Positions 1-64,000 of a stretch of 64,000 bases of DNA are shown here, piece by piece. The DNA lies in NCBI GenBank assembly GCA_902801985.1, contig CADCKD010000003.1, positions 1-64,000 on the forward strand, read 5' to 3'. The stretch is from an uncultured bacterium. Its GTDB lineage: Bacteria > Cyanobacteriota > Vampirovibrionia > Gastranaerophilales > Gastranaerophilaceae. The position numbers and the translations under genes are program-made. Within the stretch, counting starts at the first letter, position 1. Every line of letters starts with the position of its first letter. The notes under the pieces are model-generated. The model had not been told where the DNA came from and did not search any database. It saw only the letters and a program-made list of their open reading frames with translations.

Positions 1-235
1 AAAAATGAATTAATAATATGTAATCAAACTTTTGTCCTGCCAGAGCCGCATAATATTTTGTTTTATTTAAAGTTTTGTTTAACTCTCTTATAGTTTTAGC
101 GATTTTTTGCATTCCTGAAGTTTCAGTATACGGATTAACATACATAAAATTAATAGTATGATCGTACACATAATAGTATGAAAACCCACCGATTATTAGT
201 GCTGCTGCAATTAGTTTAATAAATTTCTCTCTCAT
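1..235 (-). CDS. N-terminal part of membrane-anchored hypothetical protein (runs off window)
   Basis: An open frame of 78 codons runs from an ATG at 235 to the window edge. It begins with a short basic stretch (MREKFIK) and one hydrophobic segment at about residues 7-23, a signal anchor or signal peptide, followed by a polar region. The family is not recognisable from this fragment. A TATAAT lies about 9 nt before the ATG with a TTGTTA-like -35 box and no clear Shine-Dalgarno, so the transcript may have almost no leader. The gene is divergent from the deaminase at 354. Confidence 0.55.
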   Translation of the reverse strand, partial: MREKFIKLIAAALIIGGFSYYYVYDHTINFMYVNPYTETSGMQKIAKTIRELNKTLNKTKYYAALAGQKFDYILLIHF

Positions 236-353
236 AATAAACAAATTATATTATATAATGGCAATTTAACAAAATTATGTATAGAGCTTAACAATCTAAA
301 AATATTTGCACATATATAAACATCTATGATAGGTTATTACTAAAGGTAAGACG

Positions 354-1787
354 ATGAAAAAACTTTTATATACATTATTATTCTTTATACTATGGACTTC
401 ACCGCTTCAAGCTTCATTTATCACAAATAGTCCCCCGACAATTCAAATTGCTAATCAGCAACTTGATGAGGAGTTGATATTAGATAAAAAATTACAAAAA
501 ATAAAACAAGAACTATTATCATTATATAAAAATAATTTTCCATACGATATTCCTATACTTGAAGATGAAAGATTATCAAATAGCAAACTGTATCAATTTG
601 TTCTTGACTTACCAAAAGGTGCAGACTTGCACGTTCATTGTTCAGAAATAATGTCTATTACGGATTTTATTGAATTTATAAGCCAAAATGAGAGAATATT
701 CATATCTAACAGACCCGAAAGAAAATTGATATACCTGACTGAAGATGCAAATATTCCGGACGAATACATAAATTTTCAAAATGCGCTGAAAAATGGAATT
801 GTAACAAAAGAGGAACTAATAGCCAAATGGACACTTGGGGCGTCGGAATATAACTCCACAGGAATTGCATGGGTAAAATTTGAAAAATTATTTGAAGATA
901 TTGATATTATAAAAGATTTACCGGACGAATGGATTTATAAGTATTATTATGAAGCATTTTTAAAATACCAAAAAAATAATATTAACCATCTTGAACTTCG
1001 CAGGGTCATTAAAACAGACATAAATAAAGAACGAAAAATGCAGCATATTATAAGACAGGCTTATTATGATGTAAAAAAAATATATCCGGATTTCAGCGTA
1101 AAAATAATTGGGAATGGTTTAAAATACCACAAATACAGTATTAAAAATACAAAGCAACGCCTTGAAAACACAAAAATCCTGCAAAAAGAAATTAAAGATG
1201 AATCACAAACCCCTAATACCAATTTTATTATAGGATTTGATATGGTAAACGAAGAAGACACATCCAGACCGATTTCTGAATATTCCAAATTATTAAAACA
1301 ATATGTAAATAGAGATATGAACTTATATATGCACGCCGGAGAAACGACATCACAAAATAAAAACAATATAAATACAGCATATAAACTTGGTTCAAAAAGG
1401 ATTGGGCACGGCTACAATTTATATATGTTTCAAGATCTTATGAACAAATTCAAAAAAAATAATATTACGCTCGAAATATGCCCAATAAGTAACCAAAGGT
1501 TAGGTTATATAAAAGATTTGCGCAAACATCCGGCAAAAACGTATCTTAATCGAGGAATTCCAATTGTAATAGCATCGGATGATCCTATTTTTATGGAAAA
1601 AACGCCCCTTGTTGATGATTGGTTTTCGGTTATTATTTCGTGGGATTTGAATTTGGAACAAATAAAACAAATTTGTATGAATTCAATTCTTTACTCCGGA
1701 TTAACTACACAGGAAAAAGAACAGCTGCTAAACCGTTGGGAAAAGCAATGGAATGATTTTGTAAAAGAACAAAATAAAAAACTGTAG
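354..1787 (+). CDS. Secreted adenosine deaminase-like amidohydrolase (ADGF/ADA2-like)
   Basis: The 477-residue protein has a Sec signal peptide (about residues 1-20, ending near LQA). It carries the zinc-dependent deaminase motifs in order: PKGADLHVH with metal-ligand His93 and His95, MHAGE near 327-331 with the catalytic Glu, RIGHG near 351, CPISN near 380 and SDDP near 409. This is the adenosine deaminase fold, and the long N-terminal extension plus export signal resemble secreted ADGF/ADA2 proteins. It would deaminate adenosine or a related nucleoside outside the cytoplasm. The substrate is not proven. It ends one base from the convergent remnant at 1789. The start is preceded by AAGGTAAGA. 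Confidence 0.85.
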   Translation: MKKLLYTLLFFILWTSPLQASFITNSPPTIQIANQQLDEELILDKKLQKIKQELLSLYKNNFPYDIPILEDERLSNSKLYQFVLDLPKGADLHVHCSEIMSITDFIEFISQNERIFISNRPERKLIYLTEDANIPDEYINFQNALKNGIVTKEELIAKWTLGASEYNSTGIAWVKFEKLFEDIDIIKDLPDEWIYKYYYEAFLKYQKNNINHLELRRVIKTDINKERKMQHIIRQAYYDVKKIYPDFSVKIIGNGLKYHKYSIKNTKQRLENTKILQKEIKDESQTPNTNFIIGFDMVNEEDTSRPISEYSKLLKQYVNRDMNLYMHAGETTSQNKNNINTAYKLGSKRIGHGYNLYMFQDLMNKFKKNNITLEICPISNQRLGYIKDLRKHPAKTYLNRGIPIVIASDDPIFMEKTPLVDDWFSVIISWDLNLEQIKQICMNSILYSGLTTQEKEQLLNRWEKQWNDFVKEQNKKL

Positions 1788-1788
1788 A

Positions 1789-2247
1789 CTAAACTTTTTT
1801 CAATTTAGCCCTTAGAATTGCGGCATAGTTTTTGAATTCTGTGTTTTGATGAGTCTTACCAAAATTTGTTGAATGGACTCTGCGTTTTGTTGAAACATAA
1901 TCAATTTTTTTAATTTTAAACCCATTAGAATTCATTTTTGATTGCCATTCTATAATTTCGCCTGCGTGAACAGATTCATTAAAATATCCTATTTTATCAA
2001 AAACTTCTTTTTTTATTAAAATCGCACCTGTAAATAAGCCCCAGTATGGTTTTTGTTTAATCGGTGTTTTTGCTTTTTCTTCTTCTGATAGTTCAGGAGA
2101 ATACCAATCTTGAACTTTTGCCTCTACTGCCATGGTATTCTGTTCAAATTCTTCAGGGGTAAATTCATCATAAAGTTTTTTTAGTGCTCCTTCTTGCATA
2201 ATATCATCGTGGTCGTGGAACAAAATATATTTACCTCTTTTTCTTTC
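1789..2247 (-). pseudogene. Glycosyltransferase family 2 remnant (C-terminal part only)
   Basis: The reading frame gives GKYILFHDHDD, the usual approach to the nucleotide-sugar/metal DxDD motif of GT-A glycosyltransferases. A later GLFTGAILIKKEVFDKIGYF segment is typical of the GT2 acceptor half. There is no start codon with a ribosome site, and an in-frame TAA lies at 2248-2250. The N-terminal half of the fold that binds the nucleotide is absent. The next frame upstream reads NWIFKKE, which would join well to RGKYILF, so at least one frameshift is likely. About 150 residues remain of a family that is normally 250-350. I read it as a decaying gene. Confidence 0.7.
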
Positions 2248-2392
2248 TTAAAAATCCAATTGTAATTATCTTATTATAATTTCTTAAATATTCCTCATAG
2301 GTTAAAGTATTAAGTAGGCTGTATGAATAGCTGAGGGGCAGGGGAAAGATATACGAACCGTAATTTAGGTTCGCTCGAGATTTTTGCACCAA

Positions 2393-2985
2393 CTAATCTT
2401 CAGGATGTAATTTCTTTACCATACAACAATACGTTTGAACTTGTGTTTTTACACCTTCATTTATGCATTCTTTCATAAGATTTTTTAAATATTTTTTTTC
2501 ATACTGTCCCTTGTGATATTCAAAATAAAATCCGTCTAGAGATACTTTTTTAACGTCATCTCCTGCGGGCTCTCCAAAATCCCCGTCAAACTTTTCAGCA
2601 CTTTTTATTGTTACAAACTCTATATTTTTTATTCCTAAATCTGCATTATTAGACTTTGATTTAACGGCTTCTAATTTTTTATCCGAAATAAAGAATTTTA
2701 CATCTCTGATTTCGTCACTTAAATATAAGTAATTTTTTGATACGGATAAGGGCTTTTTGCTTTCAAATTCCCCAAGAGGATAAACAAAACCATTTTTTGC
2801 AAAATAATATATCAAAGCATGATCTGAATTATTATTTTCATTTACTTTGTCTGTAATTAGTAAAATACGTTCTTTGGATTTGCTTATTTTTTCAGTTGTA
2901 TAATAGTAATCTTTTGGGAATTCCTCTAATACAAGAGAATAATCAAAATAATCTTTTTTAGTATTGTACCGATCTATTATGGTAC
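2393..2985 (-). pseudogene. C-terminal part of a frameshifted secreted protein (continues 2977-4032)
   Basis: This frame is open from the A9 tract at 2986-2994 down to the stop at 2393, about 197 codons. The only candidate starts (for example a TTG at 2815) have no Shine-Dalgarno sequence. Adding one A to the tract fuses it directly to the upstream 351-residue protein, with no stop across the join (it then reads STIIDRYNTKKDYF). I therefore treat it as the C-terminal part of the same gene. The sequence is polar and unrecognised, ending CCMVKKLHPED. Function unknown. Confidence 0.65.
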
Positions 2986-4032
2986 TTTTTTTTTATTGTT
3001 AGACGGAATAATCGCATTACTTAACGGAATAAAATCAAATCTTTCATATTTTTCAAATACTTTTTTTCTTTCATTATAGGCTGATTCGGAAACATTTTGC
3101 CATTCTTCATTCGTATATGTCAAAAACCAAGGGTTATTTGGATTTTCATATCCGTCATATTTAAAATTGATTTGCGGGAATAATTCTGTAGAATTTTCTA
3201 CCAAATTATATACTCTGACTCCGCTTTCCATAGCTCCTGAAGAATATTCGTTACAAAGAAAACTATCATCGCAGACATAATATCTGTTTCTTGCACCTCC
3301 GCTAATCACGTGTTTTGGTTGCCTGTTAACCATAGTATAAATATCATAAATTACACCTTTCCAGTCCCCTTGTGCAATTTCACCAATCAAAAGCTCATCT
3401 ATACCATCAACATTAACATCATAATATGCATAACCTATTTTATCCTTTTGAGCAATTACGTTATACATATAACTCATATTTTCTTTTTCAAGTTTTGAGC
3501 TATCCCATTTTTCATTAATTGCTTTAATATGTTTTTCTAAAACACTTTTATATAAATCTTCCCCCTTCATTCCTTGATTTTTAAAATATTTTGCGCCTTT
3601 CACCCCTTGGATATTTACCTCTTCTCCGAGATTGTACAGAGATTTAAATGCTTCAGGAGCCTCAGGAGATTTTGTATAATCATATTGAACATCAGTCGGG
3701 TGCTTCAAAACTATATCATATATCACACCCTTTTTATCAACAAGTTCACCAATTTTTCTGCTGCCCGGAAGCGTAGCATGATCAGAAGGATTTTTATATG
3801 CTTTTATTCCGAATGCAAAGCCTCCAAAACCAGCTTTTTTCGACGCTGTATGGAATATAGAAATCTTGTCTTTTTCTTTTTTTATTTCATAGCTGCCATT
3901 TAATTGGTTAGGTATAGAAATTGAAAATAATTTGTTCTTAATAATTGTATTATTTTCTTTTGATATACTCTCTAAAGCAAACACTGTCAAAAAACAAAGA
4001 CAAATTATAAATACTGCAAATATTTTTTTCAT
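2977..4032 (-). CDS. Secreted hypothetical protein with DxNxDG-like motif (N-terminal part of a split gene)
   Basis: The 351-residue frame starts with a Sec signal peptide (about residues 1-20). It contains YYDVNVDGIDELLIGE, a DxNxDGxDEL motif seen in calcium-binding or repeat-type secreted proteins. The start has a strong GAGAGGAG upstream. It stops right after the A9 tract at 2986-2994, and a one-base insertion there would extend it by about 197 residues to roughly 546. The shorter product may be a truncation, an assembly indel, or the product of slippage. No enzymatic motif is visible. The family is not recognised. Confidence 0.7.
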   Translation of the reverse strand: MKKIFAVFIICLCFLTVFALESISKENNTIIKNKLFSISIPNQLNGSYEIKKEKDKISIFHTASKKAGFGGFAFGIKAYKNPSDHATLPGSRKIGELVDKKGVIYDIVLKHPTDVQYDYTKSPEAPEAFKSLYNLGEEVNIQGVKGAKYFKNQGMKGEDLYKSVLEKHIKAINEKWDSSKLEKENMSYMYNVIAQKDKIGYAYYDVNVDGIDELLIGEIAQGDWKGVIYDIYTMVNRQPKHVISGGARNRYYVCDDSFLCNEYSSGAMESGVRVYNLVENSTELFPQINFKYDGYENPNNPWFLTYTNEEWQNVSESAYNERKKVFEKYERFDFIPLSNAIIPSNNKKKVP

Positions 4033-4119
4033 TTAATAACTCCTCTCAAATATCATATAATTATGGTATCATTAAAAAAAAATAATAAACACACATAATA
4101 TTTTATAAATTAAAAGTAG

Positions 4120-4548
4120 GATCTGACTTATTTTGGACAAACAAAAGGAACAGAGATTGAAAAACAAATTGCTCAACTTGCAACAGGTGAAGCTGTCGGC
4201 GGAGCGATGTATTATGCTCTTGCAAAAGTTGCAAAAGAACAATTTGGTTTAGATGAAGTTGCAAAAGAATTTATTGAACTTGGAAACCAAGAAACAAACC
4301 ACGGAGCGTTTTATGCATCATTAAACGGGAGATATCCTTATGATGAAAAATCTTTCTGGCAAATGGTAAGAGGTCTATCTAAAGCAGAATATAAAGGGGA
4401 AGGTAATGTAAACCAAATTGCAGATAAACTTGAACAACTTGGAATTGATAAAAAAGCGGTTGAGCAAGTAAGAGAATCTGCGCTTCAAGAAAAGCATCAC
4501 GGAGAAAAATTCCTTTATCTATTTTGTCCATTATACACTAAATCGTAA
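4120..4548 (+). pseudogene. Rubrerythrin/ferritin-like fragment, truncated at both ends
   Basis: The frame (from GAT at 4120, or ATG at 4207) reads DLTYFGQTKGTEIEK, then GEAVGGAMYYALAKVAKEQ, then ELGNQETNHGAFYASL and ALQEKHHGE. These are helices with the E and ExxH di-iron ligands of the rubrerythrin family. An in-frame TAG lies directly before GAT, so the start codon is lost. After HHGE the sequence turns into an unrelated tail and stops. The usual C-terminal helix and rubredoxin-type Cys4 domain are missing. Internal sequence is well preserved, so the damage looks recent, perhaps from duplication of an intact copy elsewhere. Confidence 0.7.
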
Positions 4549-4587
4549 AATTTTATCACTTATTTTGCCATATAAACTATTAAAATT

Positions 4588-4616
4588 TTGCACATAAACA
4601 AATATAGGCATATAAT
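4588..4616 (+). promoter_or_regulatory. Promoter of cstA-type gene, leaderless arrangement
   Basis: TTGCAC (4588-4593), a 17-nt spacer and TATAAT (4611-4616) are followed by exactly 6 nt and the ATG at 4623. No Shine-Dalgarno fits, so transcription should start at or next to the A of the ATG. Confidence 0.65.
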
Positions 4617-4622
4617 GTTAAT

Positions 4623-6059
4623 ATGATTACATTTATTTCAGGCATAATAATATTAATACTTGGTTATATATTTTACTCAAAGTATATAGAAAGAACTTTT
4701 AATCCGGATGACAGGCCGACTCCGGCCCACAAATACAGAGACGACGTGGATTTTGTTCCAATGCCAAAAAATAGAAATGCGCTTATCCATCTTTTAAATA
4801 TTGCGGGGATGGGGCCTATTATTGGGGCAATTCAAGGGATCTTATTTGGCCCGATAGCTTTTATACTAATCCCTCTCGGTTGCATATTTGCAGGAGGAGT
4901 TCATGATTATTTTGCAGGTATGCTTTCTGCCAGAAATCGCGGAGCACAAATTACAGGTTTAATTCATGAATATTTAGGCAAAAAAGCTTTTAAAATTTTT
5001 ATGGTAATAGTTGCAATAATGTTGTTATTACTTGCAACGGTGTTTGTTTATACTGCAGGAGATCTTTTTGCGGAAAGATTTATGGGAGTAAAAGATTTTG
5101 TAATAACTGACCCGAAAGTATTAGGAACATATATTGTAATTCTTTCTTATTTTGTTATGGCAACTCTATTTCCGATTGATAAAATTATCGGGAAATTCTA
5201 TCCTGTTTTGGGATTGATGTTAATTATCGGGACGGGTTTTGTACTCGTTGGATTTATGATAAACGGAGTAAATTTGCAAAATTTAAGCCTGTCAAACTTT
5301 AATACACATCCAAACCATTTACCTCTGATACCGATGTTTTTTATGACTGTTAGCTGCGGACTTCTTTCAGGTTTCCATTCAACACAAGCGACAATAATTT
5401 CCAGAACTCTTGATAAAGAACAAGACGGAAGAAGAATTTTTTACGGAATGATGTGCCTTGAATCATTGATTGCAATTATATGGGCAGCAGCGGCAATGGA
5501 TGTATACAGTCTTAATCTTGTCCCTCAAAATATTATAGGAACAGTTAATGTTGTAAACATAATCGCAAACAAATTTGTTCCTCTAAATTTGGCATTTTTA
5601 GTAACGATAGCAATTATTATCCTCCCGATAACATCAGGGGACACAGCTCTGAGAGGTTTGCGTATAACAATAGCAGATGCGCTTAATCTTGAACAAAAAA
5701 ATATCCTAAAAAGATTAGTTATAGTAATTCCTATTGTTATGTGCGTTTTAGCAATACTTATATGGGCAAAAACAAATGCAAACAGCTTCTCCTTGATATG
5801 GAGATATTTCACATTCTTTAACCAACTGATTGCAATTCCGACATTATGTTGTGGTGCAATATTTTTAGCACGTGCAAAGAAAAATTATTTTGTAGCGTTA
5901 ATACCGGCTCTATTTTATGTATTTATAACAATGTCTTTTATTTTCAGCGAAAAAATAGGTTTTAACCTTCCGCTAAAAAATGCTGAAATTATTGGATTTG
6001 TTCTTACACTAAGCGTATTTATGTATATAATAAAAAAGATAAAGAGAAATAAAAAATAG
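4623..6059 (+). CDS. cstA: CstA-family peptide/pyruvate transporter
   Basis: The 478-residue polytopic protein has about a dozen hydrophobic segments. It carries the CstA signature near the N-terminus (YSKYIERTFNPDDRPTPA, then NAGMGPIIGAIQG-like and GVHDYFAGMLSARNRG) and a later SGFHSTQATIISRTL loop. CstA proteins import peptides or pyruvate across the inner membrane during carbon limitation. This is the short clade of about 480 residues, not the 700-residue enterobacterial form, so it lacks the C-terminal extension. The PHP gene follows 4 nt later and is probably cotranscribed. Confidence 0.85.
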   Translation: MITFISGIIILILGYIFYSKYIERTFNPDDRPTPAHKYRDDVDFVPMPKNRNALIHLLNIAGMGPIIGAIQGILFGPIAFILIPLGCIFAGGVHDYFAGMLSARNRGAQITGLIHEYLGKKAFKIFMVIVAIMLLLLATVFVYTAGDLFAERFMGVKDFVITDPKVLGTYIVILSYFVMATLFPIDKIIGKFYPVLGLMLIIGTGFVLVGFMINGVNLQNLSLSNFNTHPNHLPLIPMFFMTVSCGLLSGFHSTQATIISRTLDKEQDGRRIFYGMMCLESLIAIIWAAAAMDVYSLNLVPQNIIGTVNVVNIIANKFVPLNLAFLVTIAIIILPITSGDTALRGLRITIADALNLEQKNILKRLVIVIPIVMCVLAILIWAKTNANSFSLIWRYFTFFNQLIAIPTLCCGAIFLARAKKNYFVALIPALFYVFITMSFIFSEKIGFNLPLKNAEIIGFVLTLSVFMYIIKKIKRNKK

Positions 6060-6063
6060 CACT

Positions 6064-6900
6064 ATGACAAAATTTGATCTACATTTACATACAAATAATT
6101 CTGACGGAAGTGACACCCCACAAGAGCTATTACAAAAAATTGAAAACGAAAATATTGGAATTTTTGCACTGACTGACCACGATACCGTTGCAGGAATTCC
6201 TGCGATGAAAAAGCTACTTACAAACAAAATAAAATTTATACCCGGAATTGAACTTACTTGTAAAGCAAGAGATATTAAATGTCATATATTAGGCTACAAT
6301 ATTGACGAAACAAGCTCTACACTTTTAAATTTAATTGAGAAAGGTAAATTATTAAGGAAACAAAAGCTTGAAACAAGAATAAATTATTTAAAAGAAATAT
6401 GGAATATTGAACTGAACAAAGAAGAACTTGATTGGCTATATTCCAGAAAAAGCGTTGTCAAAACCCATATTGCAAATATTTTGGTAAAAAGAGGTCTTGC
6501 AGATAATAATATTGCCGCAATGAAAAAATATTTAGATGGCTGTAAAACAGGCAATACCCGCTTTGATGGGGAAGAAGCGATAAATACTATAAAAATTGCA
6601 GGAGGTGTACCTATATGGGCACATCCGCTTGGCGGGGAGGGCGAAACTCACCTTGATAAAGAAGAATTTTTACCAAGATTAGAAACAATGATAGATTGCG
6701 GAATTCAAGGGCTTGAGTGTTATTATTCAAGATACACAAATGAAGAAATAGAGTTCTTAAAAGACTGCGCAAATAAAAAAGGATTATTTATCACAGGTGG
6801 AAGCGATTATCACGGCACAAATAAAACTGTACTATTAGGACAGCTAAACGTAAATAACACCCCGATAGATTCAAAAGAACTAAATATTATTTTTCCCTAA
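6064..6900 (+). CDS. PHP-domain phosphoesterase (RNase AM / nucleoside 3',5'-bisphosphatase type)
   Basis: The 278-residue protein opens with FDLHLHTNNSDGSDTP (metal ligands His7 and His9), then LTDHDT near 37-42, GIELTC, and later WAHPLGG and GGSDYHG near 245-250. These motifs fit the YciV/TrpH branch of the PHP superfamily. Characterised members remove 3' phosphates from nucleoside 3',5'-bisphosphates and trim 5' ends of short RNAs. The gene starts 4 nt after the cstA stop and overlaps the convergent membrane gene by 14 bp. Substrate assignment is by family only. Confidence 0.8.
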   Translation: MTKFDLHLHTNNSDGSDTPQELLQKIENENIGIFALTDHDTVAGIPAMKKLLTNKIKFIPGIELTCKARDIKCHILGYNIDETSSTLLNLIEKGKLLRKQKLETRINYLKEIWNIELNKEELDWLYSRKSVVKTHIANILVKRGLADNNIAAMKKYLDGCKTGNTRFDGEEAINTIKIAGGVPIWAHPLGGEGETHLDKEEFLPRLETMIDCGIQGLECYYSRYTNEEIEFLKDCANKKGLFITGGSDYHGTNKTVLLGQLNVNNTPIDSKELNIIFP

Positions 6901-7816
6901 ACAAAACCATTGCACACGCACTTAAAATTGCGGCACCTATAAGAACTTCAAACGGAAATCTTATCAGTAGAGATTTATCCAATATCATTGGGATTAATAA
7001 AATTGCGCCGGCAGGCGGAAAATATATTTTTATTCTATCAAGTGCAAAAAACAAAATCGTACAAGCAAGAGCCGTACAAATAAATAACGGCAGTCCAAAA
7101 AATTCATTCAATAAAAGCCTTAAAGTACATCCTACAAAAGAAGCAAACGTCATAAGCCCTACAATATATAAAGGCTTCTCTCTTGCCGGACTTTTGGGAT
7201 TGGAAAGTTCAGTAAACATCACAATCAATGGAGGTGCAAGGAAATAAATTTGGTGAGTTTTAAATGGCAAAAGAGCAACAAGCCCGAAAACAATCAAAAG
7301 TTTTGACCATTTTATTACTTGTTTTTGAACCTCAAAATTACAAGGGACAAAACTATTTACAGGCCTAAAATGATATTTTTCCATAAGCCATTGAGCAAAA
7401 ATTATTATTAATGACATCAATGAAACAGATATAGGATATATCCAACTGCTTGTTCTCAAATAAACCGGTAATATACATGCGGAAATTATCGGTACAAAAT
7501 TTGTTTTAAATAATGTCAAAATAAAGCCGGTAAACGCAAAACACAGACATACCTGAAAAATTAAAGCCGTTGTACAATATTTTACAACCAACACCCCGAA
7601 TAAAGCCGCTAACGACATTAATATAAAGATACGTCTTTTATTGGTCATCCAAGGTTGCTGCTCACTAACCCACGCACCAATTGTAAGAGCACAAATTTCA
7701 GGGAAAATAATCTCTGACTCATGCGAAATTTCGGCAACAAATACCATCACAAATGCCATTATTATCCCAAAAAGATATCTCTCTATTCTAATTCTTTTTA
7801 ATACTTCGGCTTTCAC
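6887..7816 (-). CDS. Multi-pass membrane protein, HPP-like
   Basis: The protein of about 309 residues has eight or more hydrophobic segments. It contains a PPAGAILLIPMIL stretch reminiscent of the GAT-rich loop of HPP-family proteins, but I cannot confirm the family. I chose the GTG at 7816 because a TTGAAC-17-TATTAT promoter ends 6 nt before it. An upstream in-frame TTG at 7879 lies upstream of that promoter and has no ribosome site. It is divergent from the STAS gene and convergent with the PHP gene. A transport or membrane role is possible, with no specific substrate evident. Confidence 0.6.
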   Translation of the reverse strand: MKAEVLKRIRIERYLFGIIMAFVMVFVAEISHESEIIFPEICALTIGAWVSEQQPWMTNKRRIFILMSLAALFGVLVVKYCTTALIFQVCLCFAFTGFILTLFKTNFVPIISACILPVYLRTSSWIYPISVSLMSLIIIFAQWLMEKYHFRPVNSFVPCNFEVQKQVIKWSKLLIVFGLVALLPFKTHQIYFLAPPLIVMFTELSNPKSPAREKPLYIVGLMTFASFVGCTLRLLLNEFFGLPLFICTALACTILFFALDRIKIYFPPAGAILLIPMILDKSLLIRFPFEVLIGAAILSACAMVLFREK

Positions 7817-7822
7817 ACTTTT

Positions 7823-7851
7823 ATAATAAAATAACGTTAACAAATGTTCAA
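7823..7851 (-). promoter_or_regulatory. Promoter of HPP-like gene, leaderless arrangement
   Basis: On the minus strand TTGAAC (7851-7846), 17 nt and TATTAT (7828-7823) are followed by 6 nt and an in-frame GTG at 7816. This sets the start used for the gene. Confidence 0.6.
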
Positions 7852-7935
7852 CTGTAAATACTTTATATGCATGATACAATAAAAGAACAGATTATGAGAT
7901 AATGACGGGTGGTAAAAAATTAAGAGGTTCATGGA

Positions 7936-8250
7936 ATGGAAGTAACAATTAAAAGAATTGGCTTAGATGGTTTACATGTATCAGCTGCAGGCAGATTAGA
8001 CTTAGACAATGCGGTTGAATACGGCTCAAAAATTAAAGATTTTATTGAAGATAGTGAAGAACAAATAACAGAAGTTACTCTTGATTTTACAGAAATTACA
8101 TTCATTTCAAGTTTTGGCTTAAAAGTGATATTAGAATTATATAAACAACTTAAAGATCAAAATGGTTCAATAAAACTTAAGAATGTACCTGAACAAATCA
8201 AAAATTCATTTAAAATGGTTGGATTTGATAAATTTTTAGTATTTGAATAA
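7936..8250 (+). CDS. STAS-domain anti-sigma factor antagonist
   Basis: The 104-residue single-domain protein has the SpoIIAA/RsbV fold pattern: an AAGRLDLDNA strand-helix, then FTEITFISSFGLKVI around residues 51-66. Ser58/Ser59 sit where the kinase phosphorylates family members. The canonical Asp before the serines is replaced by Ile. It is translationally coupled to the phosphatase by a TAATG overlap, and the start has AAGAGG upstream. In this partner-switching design the phosphatase activates the antagonist, which then frees a sigma factor or another target. No sigma gene is in the window. Confidence 0.85.
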   Translation: MEVTIKRIGLDGLHVSAAGRLDLDNAVEYGSKIKDFIEDSEEQITEVTLDFTEITFISSFGLKVILELYKQLKDQNGSIKLKNVPEQIKNSFKMVGFDKFLVFE

Positions 8251-10586
8251 TGTTTAAAACAGTTAAATCAAAAATACTTGCAATAGCAGTAACAATACTG
8301 GCGTTCCTGATGCTTGCTTCGTTGTGCCATGTGTATTTTGCACGAATGAACACAAAGCAGCTTATGGTTCAAAATTACAAATTTTCAATAACCGCAAGCC
8401 CATTCATACAAGATATTAAAAGCAGAATCGTAAGTACGGAAGATAACCTTAAAAGCCTGTCACTAATCGGAAGTCTATATTATAAAACAGACAGGAGTAA
8501 TGATCTGACTGATAGGGTTATTACAAGAATTTTCGAAAATTATCCTCAGACCTTGGGCGGTGGGATTTGGTTCAAACCTTACATACTGGATAAGTCTAAA
8601 AAATATGTTTGTTTCTACGCATTTAGGGATAAAAATAATAAAATTGTAATTGACAGAAATTTTGAAAGCGAAAAATATGATTACCCAAATCAAGAATGGT
8701 ACAAGCAAATAATATCTCAAGTTACACCTGAGCGAAATATAGTATGGTCAAAACCGTATTATGAAAATCAAGGAAGTTACACGACCATGATAACTGCCGG
8801 CACGGGTATATATGTGGACGGAGAACTGGTCGGGATAGTAACCGTAGATTGGGAACTGGATTCTGTTATTGATGAAGTTTCAAAAATGAAACCTTTGGAA
8901 AAAACTTTTTCAATGTATAAAAAAGGCAACGAAATTAAAAACAGCTTTGTACTGTTTGGAAACGTAAAAGATGATTATGTAATTGCAACAAATGACCCGT
9001 ATCTGGATAATGATGCCGTAAGCGGGCACTCATTGAAAGAAATTCCTTGGTATACAAATGCCAATCATTTGTACAATACAACTTACATAACATACCATAA
9101 TAAAAAATATATTCCGTTTGTCAATAAACTAAAAAACGGAATGGTCGTAATAATTTGCCTTCCAAAATCCGGAATGTTCAGGATTGTTGACAAGTTTTAT
9201 ATCATTTTAATTTTGGCAATGCTCGGGATTGCATTGCTTATTCCTGCACTTTTATATTACAGTTTAAATCACTACATAATAAATCCTATTGATAAATTGA
9301 CAGAATTTGCCCATAAAATCGGTAAAGGGGAAGATATTCAAATAAAAATAGAAAAACCTGAAGAATTTGCACAACTTGCCTCAACATTTGATAAGATGAC
9401 AAAAGATATTAAATCAATTACTCAGGAAAGAGCAAAACTCAATTCTGAACTTTCTATCGCAAAATCTATACAGGCTTCAAGTCTGCCAAATGTTTTTCCG
9501 CCATTCCCGGAAAGAAAAGAATTTGACATATATGCTTCAATGGAACCTGCCAAAGAAGTCGGCGGAGATTTTTACGATTTCTTTTTCATTGATGAAACTA
9601 AATTTATGTTTTTAATCGCAGATGTTTCAGGTAAAGGAGTTCCTGCCGCATTATTTATGATGACAGTAAAAACACTTATAAATAACGTTTCACAAATGAA
9701 CTATTCTCCAAAACAGCTTATTGAAATTATAAATAACAAAATATGCCAAACAAATAAACAGGGGCTTTTTGTTACGGTGCTAATGGGAATAACAGATATT
9801 AACACGGGGGAAACAAGTATTATAAATTGCGGACACAACCTGCCGCTTATAAAAAGGCATAATGGGAAATATGAATACATGCAGCTGCAATCAAATATAG
9901 CTTTAGGTGTATTTGAAGATAGTGATTTTGAAATATATGAAACAACCTTAAATCCAGGAGATTTAATATATACCTACACCGACGGAGTAACAGAGGCCAT
10001 AAATGATAATAACGAAGTTTTCGGAGAAGAAAGACTCTGTGATTGTTTAAATAATATCAATAATACAATTCCGTCAGAAATTGCACAAAATGTAAAAAAT
10101 TCAATCAAAGAATATACTAATTCAAATATACAAAGTGATGATATCACAATGTTGATATATAAATATAATGGTTTATCCGACAATATAAAAACATTCAAGC
10201 AAACAGCTATTCAAGAGAATTATAATAAATTTTATAATTGGCTTCATTCAACTTGCAAAGAATGGAATATAAATGAAGAATTAACAAATAAACTTGATAT
10301 GTGCGCAGAAGAAATTTTTGCCAATGTTTCATTCTATGCTTACCCGCCAAAAACCGGAGATATTGAATCTATATTAACCTTAAAAGAAGATTGTATAATT
10401 TTTGAATTCAAAGACGAAGGCCTTGAATATAATCCATTAGAAAAACCTGATCCTGACATAGATTTACCACCGGAAAAACGTCCTATTGGGGGACTGGGAA
10501 TTTATATGGTCAAACAAATGGCAGACAGTATTTTCTATAAAAGAGAAAAAAATCAAAATATTTTAACTATGGTTTTCAAAATATAA
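8250..10586 (+). CDS. Membrane sensor PP2C-type (RsbU/SpoIIE) phosphatase with C-terminal HATPase anti-sigma domain
   Basis: The 778-residue protein has TM1 at about 9-30, a large extracytoplasmic dCache-like region to about 305, TM2 near 312-335 and a HAMP segment. The SpoIIE/PP2C domain (about 400-635) shows GGDFYDFF near 438, ADVSGKG near 457, TDGVTEA near 577 and DDITML near 630. The last 130 residues form an RsbW-like GHKL kinase module: EEIFANVSFYAY near 685, FKDEGLEYNP near 718 and GGLGIYMVKQMAD near 745. One polypeptide thus holds a sensor, the phosphatase and the opposing kinase, with its STAS substrate encoded just upstream. Confidence 0.88.
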   Translation: MFKTVKSKILAIAVTILAFLMLASLCHVYFARMNTKQLMVQNYKFSITASPFIQDIKSRIVSTEDNLKSLSLIGSLYYKTDRSNDLTDRVITRIFENYPQTLGGGIWFKPYILDKSKKYVCFYAFRDKNNKIVIDRNFESEKYDYPNQEWYKQIISQVTPERNIVWSKPYYENQGSYTTMITAGTGIYVDGELVGIVTVDWELDSVIDEVSKMKPLEKTFSMYKKGNEIKNSFVLFGNVKDDYVIATNDPYLDNDAVSGHSLKEIPWYTNANHLYNTTYITYHNKKYIPFVNKLKNGMVVIICLPKSGMFRIVDKFYIILILAMLGIALLIPALLYYSLNHYIINPIDKLTEFAHKIGKGEDIQIKIEKPEEFAQLASTFDKMTKDIKSITQERAKLNSELSIAKSIQASSLPNVFPPFPERKEFDIYASMEPAKEVGGDFYDFFFIDETKFMFLIADVSGKGVPAALFMMTVKTLINNVSQMNYSPKQLIEIINNKICQTNKQGLFVTVLMGITDINTGETSIINCGHNLPLIKRHNGKYEYMQLQSNIALGVFEDSDFEIYETTLNPGDLIYTYTDGVTEAINDNNEVFGEERLCDCLNNINNTIPSEIAQNVKNSIKEYTNSNIQSDDITMLIYKYNGLSDNIKTFKQTAIQENYNKFYNWLHSTCKEWNINEELTNKLDMCAEEIFANVSFYAYPPKTGDIESILTLKEDCIIFEFKDEGLEYNPLEKPDPDIDLPPEKRPIGGLGIYMVKQMADSIFYKREKNQNILTMVFKI

Positions 10587-10615
10587 ATTTACTCGCTTAT
10601 ATTATATTCATAATA

Positions 10616-11509
10616 TTATTTATGTTCATCCGGCACAATATTTGACTCAATATATTTTTGTATTTTTTCAAGATTAGTGCAGCAATCTTTTACCCCAACG
10701 TCATATATAGCTTGCAATTTATTCAAATTCTTTTCAACTCGCTGCATTTTAATTTTTTCACTTGGCCTTAGAGCAATAATTTTACCTTCTTTTTCGTATT
10801 TTCTTATTAAATCCAAAGTTTCATTGTAATTAATGTAAGCACTTTTTGCGGTTTTTATAAATTCAGGATATTTTTTATAAACTAAACCATACGGCATCCA
10901 TGATTTTGTTTTACTATAATCTGCCGGTTTTGTTTGAATTACAATTATTTTCTCATAACCCATATCAAGAGCTTTTTTTAATGGGATTGGATCAGCAACA
11001 GCGCCATCTAAATATTTATTTCCGTTAATTTCTACTAAATTTGATACAAATGGCATAGAGCCCGAAGCTCTTAAATATTCCAAATCTTTAGCGCCATCTT
11101 TTATCTCTACGTATTCAGCCTTACCGCTTTCAACATTTGTAACAACAGCGTAAAACTCTATTTTTGATTTATTATATGTTTCTATATCAAACGGGTCCAA
11201 TTCATAAACAAGCTTATTGAAACAGAAATCTCTGTTCATAACATCACCCGTGGTAATAAGAGAATACAAACCCATATACCTTTTATCCTGTGCATATTTT
11301 AGGTTATATCTTAAGGCCCTGCCTATTTGTTTTGATTTGTAATTTATTCCAAACAAAGCACCTGCAGAAACCCCTATAATAGTATCTACTTTTATATCGT
11401 TTTTCATAAAAACATCTAAAACACCAGCGGTGTATAAACCTCTCATAGCCCCGCCTTCTAGGACTAAAGCTACTTTTTTGCTATTTTTATTTGGAGTTTG
11501 ATTATTCAT
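10616..11509 (-). CDS. Patatin-like phospholipase
   Basis: The 297-residue protein shows the oxyanion loop GGAMRG at 19-24, the nucleophile elbow GVSAG with Ser48, and the DGA motif with Asp168, the catalytic dyad of bacterial patatins. It resembles the YjjU branch, predicted to hydrolyse membrane lipid acyl esters. No signal peptide is seen, so it is probably cytoplasmic or membrane peripheral. It has its own leaderless-type promoter and is divergent from the glycan operon. Confidence 0.85.
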   Translation of the reverse strand: MNNQTPNKNSKKVALVLEGGAMRGLYTAGVLDVFMKNDIKVDTIIGVSAGALFGINYKSKQIGRALRYNLKYAQDKRYMGLYSLITTGDVMNRDFCFNKLVYELDPFDIETYNKSKIEFYAVVTNVESGKAEYVEIKDGAKDLEYLRASGSMPFVSNLVEINGNKYLDGAVADPIPLKKALDMGYEKIIVIQTKPADYSKTKSWMPYGLVYKKYPEFIKTAKSAYINYNETLDLIRKYEKEGKIIALRPSEKIKMQRVEKNLNKLQAIYDVGVKDCCTNLEKIQKYIESNIVPDEHK

Positions 11510-11516
11510 AGGTAAT

Positions 11517-11545
11517 ATATTAAATCAATCTGCTAAAAATGCCAA
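11517..11545 (-). promoter_or_regulatory. Promoter of patatin gene, leaderless arrangement
   Basis: On the minus strand TTGGCA (11545-11540), 17 nt and TAATAT (11522-11517) are followed by 7 nt and the ATG at 11509. No Shine-Dalgarno is present. Confidence 0.55.
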
Positions 11546-11883
11546 AGTATTACATAATAATTTTTCCAAAGTTTTACAAAACATCTATAACTCTCAAGCC
11601 GACTATCCTACAAGCAAAATAATACTCTTATATTTAATATATCTTAATTATACTTTTATTATTAAACATCTTTGTATTAAAATAGATTGGATACAGTTTT
11701 AAAATCAACTATATAAATATAATTGTATTAAAGATATGAGAGAGATTATTGATAATAAAATCAATAAACACACTCACATTGAACATATTTTTTGGAATTA
11801 AGAGAAATTTTATTAGGGAATATATTAATTATTCAATATGATTATGACTTTTGAATCAAAAATTATACGCAGGATAGATAAAA
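11546..11883. other. AT-rich spacer upstream of the glycan operon
   Basis: About 340 nt without a supportable gene. It is very AT-rich and must hold the operon promoter. Only the ribosome site AGGATAG just before 11884 is clear. No tRNA or strong terminator hairpin was seen. Confidence 0.4.
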
Positions 11884-12813
11884 ATGATTAAACTAACTGA
11901 AAAAATATTTTCAATTACAGACTATAATGAGACCCATAAACAAATTACTATTCTGGGGCTAAAAATAAAATTCCCAAAAGCCGAATATATAAAACTGCAG
12001 CAAAATAAGGACTTTTACTATTACAAAAAAGCTAAAATCGATATTACTCAAATTCCGCCTGCAAAAGGACAAATAAGAGATATACAACTGGCCAATTTAG
12101 CTTTATTAAAAGAGCTTGATTATGTTTGCAAAGAAAGCGGGCTAAAATATTGGCTGGTTTTTGGTTCTTTATTAGGGGCCGTCAGACATAAGGGATTTAT
12201 TCCGTGGGATGATGACATAGATGTTGGCATGATGAGAAAAGATTATGAACAGATAATAAATTCTTTTAATAAATATTCAAGGAATACTGATATCTATGCA
12301 GAATATGTATATCAAGGGAAATCACAAACAATTATCAAAGTAAAACATAAAAAATGCCCATTTCTTTTTGTGGACATTTTCCCGCATGATTATGCAAATT
12401 CAATTGACACAAAAGAAAACCGAATTCTAAAGACGAAAAAACTAATTGAGTTGAGGAAAAGACTGAACAAAGATAAATCTATAGATAACGTAGAAAAAGT
12501 TCTTGGTAGAGTAAAAAAACTCAATTCAGAAATAATTCCGGATACGTATATAGAACAAAGCGATATACAATGTGGTTTAGAATATTCATACACAGAGCCA
12601 ATATGGGTTCATTCATACGATACAATATTTCCGCTTAAAGAAATATTGTTTGAAGACTTTAATGCAATGTGTATGAATAAACCTGAGCAATATTTGTCCG
12701 ATATTTATGGAAATTATATGGAATATCCGAAAAAATTCGGTTTTGGGCATAGCATGTATATGACTTTATCAGAAGAAAACAAACAACATATCAAAGAAAT
12801 TACAAAGGGATAA
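11884..12813 (+). CDS. LicD-family phosphotransferase 1
   Basis: The 309-residue protein carries the LicD core: LVFGSLLGAVRHKGFIPWDDDIDVGM (about 91-116), with the GS motif at 94-95 and acidic residues Asp109-111 and Asp113 of the nucleotidyltransferase-like fold. LicD proteins move phosphocholine, phosphoethanolamine or a related phospho-alcohol from a CDP donor onto surface sugars. An N-terminal segment TILGLKIKF at 22-30 precedes the core and recurs in two other operon proteins. It is the first gene of the operon. The next LicD begins 2 nt after its stop. Confidence 0.85.
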   Translation: MIKLTEKIFSITDYNETHKQITILGLKIKFPKAEYIKLQQNKDFYYYKKAKIDITQIPPAKGQIRDIQLANLALLKELDYVCKESGLKYWLVFGSLLGAVRHKGFIPWDDDIDVGMMRKDYEQIINSFNKYSRNTDIYAEYVYQGKSQTIIKVKHKKCPFLFVDIFPHDYANSIDTKENRILKTKKLIELRKRLNKDKSIDNVEKVLGRVKKLNSEIIPDTYIEQSDIQCGLEYSYTEPIWVHSYDTIFPLKEILFEDFNAMCMNKPEQYLSDIYGNYMEYPKKFGFGHSMYMTLSEENKQHIKEITKG

Positions 12814-12815
12814 AA

Positions 12816-13733
12816 ATGAAATTTTTTGAAATTACATATGACGAAAATACAATGCACAAAGTATATAATATATTGGGGATAAAAATTTCCCAAAAAGATA
12901 AAATGGGGATATTAAGGGCAGAAAAAGAGTATTTACGCAATGCTATTAATAAAATCGGAGCCGACAAAATGCCGCCTGCTACAGGAGAACTTCGACAATG
13001 GCAGCTTGAATTGCTCGAATTATTGAAAACATTTGACAAAATATGCAGAGAAAATAGCGTTCAATATTGGCTTGATTTCGGGACATTGCTAGGGGCAATA
13101 AGACACAAAGGTTTTATTCCTTGGGATGATGATGTTGACACAAGTATGCTAATTTCTGATTTAGATAAAATTCTACCGATATTAGAAGAATATTTTAAAA
13201 ATACAGACTTCATAATCAGAAAACGCGCACAAACCTGTAACAATTTTCAAATAAGAATACGTCACAAACAATACAACTTAGGCATAGATATTTTCCCTGT
13301 ATACAAATATCCGGAAAACAATTTGACAGAGGAAATAAGAAACGAAATTACAGAGAAAATAATTAAAGCAAGAAAAATTTTTGAAAAGAAATACAATTAC
13401 AAAAATATGCCTGAAACATTAAAAGAAAAAGCAATAAATGACATTACAACTATTCAAAATAGTATGATAATACCTCAAAATAAATGCATACCGGACAAAC
13501 CTATTTTGTTTCACGGCATAGAATTTCCATATGAAGAGGGGTATTATGTAATGCCTAATGATGAAATCTTTCCATTAAAAGAAACATACTTCGAAAATTT
13601 AAAATTGTACATTCCAAATAAATATGAACAATATCTATCAAATTTGTGGAAAAATTGGAATGAGATACCTAGTTCAATTTGTATTTTTGAGCATTACTAT
13701 AAAAATTATAAAAATAATTATGAGGAGGAATAA
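12816..13733 (+). CDS. LicD-family phosphotransferase 2
   Basis: A 305-residue paralogue of the preceding gene with the same plan: NILGIKISQK at about 18-27, then WLDFGTLLGAIRHKGFIPWDDDVD (about 85-108) with Asp104-106 and Asp108. GT replaces GS at residues 89-90, a conservative change in the active-site loop. Two adjacent, clearly diverged copies suggest two acceptors or two transferred groups. It overlaps the aminotransferase as TAATG. Donor chemistry cannot be read from the sequence. Confidence 0.85.
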   Translation: MKFFEITYDENTMHKVYNILGIKISQKDKMGILRAEKEYLRNAINKIGADKMPPATGELRQWQLELLELLKTFDKICRENSVQYWLDFGTLLGAIRHKGFIPWDDDVDTSMLISDLDKILPILEEYFKNTDFIIRKRAQTCNNFQIRIRHKQYNLGIDIFPVYKYPENNLTEEIRNEITEKIIKARKIFEKKYNYKNMPETLKEKAINDITTIQNSMIIPQNKCIPDKPILFHGIEFPYEEGYYVMPNDEIFPLKETYFENLKLYIPNKYEQYLSNLWKNWNEIPSSICIFEHYYKNYKNNYEEE

Positions 13734-14839
13734 TGGGTAAATTATTTACATGCGGTCCAGTACAGATGTATCCGAGTACCGCAACAATAAGAGCAAAAGG
13801 ATTTATACATTTCAGAACAACACAATATGGCGATATGGTAAAAGATACATTACGCAGGTTATCAAATTTGTTGGGGAACCACGAAGAATATGCAACCATT
13901 TATCTTGCTTCTTCCGGAACAGGCGCAATGGAAGCGACAGTTGAGAATTGTATGGGGATAGGTGACAAGGCTTTGGTTGTAAACGGTGGAGGATTTGGCA
14001 AAAGATTTTGCGAATTATTAAATTACCACAATGTACCATATGATTCTATAGATTTAAAATGGAATGAAGAACTTACGCAAGAGCATTTAAAACCGTATGA
14101 GAACAAAGGATATACTGCACTATTTGTAAATATGCACGAAACAACATCCGGTCAATTATATAATATGCAAATGCTTTCTGATTTTTGCAAAAGAAATAAC
14201 TTATATTTTATAGTAGATGCAATAAGCGCATTTCTTGCTGATGAATATAATATGGAAAAACTTGGTGTTGATTTAACAATAATAAGTTCACAAAAAGGTT
14301 TGTGCTGTTCTCCTGGATGCGCGATTGTATCCTTCAGTAAAAGAATGATTGATAAATTGTACAGTGATAATACATTAACACCATCAAAGTACTTTGATTT
14401 TAAAGACTACCTAAGAGGAAATATTGACAGAGGTCAAACACCATATACACCCCCTGTTTTAGTTATGTATGAAATTCAAGATATGCTTAATATGATTGAC
14501 AACGAAGGCGGTTTGAGCGGAAGACTAAAAATTGTGAAAGAAAAATGTGAATATTTTAGAGGAAAGGTAAAAGAAATTGGGCTTACAATTCCTGATTATC
14601 CTCTATCAAATATGATCACACCAATATGGTTTGAAGAAGTCAGCGCTTATGATGTTATTCAGGTTCTAAAAGACAAGTACGAGATGTATGTAAATCCTTG
14701 TGGAGGAGAACTGGCTACAAAACTATTGCGTGTATCACATTTAGGAAACACGAATCTATCTGATTTTGACGAATTGATAGAAAAAATTCAATTATCTGTT
14801 CAAGAAATTAAAGAAAAACAATTACAAGGAGTTTTATAA
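13733..14839 (+). CDS. Class V PLP aminotransferase (2-aminoethylphosphonate transaminase-like)
   Basis: The 368-residue fold-type I enzyme has CGPVQMYP at the N-terminus, ASSGTGAMEATVEN (59-72) for phosphate binding, VDAISAF with the PLP-ring Asp162, and SSQKGL with Schiff-base Lys188. This is the alanine-glyoxylate/PhnW branch. A strong GAGGAGG precedes the start. Placed before a TagD-like cytidylyltransferase, it probably makes an amino group on a small phosphorylated carbon unit (2-aminoethylphosphonate, or a serinol-phosphate-like compound), which is then CDP-activated. No PEP mutase or phosphonopyruvate decarboxylase is in the window, so phosphonate chemistry is unproven. Confidence 0.78.
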   Translation: MGKLFTCGPVQMYPSTATIRAKGFIHFRTTQYGDMVKDTLRRLSNLLGNHEEYATIYLASSGTGAMEATVENCMGIGDKALVVNGGGFGKRFCELLNYHNVPYDSIDLKWNEELTQEHLKPYENKGYTALFVNMHETTSGQLYNMQMLSDFCKRNNLYFIVDAISAFLADEYNMEKLGVDLTIISSQKGLCCSPGCAIVSFSKRMIDKLYSDNTLTPSKYFDFKDYLRGNIDRGQTPYTPPVLVMYEIQDMLNMIDNEGGLSGRLKIVKEKCEYFRGKVKEIGLTIPDYPLSNMITPIWFEEVSAYDVIQVLKDKYEMYVNPCGGELATKLLRVSHLGNTNLSDFDELIEKIQLSVQEIKEKQLQGVL

Positions 14840-15321
14840 TGATAGGGAACAAAACAGTAGTTTATACATCGGGAACATTTGATATGTTACATGTCAATCA
14901 TTTAAAAATGATTGAGTACGCAAGAGCGTTAGGGGATATTTTGATAGTCGGAGTCAATACAGATGAGCTTGTTGCAAGCTACAAGTCAACTCCGATAATC
15001 CCGTTTGAAGAAAGGATTGCGCTGATGAAGGCAATCAAAGGACCGGATATAGTTATTCCTCAACGTTCATTAGACCATACAGATAAAGTTGCTAAACTCA
15101 ATTTTGACATATTTGTAGTTGGGGATGACTGGGTCGGCAAATATGATTATTTGAAAGATATGGGAGTAGATGTAGTGTACTTCCCTTATGGTGCAGGTAT
15201 AAGTTCTTCGAGTCTGAAGAAAAGAATTTATAATAACTATAAAAAATTACAGGAAAAAGTGGACAACCATTTGCCTATTGATGCAGAAACCAAGGAGACA
15301 GGTAGTGCTTACCAAGAATGA
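14839..15321 (+). CDS. TagD-like cytidylyltransferase
   Basis: The 160-residue nucleotidyltransferase has the glycerol-3-phosphate cytidylyltransferase layout: TSGTFDMLHVNH (10-21), then a central GDDWVGKYD (95-103) and ISSSSLKKR (121-129). The HxGH motif reads HVNH, with Asn in place of Gly. It would activate a phospho-alcohol or phosphonate with CTP for use by the LicD proteins or the TagF domain. It is coupled to the aminotransferase by TAATG and overlaps the next gene by 17 bp. CDP-glycerol is the default product, and an amino-alcohol donor is a serious alternative. Confidence 0.8.
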   Translation: MIGNKTVVYTSGTFDMLHVNHLKMIEYARALGDILIVGVNTDELVASYKSTPIIPFEERIALMKAIKGPDIVIPQRSLDHTDKVAKLNFDIFVVGDDWVGKYDYLKDMGVDVVYFPYGAGISSSSLKKRIYNNYKKLQEKVDNHLPIDAETKETGSAYQE

Positions 15322-17632
15322 TAATTACAATTACAATATAGATTTAGTATATTTATGGGTTGATGGCAAAGATGCTAATTTTATTGCACAAAAAAAATAT
15401 TGGCAACAGCAAATGCATGTATCTCTTACTGAAGATACGAATAATGCTCGTTTTGTCGATAATGAAGAACTTAGATATTCCTTAAGATCTGTTGCAAAAA
15501 ATGCACCTTGGATACATAAAATTTTTATAGTTACAAACGGACAAGTACCTTCATGGCTTGATCCAACCAATCCGAAAATAAAACTTATTAATCTTAACCA
15601 AATAATGCCCAAAGAAGCATTACCAACATTCAACAGCTGCGCAATTGAATTTTGCATTCATAACATTCCTGAGCTATCAGAGCATTTTCTGCTCGCAAAT
15701 GATGATTGTTTTATAAATAAACCAATTAGCCCGAGTTTCTTCTTTGATAATAAAGGACGCCCTATATTCAGACTAAAGAAAGTACACATCACAAATAAAA
15801 GACTCTATGTAAGTCAATATGCCCGTTCTCTATATAATAGTTTTAAATTAATAAATAAAAAATATAATAAAAATTTCGAGTATATGGAACCTCATCATAA
15901 TATTGATGCATATACCATAAGCGGATGCCGTGATTGCGAAAAAGCGTTTTCAAAAGAATATAATGACGTTATAATGTCAAAATTTCGCAATGAAACAATC
16001 CAAAGGATAATTATTGCTCTATATCTAAAAATGCAGAAAAAAGCAACAATAAAATTAGTAAAAGACTGTGCATTTTCAATAAAAAGTGAGTCCGGTTATT
16101 TTGATATTTCTTCTTATAATTATATGATTAAGCAAATATTTTTTAAAAATCCGTGCCTTTTATGTATAAATGACGAACCGGGGGTACTGGACAATGAAAG
16201 AAAGGGATTTCGACTACTTTTAGAAAGCATTTACCCCGATAAACAATTATGGGAAAAAGATGAGGATAATATTGAATTAAAAGAAAAAGCAACAGAACTT
16301 TTAAAATCAAAAAGAAGTTTTTTAGTAAAAGAATTTATACGAATTTTCTTAAAAAATATTTTTTCAGTCGCAAATGACAGCATTGATGGTGTCCCTTTAA
16401 AAATAATTAAAATTTTGGGTATACAATTAAAAATTGATCTTCTTAACCGACGAAATATAGAAAAAAATTATGAAAAAATAATTAAAAAACTTAGAAAAAA
16501 AGTAAAAACACAAAAAATTAAAGTAGCCTTTCTGGTATCCGAAAACTCAAAATGGGGATATCAATCACTGTATGATTTATTTGCAAAATCAGATATATTT
16601 GAGCCTATTGTTTTAATAACATTACTAACAAGTGTACATGAGGGTCGTGATACTACCAGAAATAATACTCAAGAGAATTATGAATTCTTCAAAAACAGAG
16701 GAATGAATGTTGATTATCTTTACAAGAATAATAAATATAGAAGTTTAGAACGGTTTAAGCCGGATATTGTTTTTTATGAACAGCCTTGGGATATAGAAAG
16801 AAAATACAGACCGAGAGCAGTTTCAAAATATGCTCTAACAGCGTATTGTTCATATAGCTATGAAATTTTAGATGATACAGATAATTATTTCAATAATTTC
16901 CACGGATATTTATACAAATATTTTATAGAACACGAACTTAATCATAAAAGATATATCAATTACAGCTCACTGGCGGAGAACAATTGCGTAATTGTCGGAT
17001 ACCCAAAACTGGATGCATACTTAAAGCCAATGAAAGCTGTACATCCTGCGTGGAAAGAACCTGAAAAAATAAAAGTAATTTATGCTCCGCATCATTCATT
17101 TGATAATTCATTAAAACTTGCAACTTTTGATAAAAATCATGATTTTATTTTAAAACTTGCAAAATCTCATCCGGAAACGACATGGATATTCAAACCTCAT
17201 CCGAGATTAAAATTTGCACTTATGAAAATGAATCTTATGACAGAAGCAGAAATTGACAAATATTATGAAGAATGGGGGAAAATAGGAACAGTATACGCTC
17301 AAGGAGATTACATTGATATATTCAAATCATCAGATGCGATGATAACAGATTGCTTATCTTTTTTAGCAGAATATTTGCCATCACAAAAGCCATTAATAAG
17401 ATTAATTAATCCCGCATCAAAATCATTGAATGAACTTGGGGAAAAGGTTGTCAGTGAATATTACAAAGCACATAATGACAGAGAATTGGAAGAAATATTT
17501 AAAGAAGTAGTATTAAATAAAAATGATTATAACAAATCTCAAAGATACAATTTAATCAAAGAAATTTTTGACTCTAACAATTCTTCAGCATCAAAAATTT
17601 ATAATTATTTAAAAGAAAAGATTGAAAATTAA
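15305..17632 (+). CDS. Stealth-TagF fusion: putative polymer-forming phosphotransferase
   Basis: About 775 residues. The N-terminal Stealth domain shows CR1 (IDLVYLWVDG, about 12-21) and CR2 (DNEELRYSLRS onward, HFLLANDDCF near 122-131), the hexose-1-phosphate transferase family. From about residue 405 to 760 it turns into a CDP-glycerol glycerophosphotransferase (TagF) domain, with YAPHHSFDNS, FKPHPR and a SDAMITDCLSF segment near the C-terminus. The GTG start is chosen because AAGGAG sits 7 nt upstream, while ATG/TTG options at 15278-15283 lack a ribosome site. A linker motif ILGIQLKI at about 370-377 echoes the LicD proteins. No signal peptide is seen, so a cytoplasmic or membrane-peripheral polymerase is likely. 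Confidence 0.82.
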   Translation: MLTKNDNYNYNIDLVYLWVDGKDANFIAQKKYWQQQMHVSLTEDTNNARFVDNEELRYSLRSVAKNAPWIHKIFIVTNGQVPSWLDPTNPKIKLINLNQIMPKEALPTFNSCAIEFCIHNIPELSEHFLLANDDCFINKPISPSFFFDNKGRPIFRLKKVHITNKRLYVSQYARSLYNSFKLINKKYNKNFEYMEPHHNIDAYTISGCRDCEKAFSKEYNDVIMSKFRNETIQRIIIALYLKMQKKATIKLVKDCAFSIKSESGYFDISSYNYMIKQIFFKNPCLLCINDEPGVLDNERKGFRLLLESIYPDKQLWEKDEDNIELKEKATELLKSKRSFLVKEFIRIFLKNIFSVANDSIDGVPLKIIKILGIQLKIDLLNRRNIEKNYEKIIKKLRKKVKTQKIKVAFLVSENSKWGYQSLYDLFAKSDIFEPIVLITLLTSVHEGRDTTRNNTQENYEFFKNRGMNVDYLYKNNKYRSLERFKPDIVFYEQPWDIERKYRPRAVSKYALTAYCSYSYEILDDTDNYFNNFHGYLYKYFIEHELNHKRYINYSSLAENNCVIVGYPKLDAYLKPMKAVHPAWKEPEKIKVIYAPHHSFDNSLKLATFDKNHDFILKLAKSHPETTWIFKPHPRLKFALMKMNLMTEAEIDKYYEEWGKIGTVYAQGDYIDIFKSSDAMITDCLSFLAEYLPSQKPLIRLINPASKSLNELGEKVVSEYYKAHNDRELEEIFKEVVLNKNDYNKSQRYNLIKEIFDSNNSSASKIYNYLKEKIEN

Positions 17633-17648
17633 TAAAAGGTCCTTAATT

Positions 17649-18728
17649 ATGACAGAAAATATAAATAAGCATTTTTACAATATAGATTTTTTCAGAGTAT
17701 TTTTAATACTTGCGATAGTTCTGTTTCACAATAGAATTCATTTGAGTTATCTTAACTCTGATTTATACTCTTTTCTATATAATGCTTTTGGAAACGGCAG
17801 GAATGCTGTGGATGCATTTTTTGTTATTTCAGGTTTTTTCCTTATATTAACTTTTAAACCGGCACTATCTATTATCAATTTTATTAAGAAAAAATATATC
17901 AGACTCTCTCCTGTAATTGCGTTTTCCGTACTGCTTTGCACTTTAAGTTGGGCTATGGGTGCTACTGATTTTAAACTAATTCCTAATATTACTACTATAT
18001 TTTTATTAAACAGTTTTGGCAGATTTTGGTGCATCGGTTCAAATGTTGTATTATGGTATACTTCTGCCTTATTTTTTGGGCTGTTTGTTTTTTACTGCAT
18101 AAACAAATTTGTTGCGAAAAAATACATTTTTTCTGTTATTTTCTCAATTACATTCTTAAGCATATTATTACTTCAAATATTAAGGCACGGGGACTACGGC
18201 GGATACGATATTGTATTTTATCATATAATTTCAGTCAGCACACTACGTGCCTTTGCAGGGATAGGAACAGGGAGTTTAATTGCTTTGAGCTACAATAATA
18301 TATTAAAAATATCTGATACTTTCGGAGAAAAAATATTTTCAATTTTGGAAATTTTATGTTTCGGATTTATATTTTGGTGGATGTTCTGCGTACATAATTT
18401 TGTAAATCATTTTTATTTTCTGCTTATTTTCTCTATCTTATTTATATGTTTTTTGATTAAAAAAGGTATCTTGTCTACATATACAGATAAACCAATTTGG
18501 GCAAAATTAGGGAAATATACTTATTCAATATTTGTAACTCATTACATTATAATAAGAATACTTTATATGAAATTATGGAAAAATAACACTGAATTTGTAC
18601 AAGCTTATCCTTATATTCCAATATTTATAAATCTTTTTGCGGTACTACTCCTCGGTATCGTCACATATCATTGCATAGAAAAGCCTTGCACAAATATGTT
18701 ATCAAAAATAAAAAAGGAGAATAGCTAA
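17649..18728 (+). CDS. Acyltransferase family 3 (OafA-type) membrane protein
   Basis: The 359-residue protein has about ten hydrophobic segments. It starts with YNIDFFRVFLILAIVLFHNRIH, then NAVDAFFVISGFFL, the hallmark of acyltransferase-3 proteins with the histidine in the first helix. These enzymes O-acylate (often O-acetylate) surface glycans at the inner membrane. I place the start at ATG 17649, behind AAAGGTCC. An in-frame ATG at 17622 overlaps the previous gene. Position in the operon supports decoration of the polymer made by the neighbours. Confidence 0.8.
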   Translation: MTENINKHFYNIDFFRVFLILAIVLFHNRIHLSYLNSDLYSFLYNAFGNGRNAVDAFFVISGFFLILTFKPALSIINFIKKKYIRLSPVIAFSVLLCTLSWAMGATDFKLIPNITTIFLLNSFGRFWCIGSNVVLWYTSALFFGLFVFYCINKFVAKKYIFSVIFSITFLSILLLQILRHGDYGGYDIVFYHIISVSTLRAFAGIGTGSLIALSYNNILKISDTFGEKIFSILEILCFGFIFWWMFCVHNFVNHFYFLLIFSILFICFLIKKGILSTYTDKPIWAKLGKYTYSIFVTHYIIIRILYMKLWKNNTEFVQAYPYIPIFINLFAVLLLGIVTYHCIEKPCTNMLSKIKKENS

Positions 18729-19346
18729 ATGGACTTTAATTTTTTGTATAGATTATGCAACAGAGAAGATTTTTGCAGTTATATATTGAATAAATTGGCC
18801 AAAATTGGGACCTGTTATATTTTTAACAAGCAAGAACGAAGAAAGAAACGAAACATATTATATGATAAATTGAGAACTCAATTGTACGGTTATCAGGTTT
18901 TTAGAACAGCAAAAGAAATCGGAGAAGGTTTTTGGTGCGGCGGATTCTCAACAGTGAATAAGAATACCGTTTTAAAGAATAATGTTTGTTTTAATGGAAT
19001 GAGAATAATGGGTAATGGCAATGTAACAATCGGCCAATATTTTCACTCCGGAGTTGAGGTATTAATGATTACTCAAAATCACAATTATGATAAAGGGGAA
19101 GCAATACCTTACGATGATACATATATCTATAAAGACATAGAAATTGGCGATTTTGTATGGTTGGGTTCCAGAGTAATGATATTACCTGGGACAAAAATTG
19201 GAGAAGGTGCTATTATACAAGGGGGCTCTGTGGTACACGGAGAAATTCCGCCATACGCAATAGCAGGCGGTAACCCCGCAAAAGTATTTAAATACAGGAA
19301 TATAGAACATTTTGAAAAATTAAAAGCAGAAAAGAAATTCCATTAA
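18729..19346 (+). CDS. Left-handed beta-helix (hexapeptide) acetyltransferase
   Basis: The 205-residue protein has a helical N-terminus followed from about residue 80 by hexapeptide-repeat turns. QNHNYDKG with the likely catalytic His118, a YKDIEIGDFVWLG turn, and the C-terminal IPPYAIAGGNPAKVFKYR cap are typical of WcaF/CatB-like O-acetyltransferases using acetyl-CoA. Its ATG abuts the upstream stop. With the acyltransferase before it, two separate O-acyl modifications of the glycan are plausible. Substrate not determinable. Confidence 0.82.
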   Translation: MDFNFLYRLCNREDFCSYILNKLAKIGTCYIFNKQERRKKRNILYDKLRTQLYGYQVFRTAKEIGEGFWCGGFSTVNKNTVLKNNVCFNGMRIMGNGNVTIGQYFHSGVEVLMITQNHNYDKGEAIPYDDTYIYKDIEIGDFVWLGSRVMILPGTKIGEGAIIQGGSVVHGEIPPYAIAGGNPAKVFKYRNIEHFEKLKAEKKFH

Positions 19347-19365
19347 TAAAAATCACGAAAATTAT

Positions 19366-19968
19366 ATGAAAAAAATTGTTTGTTACGGAGATTCAAATAC
19401 ATTCGGATTTAATCCTAAAGAGGGTACAAGATATGACGAAAATACCCGCTGGACCTCTATATTGCAAAAAGAACTCAAAGGTGAATATCAAGTCATAAAT
19501 GAAGGAATGTGCGACCGAACAGGATTTGTTGATAACCCGAATGGTGTTTTATTTTCCGGTTCAAAACATTTCCCTGAATTTTTATCGCAATACGAAAATA
19601 TAGATATTTTGATTCTTTGGATTGGTACAAACGATTTGATGTACCAATATAATATTAGTTCTGAAACTATTGCAATTGGATTGGAAAATTTAATCAAATT
19701 ATCGCAAACAAAAGCACAAAAAATTATTATCATCCCGCCGGTAATATTACATGAGAATATACTAAAAGGATACTTTGGGGACAGATTTGACAAAATAAGT
19801 ATCAAAAAATCTGAAGAAGCAAGAATAATATATGAAAAACTTGCTCAAATGTATCATTGTAAATTCTTTAATGTAAATAAATTTGTAAAACCATCTGATA
19901 TTGACGGCTTACATTATGACAAAAACTCACATAAAATTATTGCAGAGAAATTAACTTCTCTTATCTGA
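19366..19968 (+). CDS. SGNH/GDSL-family hydrolase
   Basis: The 200-residue protein carries the four SGNH blocks: CYGDSNTFG with nucleophile Ser10, a glycine in the INEGMCD segment near 47, GTND (87-90) with Asn89, and DIDGLHYD with Asp180 and His183. Such enzymes remove O-acyl groups from sugars or lipids. No signal peptide is visible. At the 3' end of a glycan operon with two acyltransferases, an esterase acting on acylated intermediates is reasonable. It overlaps the convergent AsmA-like gene by 8 bp. No clear ribosome site is seen. Confidence 0.82.
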   Translation: MKKIVCYGDSNTFGFNPKEGTRYDENTRWTSILQKELKGEYQVINEGMCDRTGFVDNPNGVLFSGSKHFPEFLSQYENIDILILWIGTNDLMYQYNISSETIAIGLENLIKLSQTKAQKIIIIPPVILHENILKGYFGDRFDKISIKKSEEARIIYEKLAQMYHCKFFNVNKFVKPSDIDGLHYDKNSHKIIAEKLTSLI

Positions 19969-21221
19969 TTTCTTTTAAAATCAAGTTTGTTTTATTATTG
20001 TTAATATTACCGCTTAACTGAATTCTGTAGTATCTTGATTTCTTTTCATCAGCATTAATTTTTGGTATTTGTGCCAACTTTGTTTTATATAATTCTTTTG
20101 TTTTTTCCGGTCTAAAGACGACTTTCAAAATCAGACTAACAGGAATTCCAAATATACGTATCCCTTTCGGAGCTTCTTTACTATAATGCCAAAACAGTTG
20201 TAAATCTGCATACTGTTTTTCCATATCATAATTACCTTCTAAGAATACTGCTGATAATTCATGCCAAGTTGTCATTTTTATATTTTTTATCTCTGCATTA
20301 TGAACATCAAATGTCCCTTTTATATCATCTTTCATAAGATCTTTTTGAGTCAAATCGAAGTTTGTTATTTGTGATAATTTGTATTTTGAATTTTTCATTA
20401 TAAATTCTTTATCACCAAGTTTTGGCAAAAATCCTTCTTTCACTTCAAACATACAATGAGCATCCAAAAATCTAAACATATCTTTTGCCTTAAGATCAAC
20501 TTTCGCGTTAGCAATACCTTCTATTTGATCTTTAAGATTAAGCGTCATCTCGGCTGCCTTATTGGAATTAATATTGAATGCTTCAAATGCAACTTGTGAA
20601 GTATTTTTAGCAAAATTATAAATCCCGTTTGCACGAATAATTCCATCAGCAAAATTTAAATCATCCATTTTGAAATCAAATATATTATTTTTCATACTGC
20701 CAAGCAGTTTTACATTTTTAAGTATAAATTTATCTCTTATGATTTCGTTAACCACTATTTCCCAATTCTTAATCGTAAGATCAACATTTTGTACTTTTTT
20801 TGTTATATCTTCAGGATTTAGTTTTATTTTTGGCTTGTTAGTATTCGAAGTTGTATCAAAAACTAATTTATCTAAAAACAGCTTCATATCATAAATTAAT
20901 GTTTCGCCAAAAATATTATTCTTTGTATCCAATTCTGCGGAATATTTTTCGCCTTTGAATAAACCATTTGATTTTACATTTAATATACCATTTTCAGATT
21001 CAATGTGAGCTTGTTCAATATCAAATGCTCCATGTTTTGCTTTTATAATGTCAAAAGTCCCCAAAACCCGGTTGTTTTTAAAATCGTATTTTAAATCACC
21101 CTTAAACTCCCCACCTTTTACTTTTTCACCAAAAGAGCCCGTAACAGAGATTGGTGCATAACCGTTTGTGTGAACGGTTACAAATTGAGGGATAAATTTA
21201 TCCGGGTCATTTTTATCTATA
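19961..21221 (-). pseudogene. AsmA-like protein, C-terminal part (split by frameshift)
   Basis: The frame is open from the A7 tract at 21222-21228 to the stop at 19961, with no credible start codon of its own (the first candidate is a bare TTG at 21064). Restoring one A in the tract joins it to the upstream 446 residues without a stop. The sequence is rich in short alternating beta stretches. It ends with FWHYSKEAPKGIRIFGIPVSLILKVVF-like residues, the usual C-terminal region of AsmA/DUF3971 proteins. Combined length would be about 865 residues. Confidence 0.65.
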
Positions 21222-22557
21222 TTTTTTTGAACAAACCATCACCTGATATAATGACATTCTCTTTATTAGAGCTCAGGTAAGAGTATCTATACTCTCTTAG
21301 ATATAAGTCGTTATTATCTTTAAAAGTATTACCGTGTATTAGTCTTTTATAATCTCTTAACCCCAAGTAAAAAGAATTATATATTAAATCACTATTTGCC
21401 GGAATATCAACGTCGTAGTATACATCAGGTTTTCTGTTTTTTATTTTGTAGACTAAGCCAACATTAACCGAGTTAAGAACTGTGAGGTTCGGAACGTAAT
21501 CAAATTTTTTAGTCATTACCGTTTTCATTGTCCCAATAACTTCTTTTTTTTGCGGGTTTAATAAATCGGTAATATTAAGAGTGTGAATAACTTTTTCTTT
21601 TCCTAAGATGCCTTGGGCAACCGAGTTGACTTTTTGTTCGCTGAAATTGAAAACGGCTTCTTTAAAATATATAGGAATATCAAACCATACTGCATTTGCG
21701 CTCAAATTATTCCCTATGCATTTACCAAATATACCATTTTTATCAATTTTTAAATCAACATTAGCAGTACCATTGAAGTTTTTAAAATTTTCAATAAACT
21801 TTTTAGAAGGATCTTGAGATTTCTGCAAATGTAATACAACCGGCATAATTTCCGAAACGGGGAGCTTTTCTCCTTTTAATGTAAAGTCATAAGTATTATC
21901 TTTGTTAATCAAATAACCGTCCAAATATAAATAAGAATTCCCTAATTTTATTTCAAATTTATTTGCTTTAAGATTATTCTCTATAATCTGTAACGAGCCG
22001 GAATAACCTAATTTTAAATTTTCTTTTAAAAGAGGAGTTTGAATATCCGCTTTTAAGTGTATATTGTTATCTTTCTCGGTATCTATGTCTTTTGCAAAGA
22101 CACTTATAATATTCGATTTATAAGTTATCTTTTTAATGTGAATTTCAGCAGCCGCCTTACCAAGTTTGAATTTATTTTTTTGCTTTTTTTGCGGTTTTAT
22201 TTTTAATTGTTTCAATGCCTCACCATCAACATATATATTATTTGCATTGATTAATGTCATACGATTTTCTAATAATTTATAACTAAGAGATAGCTTTTGA
22301 ACATCCACAACAGAAACATTATTATTTTTGGCAGCCAGATTATCAACATTTAAAATAGCCACAAGCATAGGAGAGATTTTTAAATTCAATCCCATTATAT
22401 TGGTTTCTATATCTGTTTTATTGTGAATAAATGATTGGAGTTTACTTATTGTAATTTTATTATTTACGATTTGCGGCAATAGGTAAACAACTCCCAAATA
22501 AAGAGCTATTACGAAAAACAATAAAATTCCAAAAACTATGTTTAAAATCTTTTTCAT
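21217..22557 (-). CDS. AsmA-like envelope protein, N-terminal part of a split gene
   Basis: 446 residues with a single N-terminal transmembrane helix (about 5-28) and a long periplasmic beta-rich region, typical of the AsmA/TamB/YhdP bridge-like superfamily that handles lipid traffic between inner and outer membranes. It stops at LFKKI directly after an A7 tract. One extra A would continue the protein into the frame ending at 19961. This is the second homopolymer frameshift in the window on the minus strand, so either real decay or a sequencing indel is possible. The gene is transcribed away from the permease at 22662. Confidence 0.7.
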   Translation of the reverse strand: MKKILNIVFGILLFFVIALYLGVVYLLPQIVNNKITISKLQSFIHNKTDIETNIMGLNLKISPMLVAILNVDNLAAKNNNVSVVDVQKLSLSYKLLENRMTLINANNIYVDGEALKQLKIKPQKKQKNKFKLGKAAAEIHIKKITYKSNIISVFAKDIDTEKDNNIHLKADIQTPLLKENLKLGYSGSLQIIENNLKANKFEIKLGNSYLYLDGYLINKDNTYDFTLKGEKLPVSEIMPVVLHLQKSQDPSKKFIENFKNFNGTANVDLKIDKNGIFGKCIGNNLSANAVWFDIPIYFKEAVFNFSEQKVNSVAQGILGKEKVIHTLNITDLLNPQKKEVIGTMKTVMTKKFDYVPNLTVLNSVNVGLVYKIKNRKPDVYYDVDIPANSDLIYNSFYLGLRDYKRLIHGNTFKDNNDLYLREYRYSYLSSNKENVIISGDGLFKKI

Positions 22558-22661
22558 AATAATATATTATTACATAAATAAAAGTTCAAAAATATTATTA
22601 CACGTAATAATTTCATGATACTATATAGTCATTGTTAGAATTAAGAAATAGGAGAATTTAT

Positions 22662-23639
22662 ATGAGTAGCTTGCTGCAAAAAATAAGTAATTCACAAAAC
22701 ATTATATTTTTATTAGGTGTTATCGTTTATACTATTTGTCTTTTTACAATAACAGATATTGCATTGATGTTGTTTGTAACTTATGTAGTAGCTTGTGCTT
22801 TAAATCCGATAGTTGATAAATTAGAAAAGAAATGCAGCAGGAACACTGCAGCTATAATCGTATTTTGCGGATTCGTCGGAGGACTTTTATTGATGTTTCT
22901 GCCGATTATAATTATTGGGGGGCAGGAACTGGCACATCTTGCGGCTCAATATCCTCAATATGTTGATAAAGTAAAAGATTTTGTTATGAATTCACCTGTT
23001 GTTCAAGAGTTTGCGAACTCAGGCGGCTTAATTTCTTCAATAACAAGTATCTCTAAAGGTGGAATATATTTGTTTGTTTCATTAATTTTTACATATTTCT
23101 TAATTGTAGATAGAGATAAAATTTTAAATGCGATAGTAAGATTTTTCCCTAAAGCATCCCGAGAAAGAGTTAGAGAAATATGGGATCTTTCAGAGCAAAA
23201 ACTTAGCAGGTTTGTATCAGGTCAATTCATTGCATCAGCGAGTGTTGGTTTAATTATGATTATTGGCCTTTTAGCTTTAAGGGTAGATTCAGCCGTTATA
23301 TTGGGATGTATTTCTGCTGTTTTAGATATCGTTCCGATTGTCGGTCCGGCAATTGCTTTGATTATCTGCTTAGCAGTAGTTTACAAAATGGGTTGGACCG
23401 TGATTATACTAACAGCAGTAATTTTTGCATTCGCCCAATTTGCGGAAAACAATTTTGTAAAACCTTATGTATTTGGTAAATTTATGGATCTTCACCCAAT
23501 AGTTATTTACATATTTCTATTTGTTTGTGCAAAATATTTTGGTGCCGTAGGTGCAATTTTTGCCCCTGCAATAGCCGCAGATGCTTGCGTGTTTATTGAA
23601 GAACTATATTTGAAAAACATGGATGAAGATATAGGGTAA
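22662..23639 (+). CDS. AI-2E family (PerM/YdiK-like) membrane permease
   Basis: The 325-residue protein has about eight transmembrane segments. It shows the family motif layout: YVVACALNPIVDKLE near the N-terminus, a soluble stretch KVKDFVMNSPVVQEF, and the conserved block IPIVGPAIALI-like near 225-245 followed by QFAENNFVKPYVFGK. Members export small molecules or ions, and autoinducer-2 export is shown for only a few. The start is ATG 22662 behind AGGAGA. The TTG-initiated 10-residue extension upstream lacks a ribosome site. Confidence 0.82.
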   Translation: MSSLLQKISNSQNIIFLLGVIVYTICLFTITDIALMLFVTYVVACALNPIVDKLEKKCSRNTAAIIVFCGFVGGLLLMFLPIIIIGGQELAHLAAQYPQYVDKVKDFVMNSPVVQEFANSGGLISSITSISKGGIYLFVSLIFTYFLIVDRDKILNAIVRFFPKASRERVREIWDLSEQKLSRFVSGQFIASASVGLIMIIGLLALRVDSAVILGCISAVLDIVPIVGPAIALIICLAVVYKMGWTVIILTAVIFAFAQFAENNFVKPYVFGKFMDLHPIVIYIFLFVCAKYFGAVGAIFAPAIAADACVFIEELYLKNMDEDIG

Positions 23640-23657
23640 TAAGAGAAAGAAAGGATA

Positions 23658-24707
23658 ATGATGAAAAAGTTTTTTAAATTATTTGTTTTAGTATTGCTGG
23701 TAACTTTCGCGAATTCCGGTATTGCTTCAGCTGAAATTACAAAGAATTTTTATGGATATCAAGTTAAAAATATCAACATAAGAGAACTTGTATTAGAAAT
23801 CAATAATGCTATTGATGCGTATCAAGGGGATGACAAATTCAAACCTGTAGAAAATGTTAGCAATGCCTATATATATTCTGATTCTAACTGCAGCTACTTT
23901 GTAAAACTATATCCATCAAACCAAAACACTAATATTTATGTTGTATCAAATGAAAAATATGATGTTGAAAAAAATGAATTGACAGATTTTTTAACATATT
24001 ACGGATATAAATTTGCAAAGCTTGAAGATGATGCAGCATTAAAAGAATACAAATTTGATTTCTATGCATTGGCAAGAAAACAACAATTAGGAAATTTTTA
24101 TATTTCTCCCGATTTAGTTAAACCCCTAAAAACAGGGATGAAAGCAATTAATAATAAAATGGCAAAAGACAATAAAAAAACATCAGTATTCCCATATACT
24201 CCGGATACGGAACCAATTGATTTGGATTGTGTGGATACTACAAGTTATTATGATGAAAATGCAAAAATTTCTATTATACAAAAAGAATATCGACTAAAAC
24301 AAAAAGAAAATAAATATGTACACGCATACGAATATATTTTGACAAATAAAAATAACTCAAATGCTACGGTTACTGCTACAAGTGAACGACTTGCAGCTCT
24401 AAAAGATGTTACGACAGAATCATTTGTTGACTTAGACAGACTTGATATGATTGATACCGTAGGAACTTTCCCTCCGGTACTAATTATGACTGCAGGCACA
24501 TCAGCTTTATTAAGTGTTCCTAACTGGGTAAGATTGGCTAAAATCACGGCAGAATCAAAAAGATTTTCAAACGCTTTGCCTGAAAATTACGAACTTAAAC
24601 AACAGGCTGATATGAGAATTTTGGTTTTAAAATACAAAGATGACCCAAAACCTCTTAATTTCAATATAAAATTCGCAAACGGCGATGAACATAACATCAC
24701 GTTCTAA
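23658..24707 (+). CDS. Secreted hypothetical protein
   Basis: 349 residues with a Sec signal peptide (about 1-26, ending IASA). The mature part is a mix of short strands and helices with no recognisable catalytic motif. A hydrophobic VLIMTAGTSALLSVPNWV segment lies near 275-290 and may be a membrane-associated helix. AAAGGA lies before the double ATG at 23658/23661. The gene sits 18 nt after the permease and is followed by an intrinsic terminator, so the two probably form a transcription unit. Family not recognised. Confidence 0.7.
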   Translation: MMKKFFKLFVLVLLVTFANSGIASAEITKNFYGYQVKNINIRELVLEINNAIDAYQGDDKFKPVENVSNAYIYSDSNCSYFVKLYPSNQNTNIYVVSNEKYDVEKNELTDFLTYYGYKFAKLEDDAALKEYKFDFYALARKQQLGNFYISPDLVKPLKTGMKAINNKMAKDNKKTSVFPYTPDTEPIDLDCVDTTSYYDENAKISIIQKEYRLKQKENKYVHAYEYILTNKNNSNATVTATSERLAALKDVTTESFVDLDRLDMIDTVGTFPPVLIMTAGTSALLSVPNWVRLAKITAESKRFSNALPENYELKQQADMRILVLKYKDDPKPLNFNIKFANGDEHNITF

Positions 24708-24729
24708 TAAAATTTGGTGAAATACAAAA

Positions 24730-24762
24730 GAGGATGTCCACGATACGTGAACATCCTTTTTT
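24730..24762 (+). terminator. Intrinsic terminator
   Basis: AGGATGT (24731-24737) pairs with ACATCCT (24751-24757), with further CAC/GTG pairing inside, followed by a run of six T including the stem end. It closes the 22662-24707 unit. Confidence 0.8.
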
Positions 24763-24837
24763 CAAACATTGTTTCAAACAATAATTTGTTGTATTATATT
24801 ATTCAGGCTAAGTATTTAATATAAAGGATAAAATAGT

Positions 24838-25251
24838 ATGAATAAAACAATAAAATTGGTTGTTGTAACACTTGTAATGATTTTATGCACAACAATTTCA
24901 GCATATTCAGCAGAAAAAAACATATTATTAAAAACAACCTCGACCTGGGATAATGCAAAATATAAAAAATTGAAAATTAAAAAACCTGAAGTTTCGGTAT
25001 TAAAAATTATCATAAATATTAATGAAGAATTACCTATGCATAAACATGATTTAGTTAATATTGCTTATGTAAAAAAGGGAACTTTAACGGTCATTACAGA
25101 TGATAATAAAGAAATAACACTCCACGAAGGAGAGGTTTTGCCGGAATTAGTCGGGAAATATCATTATGGGAAAAATACAGGAAATGAGCCGGTTGAGCTT
25201 ATTGTTTTCTATATCGGAGAAAAAGGAACTCCGCTATCGGTTAACAAATAA
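24838..25251 (+). CDS. Secreted single-domain cupin protein
   Basis: 137 residues with a signal peptide (about 1-24, ending SAYSA). A single cupin barrel follows: motif 1 LPMHKHDLVNIAYVKKG supplies His residues and an acidic position, and motif 2 covers EVLPELVGKYHYGKNTGNEPVELIVFY. The small periplasmic cupin may bind a metal or small ligand. No enzymatic activity can be assigned. AAAGGAT precedes the ATG. It stands alone after the terminator of the upstream unit. Confidence 0.78.
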   Translation: MNKTIKLVVVTLVMILCTTISAYSAEKNILLKTTSTWDNAKYKKLKIKKPEVSVLKIIININEELPMHKHDLVNIAYVKKGTLTVITDDNKEITLHEGEVLPELVGKYHYGKNTGNEPVELIVFYIGEKGTPLSVNK

Positions 25252-25274
25252 TAGAATAACTCATTAGTAGTGAT

Positions 25275-25303
25275 TTTATCAGTTAATAAGTTTATTGTAT
25301 AAT
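25275..25303 (+). promoter_or_regulatory. Promoter of HAD phosphatase gene, leaderless arrangement
   Basis: TATAAT at 25298-25303 lies exactly 6 nt before the ATG at 25310, with only a weak -35 (TTTATC/TTATCA, 16-17 nt spacing) and no Shine-Dalgarno. Confidence 0.55.
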
Positions 25304-25309
25304 TCGTAT

Positions 25310-25930
25310 ATGGAAAAATTTGAAGCAATATACTGTGATTTTGATGGGACGATAACAAAAAAAGATTCCGTTAATGGTTTCTTTGAAATGTATGCTCCAA
25401 AAGAATGGACTCATTCAGAAAAACTTTGGATTGAAGGTAAAATTTCTTCCAGAGAAAATGCACTTACTCAAGTTGGGTTATTAAAAAATATTTCCCAAAA
25501 ACAATTAGATGATTACATAAATTCAATTGAAATTGATGAATATTTCCTTAATTTTGTAGATTATACAAAATCAAAAAATATCAAATTGACAATTTTAAGT
25601 GACGGATTTGATATGTTTATTCAAAATGTTTTTAGACGTTATAATTTGGATATTCCTTACTATGCAAATAAGCTGACATATAAGAATGGTGAATTTAGTA
25701 TTGAATTTCCATACTATAATGAAAACTGCGATAAAAAAGCCGGTATGTGCAAATGCCAAAAGGTTAAAGAAAATAGCTTTTGTTATATAGGTGATGGAAC
25801 AAGTGATTTATGTATTGCATCAAAAGCAGATGTTCTTTTTGCTTCAAAAAATTTACATAAATATTGCGAAAAAAATAATATAAAACATACATATTTTACT
25901 TCTTTTCGTAACATTATAGAAATGTTATAA
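25310..25930 (+). CDS. HAD-superfamily phosphatase (MtnX-like)
   Basis: 206 residues with the four HAD motifs: CDFDGTIT with nucleophile Asp10 and Asp12, LSDGF with Ser97, Lys near 142-143, and IGDGTSD (160-166) for magnesium. Overall plan and length match MtnX/phosphoserine-phosphatase-like enzymes. MtnX acts in methionine salvage, but no other salvage gene is nearby, so the substrate is open. A small Cys cluster (CDKKAGMCKC, 140-149) is unusual. The start at ATG 25310 follows from the -10 box 6 nt upstream. Confidence 0.78.
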   Translation: MEKFEAIYCDFDGTITKKDSVNGFFEMYAPKEWTHSEKLWIEGKISSRENALTQVGLLKNISQKQLDDYINSIEIDEYFLNFVDYTKSKNIKLTILSDGFDMFIQNVFRRYNLDIPYYANKLTYKNGEFSIEFPYYNENCDKKAGMCKCQKVKENSFCYIGDGTSDLCIASKADVLFASKNLHKYCEKNNIKHTYFTSFRNIIEML

Positions 25931-26045
25931 AAGGAGACTGTAAGATATTTCAAAAATTATTTTGTAATAATTATGCAAAAAAATATTTATTTTGTTTTTT
26001 TTTAGCAGTATTATGAATAACAAGTGTAGTTTAAACAAATATTAA

Positions 26046-27497
26046 ATGGGCAAAAATATGGTAATACAAGAAAATGAACTTTTAACATTAACAAAACTAA
26101 ATAGCGAAAATGATACAGATACGACCAAACACTATGTATCAGATGAAGAATTAGCAAATATTGATAAAGAATATTGCACATATGGTGATAAAATTCATGC
26201 TGACTCTAATCCAAAAGTATTTAGGGATTGTAATGGAGTTTTTATGTATGATTCTGAAGATACTCCATTTTTAGATTTAGAAATGTGGTTTGCATCTTGT
26301 AATTTAGGCTACAAAAATAAAAGAGTCAGAGATGCCGTTGTAGATCAAATAGATACTTTGCCGCAAATTTCTTCTCATTTTCAATATGATTACAAAGTTC
26401 TTTTATCAGAAAAAATTGCTAAAGCAAATATTGAAAGATTTGGAACAAAAGGTCGTGTACAATTTAATGTGGGCGGTTCACAAGTTATAGAGGATGCTCT
26501 GAAACTAATTAGAAACTATACTCACAAAAGCAGAATGTTTTCTTTTTATGGCGGTTTCCACGGAAGAACATTAGGTGCAAGCTGTTTAACAGCAGGATAT
26601 AGATATAGAAAACCGTTCGGGCATTTTTCAGAAGAAGCTCATTTTGTTCCTTATCCGTATTGTTTCAGATGCCCTTACGGAAAGAAATGTGATTCATGCA
26701 ATTACTATTGTGTTCAACAATTAAGACGTGAATTTGAAGATAACTGTGCAGGTATTTACGACCACTCATCAAAAGAATGCGCAATGGGAGCGTTCTTTGT
26801 TGAGCCGGTTCAAGGTTCAGGCGGATATATCATACCTCCTGAAGGATATTTTAAAGAATTGAAAAAAGTTTTAGATGATTTTGGGGTTCTGTTTGTAGAT
26901 GATGAAATCCAAATGGGATTTTACAGAACAGGTAAACTATGGGCTATTGAACATTATGGTGTTAAACCTGATGTTATTACTTTTGGTAAATCATTGACTA
27001 ATGGCTTGAACCCACTTGGCGGAATGTGGGCAAAAGAAGAATTAATAAGCCCTGAAGTATGGCCAAACGGCAGAACTCACTCAACATTCTGCAATAACCC
27101 GATTGGTATGAGAGCCGGATATGAAGTTATGAAAATATTTGAGGACGGCGACTTTGAAAGAGAGGTTGCAAATAAAGGCAAATACTTCTTAGCCGGATTA
27201 AAAGATTTGGAAAAACGCCATAAACGTATCGGCCATGTTGACGGACTTGGTTTAGCATTAAGAATTGAATGTGTAACAGAAGACGGTTTCACCCCTGATC
27301 CTGAATTACTTCATAATATTTTAGCAGAAGGTTTAAAAGGAGATCTAAGTTATAATGGTAAAAAATGCGGAATAATCCTTAATAAAGGAAGCCACTACAA
27401 CAATACTATAACATTAGTTCCTGCTGTTACAATAACTTATGAAGAAATAGATATGGCTTTGGAATTGCTTGATCAATTATTTACGAGGTTGTCGTAG
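26046..27497 (+). CDS. Class III PLP aminotransferase (GabT/ornithine-type) with cysteine cluster
   Basis: The 483-residue fold-type I enzyme has SFYGGFHGRTLGA (166-178), EPVQGSGG (253-260), DDEIQMGFYRTG with Asp285-Glu287, and ITFGKSLTNG with Schiff-base Lys315. An insertion at 205-222 carries Cys206, Cys209, Cys215, Cys218 and Cys222, close to the CxxCPxG pattern of some archaeal and deep-branching GABA-type transaminases. It acts on an omega-amine or amino acid that the sequence does not reveal. The next gene overlaps as TAGTG. No Shine-Dalgarno fits ATG 26046 or 26058. Confidence 0.8.
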   Translation: MGKNMVIQENELLTLTKLNSENDTDTTKHYVSDEELANIDKEYCTYGDKIHADSNPKVFRDCNGVFMYDSEDTPFLDLEMWFASCNLGYKNKRVRDAVVDQIDTLPQISSHFQYDYKVLLSEKIAKANIERFGTKGRVQFNVGGSQVIEDALKLIRNYTHKSRMFSFYGGFHGRTLGASCLTAGYRYRKPFGHFSEEAHFVPYPYCFRCPYGKKCDSCNYYCVQQLRREFEDNCAGIYDHSSKECAMGAFFVEPVQGSGGYIIPPEGYFKELKKVLDDFGVLFVDDEIQMGFYRTGKLWAIEHYGVKPDVITFGKSLTNGLNPLGGMWAKEELISPEVWPNGRTHSTFCNNPIGMRAGYEVMKIFEDGDFEREVANKGKYFLAGLKDLEKRHKRIGHVDGLGLALRIECVTEDGFTPDPELLHNILAEGLKGDLSYNGKKCGIILNKGSHYNNTITLVPAVTITYEEIDMALELLDQLFTRLS

Positions 27498-28339
27498 TGG
27501 CACACGATATTGACTTTGAGTTACTCCACACCGAAATTTCAAATATAAAAGACAAAAAAGCCGTTCTACTATTTCACGGACTGACCGGTAGTCCATTTGA
27601 AATGCGAAAATATGGAGATTTTTTATTTAAAAACGGCTATGACGTTTTTTGTTACTCATTCCCGGGACATGGCGAAAGAATTAGCGAAATTGAAATGGTC
27701 ACTTGGAGTGATTGGTGTAATTTCGCTCAAGAAAAATATAATCTTTTAAGAAATAATTATAATCAATTTTTTGTATCGGGTTTGTGCTTGGGTGCAGCTA
27801 TGGCAGTTTATTTGGCTGAAAACAATGATGACATTACAGGTATTGTTGCTCTTTCTACAACTTTGTTTTTAGATGGATTTTGCATTCCGTGGACAATATC
27901 TTTAATTGGTTTTGCACTAAGCACAATTGCAAGATTTTATTTTACTTTTCCGGAAGATGATTGTTTTGGAGTAAAAAATGAAAGAACAAGAAAAAGTTTG
28001 GCAAAAATTACAGCAAAAGCTGATATAGGAATGGATAATTATCCGCTTAATTGTGTGGATGGACTTTTAAGATTATCAAAAAATGTCCGGCTAAATCTTA
28101 AAAAAGTTAAATGTCCCGTTTTGTGTATTCATTCAAAATATGATAATTTATCAAGTCCTAAAAGTGCAAAAGTTGTCATAAACGGTATTTCTTCCGAAAT
28201 TAAAGAATACGTCGAGCTTAATGACAGTTATCATATGGTTTTATATGATAATGAAAAGGAATTTGTTATGAATACAGCTATAAATTTTTTAAATAAACTT
28301 GCTGCGACTGAAGTTAAGAAAGAGGTTGTATGCGTATAG
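27497..28339 (+). CDS. Alpha/beta hydrolase with cysteine nucleophile elbow
   Basis: The 280-residue carboxylesterase-like fold has the oxyanion motif LLFHGLTGSP (25-34), elbow GLCLGA (95-100), acid Asp216 in HSKYDNLSSP, and His246 in DSYHMVLYD. The elbow nucleophile is Cys97 where carboxylesterases of the GLSLGG type have Ser, giving a Cys-His-Asp triad like dienelactone hydrolase. It starts at GTG, overlapping the aminotransferase stop, and overlaps the following membrane gene by 10 bp, so the three act together. Thioester or acyl transfer is as likely as ester hydrolysis. Confidence 0.78.
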   Translation: MAHDIDFELLHTEISNIKDKKAVLLFHGLTGSPFEMRKYGDFLFKNGYDVFCYSFPGHGERISEIEMVTWSDWCNFAQEKYNLLRNNYNQFFVSGLCLGAAMAVYLAENNDDITGIVALSTTLFLDGFCIPWTISLIGFALSTIARFYFTFPEDDCFGVKNERTRKSLAKITAKADIGMDNYPLNCVDGLLRLSKNVRLNLKKVKCPVLCIHSKYDNLSSPKSAKVVINGISSEIKEYVELNDSYHMVLYDNEKEFVMNTAINFLNKLAATEVKKEVVCV

Positions 28340-28662
28340 TTTTTTCTTTGGCAATTGTTGCAAATATATTATCAATAATAATCTTGCTAACAGGACTTAT
28401 TTATAATTTTAAACAACCTAAAAATAAAGCAATTTTTGGATATTCTGTTGTCGGAAGTTTGCTTGCATACATTGTATTTTTGGGATTTGTTGTTATTTAT
28501 TGGAGTTTTTCAAAACTTGACTTATATTGTTTTGTTTTAGCTTTATGCACAATTTCCCCATTTGTAATAGGCAAACTTGTCAGGTATGAAACGCTGAAAA
28601 AATATACTGTTCTTCAAATAATGTTTTTTACTATAAGTTTAATCACATTGATTTTGAAATAG
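28330..28662 (+). CDS. Small four-helix membrane protein
   Basis: 110 residues with four predicted transmembrane segments (about 5-25, 36-60, 65-83, 90-108) joined by short basic loops. No motif is recognised. Its 10-bp overlap with the hydrolase indicates translational coupling. It is the last gene of the aminotransferase-hydrolase unit and may anchor or transport the product. Function unknown. Confidence 0.65.
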   Translation: MRIVFSLAIVANILSIIILLTGLIYNFKQPKNKAIFGYSVVGSLLAYIVFLGFVVIYWSFSKLDLYCFVLALCTISPFVIGKLVRYETLKKYTVLQIMFFTISLITLILK

Positions 28663-28702
28663 CATATAGAAAATTAAATAAAATCCTGTATATTCAATAG
28701 CC

Positions 28703-29881
28703 TTAACACATTTGTATTGCTTCTTTAGGACATACGTGGCTGCAAAGAGAGCATCCTGCACATTGTTCTTTGTCAATACACAAACAGTTATTATCAAGAC
28801 TTAGAGCATGATATTCAGATTCTGAGCATATTTTTGCACATTTCCCGCATTTTACACACTTCTCATTATCTATTGAAGGATAAAGGTGTGATTTTTTATT
28901 AAGTTTTTCGTGTGAAATAATTTTTGATACAGCAATATTCTTTAATTCAGAAATATCATTAAACCCTTTTGTTTCTAAATAATTTAAAAGTCCCGATTTT
29001 AAACTATCAATAATTCCATAACCGTTTAGCATAACTTCAGTACAAATTTGAACAACATCCGAACCAAGTGCAATGTACTGTGCAGCATCTTTCCAGGAAG
29101 AAATTCCACCCATACCAAGTATAGGTAAATTAGAATTTTGTCTTAATTGAGCGACACACCTAAAACCAATCGGTTTAACTGCTTCTCCTGATAACCCGCC
29201 ATAGGTTGAATTTCCATCTATATTAAGAACCGGCTCCAAAGTGTCAAGATTAATCCCCATAAATCCTTGCACTGTATTAATTGCAGCGAACCCGTCTGCT
29301 CCGGCTCTTTCAACAGCATTAGCAATCCAGTTAATATTAGTCACATTAGGTGTTAGTTTTACAAAAACAGGTTTTGTTGCAACAGCTTTCACCCAAGCTG
29401 TTATAAGTGTGGAAATTTCCGCACTTGTCCCTATTGCCATACCAATATTTCTTTCCGGCATGCCATGCGGACAAGAAAAATTAAGTTCATAAGCATCTAT
29501 TGGCGTATCATTTAATGTTTTTACAAGATCTTGCCATTTTTTACGCTCAGCAGGAGCCATAATACTTGCAATTATCACTTTTGTCGGATATTTTTCTTTT
29601 AAATATTTAATACCATCCACCCAATATTGAACAGTTTCATGGCTCAATAATTCTATATTTTGCAAGCAAATCACTTTGCCTTTTTCTTTAATCGCTGCAT
29701 AACGAGGACTTGCCTCAATCATCTCTAAATCATCCGGAGTTATTGTTTTTAATACAGCACCACCCCAACCCATTGCAAAAGCTTTGTCAATACTCTCAAT
29801 TGACGCTGTCGGTGGGGCAGAAGCCAACAAAAACGGATTTTCAAACTCTATACCTAATATTGATGTATTTAAAGTAGCCAT
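28703..29881 (-). CDS. preA: Dihydropyrimidine dehydrogenase subunit A-like (PreA)
   Basis: 392 residues. The N-terminal FMN-binding TIM barrel of the dihydroorotate dehydrogenase type has the active-site loop ELNFSCPHGMPERNIGMA, with catalytic Cys, and VKLTPNVTNI. The C-terminal tail (about 335-392) holds two 4Fe-4S motifs, CVKCGKCAKIC and CAGCSLCSHVCP. PreA reduces uracil and thymine with electrons delivered by PreT. No preT lies next to it here, so its partner must be elsewhere or be a different flavoprotein. Confidence 0.85.
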   Translation of the reverse strand: MATLNTSILGIEFENPFLLASAPPTASIESIDKAFAMGWGGAVLKTITPDDLEMIEASPRYAAIKEKGKVICLQNIELLSHETVQYWVDGIKYLKEKYPTKVIIASIMAPAERKKWQDLVKTLNDTPIDAYELNFSCPHGMPERNIGMAIGTSAEISTLITAWVKAVATKPVFVKLTPNVTNINWIANAVERAGADGFAAINTVQGFMGINLDTLEPVLNIDGNSTYGGLSGEAVKPIGFRCVAQLRQNSNLPILGMGGISSWKDAAQYIALGSDVVQICTEVMLNGYGIIDSLKSGLLNYLETKGFNDISELKNIAVSKIISHEKLNKKSHLYPSIDNEKCVKCGKCAKICSESEYHALSLDNNCLCIDKEQCAGCSLCSHVCPKEAIQMC

Positions 29882-30125
29882 TTATTAATTCCTCAATTTC
29901 ATTTTTGAATTGTTATTTATCTTTTAAAAGCCTTTATGCCTTAATAATATATGTGATTAATCATATTACTTGAAATTTTTTTATATAACTAAGATAATAA
30001 TTCAATAAGAGGTAAATGTAAATAATAAATGATATTTATAAATTATAATAAGACGCTTAAAAGTTGGTTATGTAATCCTCAAATAGCGGCAAAAATAGAA
30101 AAATAGTAATAGAAGGAGAAAAAAT

Positions 30126-31169
30126 ATGTTAAAAAAGATTTTATCATTTAGTATAGCAATATTACTTTTGATTGGAGCTAATTTAACGACAGAAGCAAAA
30201 AATTTAAATAACAAATGGGATAAAGTTTTTTCAAAATCAGAAAAAGTTGATATTCAAAAAGTCGAATTTAAAAACAGATTTGGGATTACACTTGTCGGAG
30301 ATTTATACACTCCAAAGACTATGAATAAAAATGATAAACTTCCTGCTATCGCAATTTCTGGGCCTTTTGGTGCTGTTAAAGAACAATCGTCCGGACTTTA
30401 TGCACAAACTTTAGCAGAACGCGGGTTTATTACTCTTGCGTTTGATCCTTCTTATACCGGTGAAAGCTCCGGAACTCCACGAAACGTTGCAAGTCCTGAT
30501 ATAAACACAGAGGATTTTTCTGCTGCGGTTGATTTTTTAAGTAATTACAAAAATGTGAATTCTGATAAAATCGGCATTTTAGGTATTTGCGGATTTGGCG
30601 GATTTGCAATCAATGCAGCCGCAATTGATACCCGAATTAAAGCAACTACTGCTGTTACAATGTACGATATGACAAGAGTTTCTGCAAAAGGATATAACGA
30701 TTCAGTTGACGAAAATGCACGATATGAGATGAAACAAAATCTTAATAAACAAAGAACACAAGATTTTAAAAATGGCAAATATCTTGGAGCAGATGGACTT
30801 CCTGAAAAATTAACAGGCAACGAACCTCAATTTGTAAAAGATTATTGGGGATATTATAAGACTAAAAGAGGTTTTCACGCTCGCTCAATCAATTCAAACG
30901 GCAAATGGAATATGACTTCATCTTTATCTTTAATAAATCAACCGATTTTACAATATTCATCTGAAATCAGAACACCTGTTTTAATCGTACATGGCGAAAA
31001 TGCCCACTCAAGATATTTTGGAGAAGATGCTTTTAAAAAATTAAAAGGTGACAATAAAGAATTATTTATAGTAAAAGGTGCAAACCACGTTGATTTATAT
31101 GATGGCGGAGATAAAAACGCAATCCCGTTTGATAAAATCGAAAGTTTTTATAATAAATATCTAAAATAA
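30126..31169 (+). CDS. Secreted dienelactone-hydrolase-like alpha/beta hydrolase
   Basis: 347 residues with a signal peptide (about 1-24). The hydrolase core shows DPSYTGESSG near 108-116, elbow GICGFGGF with Cys155, and ANHVDLYDG near the C-terminus. This matches the YcjY/dienelactone-hydrolase-like group. GAGAA-type ribosome site AAGGAGA precedes the ATG. It lies 12 nt before a flavoprotein gene, so they are probably cotranscribed. Substrate unknown. Confidence 0.8.
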   Translation: MLKKILSFSIAILLLIGANLTTEAKNLNNKWDKVFSKSEKVDIQKVEFKNRFGITLVGDLYTPKTMNKNDKLPAIAISGPFGAVKEQSSGLYAQTLAERGFITLAFDPSYTGESSGTPRNVASPDINTEDFSAAVDFLSNYKNVNSDKIGILGICGFGGFAINAAAIDTRIKATTAVTMYDMTRVSAKGYNDSVDENARYEMKQNLNKQRTQDFKNGKYLGADGLPEKLTGNEPQFVKDYWGYYKTKRGFHARSINSNGKWNMTSSLSLINQPILQYSSEIRTPVLIVHGENAHSRYFGEDAFKKLKGDNKELFIVKGANHVDLYDGGDKNAIPFDKIESFYNKYLK

Positions 31170-31181
31170 GAGGAGAATAAA

Positions 31182-31724
31182 ATGAGTAAAAAAGTTTTAA
31201 TAATATCTACAAGTTTAAGAAATAATGCTAATTCTGAAATTCTTGCTCACGAGACAGAAAAAGGTGCGTTAGATGCAGGCCACAAAGTTGAGTTTGTAAC
31301 TTTAAAAGATAAAGTAATCAATTTCTGCAAAGGTTGTCTTGCTTGTCAAAAATTAGGCAAATGTGTAATAAATGACGATGCAAATGAAATAACTCTAAAA
31401 ATGAAAGATGCTGATGTTATAGTTTGGGCAACTCCTGTTTATTATTATGAAATGTCAGGACAAATGAAAACACTTATCGATAGGGCAAATTCACTTTTTG
31501 CAACAGGAAAAAATTTTACAGAAACTTATGTTATAACAACATCTGCTGATTCTTCAAAAGGTGTCGTCCAAACTGTTTTGAATGGTGTAAAAGGCTGGGT
31601 TGCTTGTTTTAGCGATTTAGAATTAAAAGGATACTTGGAAGCAGGCGGACTTAATGACCCGAATGATGTTCAAAACCACAAAGATCTGTTAGAAAAAGCT
31701 TATAACATGGGAAAGAATATATAA
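31182..31724 (+). CDS. NAD(P)H-dependent FMN reductase / iron-sulfur flavoprotein-like
   Basis: The 180-residue flavodoxin-fold protein starts VLIISTSLRNNANSE, a phosphate loop for FMN. NFCKGCLACQKLGKC at about 47-61 resembles the cysteine region of iron-sulfur flavoproteins, and ATPVYYYEMSGQMKTLIDR near 87-105 is diagnostic of the NADPH-dependent FMN reductase family. AGAGGAG precedes the ATG. It probably reduces a flavin or quinone-like acceptor together with its neighbour. Confidence 0.82.
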   Translation: MSKKVLIISTSLRNNANSEILAHETEKGALDAGHKVEFVTLKDKVINFCKGCLACQKLGKCVINDDANEITLKMKDADVIVWATPVYYYEMSGQMKTLIDRANSLFATGKNFTETYVITTSADSSKGVVQTVLNGVKGWVACFSDLELKGYLEAGGLNDPNDVQNHKDLLEKAYNMGKNI

Positions 31725-31933
31725 CTTTGTAATTAAACACATAACTTATCAATAAAATATCAGTAACATTGAGAATGAATTATCAGAGAGTTTAAGAGTT
31801 TATATCAGTTAGTCTTGAAGTTCTTCCCCGAAAAATTAAAAAGTTTGAGAATTCTTCCCCCTCGCTTTTAATGTGATGTATTTTTATCAACTTTTGACAA
31901 GGGGTAATATATTTAGTTGCGCAAAGTAAAAAT

Positions 31934-32317
31934 TTATCTTTGCTTTATGCACTCATTTGTTGCATCATTCCATACTCCACCAAAATCAACGCATCTTTGT
32001 ATTCCTACAACTTTATCAACGGTTGGTATGTAAAATGAAAATTTAAAGAATATTACTTGTAGGATTAGTAAAATCAGTAGCAATGGTATTTTGAATTTAT
32101 TTGATAATTTTGCCCAAAATACATAGATAAAACTTACCAGTAATATAAGTGTTAAAAGCAAAAATAAGAATATTTGCACATCAAAATTTTCTGTAATAAT
32201 CGATGTTAAAGCAATAATTAAACCGTGAAATCCTAATATTGCGGAATTAACAAGAAATAATATTGCCAAAATTACATAGGTAATTATTTGAAATATTTTT
32301 ACAATATTTTCGCTCAT
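31934..32317 (-). CDS. Four-helix membrane protein with C-terminal Cys pair
   Basis: 127 residues with about four hydrophobic helices and a C-terminal polar tail RCVDFGGVWNDATNECIKQR, whose two cysteines could form a disulfide in the periplasm. A TATAAT lies about 8 nt before the ATG, so it may be transcribed with almost no leader, or read through from the small gene 14 nt upstream. Family not recognised. Confidence 0.6.
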   Translation of the reverse strand: MSENIVKIFQIITYVILAILFLVNSAILGFHGLIIALTSIITENFDVQIFLFLLLTLILLVSFIYVFWAKLSNKFKIPLLLILLILQVIFFKFSFYIPTVDKVVGIQRCVDFGGVWNDATNECIKQR

Positions 32318-32331
32318 AAGCTTATATTATA

Positions 32332-32475
32332 CTATTTTTTATAATCAGGCAATAAGTCGTGCATAAGAATTGAACAATCGCAGTACGGATATTTTCGACC
32401 TCTTTCAATTTTTAATACTGCTATTATAAACGAAAATATTATTAAATGTTTATTTGTTAATAAAAAATTAAGCAT
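32332..32475 (-). CDS. Candidate 47-residue membrane miniprotein
   Basis: An ATG at 32475 opens a 47-codon frame: a hydrophobic helix at about 11-22, then a polar tail RGRKYPYCDCSILMHDLLPDYKK with a CxC motif. It ends 14 nt before the start of the next membrane gene on the same strand. No clear Shine-Dalgarno is seen. The tail looks protein-like rather than random AT-rich sequence, but it could also be the end of a decayed longer gene. Confidence 0.35.
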   Translation of the reverse strand: MLNFLLTNKHLIIFSFIIAVLKIERGRKYPYCDCSILMHDLLPDYKK

Positions 32476-32568
32476 TAAGTGATTATGTCCGTTTCTGACA
32501 TATAGAAATATTAAAATATTTATGTAATAAGAAATAATTTGATATAATAACCAAAAAGGAGTGGCAAA

Positions 32569-33372
32569 ATGAAAAAGATATTATTTATATTGATAGCTAT
32601 AATATTTTCAATGAATATATGTGCAGTCAATGCAGAAACCGGAAGTAACGATTCAACCCTTGAAAAACTACTCACTGGTTCGGACGAGGAAAGAGCTGTT
32701 ATATATTACACAATGGCAAGTACATATTCAGAACTTAAAGACCACAAAAGTGCAGTTGAATACTACACAAAAGCAATAGAATTAAATCCAAAAATGATTG
32801 GGGCATATGTCGGTAGAGCCAAAGATTGTGGTGATATGGGTGATTGGCAATGTTCATTGGACAACTATGAATCAATAAAAAAGTTAAGGCCAAATGATCC
32901 TAATGCATATTGGGCAACATCTTTATACAAAACAAATACCAAAGACTTAGATGGTGCAATGGCTGATATTGATAAAGCTATATCTATGGTTAAAAAACCA
33001 AATGCAACATTTTATGCTCAAAAAGCTTGGGTATATTTAGAAAAAAAAGATTATAATAACGCAGTAAAGTGGGCTAAAAAAGCATTAAGACGTGATTTCA
33101 GAGATGAGTACACACTTGGTTTAATTTCTGTAATGGCATATGAAAATGGCAGGTTTGAAGATGTTTTGAATGTTACAAATGATTGCTTAAAACACGGCAA
33201 AGTTGCAAAAGAAAATCATGTTCTTTTATTATTACGAGCAAAAGCTTTTTACTACACAGGACAAAAAGAAAAAGCTATAAAACAAATGGAAAATGTAATA
33301 AAACTTGTTCCTGAAAACGAAGAATATATATTATTAAAAGATAAAATGCAAAAAGGTGAAAAGATTGACTAA
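32569..33372 (+). CDS. Secreted TPR-repeat protein
   Basis: 267 residues with a signal peptide (about 1-22). Five or six tetratricopeptide-like helical pairs follow, the clearest being HKSAVEYYTKAIELNPKM and DYNNAVKWAKKALRRD. TPR domains mediate protein-protein contacts, here in the periplasm. TATAAT plus AAAGGAG lie upstream of the ATG, giving a short leader. It overlaps the following phosphoesterase gene. Confidence 0.82.
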   Translation: MKKILFILIAIIFSMNICAVNAETGSNDSTLEKLLTGSDEERAVIYYTMASTYSELKDHKSAVEYYTKAIELNPKMIGAYVGRAKDCGDMGDWQCSLDNYESIKKLRPNDPNAYWATSLYKTNTKDLDGAMADIDKAISMVKKPNATFYAQKAWVYLEKKDYNNAVKWAKKALRRDFRDEYTLGLISVMAYENGRFEDVLNVTNDCLKHGKVAKENHVLLLLRAKAFYYTGQKEKAIKQMENVIKLVPENEEYILLKDKMQKGEKID

Positions 33373-34243
33373 ACATCTGAAACTTATAATTTTTATAATA
33401 TTCTGTTTGCTTCTCGCAGGCTATTCATATTTTATCGAACCTAACAGGCTTGAGGTTAATCGCTATGTAGTGCAAGATGAGCATCTAAAAGGTGTAAAAA
33501 TTGTTTTTGCAAGTGATTTTCACGTTAAACCATACGGACAAAAGTGCTTGGATATGATTGTCGAAAAGATTAACGCAGAAAACCCTGATATAGTTGTTTC
33601 TGCAGGCGATTTTGTATGCGGACATACACACCATTCAACAATGCCTATCGAACAAATTGCTAAAACTTTAGGCAAAATTAAGACAAAATTCGGTTTTTAT
33701 ACATCGCTTGGCAACCACGACGGCTGGTATGGCAAAGATGAGATCACAAAAAATCTTGAACAAAACGGAATAAAAGTTTTATCTAACTCTAACGTCGGGG
33801 TAAATGTAAATGGTCAAAAACTCTATATTGCGGGGGTTGAAGATTATGACACAGGGGAACCTGATATATACAAAGCATTAGACGGTATTGAAGTTGATGA
33901 AAACGGCAGATACAATAAACCTGTAATAATGCTTTCCCATACTCCTGATATGTTTCCTAAAATGCCAGACGAGATAACTTTAGTTCTTGCCGGACACTGC
34001 CACGGCGGTCAAATACGGGTTCCATTTTTAGGACCAATTTTTACAGCTTCAAGATATGGCGATAAATATGCAAAAGGTTGGAAGCAAGAGAAAGATGGAG
34101 AATCTATAAAAATTGATACTTCAAAACCGATAAAACTTCAAAAAGATATCTCAACTCTTTTTGTAACTCGCGGAATAGGTGTAAGTATTTTACCTCTCCG
34201 CTTTAACTGTCCACCAGAGGTTAATGTGATTGAATTTGAATAG
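33365..34243 (+). CDS. Membrane-anchored metallophosphoesterase (YaeI-like)
   Basis: About 292 residues with an N-terminal transmembrane helix (about 5-22). The calcineurin-like metal motifs follow in order: SDFHVKPYG, GDFVCGHTHH, GNHDGWYG and GHCHGGQI. YaeI-type enzymes act on phosphodiesters at the membrane surface. Start choice: TTG 33365 has AAGGTG 6 nt upstream, whereas GTG 33356 sits inside that ribosome site. Both overlap the TPR gene. Confidence 0.8.
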   Translation: MTKHLKLIIFIIFCLLLAGYSYFIEPNRLEVNRYVVQDEHLKGVKIVFASDFHVKPYGQKCLDMIVEKINAENPDIVVSAGDFVCGHTHHSTMPIEQIAKTLGKIKTKFGFYTSLGNHDGWYGKDEITKNLEQNGIKVLSNSNVGVNVNGQKLYIAGVEDYDTGEPDIYKALDGIEVDENGRYNKPVIMLSHTPDMFPKMPDEITLVLAGHCHGGQIRVPFLGPIFTASRYGDKYAKGWKQEKDGESIKIDTSKPIKLQKDISTLFVTRGIGVSILPLRFNCPPEVNVIEFE

Positions 34244-34305
34244 AATACTGTGCCCGCATCTGACATAGTCCTCGTTTATGATAATATTAAATGGAGGTGA
34301 ATATC

Positions 34306-34881
34306 ATGAAAGTCATAGATGGCACAATGATGTCAGAGACAGAAGGCTCTGAAGATGATAAAAAGGAAATAAAAAACTTAATTGATAAATCTACACCAAG
34401 CTCAGATTCAAAATTTTGTTTAACTAAGATTGAAGATGAAGCAGGCTGGACTTATATTACTGCAAACAACAAAGAGTCAGAATTTTTAATAAAATACAGT
34501 TCTTGTATGTTTGATACTTCTATTTTAATTAAATTTTTCGCGAAAATAATAGATTGCAAAGAAGATGCTGCAGTTATTATAGATTACGAAGGCAGTGAAC
34601 CAATTTTTTATGTAGCTCCTGTAAATGAAAATAAAATTCGGCTTATATACGCCCATGATTACGATTTATTTTTAAATGATGATGTTAATGAATATAATAG
34701 AAGTGATTATAAAATTGAATGCGACATAATAATTGATAAAAAAGAAATATTGGAAAATTTTTATAATATTTTTTATCCATTTACAATAAATTACAATTTA
34801 GAAAAAGCTTATGAACCTATGTTTAACCTTGAAAAGGGTAAAAAATATTTAAACGAAATAAAAGCATATTTAGAAAAATAA
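34306..34881 (+). CDS. Hypothetical cytoplasmic protein
   Basis: 191 residues, acidic, with no signal peptide or membrane segment and no recognised motif. The start at ATG 34306 is set by a near-perfect GGAGGTGA 7 nt upstream. The in-frame ATG at 34291 lies inside that ribosome site. A TATGATAATAT-like -10 lies just upstream. Function unknown. Confidence 0.65.
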   Translation: MKVIDGTMMSETEGSEDDKKEIKNLIDKSTPSSDSKFCLTKIEDEAGWTYITANNKESEFLIKYSSCMFDTSILIKFFAKIIDCKEDAAVIIDYEGSEPIFYVAPVNENKIRLIYAHDYDLFLNDDVNEYNRSDYKIECDIIIDKKEILENFYNIFYPFTINYNLEKAYEPMFNLEKGKKYLNEIKAYLEK

Positions 34882-34883
34882 TT

Positions 34884-34958
34884 ATGGATATTTTAGACAG
34901 ATTAGCAAAATCAAAATTTCGGAGCAGGTTTAAACTACGGGCAAAAGAACTTGTATAA
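34884..34958 (+). pseudogene. N-terminal remnant of a DUF4186 protein
   Basis: An ATG at 34884 gives 24 codons reading MDILDRLAKSKFRSRFKLRA before a stop. The LAKSKFRSRF block is the characteristic start of DUF4186 proteins, which are normally over 100 residues. The rest of the family sequence is not found downstream, so only a stub remains. Family recall is from memory of the conserved N-terminus. Confidence 0.45.
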
Positions 34959-35093
34959 ATTCGGAATATGTATTAATGGTGCATAATATAAATGATTATT
35001 TTAGCAAGGTTCTTTGTTTAATGCATAATTTCCACTTTTTATATGACGTAAAATGAACAAAATTATGTTTTAATCGTTTATATGTTATAAAGG

Positions 35094-36632
35094 ATGGAAA
35101 GTTGTAATTTGAGTATTTATAAGAAGACTTTAGTATATTTATTGATAGCATCTATGCTTGGAAGCGGGTGTGCTTTCGCTATTGGGGATAAGAAAAAAAA
35201 TAATAATACTTCCTTGTTAAAAATCAGCTCTCCTGATTCAAAGGTAAAGCAAGGCGCTGTTCTTAGTTTGAACGATTGTATTGCAATAGCTTTGAATAAT
35301 AGTCCTGCAATAAAAAATGCCGGATACAATTATGGGATTTCAAAGGCTAATGTAGGTTTGGCACGATCTGAATTTTTCCCGACTGTTGGGATAGGTACGG
35401 GGTATAATTATACAGATACTCATACAAAAAGATATAATACGGATTCAAAAATATATAATTTAAACGCATCTTTGAATATGCTATTATTTGATTTTGGAAA
35501 AACTAATGCAAGAATTAGTATGCAAAAGTTTTATTTGATAGCAGATGAATATAATTTTGCAAATATAGTAAGAGAAATTACTTTTGATGTTAAACAAAGA
35601 TATTTTCAAGTTCTTGCAGCTCGTGCTACGGTTTTGATTAACAAAGCATATGTTGATATAAACGAAAGAAACTATGCACGCACAAAGGCATATTACGATG
35701 AAGGTTTAAAATCAAAAATTGATTTAGTTAATGCTGAAGTTACTTTGAGTGATTCAAAAATTGGACTTGTTCAATCTGAAAATGCATATCAAAATACTTT
35801 GATAAATTTAAACAATGCAATGTATTTGACGAATGCACCTTCATACGAAATTGAAGGCGGGGATGGGTTTAATATTCAAGATAATGTTGCATCTGTCGAT
35901 ATTAGAAAATTTATTGAAAATGGGCAGAAGGAAGAAGAATATATTCTACCTGTCAATGTTTCAGATGCAAAGTTAACCTCTTCTATTGAAAAATTGGAAG
36001 TTTTTACAAATTATAAGGTTGAAAAATTCCCGTATTCATACGAAGAATGTTTAAAGATTGCCGATAAACATAGAGCTGATATCAGGGCATATATTGCGAC
36101 CGTGGATGCTTTGAATGAAAATTTACTCTATGTTAAGCGTAATTTTTATCCTGCAATTACAGGTTCTGCAGGTTATGGATATAGAGATGTCCAAGATACG
36201 AATTCTTTGAGCTTGGGATTGAATTTATCAAGTTCTTTAAATGTATTAGCTCAGAAAAATCAAGTAGATGCAGCTAAATATCATTTAGATATTGCAAAAA
36301 ATTCTCTTGATCAGCTGATAAAAGATGTTTATTTTGATATTCAAAACGCTTATGTTGATATGATTCAACTTGAGAAGCAAATACCTTTGCAAGAGGTTAA
36401 GGTCCGTCAAACTTTTGAAAATTATGAACTTGCAGAAGGCAGATATTATGTCGGGTTAGGCGACTATATTGAATTGCAGGATGCAAAGGTTAATTATAAT
36501 AATGCACAACGCGCTTATATCGAAACAATTTATAAATACAATGTAGCAAGAGCAAATCTGGAAAGTGTAATTGCTCTGCCTCAAAAGGTTACAATGACAT
36601 TAGAGGATTTTAAAAATGGACGAAAGAAATAA
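35094..36632 (+). CDS. TolC-family outer-membrane efflux protein
   Basis: 512 residues with an export signal (hydrophobic core about 13-28, SGCAFA). Two homologous halves of long coiled-coil helices follow the TolC/OEP pattern: LSLNDCIAIALNNSPAIKNA near 58-78 and KFPYSYEECLKIADKHRADIRAY in the second half. TolC forms the outer-membrane channel of tripartite pumps. The ATG is preceded closely by AAAGG, and an in-frame TTG at 35109 is the alternative. The adaptor gene overlaps its 3' end by 17 bp. Confidence 0.85.
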   Translation: MESCNLSIYKKTLVYLLIASMLGSGCAFAIGDKKKNNNTSLLKISSPDSKVKQGAVLSLNDCIAIALNNSPAIKNAGYNYGISKANVGLARSEFFPTVGIGTGYNYTDTHTKRYNTDSKIYNLNASLNMLLFDFGKTNARISMQKFYLIADEYNFANIVREITFDVKQRYFQVLAARATVLINKAYVDINERNYARTKAYYDEGLKSKIDLVNAEVTLSDSKIGLVQSENAYQNTLINLNNAMYLTNAPSYEIEGGDGFNIQDNVASVDIRKFIENGQKEEEYILPVNVSDAKLTSSIEKLEVFTNYKVEKFPYSYEECLKIADKHRADIRAYIATVDALNENLLYVKRNFYPAITGSAGYGYRDVQDTNSLSLGLNLSSSLNVLAQKNQVDAAKYHLDIAKNSLDQLIKDVYFDIQNAYVDMIQLEKQIPLQEVKVRQTFENYELAEGRYYVGLGDYIELQDAKVNYNNAQRAYIETIYKYNVARANLESVIALPQKVTMTLEDFKNGRKK

Positions 36633-37821
36633 TAAATCGGAAAAATCTTTTAAATTTAATAAAAAAATGATGATAGCTGCAGCTGCTATTTTGGTTATTG
36701 GCGGCGGAGCGTATATGTTTATGCACAAAAATAAGGTGCATTATGAAACTCAGGATATTCACCGTTGTACAATTACTCAAGTTGTTGAGGCTTCGGGGAC
36801 AATCAATCCTGTAAATATTGTCAGTGTTGGTTCGACAGTATCAGGTTTGATGAAGGAAATTTATGTTGATTATAATTCAGAAGTTAAAAAAGGACAGCTT
36901 CTTGCGCAGATTGACCCTGCCAATTTTCAGGCTTCTGTTGATCAGAATTTAGCGCAAATAAGTAATGCGGAAGCTAATATGGCAAGACTTCAAGCGGAAA
37001 TGGTATATGCCGAAAAAACTTCTAATCGTTATAAACATTTGTATGCAAAGAATTTTATTGCTCGCAGTGAACTTGATCAAGCAGAGAGTGATTATTTGGC
37101 AAAGAAAGCATCAATTGGTGCTCAAAGGGCATCTATTGCACAGGCAAGAGCGAGTTTAAATACTTCAATGACAAATTTGGGCTATACAAAAATTATTGCA
37201 CCTGTTGATGGAACAATAATAAAACGTGCAATTGATGTAGGTCAGCCGGTTGCTGCAAGTTTCCAAGCTCCGGAATTATTTACTATTGCCCAAGATTTAA
37301 GGCAAATGCAAATAGAAGTAAATGTACCAGAGGCTGATATTGGTAAGGTTAAAGCCGGTCAGGATGTTGAATATACTCTTGATGGTTATCAGGATTCAAC
37401 CTTCTACGGAAAAGTTACTCAGGTTCGTCTTGATTCGACAACAACCTCAAACGTTGTTACTTATACCGTAATTGTTGGTGTAAGTAATGAAGATTTAAAA
37501 TTAAAGCCTGGTATGACCGCTAATGTTTCTATAATAACCAATAAGAGCGAAGATGTTTTGTGCGTTCCAAGTATTGCACTAAAGTATACACCTGAAGTTG
37601 GCGGACAAAAATACAAAGAGCAAGGAATTTGGATTTTAGATGGGGATAAACCTGAAAGAATAAATATCCAAGAGGGCGCAAGTGATGATTCTAATGTTGA
37701 AATAATTTCGCAAAGAGTTAAAGAGGGAGATAAGGTAATTGTCGGTTCAACAGGCGGTGGCAAGGTTTCAAAATTTCAAAGCGGTACAAAACGCCGCGGC
37801 GGCCCTCCGGGAATGTTTTAG
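36616..37821 (+). CDS. macA: MacA-like periplasmic adaptor (HlyD family)
   Basis: 401 residues: an N-terminal membrane anchor (about 18-36), lipoyl-like half-motifs (VSVGSTVSGLMKEIYVDYNSEVKKGQLLAQIDP and TKIIAPVDGTIIKRAIDVGQPV), a coiled-coil hairpin between them, then beta-barrel and membrane-proximal domains. This is the membrane-fusion protein linking the MacB transporter to TolC. AGAGG lies 8-12 nt before the ATG. The C-terminus is Gly/Arg-rich (KRRGGPPGMF). Confidence 0.87.
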   Translation: MDERNNKSEKSFKFNKKMMIAAAAILVIGGGAYMFMHKNKVHYETQDIHRCTITQVVEASGTINPVNIVSVGSTVSGLMKEIYVDYNSEVKKGQLLAQIDPANFQASVDQNLAQISNAEANMARLQAEMVYAEKTSNRYKHLYAKNFIARSELDQAESDYLAKKASIGAQRASIAQARASLNTSMTNLGYTKIIAPVDGTIIKRAIDVGQPVAASFQAPELFTIAQDLRQMQIEVNVPEADIGKVKAGQDVEYTLDGYQDSTFYGKVTQVRLDSTTTSNVVTYTVIVGVSNEDLKLKPGMTANVSIITNKSEDVLCVPSIALKYTPEVGGQKYKEQGIWILDGDKPERINIQEGASDDSNVEIISQRVKEGDKVIVGSTGGGKVSKFQSGTKRRGGPPGMF

Positions 37822-37859
37822 GGTTTAAAAAGGAAGAACGTTAGAGAGGGAAATATTAA

Positions 37860-38990
37860 ATGAATGATATGTTTTTAGACATATATAAAAATGAAATTTT
37901 GCCTATTTTGTATAAATTAGAAAAAAAAAGAAAGCAGAAAATCGTTATATTGTTTCTTATAGGTATAATTTTTTTGCTCTTAGAGTTGTTTCTGGTTTAT
38001 AAGACGTATTATTTGCTTTTTGTAAATACAGATTTTACATCTAAATGCAATGGTGCTATTTTATTTTTAATTCTTCCTGCAGTGTTCTACGTTATTGTTG
38101 CGGCCGATGCTTCGGATTTTAAAACGACATTAAAGCGTAATCTTAAATCAAAGGTAATAAAGTGCTTTTGTGATATCAATTATGGCGATTTTACCCATGA
38201 ATTTAATATAGTAAATATCATAAAAGAGAGTATGTTATTTGATAATATTCCTGAATCTTTTGACTATAATTTTGATGACATTTTTATGGGCAAGAGATCT
38301 TGCGTAAATTTAGTTGCGGCTGATTTTGATATGTTTATCCGGAGTTCTCGTGGGGCACGTTCAAGGATTTTTAAAGGTGCAATACTAAGTTTTATTTCTA
38401 ATAAAAAAATAAGTGCTAGAACAAATATATATCCCAAATTTCATCATTTTATGGATAATAAACCCATATATTTAAAAGATGGCCCCCAAATAGTTATTAT
38501 TATATCTATGTGTATTTTGATTTTTAAAGATATGATTTATTCAAGAGTTTCTGGAGATACTTTTATTGTTATATCTTTAATTCTTGCTTCATTTCTTGTT
38601 ATTTGTTTTTATGTTGTTGTGTCATATTTAAGATCAAGAAAACCTAAAAATATAAAAGATTTTAATTCTGTAAAATTAGAAGATGCAGATTTTAATAAAA
38701 ATTATGTTGTGTTGTCTGAAGATCAAGTAGAGGCGAGGTATCTTATTACTCCTTCATTTATTGATAGGTTCAAAGAGTTGGCAAAAGTTTATAATGCAAA
38801 ACATATTCGGTGCGCTTTTTATGATGATAAAGTGCTATTTGCTATTAATACGAATAAAGATTTATTTGAATTCGGGTCATTATTCCATACATTACTTGAC
38901 GTGAAGTATATAGAAAATTATTATGATGAAATTAAGGTAATATTTGATATTGTTGATTTATTCAGATTAGATGAAAAGACAGGATTATAA
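37860..38990 (+). CDS. DUF3137 membrane protein 1
   Basis: 376 residues: two transmembrane helices near 24-45 and 57-76, a soluble domain, two further helices at about 208-250, then the DUF3137 C-terminal block (ARYLITPSFIDRFKELAKVYNAK, LFAINTNKDLFEFGSL, IFDIVDLFRLDEKTG). Function of the family is unknown. Ribosome site GAGAGGG precedes it. It is the first of three tandem paralogues between the adaptor and the MacB genes. Confidence 0.8.
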   Translation: MNDMFLDIYKNEILPILYKLEKKRKQKIVILFLIGIIFLLLELFLVYKTYYLLFVNTDFTSKCNGAILFLILPAVFYVIVAADASDFKTTLKRNLKSKVIKCFCDINYGDFTHEFNIVNIIKESMLFDNIPESFDYNFDDIFMGKRSCVNLVAADFDMFIRSSRGARSRIFKGAILSFISNKKISARTNIYPKFHHFMDNKPIYLKDGPQIVIIISMCILIFKDMIYSRVSGDTFIVISLILASFLVICFYVVVSYLRSRKPKNIKDFNSVKLEDADFNKNYVVLSEDQVEARYLITPSFIDRFKELAKVYNAKHIRCAFYDDKVLFAINTNKDLFEFGSLFHTLLDVKYIENYYDEIKVIFDIVDLFRLDEKTGL

Positions 38991-38992
38991 TT

Positions 38993-40153
38993 ATGGCAAC
39001 AGGTTTTAGAAGTAAATTTTTTAATATATATGCGCAAAAGTTCCTTCCGAATATAAAAGAAATGGAAAAGAAACGCCAAAAACGTTATATGCAGCTTTTA
39101 ACGATAGAAACTGTTTTGATTTTTATAATCATATATATATTAATGAGCTTTATTAGTCCTTTGTTCGGTACGGCACAAACCTCAGGCGATGCATCTATGG
39201 CACTATTGGTGCCTTTTATGCCGTTTATATTGTATTGCTGTGCGTATGTGGTTGTAACGTTACCGGAAAACTGGAATAAAGATTTTCAAAACGAAGTAAA
39301 ATCTTTATTTTTGAAAGATTTATTAAAAGTGTTTGGAGATATAAGACCTGTAACTGACTCATATTATGTGGCAACAATGGTTGGTTTAACAAGCAGCGGT
39401 ATTCTCCCTGAGTATGATGAAAGAGAATATGACGATGCGTTTATCGGTACTTATAATGATGTTGAGTATGCCGTTATTGAATCTGAACTAAAACGAATTG
39501 TAGAAACTTATACAAAACACGGATATACCAGAGAACGTAAGATAAGAGTTTTTAAAGGGGTAATCCTTGCTTATCCTTGTTATAAACGTATATTAGCACA
39601 CACTATAATTACTCCGAAATTTGATTTCGTTACTCCAAGTTTTAATTTCGGTCAAAAAGTTAAATCCTTTATGTATGCTTTTATATTGTTGTTTTTAATC
39701 TCTTTCCTTACTTTTGGACTTGCTTATGGTGCATCATTAAAGAATAATTTAGTGACTTTAGGTTATATATGTATAACAGTATTTGCTTTATATGGCGCAT
39801 ATCGCGGTATTCGTTATAATTATTTTGAACGTGTCAGGGTGGAAGATGTAGATTTTGAAAAAGATTATGTTGTAAAGTCAGAGGATCAGGTCGAAGGCAG
39901 ATATCTGGTTACGACTGCTTTTATAGACAGATTTAAAAAATTACAAAAAATATATGCTACAAAAAATATCAAATGTGCATTTTGGGGTAATACAATAACT
40001 TTTGCTATCTCTACGGATAAAGATATGTTTGAGCTTGGAAGCTTGTATTCATCTTTGACAGATTCAAGAGTTATAGAAAAGTTTTATGATGAGATTACTT
40101 CAATATTTGATTTAATAGATTTGTTTAAATTGAATGAAGATACAAAGTTGTAG
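38993..40153 (+). CDS. DUF3137 membrane protein 2
   Basis: 386 residues with the same architecture as its neighbours: N-terminal GFRSKFFNIYAQKFLPNIKEMEKKR, paired helices, a central soluble domain, a second helix pair, and the C-terminal EDQVEGRYLVTTAFIDRFKKL block. It begins 2 nt after the previous stop. It shares the xGxRSKFF start with copy 3, suggesting 2 and 3 are the closer pair. Confidence 0.8.
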   Translation: MATGFRSKFFNIYAQKFLPNIKEMEKKRQKRYMQLLTIETVLIFIIIYILMSFISPLFGTAQTSGDASMALLVPFMPFILYCCAYVVVTLPENWNKDFQNEVKSLFLKDLLKVFGDIRPVTDSYYVATMVGLTSSGILPEYDEREYDDAFIGTYNDVEYAVIESELKRIVETYTKHGYTRERKIRVFKGVILAYPCYKRILAHTIITPKFDFVTPSFNFGQKVKSFMYAFILLFLISFLTFGLAYGASLKNNLVTLGYICITVFALYGAYRGIRYNYFERVRVEDVDFEKDYVVKSEDQVEGRYLVTTAFIDRFKKLQKIYATKNIKCAFWGNTITFAISTDKDMFELGSLYSSLTDSRVIEKFYDEITSIFDLIDLFKLNEDTKL

Positions 40154-40162
40154 AGGTTAATT

Positions 40163-41284
40163 ATGGCTGTAGGTTATAGAAGTAAATTCTTTCAAACGTA
40201 TGCAAGTAAAGTGTTACCAATGCTTTACAAGTTTGAAAAAGAAAGAAAACGGAAGTATACTACTATACTTGTTTCTGAGATTGTAATGTTAATAATTCTT
40301 TTATATATGTTGCTATCTTGGATATTCCCTTCTGCTGCACCTGCTATTCCTTCAGATTCTGCAGCATTTCCTATCTTTTTATTTTTAACTCCTGTAATCT
40401 TTGTTCTTTTAATATTTGCGATTATTTTAGTTCCATCTCTAGGAAATAAAAAATTTAAAACAAAAGTTAAAGAAGCCTGTATCGGAGAGATGCTTTCTGT
40501 TTTTGGAGATATTCAGTGGCACGGGAAATATTTGCCTGTTCCGTTAGATATTGATTCAAGCGGCTTATTTATGGATTATTCAAAATGTATGTTTGACGAT
40601 GTTTTTACAGGTTGTCATAAAGGTATAAATTATACTGTTGCAGAAGCTCATTTAACAAAGATTGTTCGGACAAGAAAAGGTTCTCATGAACAAACTGTTT
40701 TCAGAGGTATAATATTGGATTTTCCGTTTAACAAGGAAATAAAAGCTCATACTATAATTGCTCCAAAGTATGATACAAGTGCTGCCGGAGTTGTAAACGT
40801 TGGGTTAAATTTGACAATAATATTTATAATATTGGCTTTATTGATTACATTTGCTTTTATTGCTCCCGGGACATTATTTCAAAATATGGACGCAGTATTC
40901 TCTTCTATATTTATTATAATTTCATTAATTGTAGCGATTATCGGTGCAAAAAAATTTAAAAAAGTAAAACTTGAAGATGTAATATTTGATAAGGACTACA
41001 CAGTGGCATCTGAAGATCAAGTTGAAGCAAGGTATCTTGTAACTCCTTCATTTATGGAAAGATTTAAGAACCTGAAAAAAGCGTACAATTCGAAGAATAT
41101 AAAATGTGCGTTATTTGATAATCAAATAATGTTTGCAATATATACAAATAAAGATTTATTCGAAATTGGCAGTATGTTTCATCCATTAACTGATTCAAAA
41201 CAGGTAGACGGATTTTTTGATGAAATTATTGCAATTTTAGATATTGTCGAAGAATTTAAATTAGATGAAAAAACAGGATTATAG
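40163..41284 (+). CDS. DUF3137 membrane protein 3
   Basis: 373 residues with the same four-helix plan and C-terminal DUF3137 block (EDQVEARYLVTPSFMERFKNLKKAYNSK). It ends EEFKLDEKTGL, nearly identical to the end of copy 1 (LFRLDEKTGL). The MacB ATPase gene starts 2 nt later. Position inside the pump operon suggests an accessory or cargo-handling role, which is inference. Confidence 0.8.
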   Translation: MAVGYRSKFFQTYASKVLPMLYKFEKERKRKYTTILVSEIVMLIILLYMLLSWIFPSAAPAIPSDSAAFPIFLFLTPVIFVLLIFAIILVPSLGNKKFKTKVKEACIGEMLSVFGDIQWHGKYLPVPLDIDSSGLFMDYSKCMFDDVFTGCHKGINYTVAEAHLTKIVRTRKGSHEQTVFRGIILDFPFNKEIKAHTIIAPKYDTSAAGVVNVGLNLTIIFIILALLITFAFIAPGTLFQNMDAVFSSIFIIISLIVAIIGAKKFKKVKLEDVIFDKDYTVASEDQVEARYLVTPSFMERFKNLKKAYNSKNIKCALFDNQIMFAIYTNKDLFEIGSMFHPLTDSKQVDGFFDEIIAILDIVEEFKLDEKTGL

Positions 41285-41286
41285 AT

Positions 41287-42003
41287 ATGGATTTAATAGA
41301 AGTAAGACACGCGATAAAAACATATTCAACAGGTGAGGAATCTTTCAATGCATTGGATGATGTTTCTTTGAAAGTAAAAAATGGCGAGTTCGTTGCTATA
41401 ATGGGGGCTTCAGGCTCCGGCAAATCTACATTTATGAATATGCTTGGAACATTAGATAAACCAAATTCAGGAGAATACTATCTTGAAGGCGAAGATATGT
41501 TACATTTACCTCCTGACAGGCTAGCTATGGTTAGATGTGAAAAAATGGGTTTTGTATTCCAAGGATTTAACTTAATATCCAGAACTTCCGCATTGGATAA
41601 TGTGTGTTTACCTATGATATATAAGGGTATTCCGGAACAAGAAAGAATAGAAAGAGGAAGAAAAGCACTTGAGATTGTAGGCTTAAAAAATAGAGAAGAT
41701 CATATACCAAATCAAATGTCAGGCGGCCAGCAACAGCGTGTAGCTATTGCCCGTGCACTTGTTAATGATGCACCGTTGATTTTGGCGGATGAGCCGACAG
41801 GTAACTTGGATACAAAAACCAGTATTGAAGTTATGGAATTTTTTGTATATTTGAATGAAAAGCTGGGTAAGACTATTGTTCTTGTTACTCATGAACCTGA
41901 TATTGCAGAATACACTCAACGAATTGTAAAATTTAAAGACGGAAAGATAATTTTAGATCAACCCAAATCCGAATGGGTAAAACATAGAACGAGGGAAACA
42001 TAA
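41287..42003 (+). CDS. MacB-type ABC transporter ATP-binding subunit
   Basis: The 238-residue ATPase has Walker [10 protein letters not shown] (40-48), a Q-loop FVFQGFNL near 95, signature [15 protein letters not shown] near 144-158, Walker [13 protein letters not shown] near 166-177 and the H-loop VTHEPD. This is the LolD/MacB class of mechanotransmission transporters. Here ATPase and permease are separate genes, unlike the fused enterobacterial MacB. Confidence 0.9.
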
Positions 42004-42004
42004 T

Positions 42005-43234
42005 ATGCTTGATTTTAAATCAATATTAAAAATGTCGATAGTATCGTTAAAAATAAATAAAATGCGCTCAATGCTTACAAGTTTGGGTATAATTATAGGT
42101 GTTAGTGCTGTTATTGTAATGCTTGCCGTAGGCTCCGGTGCGAGTAAAAAAATTGCATCTGATATGGAGTCTATGGGGAGTAATTTGCTTATGATTCGTT
42201 CTGCTTCGGCAAAATCAGGCGGTGTTCGTATGGGCTCAGGAACAAGACCTACTCTAACTCTAAAGGACTCTCAGGCTATTGAAGATAAAGCAAGAGGGGT
42301 TCTTGCTGTTGCTCCGTATTCTGCAGAGTCAAAGCAAGTTACATACGGTAATCAAAACTGGTCAACATCTATCGGCGGAACTACAAATGAATACTTATTT
42401 ATTCGGAATTATGAAATAGAGTCGGGCAGAGGTTTTATTCCGGAGGATGTAAAAAACGGAACCAAAGTTGCAATTATTGGCCAAACTGTTGCAACTGAAT
42501 TGTTTGGAGATGTCGATCCTATAAATAAGACTATTCGTATTGGCAATATCCCGTTCAAAGTTATCGGCCTTTTAAAAAGTAAAGGTTCAAGCGGTATGGG
42601 CCAAGATCAGGATGACCTCGTATTTATACCTATAACTACTGCGCAGAGAAAAGTATTTGGTACGGATTTCCCGGGAACGGTCAATATGATTACAGTTAAA
42701 GCTCAAAATGATCAAGTTTTGTCTATTGCTCAAGAAGATATAAACGAAATTCTTAAAAATCGTCACCATATAGGCGCAAAACAAGATAATGATTTTGAGA
42801 TAAGAAACCTTGCCGAAATGCAGGAAACCATAAAATCAACCACTAAAACGATGTCCTTATTATTAGGTGCGATTGCAGGAGTTTCTTTGATTGTTGGCGG
42901 TATTGGTATTATGAATATTATGCTTGTGTCTGTAACAGAAAGAACTAAAGAGATTGGTATCCGTATGGCTATTGGGGCAAAAGCTTCTGATATACGTATT
43001 CAGTTTTTGATTGAATCATTTTTATTATCTATTTCCGGCGGGCTGGTTGGAGTTGTTTTCGGAGTCGCGGGAGCCTGGCTTATGCACGTGTGGGCTGGTA
43101 TGAATATAGCTATAACGCTGGCCTCAATTATGCTCTCTTTGGGTTTTTCCGCTGCAATAGGTGTTGGGTTTGGATATTATCCTGCATATAAGGCTTCTTT
43201 ATTAAATCCTATAGATGCATTACGTTATGAATAG
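42005..43234 (+). CDS. MacB-type FtsX-like permease
   Basis: 409 residues: TM1 at about 22-43 (GIIIGVSAVIVMLAVG), a periplasmic MacB_PCD core domain, and three C-terminal helices with VTERTKEIGIRMAIGAKASDIRIQFLIES, the conserved FtsX-family cytoplasmic loop. With the ATPase, MacA and TolC it completes a tripartite exporter of the MacAB type, which moves peptides, lipoproteins or macrolide-like molecules from the periplasm out. It starts 1 nt after the ATPase stop and ends the operon. Confidence 0.88.
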   Translation: MLDFKSILKMSIVSLKINKMRSMLTSLGIIIGVSAVIVMLAVGSGASKKIASDMESMGSNLLMIRSASAKSGGVRMGSGTRPTLTLKDSQAIEDKARGVLAVAPYSAESKQVTYGNQNWSTSIGGTTNEYLFIRNYEIESGRGFIPEDVKNGTKVAIIGQTVATELFGDVDPINKTIRIGNIPFKVIGLLKSKGSSGMGQDQDDLVFIPITTAQRKVFGTDFPGTVNMITVKAQNDQVLSIAQEDINEILKNRHHIGAKQDNDFEIRNLAEMQETIKSTTKTMSLLLGAIAGVSLIVGGIGIMNIMLVSVTERTKEIGIRMAIGAKASDIRIQFLIESFLLSISGGLVGVVFGVAGAWLMHVWAGMNIAITLASIMLSLGFSAAIGVGFGYYPAYKASLLNPIDALRYE

Positions 43235-43310
43235 TTTTTATGCTGCTCATCTGTTTATTTGAGTAAAATATACTTTAACTAATTGAGGTTTAATTTTTGT
43301 AAACAATTAA

Positions 43311-43349
43311 TCAACCATGCGGCGAAAGCATGATGTAGAGCATGGTTGA
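43311..43349. other. 10-bp perfect hairpin downstream of the export operon
   Basis: TCAACCATGC (43311-43320) pairs perfectly with GCATGGTTGA (43340-43349) around a 19-nt loop. Only a short TTTT follows at about 43354, so termination is possible but weak. The rest of the 43235-43498 spacer shows GTACT/AGTAC pairing near 43379-43417 and may be a structured leader of the regulator gene. Confidence 0.45.
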
Positions 43350-43498
43350 CATGTTTTCTCAATCTTTTGATTTAGATTAGTACTTCAATCTCGCTTGGAG
43401 TATTTATCAATCAGTACATGGATTTAAAAACCCTCTAAAAAGATTAGTATATAAAGTGTAGACGATAAGTTAATAATAACCACGGGGGAATAATAAGG

Positions 43499-44203
43499 AT
43501 GAGAGATTTTAACAAAAAACTAAGAGTATTACTAATTGATGACAACGCTAATCATTTAAGAGGTATTAAAGAGCTTATTACTCTTGAAACAAATTACAAT
43601 GTTGTAGGCGCTACAAGAAGTGCAAATTTAGGCATTAACTTGATTAAGAAGTATCATCCTGATGTTGTCTTGATGGATATTAATATGCCGGAAAAAGATG
43701 GGCTTCAGGCTATTCAAGCAATAAACAAAATGGAGTTATCAACAAAAGTTGTTGTATTAAGCGGTTATGATGATGCTGATTTAGTTTATAGGGCTATGAA
43801 ATTAGGAGCTAGAGGATACGTTTTGAAAACTATGGCTTCTGTAAAGCTTATTGATGCTATTGAAGATGTATCAGAAGGTAAAATTTATCTTCCTGCTGCG
43901 TTATCTACAAGATTCTTTGAGTACTTCCAATCTGCAGCAAGAAAAGAAGCAAACAAAGTCGAAGGCGAAAATTTACTAAATACACTAACTGTAAGAGAAA
44001 GTGAAGTTTTGGAATTATTAACACAAGGGGTTAACTACAAGACTATTGCGGGCACTCTAATTATATCTGAAACTACTGTTAAAACACACGTAAATAATAT
44101 ATTCCAAAAATTACAAGTTAATGACAGAACAAATGCCGTTTTATATGCTTTGAGTCACGGTTTTAAACCAAGTAACAAATCTGCTGCTATGACTGCTGCA
44201 TAA
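43499..44203 (+). CDS. NarL/FixJ-family response regulator
   Basis: 234 residues. The receiver domain has acidic pocket Asp14/Asp15, phosphoacceptor Asp60 in VLMDINMPEKDG, Ser88 and Lys110. The LuxR-type helix-turn-helix (about 163-217) reads LTVRESEVLELLTQG and SETTVKTHVNNIFQKL. It binds DNA once phosphorylated, presumably by the histidine kinase 70 nt downstream. GGGGGAATAATAAGG lies before the ATG. The C-terminal 15 residues are a short Ala/Ser-rich tail. Confidence 0.9.
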   Translation: MRDFNKKLRVLLIDDNANHLRGIKELITLETNYNVVGATRSANLGINLIKKYHPDVVLMDINMPEKDGLQAIQAINKMELSTKVVVLSGYDDADLVYRAMKLGARGYVLKTMASVKLIDAIEDVSEGKIYLPAALSTRFFEYFQSAARKEANKVEGENLLNTLTVRESEVLELLTQGVNYKTIAGTLIISETTVKTHVNNIFQKLQVNDRTNAVLYALSHGFKPSNKSAAMTAA

Positions 44204-44224
44204 TATACAAAAATTAAAGTTGAT

Positions 44225-44256
44225 AAGGGTTCTGCCGATTAAGGTTGAGCCCTTTT
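44225..44256 (+). terminator. Possible terminator/attenuator between regulator and kinase
   Basis: AAGGGTTC (44225-44232) pairs with GAGCCCTT (44247-44254, one G-U pair), followed by TT. It is modest, and partial read-through into the kinase gene is expected. Confidence 0.45.
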
Positions 44257-44273
44257 ATTATAAGGATAAATTT

Positions 44274-44945
44274 ATGATTACTGAAGAAAAGAATATAGAA
44301 CAGTTAAATAATCAAATAAGATTTATATCTCACGAAATTAGAAACAATTTATCTATTTGTGATATGTATTCTCAAATTATTAAACGCAATCTCGAAAAAG
44401 ATGGAGTGCAGAATTCTTCTGTCAATAATGCCATAGATTGTATTCAAAAGTCTTTGCAAATCATTTGTGCCAATCTTATGGATTTGAAGTCAATTGATTG
44501 TACCGAGCATAAACTATATGATTTTGAAAAAACACTTTTAAGGGGTGTTGAACTTTCCAAAGCATATACCGAGGACAAAGAGATTGATTTTGAGGTTTTT
44601 ATAAAAAACAGTGCAAATATTCTGATAGATGAAAATCGCTATATCTCTTGTATTATAAACATTATAAAAAACGGTATTGAAGCCATTGATATGATGGGTA
44701 AAATAACTGTTCTTGCTGAGATTAAGGATGGTTACGCTGTTGTAAAAATTTCAAATAACGGTAAACCTATACCCAAGGATAAACAAGATAAAATCTTTGA
44801 AATCGGATATACGAGCAAAACTTCCGGTTCCGGCTTAGGACTTGGTATTTGTAAAAAGTATCTATCTTCAATGGGTGCCAATATTAAGTTGATAAAATCC
44901 GGCAAAGCTGAAACTCAATTCGAAATTTCCGTACCGATTAATTAA
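44274..44945 (+). CDS. Soluble histidine kinase
   Basis: The 223-residue kinase has no sensor or membrane segment. A short HisKA-like helix holds SHEIRNN with His20, then the GHKL domain follows: N-box IINIIKNGIEAI near 128, DKIFEIGYTSK, and GSGLGLGICKKYL near 184-196. The start at ATG 44274 is set by AAGGA upstream. A minimal kinase like this would respond to cytoplasmic or partner-protein signals and phosphorylate the adjacent regulator. Confidence 0.87.
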   Translation: MITEEKNIEQLNNQIRFISHEIRNNLSICDMYSQIIKRNLEKDGVQNSSVNNAIDCIQKSLQIICANLMDLKSIDCTEHKLYDFEKTLLRGVELSKAYTEDKEIDFEVFIKNSANILIDENRYISCIINIIKNGIEAIDMMGKITVLAEIKDGYAVVKISNNGKPIPKDKQDKIFEIGYTSKTSGSGLGLGICKKYLSSMGANIKLIKSGKAETQFEISVPIN

Positions 44946-45912
44946 TTTCTAAAAGCACTTTGAGGGTATCTTTTTCTTTATTCTTTTCAAATGCTTCCAG
45001 TGCTTTATCCATAGGGTATGTTGCTGATATTAGCGGTGTTAAATCTATTTTGCCCGAACTTAACATTCTCAGTGCAGGCGGGAATTGACCGCATCTTGAA
45101 CCTAGTACGGTAATTTCGTCAATAACTATCGGGGCAAGATTGAATTCTTTAGTTGCAGCAACGGTACTTTTCAAAACGAGAACCCCTCTTGGTTTTGTTA
45201 GGGCTAATGAAGTTTCAAATCCGGAAACTGAACCTGTTGCTTCTACAACTACATCATACTTCTTTTCGATTTTGAAATCTTGCAGCAAAGAAGTTTTTAC
45301 TCCTTGAACTTTTGCAATATCAAGTTTATTTTGATGTTTACCGACAAGGGTTACATCAAGATTTTGGGCATTGAGCGCAAGTGCCGTAATGAGTCCTAAT
45401 TTCCCATCGCCTAAGACAATTACCTTATCCATAGGTTTAATATGTAATTGCTCGTTTATCTCTAAAGCCGCGGCGAGGGGTTCTGTAAATACTGCTTGTT
45501 TGTCGGGTACGTTGTCAGGAACTTCAAATAATACTTCTGTCGGCATTGTAAAGTATTGCGCAAAGACACCGTCTTTTCTCCATATTCCAAGTGTGTGTCT
45601 GTTTGGACAATGGCGATAATTTTTCTTGGCACACCATTCGCAATTCAGTTCTTTGCAGCCGTAGCTGATTTCTGGTACGACTCTTTTTCCTATCAATGAT
45701 TTATCTGCTCCGTTGACTTCTTCTACTACTCCCACTGCTTCGTGCCCAAGGATACCGTCATAACCCATATAACCTTTTGTTATTTCGTAATCTGTGTTAC
45801 ATATACCTGCTAAAGTTACACGAACCAGTGCTTCCCCTTCTTTTGGTATTGGTTTTTCGTAGTCATTTACAAGTTTTAATTCATTATTTTTGTTAAATAT
45901 AAGTGCTTTCAT
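44938..45912 (-). CDS. Zinc-dependent medium-chain alcohol/polyol dehydrogenase
   Basis: 324 residues. The catalytic domain has GICNTDYEITKGYM (catalytic-zinc Cys), GHEAVGVVEE (His-Glu) and a structural-zinc Cys group in KELNCEWCAKKNYRHC. The Rossmann domain starts VIVLGDGKLGLITA. Substrates of such enzymes are sugars, polyols or threonine-type alcohols. The start is ATG 45912 with GGAG upstream, and the TTG 12 nt earlier is part of that site. It begins 1 nt after the binding-protein stop, so the two are co-expressed. Confidence 0.83.
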   Translation of the reverse strand: MKALIFNKNNELKLVNDYEKPIPKEGEALVRVTLAGICNTDYEITKGYMGYDGILGHEAVGVVEEVNGADKSLIGKRVVPEISYGCKELNCEWCAKKNYRHCPNRHTLGIWRKDGVFAQYFTMPTEVLFEVPDNVPDKQAVFTEPLAAALEINEQLHIKPMDKVIVLGDGKLGLITALALNAQNLDVTLVGKHQNKLDIAKVQGVKTSLLQDFKIEKKYDVVVEATGSVSGFETSLALTKPRGVLVLKSTVAATKEFNLAPIVIDEITVLGSRCGQFPPALRMLSSGKIDLTPLISATYPMDKALEAFEKNKEKDTLKVLLEIN

Positions 45913-45913
45913 A

Positions 45914-47098
45914 TTATTCTCCAATAGCTTTTAGTTCTTTGTTTAAATTATTTAAGATATTTTCTGTTGTATCTTTGTTTAGCAAAATGCTTTGTGTTGC
46001 AGCATTTACCAAATTATTTATCTCTTTTTGATTTTTTTGAGTTTTGAATGTCGGTTGCAATTTATTTAATTGCTTTGCGCTGATTACTCTTGCTTTTGAC
46101 ATCAAATCATTTTCATCATACTTTGTATAAAATTCATTATTTAACGCTTTTTTGTTTACCGCAAGTATATTTGTCTGTTTTGCAAGTTTTAATTGATTTT
46201 CTTCATTTGTGAGAAAAAGTGCAAATTTAAGGGCATCCTCTTTGTGTTTTGCCCTTAAAGGAATCACAAAATTCATCAAAGAAAAATCATTTTGCCCTAT
46301 GCTTCCTGTAAGCTGAGGTGCGACATCTGTTTGGTTGTATATTTGTGGAGCGTTTTCTTTAATCATATTAAGGAAATTTGCTCCGGCAGAAATTAGTGCA
46401 ATGTTTCCGGACATATATTTCTCTAATGCTTCCTGCAAGGTCATTGTTACGGTTTCTTTTGGAATTAAATCTTTTGAATATAGTTCTTTAAATAGCGTAA
46501 ATACATATTGTTTTTGCCTTTGCGGGTATTTATTTAATATTTTGAGCATAGTGTCGTTTTCTGTGATGTTTGGCAGGGTAATGTATGCATTTTTACTACG
46601 TATAGCGGGAGCTAAATCTGCCATTTGTTCGTACGTTTTTGGAACAGAGGATAGCAATTTTTTATTATAGATTGTTACTGCACTTGTTGCATACCAAGGA
46701 ATAGAGTATATTTTACCGTTGGTTTTTGTTGAGTTTATAATTTCTTGGTTAAACTGTTTAGTGTTCTCCTCATCTATTTCCCAAAGAGCACCTTTATTTG
46801 CGAGAGTTGAAGAAAAATCAGGATTTAAATTTACCAAATCCGGCGGGTTGTCGCTAAGAACAGAAGCAAGAGTCCTTTTTTCTCCTTCAGAGAATGGTAC
46901 ATCAACCCATTTGATTTTAATTTGTGGATTTTCTTTTTCAAAGTTTGAAATGACTTCATTCATATACGGTGCAAAGTCGCTCATTTGAAGAGTCCAAAAA
47001 ACGACTTCATTGTTTTGAAGTTTTGGTTTGAAAGCAAAAAATATCCCTGTGATTAGCAAAAATGTTATAAATATTGTAGTTAAAAATTTTTTATTCAT
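45914..47098 (-). CDS. Extracellular solute-binding protein (family 1, sugar-type)
   Basis: 394 residues with an N-terminal hydrophobic export segment (about 5-22) and no clear lipobox Cys. The family-1 fold is recognisable: VVFWTLQMSDF, FEKENPQIKIKWVDVPF, LVNLNPDFSSTLANKGALWEI, IPWYATSAVTIYNKKLL, and FVIPLRAKHKEDALKFALFLTNEENQ. It would bind a carbohydrate in the periplasm for an ABC importer, but no permease or ATPase lies next to it. The start at ATG 47098 has AGAGA upstream. Confidence 0.82.
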   Translation of the reverse strand: MNKKFLTTIFITFLLITGIFFAFKPKLQNNEVVFWTLQMSDFAPYMNEVISNFEKENPQIKIKWVDVPFSEGEKRTLASVLSDNPPDLVNLNPDFSSTLANKGALWEIDEENTKQFNQEIINSTKTNGKIYSIPWYATSAVTIYNKKLLSSVPKTYEQMADLAPAIRSKNAYITLPNITENDTMLKILNKYPQRQKQYVFTLFKELYSKDLIPKETVTMTLQEALEKYMSGNIALISAGANFLNMIKENAPQIYNQTDVAPQLTGSIGQNDFSLMNFVIPLRAKHKEDALKFALFLTNEENQLKLAKQTNILAVNKKALNNEFYTKYDENDLMSKARVISAKQLNKLQPTFKTQKNQKEINNLVNAATQSILLNKDTTENILNNLNKELKAIGE

Positions 47099-47110
47099 GA
47101 TTTCTCTTTT

Positions 47111-47187
47111 CGTCATTCAGAGGGGCAAAAATTCCTAAGATTCCACGCTTCGCTCTGAATGACGAAATTTTTGCCCCGAAGAATCTT
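47111..47187. repeat. Compound palindromic repeat with order A-B-C-A'-B'-C'
   Basis: A CGTCATTCAGAG (47111-47122), B GGGCAAAAATT (47123-47133) and C TAAGATTC (47136-47143) are followed by their reverse complements in the same order: A' 47153-47164, B' 47166-47176, C' 47180-47187. The inner GCGAAGCG-type core resembles interspersed intergenic repeats of many bacteria. The last arm runs into the stop codon of the GIY-YIG gene. Confidence 0.75.
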
Positions 47188-47476
47188 ATAATATTGTATC
47201 ATATAAATCATTCCAATCTTTATTAATATTCTCTATTAACTGGAGTTTATATTTCCTTGACTTCCCTTTTATATATTTTTCTCTATTTATCGCGGATTCT
47301 ATGCTGTTTGTAATTTCATAATATACTAATTTATGCAGTTTATATCTTTTAGTAAACCCTTCAATAACCTCATTTTTATGTTCCCATATTCTTTTTATCA
47401 GATTTGAAGTTACACCGGTATATAATGTTGTATTATTATGATTTGTAATTATATATACATAACCCAATTTTTCCAT
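47186..47476 (-). CDS. GIY-YIG family nuclease (UPF0213/YhbQ-like)
   Basis: The 96-residue protein is a single GIY-YIG domain: GYVYIITNHNNTTLYTGVTSNLIKRIWEHK (Tyr pair, Arg and His of the catalytic centre) and a later AINREKYIKGKSRKYKLQLIE with the metal-binding Glu. Stand-alone copies of this size occur widely and in variable numbers, with suggested roles in DNA processing. It is divergent from rarA, and its stop codon overlaps the palindromic repeat. No other mobile-element gene is present. Confidence 0.82.
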   Translation of the reverse strand: MEKLGYVYIITNHNNTTLYTGVTSNLIKRIWEHKNEVIEGFTKRYKLHKLVYYEITNSIESAINREKYIKGKSRKYKLQLIENINKDWNDLYDTIL

Positions 47477-47492
47477 ATATTTTTTTGTATAA

Positions 47493-47520
47493 TTGCTTTT
47501 ATATTTACCCCTGATATAAT
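47493..47520 (+). promoter_or_regulatory. Promoter of rarA, leaderless arrangement
   Basis: TTGCTT (47493-47498), 16 nt and TATAAT (47515-47520), then exactly 6 nt to the ATG at 47527. No Shine-Dalgarno is present. Confidence 0.6.
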
Positions 47521-47526
47521 TATACT

Positions 47527-48762
47527 ATGAATAACTTATTTACGGAACTTGAAAATCAAAATAAACAAATTCCTTTGGCAGAGATTCTCCGCCCAAAGAC
47601 GATTGAGGATTTTTTAGGTCAGAGTAATGTTATTTCGGAAAAAAGTCCGATTTTAAATTTGTTAAAGACAAACAGATTATTTTCGATGATATTTTGGGGT
47701 ACTCCCGGATGCGGCAAAACAACTCTCGCAAGACTTATTGCGACAAAAACTAATGCCAATTTCATAGAGATTTCCGCAGTAACTTCAGGTGTCAAAGATA
47801 TCAAAGATGCTGTTGAAAGGGCAAAAGAATCTTTGAGAGCAGGACAAAAGACAATTTTATTTATAGATGAAATTCACAGATATTCCAAAACTCAACAAGA
47901 TGCACTTTTACCTCATTTGGAGAATGGAACTTTGTTTTTGATTGGCTCAACGACTGAAAATCCGTCATTTCAAGTTGTTCCTGCTTTGTTATCAAGGGTT
48001 CAGGTTGTGAGGTTGAATTCTATTGACGATGAGAGTATGGCATCTATCATCAAACGTGGATTTCAATATTTGGCGACTCATTATTCTCAGATGGATTGTG
48101 AAGCAGGAGTGTTGGATTTTATCATAAATCTTGCCAGAGGAGATGCTAGATATGCTTTGAATATTGTTGAGAATGCATATTTTGCAAGTGATTTGAAAGA
48201 TGGTAAAAGAATTTTAACGGTAAAAATTATAGAAGAAATTTGTCAGCAGCATAATACCAGATATTCTGAGCAGGAACATTATGATTGTGCTTCTGCTTTT
48301 CAAAAGAGTTTGAGGGGAAGTGATCCTGATGCGGCTATTTACTACCTTGCAAAAATGTTGAAAGCCGGTGAAGATCCAAGGTTTATTGCAAGACGTTTGA
48401 TAGTTTGTGCTGCAGAAGATGTTGGGATGGCTGATCCAATGGCTGTTCAAATTGCTGTTAATGCTTATAAAGCGGTCGAACTAATTGGGCTTCCTGAGGG
48501 TAGAATTCCTCTTGCACAGGCTGTAATTTATGTAGCAAGGGCAAAAAAATCTAATGAGGCTGCTTGCGCAATTGATGAAGCTCTATCTGATATTGATTCG
48601 GGAAAAGATTTCCCACCTCCGATGCATTTAAGAGATTCGCATTATAAAGATGCGCAAAAGTATGGTTTTGGTGTTGGTTATGTTTACACACATAATGCTC
48701 CTGATGTTGAACAGCAATTTATGCCTGATGAACTTGTTGGAAGAAAATACACAAGGGGATAA
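47527..48762 (+). CDS. rarA: Replication-associated recombination protein A (RarA/MgsA AAA ATPase)
   Basis: 411 residues: LAEILRPKTIEDFLGQ at the N-terminus, Walker A GTPGCGKTT (58-66), Walker B LFIDEIHR near 117-124, sensor GSTTENPSFQV, then the tetramerisation region (GEDPRFIARRL, AEDVGMADPMA, LRDSHYKDAQKYG). RarA acts at stalled replication forks with single-strand binding protein and clamp-loader relatives. Length matches the family. Confidence 0.92.
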   Translation: MNNLFTELENQNKQIPLAEILRPKTIEDFLGQSNVISEKSPILNLLKTNRLFSMIFWGTPGCGKTTLARLIATKTNANFIEISAVTSGVKDIKDAVERAKESLRAGQKTILFIDEIHRYSKTQQDALLPHLENGTLFLIGSTTENPSFQVVPALLSRVQVVRLNSIDDESMASIIKRGFQYLATHYSQMDCEAGVLDFIINLARGDARYALNIVENAYFASDLKDGKRILTVKIIEEICQQHNTRYSEQEHYDCASAFQKSLRGSDPDAAIYYLAKMLKAGEDPRFIARRLIVCAAEDVGMADPMAVQIAVNAYKAVELIGLPEGRIPLAQAVIYVARAKKSNEAACAIDEALSDIDSGKDFPPPMHLRDSHYKDAQKYGFGVGYVYTHNAPDVEQQFMPDELVGRKYTRG

Positions 48763-49188
48763 AATAATTATTTCTGCTCTATGGTATAGATTATCTGCAA
48801 ATAATATGCTATAATATGCAAAATTCTGCAAAAATCAGTTGGTATTAAGAAAACGTACGGTCTTCAAACAAATTGTAACAATAATTTAACAAATAGAATA
48901 AAACATTAAAGTTTTATTTCGATAAAGCCGACTGAGTTCATGAGTAAAAGGTGACATGAACGAAAGGTAAGCATGAAAGTTAATGACGTTAGAGGTAAAC
49001 CGCGATAATTGCTAAAAAGTATGAGTACTTAACAATTCGTTACATACGTAAGATGCACGATATAATGGATTTTTAAATACTCAATATATACTTTTTAGAT
49101 ATTTTTTGTAAATTTTTAAATCTTAAAAGTTTTTATAACATTATAGTGAAATTTTGTATAGAAAAGTATAAAAAGAAAGGACAAAAAA
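48763..49188 (+). other. Long, possibly structured leader of the 907-residue gene
   Basis: 426 nt without a supportable gene. Hairpins include GTTCATG/CATGAAC (48936-48942 with 48955-48961) and a two-part stem AATTG...AAGTA-TGAG-TACTT...CAATT (49007-49037). A TATAAT lies at 49061-49066 and a ribosome site AAAGGA before 49189. It could be a cis-regulatory leader or a separate small RNA ending near 49080. No known riboswitch core was recognised. Confidence 0.4.
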
Positions 49189-51912
49189 ATGAGTGTAAAC
49201 AATGTGAGTGGTGCTCAACCGCAAAAGCCGGTAATTCCTGCTGAATTACAGGCGCAATTAGAAAAAGCAAAACCTGAGGAACGTCAAGGTATTTTTGCGA
49301 AGTTTTTGCAAGAGAATGCGAGTAATACGGAAGTATTTAACAATGTGCTTAGCTTCATGAAAGAAGAAGCTAAGGCTGAGGTGCAACAAGCACGTGCGGA
49401 TCAACATAAAAAAGATCTTGAAGAAATGGAGGCCGCTAAAGAAGCTTCTAAACAAGAGCAACGCAAAGCTGATTTGGCAAGCGGTGATAAAACAAAAGTT
49501 GCAGAAGCAACTGTAGCTCAGGCTCAGGACAACTTGGCAGAGGCTACGAGATTAGCTAATGAAAATCCTGAAGATAAAAAAATGCAAGAACAAAAAGCAA
49601 ATGCCGAAAAAGAATTAGCTCAAGCTAAACAAAATTATAAGGAATTGACTAATAACGATGGCGGTAGACTTGGTATTACAAGAGCCCGTGGTGAACAACT
49701 TGTTCAAGATGCATCTGGAGACGTATCAACAAGAAAAATTGATGATGCCTATGCTAGTTATAACTTGAGTGTACCAACTAGTGCCGGTGAAAAATGGTCA
49801 AAAGATGACGCACGTGAGGTTTTGAATAAGTTTACAAACAACACAGGTCATGATTTTGTGGTTAAAGACAAAGACGGTAATGAATTTACTATTACACAAG
49901 GTCAAACTGTTGAAGGAGACCAATTGAAAGCTCTTAAAAAACAAATAGATGCAGAGTATAAAGAAGCTGAAAAAGCTGCTAAGAAAATGCCAACTAAAGA
50001 AAATACAGAAAGAGCTCAAAGATTATATGAAGAAAGAGGTATGATCAGAGCCGCAGAATCAGGTAAAGGTATTGGCAGAGCCACAAGTACACACAATAAA
50101 AACGTAAAAGCAATTCAGAACTTGATTGATACACAAGTATTTTATACCGAAGCTGATAAACGCGGACATGAACAAGCCGCAAAAGCTCGTGGCGAGGAAA
50201 TAAGAGCAACTTTGGTTGAACCAAGAGATTTAAATGTTATTGGTCATTTGGTTGCTACCGCTAAAGATAAAATTGCAAATGCTCCTGAAGGTGAAAGAGC
50301 ATCGACAGAAGCTCTATGGGGAGAACTTGCGAATATGTGCGATGTCGACAAAGATGGAAATATCGTAGGTGAATACCCGGATCCTAATAAAGTTAAAAAT
50401 GCATTGATAGATATTACAGGTGGCGGTGCACAATTATCTATTTCAGAAATGAAAATTGTTGCAAAAGAAACAGGATGTTCAGACGGTGATATAAGACATG
50501 CATTTAGAGCTTATGGTTTTGAAGCTGAAAGACCAATTGGTAAGAAAATTCTAAATGGTTTGAAAGCTGCTGCACCGGCTGCTGTTATGACATTAGCATC
50601 TGTATTGCTTGCTAATAAGAAAACAGCAAAAGCAGAAGGGCATGCTCGTTCAGAAAATACCGTAAACTTCCACGCTGAAGATACTCAAACTGTAACAGGT
50701 CATAATACAACAACAACAATTACAAATAATGTTACCCCTGGAACAACTACATATACTGTTGACCCTAACACCGGTGAAATTTTAACTCATCAAACTGCAG
50801 GTTCTACGACTACTTCTTCAACTACTACGGATTCGCCGTTTGATGTAACTGCCAAGGCTTCAGTAAGTGGTACTGTAACAGCTGTTGCTGAATCTTCTGT
50901 CACAGCAATTGCAACTGCGGTAGCAAAAGGATCTCCATGGCTAGGTGGGGCATTAACAGCTTATGAGTTCATTAAGGGACTTGTAAAAACTCCATATGAA
51001 AAAGGCGTTGTTGATATGGCCGATACTTATAAATTAACTCATTATACAGATTTGTATAAAGGTGCTGATAATAAGAAAGTGGCTTCTCAAATTCAACAGA
51101 TGGTCGGCGGCTTGACGGGTGATAGAGATATGGATGCTAAAATTATTACGGCTGTATTAAAACAAGAAAGTGGGTCTCAGAACACAGTACTTGACAAACG
51201 TGAATTAGAGATGGCTTTGCAAGATTTAAGAGAAATTCAACGTAATTTCCAAAAGGTTAAACCTGCAGAGATTACTGAAATAGAAAAACCGGAACCTACA
51301 CCAACAACTGATCCAACACCGACAACTGATCCAACACCAAATACAAATTCGGATCCGGTAGTAGAAGATAAGTACTATGCAACCAGAACGGAAGAATTGG
51401 ATAAAAGAATTCCATGGAATAGACTAAATCAAAGCCCACACTACGTTGCAACAATGTACAAATTTATCGGACCTGATGGCCAAGAGTACAATATGCTTAG
51501 TGGCAGCGAATTGAATAGAAAAAATCACGCTTTATACCAAGATTTTGCAAATCATGTATATGGCAGAGCTGAAGATGATAACGTAAATAAAGATATTGAA
51601 AATAAAAATACGTACTTATATCCTAAGGTTATGAATTTGGGCAATGGCTGGAAGGCTGTGCTTGTCACTGATAATATGAAACTTGATTCTGGTGTTAATA
51701 AACCTAGAAGAAAAGGCAAAGGCAAAGGCAAAGCCCCACAAGCGACTAAAAGCAAAATGCGTACCAGCACTGTAGGCTCTGGATCAACTCGAGACGGCGT
51801 GGATAATACTGAAGGCCAAAACTATAGAAGTAGAAATGCCTCCGATGTAGATAATCATTTCCAAGATCAAGGGCGTAAAAAATCCTCGAAGACACTTAGT
51901 GGTGATAAGTAA
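49189..51912 (+). CDS. Large low-complexity/coiled-coil orphan protein
   Basis: 907 residues with no signal peptide. Residues 20-160 are highly charged helical coiled coil (Ala/Glu/Lys/Gln). Residues 160-455 are a mostly helical polar domain, 457-483 a hydrophobic Ala-rich helix (KAAAPAAVMTLASVLLA), and 490-550 a Thr/Ser-rich stretch with TTTTITNN. Near 560-590 there is an AVAESSVTAIATAVAKG helix, near 701-722 a short tandem PTPTTD repeat, and the C-terminal 60 residues are basic and Gly/Lys/Ser-rich (RRKGKGKGK). It matches no family I know. A structural, scaffold or secreted effector-like role is possible. It is a single-gene unit ending in a strong terminator. Confidence 0.7.
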   Translation: MSVNNVSGAQPQKPVIPAELQAQLEKAKPEERQGIFAKFLQENASNTEVFNNVLSFMKEEAKAEVQQARADQHKKDLEEMEAAKEASKQEQRKADLASGDKTKVAEATVAQAQDNLAEATRLANENPEDKKMQEQKANAEKELAQAKQNYKELTNNDGGRLGITRARGEQLVQDASGDVSTRKIDDAYASYNLSVPTSAGEKWSKDDAREVLNKFTNNTGHDFVVKDKDGNEFTITQGQTVEGDQLKALKKQIDAEYKEAEKAAKKMPTKENTERAQRLYEERGMIRAAESGKGIGRATSTHNKNVKAIQNLIDTQVFYTEADKRGHEQAAKARGEEIRATLVEPRDLNVIGHLVATAKDKIANAPEGERASTEALWGELANMCDVDKDGNIVGEYPDPNKVKNALIDITGGGAQLSISEMKIVAKETGCSDGDIRHAFRAYGFEAERPIGKKILNGLKAAAPAAVMTLASVLLANKKTAKAEGHARSENTVNFHAEDTQTVTGHNTTTTITNNVTPGTTTYTVDPNTGEILTHQTAGSTTTSSTTTDSPFDVTAKASVSGTVTAVAESSVTAIATAVAKGSPWLGGALTAYEFIKGLVKTPYEKGVVDMADTYKLTHYTDLYKGADNKKVASQIQQMVGGLTGDRDMDAKIITAVLKQESGSQNTVLDKRELEMALQDLREIQRNFQKVKPAEITEIEKPEPTPTTDPTPTTDPTPNTNSDPVVEDKYYATRTEELDKRIPWNRLNQSPHYVATMYKFIGPDGQEYNMLSGSELNRKNHALYQDFANHVYGRAEDDNVNKDIENKNTYLYPKVMNLGNGWKAVLVTDNMKLDSGVNKPRRKGKGKGKAPQATKSKMRTSTVGSGSTRDGVDNTEGQNYRSRNASDVDNHFQDQGRKKSSKTLSGDK

Positions 51913-51931
51913 TATACAGTAAATTATAAAG

Positions 51932-51965
51932 CAGACCTTGGAGTAAAATCCAAGGTCTGTTTTTT
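51932..51965 (+). terminator. Strong intrinsic terminator
   Basis: CAGACCTTGGA (51932-51942) pairs perfectly with TCCAAGGTCTG (51949-51959) over an AGTAAA-type loop, followed by six T (51960-51965). It ends the orphan gene. Confidence 0.9.
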
Positions 51966-52060
51966 GTTGATTAATTATCGCTATTTTGAACCTGGAAAAA
52001 TAATTCATCCCTAATGAGGGAGGATATAGGTGGGTGCTTATTATAGCAAATTTTATCCCA

Positions 52061-52099
52061 CCCCCACCTAACCTCCCCCTCAGGGGAGGAATACCAATT
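52061..52099. repeat. GC-rich intergenic repeat R1, copy 1
   Basis: A 39-nt unit beginning CCCCCACCTAACCTCC and ending GGAGGAATACCAATT. It contains a 7-bp hairpin, CCTCCCC/GGGGAGG. The second copy at 52390-52428 differs by one base. The unit stands out as much richer in C than the surrounding genome. Confidence 0.85.
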
Positions 52100-52103
52100 T
52101 CAT

Positions 52104-52136
52104 CCACCCCTCACCCTAGCCCTCTCCCACGGAGAG
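52104..52136. repeat. GC-rich intergenic repeat R2, copy 1
   Basis: The 33-nt unit starts CCACCCCTCACCCTAGCC and ends CCCACGGAGAG. It recurs unchanged at 52337-52369. CTCTCC...GGAGAG gives it a small hairpin. Confidence 0.85.
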
Positions 52137-52148
52137 AATGAAAATCAT

Positions 52149-52243
52149 GTCATTGCGAGCGGAGCGAAGCAATCCAGCTATTTTAAATCATTTTGTTTAA
52201 TTAGGATTGCCGCGTCGTTGCTACCTCTTCTTTTCGCAGTGAC
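52149..52243. repeat. Imperfect long inverted repeat R3 (REP-like)
   Basis: GTCATTGCG (52149-52157) and GCAATCC (52169-52175) face GGATTGC (52204-52210) and CGCAGTGAC (52235-52243, one mismatch). The core GCGGAGCGAAGC resembles the GCGAAGCG core of the repeat at 47111-47187. Confidence 0.7.
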
Positions 52244-52336
52244 AATAGTTCGTTCTCTCATAATGACGATTTGTATTATCCTCCCCTTATGAAGAAAAGA
52301 ATGAGCATGGGTGATAATTTTTCCATACAAAACATC

Positions 52337-52369
52337 CCACCCCTCACCCTAGCCCTCTCCCACGGAGAG
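52337..52369. repeat. GC-rich intergenic repeat R2, copy 2
   Basis: Identical to 52104-52136 and in the same orientation, 233 nt away. Confidence 0.85.
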
Positions 52370-52389
52370 GGAATACCAAAACACCCCAA

Positions 52390-52428
52390 CCCCCACCTAA
52401 CCTCCCCCGCAGGGGAGGAATACCAATT
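52390..52428. repeat. GC-rich intergenic repeat R1, copy 2
   Basis: One-base variant of 52061-52099 in the same orientation. With R2 it gives the order R1-R2-R3-R2-R1. Confidence 0.85.
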
Positions 52429-52485
52429 CTATTCAACATTTAGCTATGCATTTAATTCAGAAAAACCATTTTGTTCAAATGATAA

Positions 52486-53319
52486 TTAGCCCTGTAAAAG
52501 TTCTGACAATTTACCAAACGTTTCAATAGATAGCTTTTCCCCTCGGGTGTTTTCGTCTATTCCGAGTTCATTTAGTGATTTTATAACATTTTCTTTTGGA
52601 AAACCGGCATTTAGGAGGCAGTTTTTAATATTTTTACGTCTTTGGGCAAATCCTGCTTTTACTGTTTTTCTATAATGTGTATAATCTGTTAATTTTAGTC
52701 TTGGTTCTGTTTTTACATCAAGTTTGACAAGCGCTGAGTTAACTTTTGGTGCAGGGAAAAAGCTTTTTCTTCCGACAAGTTTTAATATTTTAACATCTGC
52801 CCAAAATTGAGAAAGTATTGTCAAAAGCCCATACTGTTTGCCTTGTGAATTCTCGTTTGCAACCATTCTACGGGCAACTTCTTCTTGCACCATAAGGATA
52901 ATATCTTTTATGTGTGCTCTGTTTTTATTATCTAAATCGTCAACTTCACCAAGCAAATGTGCAATAATCGGGCTTGTAATATAATATGGAATATTTGCTA
53001 CAACTTTTACCTTTTCTTCACAAAGCGATGATATATCTGTTTTCAAAATATCATTATGGATTATTTCTAGGTTTGGCGCATTTAATTTTTTTAATTCTTT
53101 TATTGCTTCTTCGTCAAGTTCTACTGCTATAACTTTTTTTGCGTGTTTAATCAGCTGTTCTGTTACAAAACCTACCCCCGGCCCTATTTCAAGAATGGTA
53201 TCTTCCGGAGAAATATTTGCAAACTCAATTATATCCTGGATAATTTCACCGTTAATAAGAAAATTTTGTCCAAGACGCTTTTTTGTTCTAAAGTATCTAG
53301 CCCGTTCAAAGTAGTTCAT
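52486..53319 (-). CDS. rsmA: 16S rRNA dimethyladenosine transferase RsmA (KsgA)
   Basis: 277 residues: KKRLGQNFLIN near 13-23, SAM-binding LEIGPGVGFVTEQL (43-56), ELDEEA near 68, and catalytic NIPYYITSP (110-118). A C-terminal helical domain with AQRRKNIKN follows. It dimethylates the two adjacent adenosines near the 3' end of 16S rRNA. A TATAAT box 7 nt upstream of the ATG and the lack of Shine-Dalgarno point to a leaderless transcript. Confidence 0.93.
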   Translation of the reverse strand: MNYFERARYFRTKKRLGQNFLINGEIIQDIIEFANISPEDTILEIGPGVGFVTEQLIKHAKKVIAVELDEEAIKELKKLNAPNLEIIHNDILKTDISSLCEEKVKVVANIPYYITSPIIAHLLGEVDDLDNKNRAHIKDIILMVQEEVARRMVANENSQGKQYGLLTILSQFWADVKILKLVGRKSFFPAPKVNSALVKLDVKTEPRLKLTDYTHYRKTVKAGFAQRRKNIKNCLLNAGFPKENVIKSLNELGIDENTRGEKLSIETFGKLSELLQG

Positions 53320-53326
53320 ATTACTA

Positions 53327-53332
53327 ATTATA
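53327..53332 (-). promoter_or_regulatory. -10 box of rsmA, leaderless arrangement
   Basis: TATAAT on the minus strand lies 7 nt before the ATG at 53319. The -35 region is poor. Confidence 0.45.
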
Positions 53333-53418
53333 ATACAATAAAAAGACGGATGTGTGAAAATATTTATTTGTTATTTTAATTGTTGTTATGGTATTATAGT
53401 CAAATAAAGGGATAATCG

Positions 53419-54753
53419 ATGGTAAGACTTGAGTCAAACATTTTGGATAGGAGTGAAATACTAAAGCTGTATACAAAAGGGTATACTTATGCTGAAGATT
53501 TTAAGATAGGTATGGAATTTGAGCGACTTCCGATTTCATCAACTTCGTATAAGGCTGTTGATTATTGGGGAGATAATGGTGTTTGTGCATTTTTAGAACA
53601 ATTTGCAAGGAAAAATAACTGGGATTACATCGTGGATCAAAATAATGTTATCGGTCTTGCTAAAGGCCATGATACCATTACTTTGGAACCGGGTTCGCAA
53701 ATTGAAATTAGCACTAAGCCTGAAAGAACGATATTTGCTTTAAAAGATAAAATTGATAACATAAATTCGCATATTGCTGAAATATTTTACGGCTCAGATA
53801 TAAAACTTTTGGAATATGGGGTATCTCCGTATTCTACTTGCAAGTCTATTCATCTTATACCAAAGCGCAGATATAAAATTATGGCAAATTATTTGTGGGG
53901 AATATTGGCCGATGTTATGATGAGAGAAACGGCGGGTATTCAGTGCTGTATTGATTTTAAATCCGAAGAAGATGCTATGAGAAAGTTTAAATTGGCAAAT
54001 AAATTGGTTCCTTTTATGACTGCTATATTTGCTAATTCTCCTATAAGAGGTGGCGTAGATACTGGATATAAGTCTTTTAGGGCATTGAGCTGGTTAAATA
54101 CCGATAATGACAGATGTGGTTTTGCAGGTAAGATAAGTGAAGAATTTTCGTTTGAAGATTATATTGATTGCGTAATGAAAACTCCTATGATATTTGTTCA
54201 AAGAGATAGAATGCCTGTTGAAATGAACGGGGATATTACTTTTGAAGAATTCATGAATAAAGGATTTGAAGGGCTTTCTCCTATGATTGAAGATTATGAG
54301 CTTCAAGCGAATTTGTGTTTCCCTGAGGTAAGGTTGAGGAATTTTATAGAAATCCGTAATCACGATTGCGTTGGCGGGGATTTGAAGTATGCAATTCTTG
54401 CAATTTATAAAGGGATTTTTTATGATAATCACGCAATGGATGAATGTGAAAATCTTTTAGCTTCTCTGCAATATAAGGATTTTTCTGAGTTAAGGTACAA
54501 TGTTCCAAAACACGGACTTCAAACACCTATAAAAAAGGCTCAGGTTTTAGATTATGCAAAAACTATTCTTCAAATTGCAGAGAAATCTTTGAAAGAGGCG
54601 CAAACCGGAGAAGAATTGTTCTTGAATTCAATAAAAGAGTTTACGCTAAAAGGTAATTCTCCTGCAGATATTATTCAAAAAAAATGGAATGGCTCTTGGA
54701 ATAAGGATTTGCGTAAAATGATTAAATACTTATCGCAAATGTCTGAGTGTTAA
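53419..54753 (+). CDS. gshA: Glutamate-cysteine ligase (GCS2 family)
   Basis: 444 residues with the GCS2 landmarks: KIGMEFERLPIS near 30-41 (metal-binding Glu), the LEPGSQIEISTKPE block near 94-107, GVSPYST, RETAGIQCCIDF near 173-184, and EVRLRNFIEIRNHDC near 302-316. It ligates glutamate and cysteine to gamma-glutamylcysteine, the first step to glutathione. The family includes cyanobacterial and plant-type enzymes. AAAGGGA precedes the start. No gshB is in the window, so glutathione itself is not assured. Confidence 0.85.
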   Translation: MVRLESNILDRSEILKLYTKGYTYAEDFKIGMEFERLPISSTSYKAVDYWGDNGVCAFLEQFARKNNWDYIVDQNNVIGLAKGHDTITLEPGSQIEISTKPERTIFALKDKIDNINSHIAEIFYGSDIKLLEYGVSPYSTCKSIHLIPKRRYKIMANYLWGILADVMMRETAGIQCCIDFKSEEDAMRKFKLANKLVPFMTAIFANSPIRGGVDTGYKSFRALSWLNTDNDRCGFAGKISEEFSFEDYIDCVMKTPMIFVQRDRMPVEMNGDITFEEFMNKGFEGLSPMIEDYELQANLCFPEVRLRNFIEIRNHDCVGGDLKYAILAIYKGIFYDNHAMDECENLLASLQYKDFSELRYNVPKHGLQTPIKKAQVLDYAKTILQIAEKSLKEAQTGEELFLNSIKEFTLKGNSPADIIQKKWNGSWNKDLRKMIKYLSQMSEC

Positions 54754-54808
54754 CTTTACATTGTGCGAAATGTATTATAAAATTGAGCCTGAAAGAGAGA
54801 GGTATATT

Positions 54809-55912
54809 ATGGAAAATATATGGGATAAATATGCAAAAGTTTTAGTTGATTATTCTACGAATGTTCAAAAGGGTGAACTTGTTGTTATAAGTACATCCTC
54901 AATTAAAGCAAAAGATTTGGTCAGAGCAATATATAAAAGAGTTTTGCAAAAAGGTGCAAATCCCGTTTTAAGGACCGGATTTGGCGATATGGCAGAAATT
55001 TATATGAAATATGCGAGCGATGAACAATTAGATTATGTTGATCCTATGACAAGGTTAGAATATGAAAAGGCGGATGTATTTATTTCATTAGGTGCACCAT
55101 TAAATACCAAGGCTATGGCGAAAGCTGATTTAGGTAAAATGTCGCGCAGAGGAAAAGCCACAAAGCCTCTTTCAGAATTAATGCTCTCAAGAGCTGCAAA
55201 AGGCGAACTAAAATGGGTTATTGCCGATGTTCCGACTCATGCGCTTGCACAAGAAGCAAATATGTCACTGGATGAATATACAGATTTCTTGTTTAAATCT
55301 TGTTATTTGGATTTGGAAGATCCTGTGGCGAAATTAAAAGAATTGGATGTTGAACAAACCCGCTGGGCGCAGTATTTAAACGGAGTCAAAGAACTTCGTA
55401 TCGTTGGTGATAAAACAGATATTACATTCAACGTTGAAGGCAGAAAATGGATTAGTTGTTCAGGGTTAAACAATTATCCTGATGGAGAAGTGTTTACTTC
55501 CCCTGTTGAAGACGGTATAAACGGTGAAATATTCTTTGATTTCCCTCAAAATTACCGTGGCAACAGTGCAAAAGATGTTCATTTATGGATAGAAAAAGGC
55601 CAAGTTGTGAGGACGGAAGCATCTTCCGGTCAAGAGTTCTTAGAAGCAATGCTAAATATGGATGAAGGCTCTCATGGCATCGGAGAAATTGCATTTGGAA
55701 CAAATTTTGAAGTTCAAGATGTAACAGGCAATATTCTTTTTGATGAAAAAATTGGGGGTGCTATTCATATGGCTGTAGGTGCTTCTTATCCGGAAACTGG
55801 CGGAAAGAATGTATCAGGACTTCATTGGGATATGATTAAAAATATGAAAAATGGCGGGAAGGCTTATGCTGACGGCAAACTAATTTATGAAAACGGCAGA
55901 TTTGTGATATAG
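54809..55912 (+). CDS. M29-family aminopeptidase (AmpS/PepS type)
   Basis: 367 residues: KGELVVISTSSIKAKDLVRAIY at the N-terminus, then EVFTSPVEDGINGEIFFDFP near 229-248 with metal-ligand Glu, GEIAFGTNFEVQD, HMAVGASYPETGG and SGLHWDMI near 341-348, supplying the Glu, His, Tyr and Asp ligands of the two-metal site. It releases N-terminal residues from peptides in the cytoplasm. The start at ATG 54809 follows AGAGAGG. The longer frame from 54761 has no ribosome site. ispE follows after 1 nt. Confidence 0.87.
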   Translation: MENIWDKYAKVLVDYSTNVQKGELVVISTSSIKAKDLVRAIYKRVLQKGANPVLRTGFGDMAEIYMKYASDEQLDYVDPMTRLEYEKADVFISLGAPLNTKAMAKADLGKMSRRGKATKPLSELMLSRAAKGELKWVIADVPTHALAQEANMSLDEYTDFLFKSCYLDLEDPVAKLKELDVEQTRWAQYLNGVKELRIVGDKTDITFNVEGRKWISCSGLNNYPDGEVFTSPVEDGINGEIFFDFPQNYRGNSAKDVHLWIEKGQVVRTEASSGQEFLEAMLNMDEGSHGIGEIAFGTNFEVQDVTGNILFDEKIGGAIHMAVGASYPETGGKNVSGLHWDMIKNMKNGGKAYADGKLIYENGRFVI

Positions 55913-55913
55913 T

Positions 55914-56714
55914 ATGGAAACAATTAAAATAAAATGTCCAGCAAAAATAAATTTGAACCTGAAAGTAACCCGCAAGAGGCCTGACGGTTTTCATGATATT
56001 GAAAGTGTTATGCAAACAATCAGTTTGTATGATTATTTGCAAATCTGCGTGGAAGATAGTGAAGAAAATGTCATAAATTTGTCAGGTAACAGTCCTGAAA
56101 TTCCTTATAATGAGCATAATCTTGTTTATAAGGCGGTTTTGTTGTATCTTTCTGAATCCGGATTAAATAATAAAAAAATCAGTATTAATATTGAAAAAAA
56201 TATTCCTGTTGCTGCGGGCCTTGCGGGAGGAAGTACCGATGCTGCCGGAACTTTGTACGGCTTAAACAAAATATTTAAATGCTTTGATGATAAGAAACTG
56301 CATTCATTGTGTGCCGCTCTCGGTTCTGATTTGAATGTTTGCCTTATGGGGGGTAGAATTCTTGCAAAAGGCAGGGGTGAAATAATACAACCCTACAAGT
56401 TTGAGCCGTTTAATCTTAGTTTGATTAAGCCGATAGGCTTAGGGATAAGTGCAAAAGAGGCTTATACAAAATTCTCATACAAGTTTGAGAATAATATTGA
56501 TGTTGACAGACGTGCGGATTTTGAAAATGACCTTGAGTGGGCGATAATTAATGACTATCCGCAATTATTGAAAATCAAATCTGAGTATATGAATTCTGTT
56601 ATGACAGGTTCCGGGTCAACATATTTTATCATAGGCAAAGAATTTCAACCTCAAGAAGGTTTTGACGTTTGGAATAATCTTGAAGCTATTTCAAAAGGTG
56701 TTTGTGAATATTAA
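55914..56714 (+). CDS. ispE: 4-diphosphocytidyl-2-C-methyl-D-erythritol kinase
   Basis: The 266-residue GHMP kinase has the substrate motif CPAKINLNLKVTRKRPDGFHDIESVM (8-33), the phosphate loop PVAAGLAGGSTDAAG (98-112), and a C-terminal MTGSGSTYFII loop. It phosphorylates CDP-methylerythritol in the MEP isoprenoid pathway, so this organism makes isoprenoids by the non-mevalonate route. It starts 1 nt after the aminopeptidase and overlaps the convergent dnaB by 4 bp. Confidence 0.93.
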   Translation: METIKIKCPAKINLNLKVTRKRPDGFHDIESVMQTISLYDYLQICVEDSEENVINLSGNSPEIPYNEHNLVYKAVLLYLSESGLNNKKISINIEKNIPVAAGLAGGSTDAAGTLYGLNKIFKCFDDKKLHSLCAALGSDLNVCLMGGRILAKGRGEIIQPYKFEPFNLSLIKPIGLGISAKEAYTKFSYKFENNIDVDRRADFENDLEWAIINDYPQLLKIKSEYMNSVMTGSGSTYFIIGKEFQPQEGFDVWNNLEAISKGVCEY

Positions 56715-58102
56715 AACGCATCGAATGAATCGTTTGTAAGCGGGTTTTTGAATTTTGTAATATTTGCTTGGAATAACAATTTTACGGTATCAACGGGGCC
56801 GTTTCTGTGTTTTGCAATAATTACTTCTGATAAACCTTTAGAAGTTGCTTTGATACTTTCTTCTTCTTCGCTTTCCTCAGGTTTTGCGTAATAATCCGCA
56901 CGATAAATAAACATAACAATATCTGCGTCTTGTTCGATAGATCCTGATTCTCTCAAATCTGACAACATTGGACGTTTATCATTTCTTGATTCAACTGCAC
57001 GTGATAATTGAGAAAGTGCAATAACCGGCACATCAAGTTCCTTTGCAAGGATTTTTAACCCTCTTGATATTGCGGAAATTTGTTGTAATCGGTCATCATT
57101 ACCCGAACTTTCCATAAGTTGCAAGTAGTCTATAACAACAAGTCCTAAATCTTTTTCTTGAGATTTTAATCTGCGGCATTTTGTACGGATATCTGTTAAC
57201 GTACATCCTCCGGAATCATCAATATAAATTTTTGCCTGACTAAAATCATCCATAGCCATTGTAAGTTTATCCCAGTCTTTTTGCTGCATGTTCCCTGTTT
57301 TAAGTCTTTGAGCATCAACTTCCGCAAAAGAGCAGAGCATTCTCTGTACAAGCTGCGGGGCTGACATTTCAAGTGAGAATATGCACACAGGAACTTTTTC
57401 TTTTATTGCGACATTTTGCGCTATGTTTAATGCTAATGCGGTTTTCCCCATTGCAGGTCTGGCTGCTAGGATTATTAAATCTGATTTATTTAAACCGTTT
57501 AATAGGGTGTCAAGCTCGTTAAAGCCTGTTCGCAAACCTGTTAACTCGTCGCTGTGGTTGTATCTGTACTCAATTTTGTCATAAGCATCAAGTACTAAAT
57601 CTTTCATCGGTTTAAGGTCGGAAGTGTTTTTATTTGAACCTATTTCATAGATAAGGCGTTCTGCTTTTTCTAAAGATGCAGAGCTTGGTTCTAAATCGTA
57701 ACCTGTGCTTACAATTTCAGACCCTGCAGTAATTAATGCACGTTTAGTTGCTTTTTCTGCAATAATTTTTGCATAATATGCAACGTTTGATGTTGTGATA
57801 GTATTTTCTGCAAGTTCGTTTATATATGCTCTGCCTCCTGCGGCTTCCAATTTGCCATTGTAGCTTAAAACATCCGAAACTGAAACAATATCAATATTAT
57901 CATTGTTATTAAACAGTTGAAGCATAGCTTCATAAATATACCTGTGTGCAGGTTTGTAAAAAGCTGATGGGTGCAAAGCATCTGATACTTTCGCAAGACA
58001 AGCCGGATTGACTAATATTGCCCCAATAATCGCTTCTTCTGCTTCTATGTTTTGTGGAATCAAACTCTCATCGACAGCTTTTGGTTTTGTTTTTACAGGC
58101 AT
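56711..58102 (-). CDS. dnaB: Replicative DNA helicase DnaB
   Basis: 463 residues: N-terminal DnaB domain (QNIEAEEAIIGAILVNP onward, about 17-120), linker helix, then the RecA-like domain with Walker A AARPAMGKTA near 214-223, Walker B LVVIDYLQLM near 323-332, and SRAVESRNDKRPMLSDLRESGSIEQDAD near 367-394. It unwinds DNA ahead of the fork. No intein interrupts it. GGGGAAG precedes the ATG. Confidence 0.95.
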   Translation of the reverse strand: MPVKTKPKAVDESLIPQNIEAEEAIIGAILVNPACLAKVSDALHPSAFYKPAHRYIYEAMLQLFNNNDNIDIVSVSDVLSYNGKLEAAGGRAYINELAENTITTSNVAYYAKIIAEKATKRALITAGSEIVSTGYDLEPSSASLEKAERLIYEIGSNKNTSDLKPMKDLVLDAYDKIEYRYNHSDELTGLRTGFNELDTLLNGLNKSDLIILAARPAMGKTALALNIAQNVAIKEKVPVCIFSLEMSAPQLVQRMLCSFAEVDAQRLKTGNMQQKDWDKLTMAMDDFSQAKIYIDDSGGCTLTDIRTKCRRLKSQEKDLGLVVIDYLQLMESSGNDDRLQQISAISRGLKILAKELDVPVIALSQLSRAVESRNDKRPMLSDLRESGSIEQDADIVMFIYRADYYAKPEESEEEESIKATSKGLSEVIIAKHRNGPVDTVKLLFQANITKFKNPLTNDSFDAF

Positions 58103-58174
58103 AATATACTTCCCCTTTTTAATATATTAGTACAGAAAAAATTCTTCGCCTTTGATTATTAAGAATATTTTTAC

Positions 58175-58210
58175 AAAAAAAAGACCAATTTCTATAAATT
58201 GGTCTTTTTT
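58175..58210 (-). terminator. Intrinsic terminator of ileS
   Basis: AAGACCAATTT (58181-58191) pairs with AAATTGGTCTT (58196-58206). T runs flank both sides, so on the minus strand it ends ileS, with eight T after the stem. Confidence 0.88.
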
Positions 58211-58221
58211 GTATGTTATTT

Positions 58222-61032
58222 TTATTTTACAGCTTCCGCGCATTCAGGACAAATGCCGTCAGTGTTTAGTTCTCTATACTTCCAGCAGCGGCAGCATTTT
58301 TCGCCTTTAGCTTTTACAACCCAAACTTCGTAACCATCTTCTGAGTATTCGTTTAGCACTTCTTCAGATGGTTTCGCATCTATAAGTGCGGCTTGAGATA
58401 CGATATAAATATCTGCTAAATCGCATTCATTAGCCTTTAATACGGCATCATCTTCCGCTTTTAAGTATATGCCGACTTCTAAAGCACTTCCTACTTTTTT
58501 GTCCGCTCTTAAAGGTTCAATGGCACGAGTTACAACCTCTCTGGATTTCAAAATTTTTGCAAAATCTTGTTCAAGCTGCTCATTGTTCCATTCAGGTCGT
58601 GCAATAGGGAAATCTGCTAATAAAATACTGATTAAACCGCCTTTTTGTGCTTCAGGAACACTCTGCCAAATGTCTTCTGCTTGATGCGGCATAACTGGTG
58701 TCAAAATTCTAACTAATGCCATCAAGTTTTCGTATAAAACGGTTTGACAAGCACGGCGAGATAAAGATTTTTTGCCGGCTGTATACAATCTGTCTTTTAC
58801 AATATCAAGATAGAATGAACTTAAATCAACTGCTGCAAAGTTTTGTAAGCATTGGAAATACTTATAAAACTCGTAAGCTTCAAAGCTTTGTGTAACTTCT
58901 TCGATCAATTTATTTAATTTGTGAAGTGCAAACTTGTCGATTAATTTTAGATCTTCATAAGGTACGTAATCTTTTGCAGGATCAAAATCAAACAAGTTAC
59001 CAATTAAGAAACGTGCGGTATTTCTTGTCTTTTTAAATATTTCTGCAAGTTGTCCGATGATATTGTTTCCAATTTTAATGTCGTTTTTATAATCAACAGA
59101 TGCCGCCCAAAGTCTTAAAATATCAGCTCCGTAGTTTTTGATAATATCATCAGGTCTTATATAGTTGCCCAAAGATTTAGACATTTTTCTTCCGTCTTCT
59201 CCAAATACAAATCCGTGAGTAAGTACTTGTTTGTATGGAGCTTTGCCTTGAGTTGCAATTGAGGTTAGTAAAGATGATTGGAACCAGCCTCTGTGTTGGT
59301 CTGAACCTTCCAAATACATATCAACAGGAGTATGACCAAGTTCCTCTGCTCTTTTTTCTACAACTGCTCTCCAGGATACTCCGGAATCAAACCAGACATC
59401 CATAATATCTTTTTCTTTACGGAAGTGTGTTTTGCCGCATTTTGGACATTTGAATCCTGCAGGAAGTAATTCTTCTGCACTGTGATTTACCCAGGCATCA
59501 GAACTTTCTTTTTCAAAGATGCGTGCAACATTTTCAATTGTTTCGTCGCTGCAGATAACTTCTCCGCATTCTTCACAGTAGAATATCGGAATAGGTACAC
59601 CCCAGGCTCTTTGTCTTGAAATACACCAATCCGTTCTTCCTGCAACCATATTACCAATACGGCTTTCCCCGCTTGATGGTATCCATTTTACATTGTGAAT
59701 TGCATCCATTGCTTGTTGTCTGAATTTGTCAACCTTAACAAACCATTGAGGTGTTGCTCTGTATATTACAGGGTGTTTACATCTCCAACAATGAGGATAT
59801 GAGTGGTTAATTTCATTCTGGTAAACTAAAGCATTTACCCCTTCAAGCATATCAATAACCATATCATTACCTTTGTAATACGGAACACCAACAAGCTCAG
59901 GTATTCCTACTTCTTCTTTCCAGCATCCTGTAGCGTCAAGTGGTGAAAATACTTCAACTCCATATTTAACACCAACTTCGTAGTCCTCAAGACCGTGTCC
60001 GGGAGCCGTATGTACCAAACCAGTACCGGCATCCAATGTTACGTGTTCACCTAAAATAATTTTAGATTTTCTATCTACTAGCGGATGTTTAGTGTTCATA
60101 AGTTCAAAATCTTGTCCGATAGCTGTACCGACAATTTTGATATCACTTTCTTCCCAGCCAACGTCTGTAAGGAATGTTCCCAACAAGTCTGTTGCAGCTA
60201 CATAAATATCTCCGCTGTATTCAAAGAATGTGTATTCAAATCTTGGGTGCATTGATATTGCAACGTTTGACGGAATTGTCCAAGGAGTTGTTGTCCAAAT
60301 TATTGCATAAACTTTTTTGCCTTGAGTATCAATCATATTTTTAATTTTTAGCATTGAATCTTCATCAAATTCAAATCTTACATAGATTGATTTTGACGAG
60401 ATATCTGCGTATTCAACTTCTGCTTCTGCTAAAGCTGTTTCGCAAGATGCACACCAGTATACCGGTTTTAAACCTTTTTCAATATATCCTTTTTTATACA
60501 TTTCGCCAAATACGCGGACTTGTTCTGCTTCGTATTCAGGTTTAATTGTCAAATATGGATCGTCCCAATTGCCTAAAACACCGAGTCTTTTGAATTCACT
60601 TTCTTGGCCTTTTAGGCTGTTTGCAGCGTATTCACGGCATTTTTCTCTAAGTTCACCTTCCGTGATTGAGTGTCTGCCGCCTTTAATATTTTTTACTACG
60701 GCATTTTCAATTGGCAGCCCGTGCCCATCATAGCCCGGAACCATTGGTGCGTAGTAACCTTTCATAGTTTTATATTTAATTAAAATATCTTTTAAGATTT
60801 TGTTTAAAGCTGTTCCAACGTGAATTTTACCTGAACTCAAGTATGGCGGACCGTCGTGTAAAACAAAAGAGTTTGCCTTATCACGATTTGATAGCATTTT
60901 GTTATAAATGTCATTTTCTTCCCAAAATTTTTGGATTTCAGGTTCTCTTTGAGTTGCATTTGCTCTCATTGCCAGTGTAGTTTGCGGCAGATTTAATGTG
61001 TCTTTGTACTGTTTTTGTGTTGTTTCTGTCAT
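58222..61032 (-). CDS. ileS: Isoleucyl-tRNA synthetase
   Basis: The 936-residue class I synthetase has a HIGH-type motif GKIHVGTALNKI (HVGT variant), a large editing domain (TTTPWTIPSN, then GTGLVHTAPGHGLEDYEVG), EDGRKMSKSLGN, an anticodon-binding domain, and a C-terminal zinc finger CCRCWKY/CPEC. Length and layout match the bacterial IleS1 type. AAAGGAAAGATAA lies upstream of the ATG. No T-box leader is seen, and upstream is the symporter gene 18 nt away, likely in the same unit. Confidence 0.96.
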   Translation of the reverse strand: MTETTQKQYKDTLNLPQTTLAMRANATQREPEIQKFWEENDIYNKMLSNRDKANSFVLHDGPPYLSSGKIHVGTALNKILKDILIKYKTMKGYYAPMVPGYDGHGLPIENAVVKNIKGGRHSITEGELREKCREYAANSLKGQESEFKRLGVLGNWDDPYLTIKPEYEAEQVRVFGEMYKKGYIEKGLKPVYWCASCETALAEAEVEYADISSKSIYVRFEFDEDSMLKIKNMIDTQGKKVYAIIWTTTPWTIPSNVAISMHPRFEYTFFEYSGDIYVAATDLLGTFLTDVGWEESDIKIVGTAIGQDFELMNTKHPLVDRKSKIILGEHVTLDAGTGLVHTAPGHGLEDYEVGVKYGVEVFSPLDATGCWKEEVGIPELVGVPYYKGNDMVIDMLEGVNALVYQNEINHSYPHCWRCKHPVIYRATPQWFVKVDKFRQQAMDAIHNVKWIPSSGESRIGNMVAGRTDWCISRQRAWGVPIPIFYCEECGEVICSDETIENVARIFEKESSDAWVNHSAEELLPAGFKCPKCGKTHFRKEKDIMDVWFDSGVSWRAVVEKRAEELGHTPVDMYLEGSDQHRGWFQSSLLTSIATQGKAPYKQVLTHGFVFGEDGRKMSKSLGNYIRPDDIIKNYGADILRLWAASVDYKNDIKIGNNIIGQLAEIFKKTRNTARFLIGNLFDFDPAKDYVPYEDLKLIDKFALHKLNKLIEEVTQSFEAYEFYKYFQCLQNFAAVDLSSFYLDIVKDRLYTAGKKSLSRRACQTVLYENLMALVRILTPVMPHQAEDIWQSVPEAQKGGLISILLADFPIARPEWNNEQLEQDFAKILKSREVVTRAIEPLRADKKVGSALEVGIYLKAEDDAVLKANECDLADIYIVSQAALIDAKPSEEVLNEYSEDGYEVWVVKAKGEKCCRCWKYRELNTDGICPECAEAVK

Positions 61033-61050
61033 TTATCTTTCCTTTATCTA

Positions 61051-62322
61051 TTATTGATTTACTTCTACTAATTTGGTTTGTGTGTTATTTATATACGTTT
61101 TCATTTTGTCATAATCAAATGCATTTTCCCACCTTGCGATGACAACGGTTGCAACACAGTTGCCTACAAGATTTACAGTAGTTCTTCCCATATCAAGAAT
61201 TTGATCTATACCAAGTAATATTGCAACGCCGATTAATGGAATATTAAAACTTGCGAGTGTCCCCGCAAGAACAACAAGAGAAACTCTCGGAACTCCTGCA
61301 ATTCCCTTGCTTGTAAGCATTAGTGCAAGCATCATCAAAATTTGCTGGTTAATATCAAGATTAATTCCGCATATCTGCGAAGAAAATACTACAGCCATTG
61401 CAAGATATAATGTGCTTCCGTCAAGGTTAAAAGTGTATCCTGCTGGCATTACAAAGCTGACAATATTTTGTGGAACTCCAAATTTTTCCATAAGTTCTAT
61501 TGCTTTTGGGAACGCTGCTTCAGAACTTGCAGTGGTAAATGCCAATATTGCCGGTTCCTGTATAACTCTGAGCAGGCTGCGAAGTGATATTCTTGCGTAT
61601 TTGCAAGCAATAAACAATACCAATAAAACAAATACGGCAAGTGCAGTGTATAGCGAGAATATTACTTTTGCGTAATTTTTTAATATGGATAATCCGTTTG
61701 TTCCTACCGTTGATGCAATAGCACCAAATATACCTAATGGTGCAAAATACATTACGTATTCAGTAAATTTAAACATTATTTGTGACACAGAATCAAGTAA
61801 TGTCATTACAGGTTTTGATTTTTCACCTACTGCACATATTGCAACTGCAAAGAATATTGAAAATACGACAATTTGCAGTAAGTTCCCTTCAGACATTGCC
61901 TGTACAATACTTGTAGGGAATATGTTCATTACCATTTCTGATATTGAAGTATGCGGGGTTGTTACAGCCATAAGCCCTGCTTCTTTTAATAGCTCAGGGT
62001 TAGCAACAGCTCCGCCAAAACCTTTTCCGGGGTTAAATATATTACCCATTGTCAAACCGATTATCAGCGCAAGTGTCGTTACTATTTCAAAATAGATGAT
62101 TGTTTTTAAACCGATTTTGCCAAGTTTTTTTACATCACTATGGCCTGCAATGCCGCTAACTAATGTTGCAAATAACAACGGCGCTATAATCATTTTTACC
62201 ATTCGTAGAAATATTACGGCAAAAGTTTTCATCTTAACCGCACTGTGGGGGCAAAAATGACCAAAAACAACGCCCAGCACTAACGCTGCAAATATAAAAA
62301 ATGTCAGTTTCGATTGTTTCAA
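61051..62322 (-). CDS. Dicarboxylate/amino acid:cation symporter (DAACS family, GltP/DctA-like)
   Basis: 423 residues with about eight helices and two re-entrant loops. Family signatures: LRMVKMIIAPLLFATLVSGIAG near 40-61, the serine-rich TTASSEAAFPKA of HP1, the TM7 motif PAGYTFNLDGST, and MLTSKGIAGVPRVSLVVLAGTL near TM8. It imports glutamate, aspartate or C4-dicarboxylates with Na+ or H+. The start is TTG 62322, with GAGAGG 7 nt upstream. Confidence 0.9.
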   Translation of the reverse strand: MKQSKLTFFIFAALVLGVVFGHFCPHSAVKMKTFAVIFLRMVKMIIAPLLFATLVSGIAGHSDVKKLGKIGLKTIIYFEIVTTLALIIGLTMGNIFNPGKGFGGAVANPELLKEAGLMAVTTPHTSISEMVMNIFPTSIVQAMSEGNLLQIVVFSIFFAVAICAVGEKSKPVMTLLDSVSQIMFKFTEYVMYFAPLGIFGAIASTVGTNGLSILKNYAKVIFSLYTALAVFVLLVLFIACKYARISLRSLLRVIQEPAILAFTTASSEAAFPKAIELMEKFGVPQNIVSFVMPAGYTFNLDGSTLYLAMAVVFSSQICGINLDINQQILMMLALMLTSKGIAGVPRVSLVVLAGTLASFNIPLIGVAILLGIDQILDMGRTTVNLVGNCVATVVIARWENAFDYDKMKTYINNTQTKLVEVNQ

Positions 62323-62386
62323 GGCATACCTCTCAAAACAAATTATAAATCAAACATAGGGTAAAAACACAAAGTTTTTCTATATT

Positions 62387-63574
62387 TTACAAAATATTAA
62401 TGTCTAATTTCTGTGCTAATTCACTCAACATATAAAAAGATCCGCAGATTATATTCAATTTCCCGTCATTAAAAGGAATCTGAATATCCGAAGTCAGCTC
62501 TTTACCTTGAACAGGAGAAGCTTTTTGTAATTCCTCAAATGTGGCGGAATTTGGATTACAAAAGTGATAAAAATATACTTCATCATTATTTTTTAGCAGT
62601 TGATTAAGCATTTTAGGGTAATCTTTATTTCTCAAACAACCAAAAATAAATCTTCTTTTTTCAAACGGGTAATACAACTCTAAATTTTTTATAAGTGAAC
62701 TTATTCCATTAGGGTTGTGGGCTCCGTCTATTATTAGATTTTTGTCTTTTATATACTGAAATCTGCAAGGATGATGAACGTTTGCCAATCCGTTATCAAT
62801 CACATCCTGAGTTATGTTTGGGAAGCAAGTATCAATAGCGGCAAGCGCAAGTGAGAGATTTTCCTGTTGGTTAATTCCTTTTAATGAAAGTTTATCTGTA
62901 TTTGAATAAGGTATAATGACCTCTAACGGTGCGTCAACTTCCATTGCTTTATCATAAAATGCTTCTTTGCCTTCGCATACTATACAAGGACAGTGTGGTT
63001 TTATTATTCCTGCTTTTTCTGCGGCGATTTTATCTGTTGTATTTCCGAGTTTTTCTGTATGATCCATATCTATATGAGTTATTATTGAACACAAGTTCTT
63101 TTTTATAACATTTGTAGCATCTAATCTGCCGCCAAGTCCTGTTTCTAATACGACAACTTCAACATTGTTATCTGCAAAATATTTGAACATAACTGATGTC
63201 AAAATTTCAAATTCCGTTAAATCAATATTGTTTTCATTCGCGAGGTCTGTTATTTCAAGTACATACCCTGCAAAGTCGGTATCTGATATTTGTAGACCAT
63301 TTATTTGAATTCTTTCTGTGTATCTGAAAATGTGCGGACTTGTGTACATTCCGACTTTTTTGCCTGCTTCTTTTAGGATGGATGCGAGTATTGCGCAAAC
63401 AGAACCTTTTCCGTTTGTGCCTGCAACATGAATGCAATTTAGTTTGTCTTGAGGATTTCCTAAAAGCTCCAAAATTGACGAAATTCTTTCTAAGCCCAGA
63501 GAAACTCTAAATTTCCCCGCAGAAGTCAAAATATCTGTTGCTTGTGTATAATTATAGTTCTCTTTCCTATCCAT
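62387..63574 (-). CDS. folC: Dihydrofolate synthase / folylpolyglutamate synthase
   Basis: The 395-residue Mur-ligase-type enzyme has ATP-binding HVAGTNGKGSVCAI (49-62), YTSPHIFRYTERIQING near 76-92, ETGLGGRLDATNVI near 145-158, HIDMDHTEKLG and DGAHNPNGISSL in the C-terminal domain. It adds glutamate to dihydropteroate and folates. TAAAAT lies exactly 6 nt before the ATG with no Shine-Dalgarno. It is divergent from the transglycosylase at 63658. Confidence 0.93.
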   Translation of the reverse strand: MDRKENYNYTQATDILTSAGKFRVSLGLERISSILELLGNPQDKLNCIHVAGTNGKGSVCAILASILKEAGKKVGMYTSPHIFRYTERIQINGLQISDTDFAGYVLEITDLANENNIDLTEFEILTSVMFKYFADNNVEVVVLETGLGGRLDATNVIKKNLCSIITHIDMDHTEKLGNTTDKIAAEKAGIIKPHCPCIVCEGKEAFYDKAMEVDAPLEVIIPYSNTDKLSLKGINQQENLSLALAAIDTCFPNITQDVIDNGLANVHHPCRFQYIKDKNLIIDGAHNPNGISSLIKNLELYYPFEKRRFIFGCLRNKDYPKMLNQLLKNNDEVYFYHFCNPNSATFEELQKASPVQGKELTSDIQIPFNDGKLNIICGSFYMLSELAQKLDINIL

Positions 63575-63580
63575 AAGACT

Positions 63581-63609
63581 ATTTTACAACAAATATTAAA
63601 GAGTATTAA
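63581..63609 (-). promoter_or_regulatory. Promoter of folC, leaderless arrangement
   Basis: On the minus strand TTAATA (63609-63604), 17 nt and TAAAAT (63586-63581), then 6 nt to the ATG at 63574. Confidence 0.5.
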
Positions 63610-63657
63610 TGTTTGTGGTATTATAGTAATATGCATTAGAGCAAAGGTGTTTATATT

Positions 63658-64000
63658 TTGAATAAATTTATAAAGTATTTATCTGTATTTATGATTTTAG
63701 TTTTTTCTTGTTCGGCCTTTTGTGCCACAACACAAGAAGTTAAACAAAATATAATTCGTCAGTCAAAGGCTATGGGTGTTGATCCGGCCATAATGCTTAG
63801 TATCGCAAAAGCTGAGTCGGGATTCAGACAAGAAGCGAAAGCAGGCAATAATATCGGTGTATTCCAGTTATCAACTCATATTGCAAAAACTATGGGGATA
63901 AATCCTTATGATCTTGATGATAATATAAAGGGCGGAATTGTTTATTATAAAAATATGTATAACAAATTTGGTTCAATGGAGCTTGCTGTTGCGGCATATA
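63658..64000 (+). CDS. Lytic transglycosylase (SLT domain), N-terminal part (runs off window)
   Basis: 114 codons are visible. A signal peptide (about 1-22, ending AFCA) is followed by an SLT-type goose-lysozyme-like fold: GVDPAIMLSIAKAESGF with the catalytic Glu near residue 53, then AGNNIGVFQLSTHIAKTMG and a GGIVYYKNMYNKFG helix. It cleaves the MurNAc-GlcNAc bond of peptidoglycan. The start is TTG 63658, with AAAGGTG 8 nt upstream. No in-frame ATG is suitably placed. The C-terminus lies beyond the window. Confidence 0.82.
   Translation, partial: MNKFIKYLSVFMILVFSCSAFCATTQEVKQNIIRQSKAMGVDPAIMLSIAKAESGFRQEAKAGNNIGVFQLSTHIAKTMGINPYDLDDNIKGGIVYYKNMYNKFGSMELAVAAY

Follow-up and report, generated by a model that had tools for sequence, protein, structure and literature searches.

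The locus described here raises the question of what a single enzyme would build when a Stealth-type hexose-1-phosphate transferase and a domain resembling the glycerophosphotransferase TagF are encoded in one reading frame. The window, that is, the whole stretch of 64,000 nucleotides analyzed, comes from a 2.1 Mb, 99.9% complete assembly of a Candidatus Gastranaerophilales bacterium. The protein is referred to below as Stealth-CT, after its N-terminal Stealth domain and its C-terminal (CT) domain. On balance we favor the view that it is a bifunctional, probably cytoplasmic or membrane-associated enzyme of phosphoglycan assembly, in which the Stealth half would transfer hexose-1-phosphate and CT would transfer X-phosphate, X being most likely an amino-alcohol. 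The preliminary description had placed both domains in one protein, and the fusion is genuine: a single open frame of 775 codons runs through the gene, and the opposite strand is rich in stops. The GTG start at 15305 was preferred over a longer TTG frame beginning at 15278 because a Shine-Dalgarno-like hexamer is placed 7 bases upstream of it. Coordinates are collected in Table 1. Elsewhere in the window, three consecutive DUF3137 proteins are encoded within an OEP/HlyD/MacB-type export cluster (37860-41284), and a 907-aa ORF (49189-51912) has no Pfam match at E 1e-4.

Table 1. Features of the Stealth-CT gene and its operon, in window coordinates.
Feature	Coordinates	Strand	Basis
LicD-family CDP-dependent phosphotransferase	11884..12813	+	Pfam; N-terminal IFSI...LGLKIKF motif
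LicD-family CDP-dependent phosphotransferase	12816..13733	+	PF04991, 116 bits
Class-V PLP aminotransferase, PhnW/AGXT-related	13733..14839	+	149 bits, PhnW-AepZ cut-off 360.8
TagD-like cytidylyltransferase, HVNH for HxGH	14839..15321	+	106.8 bits vs cut-off 165.4; aminotransferase-linked clade
Shine-Dalgarno-like AAGGAG	15292..15297	+	7 bases 5' of GTG 15305; sequence inspection
Stealth-CT fusion gene, 775 aa, GTG start	15305..17632	+	One open frame; Pfam, AlphaFold2 models
Stealth domain, residues 7-320	15323..16264	+	Pfam, alignments, fold comparison
Inter-domain junction motif IFSVANDSIDGVPLKIIKILGIQLKI, residues 352-377	16358..16435	+	Motif search
CT domain, GT-B fold, residues 403-775	16511..17629	+	AlphaFold2 model; PF04464 26.9 bits
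Acyltransferase_3 family membrane acyltransferase	17622..18728	+	Pfam
Hexapeptide-repeat acetyltransferase	18729..19346	+	Domain matches
GDSL-type esterase	19366..19968	+	Pfam

In a Pfam search with the whole protein, the N-terminal part matched Stealth_CR2 at 142 bits (cut-off 39.4, E 9e-42; residues 49-152) and Stealth_CR1 at 30.8 bits (cut-off 27.2, E 2e-7; residues 11-33), which bears out the earlier reading of these two motifs. The Pfam CR3 and CR4 models gave no match in Stealth-CT; alignments located the CR3 arginine and histidine (R228, equivalent to R419 of CpsY, and the invariant H198) and the CR4 motif CIND at residues 287-290. The domain was modeled alone with eight relatives (pTM 0.85), since in the full-length model the Stealth part had low confidence and was set aside. 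In VIA fold comparisons this model matched human GNPT alpha/beta with UDP-GlcNAc (9bgf) at Z 33.9 (rmsd 2.1, 290 residues) and CpsY (8j2n) at Z 30.3, the next-ranked structures falling to Z 12.6; VIA matches other than Stealth or TagF were not used for excluding families. When E305, N322, D324 or R419 of CpsY was mutated, activity fell 200- to 500-fold or was lost altogether (PMC10668966); in sequence alignments these residues correspond to E115, N132, D134 and R228, all invariant. H198 is part of PHHNID, a segment aligned with PHMPHMID in GNPT, and for the human enzyme His-956 has been proposed as the base (PMC11418123). By alignment and model, residues 7-320 are a complete Stealth domain in which every mapped active-site residue is kept and for which hexose-1-phosphate transferase activity is predicted.

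The CT model is a confidently predicted GT-B fold (AlphaFold2, pLDDT about 96). A search with the whole protein gave no match to PF04464 at E 0.01; with CT alone, PF04464 was the sole Pfam family above cut-off (26.9-27.3 bits, cut-off 22.1), and the match was confined to profile positions 156-290 of 367. A CT profile aligned by hhalign with TagF-like PF04464 proteins of the same order in the C-terminal half (P 99.0, E 7e-18), pairing the FKPHP segment of CT (H632) with RLHP, which carries the second catalytic histidine of TagF (H584, R/K-x-H-P). H632 is kept in 85 of 85 CT homologues and belongs to an invariant set that also comprises Y517, H596, D682, S685 and E689. The WHG motif, which supplies the catalytic base of TagF (H444 in S. 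epidermidis), was not seen among the aligned CT sequences; PF04464 proteins of the same order retain it, and they can be aligned with the TagF structure. Going by the strand order of the model, sequence alignment of the N-terminal half being unreliable, Y517 comes after the strand that precedes WHG in TagF. A CT alignment profile searched against PDB sequences returned no match up to E 10, and Epimerase_2 gave none up to E 10 in the CT domain of the fusion. In VIA comparisons CT matched UDP-GlcNAc 2-epimerase (Z 24.4), TagF (23.5), CroT (8a0c, 22.9), TarL (22.1) and Cps3D (21.7); since TagF and the 2-epimerases tie, the fold does not settle the function of CT. The earlier label of CDP-glycerol glycerophosphotransferase domain holds at the level of the superfamily and for a span of about residues 403-775, but not at the level of the family, the PF04464 match being weak and partial and WHG absent. 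Structure prediction, which it proposed as a check for two complete active sites, gave the folds of both domains; the Stealth site is complete, and CT has H632 but no WHG.

The CT domain occurs in 334 contig stretches of the species-level genome collection, and because of this recurrence, together with Stealth-CT proteins in at least three genomes, the second domain of the fusion is not a chance feature. Among 85 CT proteins, 63 are stand-alone, 12 are GT2-CT, two are Stealth-CT, one is Stealth-CT-GT2 and seven have another N-terminal extension. The three-domain Stealth-CT-GT2 protein (L075, 6852-10283) is 1143 aa long. RgpF-CT, Stealth-GT8, Stealth-DUF4422 and GT2-Stealth proteins are also found among the relatives, and at five loci a separate Stealth gene lies at most five genes from the CT gene. 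Because CT is also fused to GT2 or RgpF, the system is best described as modular. The fusion itself is rare, as only two of the 383 genomes of the order (its own and G048) contain end-to-end Stealth-CT matches. Stealth-CT proteins do not form one clade in the CT tree: the nearest CT to that of the fusion is the stand-alone L072, and L087 pairs with GT2-CT. A single origin of the Stealth-CT fusion was considered; the CT tree forces at least two changes, each of which may be a gain or a loss. A tblastn search with CT found nothing in phages and six distant matches in plasmids, and Stealth had one match in viral contigs.

No Pfam match was obtained at the junction between the two domains. A motif search found there an element of about 25 residues (IFS[IV]xN...HKVITILGIKLKF) that is present in 30 of 1332 ORFs and in none of the shuffled proteins. 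It stands at the N-terminus in LicD and TagF-like proteins, at the C-terminus in GT2 and Stealth proteins, and between the domains in Stealth-CT and GT2-CT; carriers include the fusion (16358-16435), the LicD protein at 11884-12813 and proteins at L127, L128, L130, L072, L079, L084, L090, L113 and L040. The element is perhaps a portable docking or membrane element.

Rather than alternating, the two halves could act at separate steps, with CT priming or capping a chain that Stealth polymerizes from hexose-1-phosphate, as Cps7A primes a capsule. Cps7A is a PF04464 enzyme with proven activity as a CDP-glycerol priming transferase and carries a tyrosine in place of the WHG histidine (PMC11666461); the missing WHG alone is thus no proof of a dead enzyme, and the invariant Y517 of CT stands just after the matching strand. 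The prevalence of single-domain CT proteins agrees with separate steps as well. Against this, CT is set beside Cps7A by published description and not by sequence, and we regard separate steps as somewhat unlikely.

The donor of CT was approached through gene context, using 79 CT loci from the species-level genome collection together with the 15305-17632 locus (80 in total). A cytidylyltransferase gene lies at most three genes away in 50 of the 80. These comprise 21 of TarI/IspD type, 14 of TagD type, 10 that are aminotransferase-linked or fused to PEP mutase and six of LicC type (one locus is counted twice). Cytidylyltransferases make up 52 of 439 near genes vs 5 of 523 distal genes (odds ratio 13.9, Fisher p 1e-13), where the p value is a guide that overstates independence because CT loci share ancestry. 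Some of the adjoining genes exceed curated cut-offs as D-ribitol-5-phosphate or glycerol-3-phosphate cytidylyltransferases, i.e. they are true TarI and TagD equivalogs. In one cluster (G016/L024, L088) a complete CMP-phosphonate pathway stands beside GT2-CT, and the G016 aminotransferase is a real AEP transaminase (460.7 bits). On Vibrio alfacsensis plasmids a CT homologue adjoins a phosphocholine cytidylyltransferase. Since three unrelated activation families converge on CT, which is the strongest evidence available, CT is read as a CDP-X phosphotransferase whose X changes from locus to locus; with H632 retained, this is its most likely function.

Two of these neighborhoods deserve description in their own right. 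The L024 cluster (1018-12972) encodes a PEP mutase-cytidylyltransferase fusion, a fusion of a TPP enzyme with an alcohol dehydrogenase, an AEP transaminase, a LicC-like protein, three LicD proteins and GT2-CT, and its product is likely a phosphonate-decorated glycan. L118 (6109-9586), L126 and L141 carry CT genes in tandem, of which the second is extended at its N-terminus by 160 residues that have no Pfam match; TagD follows.

The same context weighs on a different assignment, in which CT would be an ordinary GT-B glycosyltransferase with a nucleotide-sugar donor and the protein would make one glycosidic and one phosphodiester bond, like the GT-A/TagF-like polymerases with roles swapped. The tie between UDP-sugar enzymes and TagF in fold comparison, the absence of WHG, whose histidine TagF-like enzymes need, and the 30 loci of 80 without a cytidylyltransferase at most three genes away are all consistent with it. 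However, CDP-activating genes of three unrelated families are strongly associated with CT, PF04464 is the one Pfam family to pass its cut-off in CT, and Epimerase_2 scores 15.1-23.5 bits in CT relatives, below its cut-off of 30.6. We judge a nucleotide-sugar donor unlikely.

What X would be at the present locus can be approached from the operon. Stealth-CT is the fifth of eight genes in a tightly packed plus-strand operon (11884-19968), in the order LicD, LicD, class-V aminotransferase, TagD-like cytidylyltransferase, Stealth-CT, acyltransferase, hexapeptide acetyltransferase and GDSL esterase. The cytidylyltransferase fails to reach the cut-off of the TagD equivalog TIGR01518 and has HVNH in place of HxGH. 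Together with eight other HxNH enzymes (at L073, L074, L079, L087, L092, L093, L094 and L123; at most 91% identity between genomes) it forms a supported nine-member clade (98/96), every member of which adjoins a class-V aminotransferase. The clusters of this clade contain LicD in most cases and an acetyltransferase or methyltransferase in several. These sequence features suggest that X is probably not glycerol here. The preliminary description had taken the upstream gene for a TagD that supplies CDP-glycerol to the second domain, and neither the gene assignment nor the donor was supported. True glycerol-3-phosphate cytidylyltransferases do adjoin the CT relatives at L118 and L135, which makes CDP-glycerol the probable donor of some CT proteins, and a second TagD-like gene lies elsewhere in the genome, but with no cytidylyltransferase above the TagD cut-off in the 99.9% complete genome and the adjacent enzyme placed in the aminotransferase-linked clade, alternation of hexose-1-phosphate with glycerol-phosphate fed by that gene is quite improbable for the fusion.

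The most likely X is an amino-alcohol, which may be N-acetylated, carried as a CDP-amino-alcohol that might derive, for example, from glycolaldehyde phosphate or triose phosphate. The aminotransferase was also considered as an AEP transaminase; this candidate was rejected, as its score falls far short of the cut-off (Table 1) and no PEP mutase (PepM) was found in the genome. Because the genome is without PEP mutase, X is not aminoethylphosphonate made by the PEP mutase route.

In the pathway that we propose, an amino-alcohol phosphate would be formed by the aminotransferase and then activated with CTP by the TagD-like enzyme. From the resulting CDP-X the amino-alcohol phosphate would be transferred by CT, by the two LicD proteins or by both; the two LicD proteins could also be the sole users of CDP-X. 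The Stealth half would use a UDP-sugar, with the sugar itself also conjectural, to place hexose-1-phosphate onto a growing glycan with release of UMP. CT would transfer X-phosphate from a CDP-activated small phosphate ester with release of CMP, as gene context and the pyrophosphate-binding histidine suggest. Fusion would couple the two consecutive transfers and yield a repeat with two phosphodiesters on one enzyme. A complete Stealth domain joined to a CT domain in CDP context is best read as the preliminary description proposed, with one chain forming phosphodiesters by two activities. Neither a flippase nor an export gene nor an acceptor-making glycosyltransferase is encoded in the operon, which counts against the proposed reading. 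By analogy, alternating polymerization by both domains is plausible. More tentatively, and as a possibility rather than an expectation, Stealth-CT may be a single polymerase that makes a phosphodiester at every junction, from Stealth hexose-1-phosphate and CT (acetyl)amino-alcohol phosphate, CT then representing a wider WHG-less CDP-X family in which X (glycerol, ribitol, phosphonates, amino-alcohols) would be set by the adjoining activation genes.

The fusion comes from gut bacteria of the Cyanobacteria/Melainabacteria lineage that have not been cultured, and it is one of a set in which Stealth, GT2, RgpF and CT modules are swapped. The invariant tyrosine and two histidines of CT, together with a CDP-activating neighborhood, offer a testable rule for the phosphate ester on a surface glycan, and the cassette of HxNH cytidylyltransferase and aminotransferase points to an uncharacterized CDP-amino-alcohol.

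A partial literature search found no published description of a Stealth/TagF-like fusion. Single chains with several active sites have precedents in the TagF-like capsule polymerases (PMC5974469) and in Bcs3 (PMC10299916). The capsule polymerases CslB, Cps1B and Cps12B (GT-A/TagF-like) and Cps3D and Cps7D (TagF-like/GT-B; PMC5974469) likewise join a TagF-superfamily phosphotransferase to a second transferase, and the analogy drawn earlier with multidomain capsule polymerases fits, as CT is also fused to GT2 domains. The GT2-CT relatives (GT-A + GT-B) parallel the published GT-A/TagF-like architecture; they have a GT-A partner, so that the combination of TagF-like domain and glycosyltransferase in one chain (Litschko 2018) is found in them and not in Stealth-CT. 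Modular capsule polymerases of pathogens combine a phosphotransferase with a glycosyltransferase, whereas Stealth-CT pairs two phosphotransferases; in addition, its CT lacks WHG and no TPR domain was found. CslB is without similarity to Stealth (PMC5974469). Bcs3 of Haemophilus influenzae b (CroT-CrpP-CriT; PMC10299916) is likewise a multi-enzyme polymerase, and its CroT matches CT in fold, but CroT is joined there to a phosphatase and a PRPP-dependent transferase and not to Stealth. Among single-domain enzymes, Cps7A is a GT-B CDP-glycerol transition transferase, likened to CT by description only. The LicD-type transferases (Cps7C, FKRP), two of which are encoded in the operon, use CDP conjugates with a nucleotidyltransferase fold unrelated to CT. 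CpsY and GNPT alpha/beta share the fold and active-site residues of the Stealth half, from which Stealth-CT differs by the CT fusion. The pairing of two phosphotransferases is uncommon, and it falls within the known kind of modular phosphoglycan polymerases.
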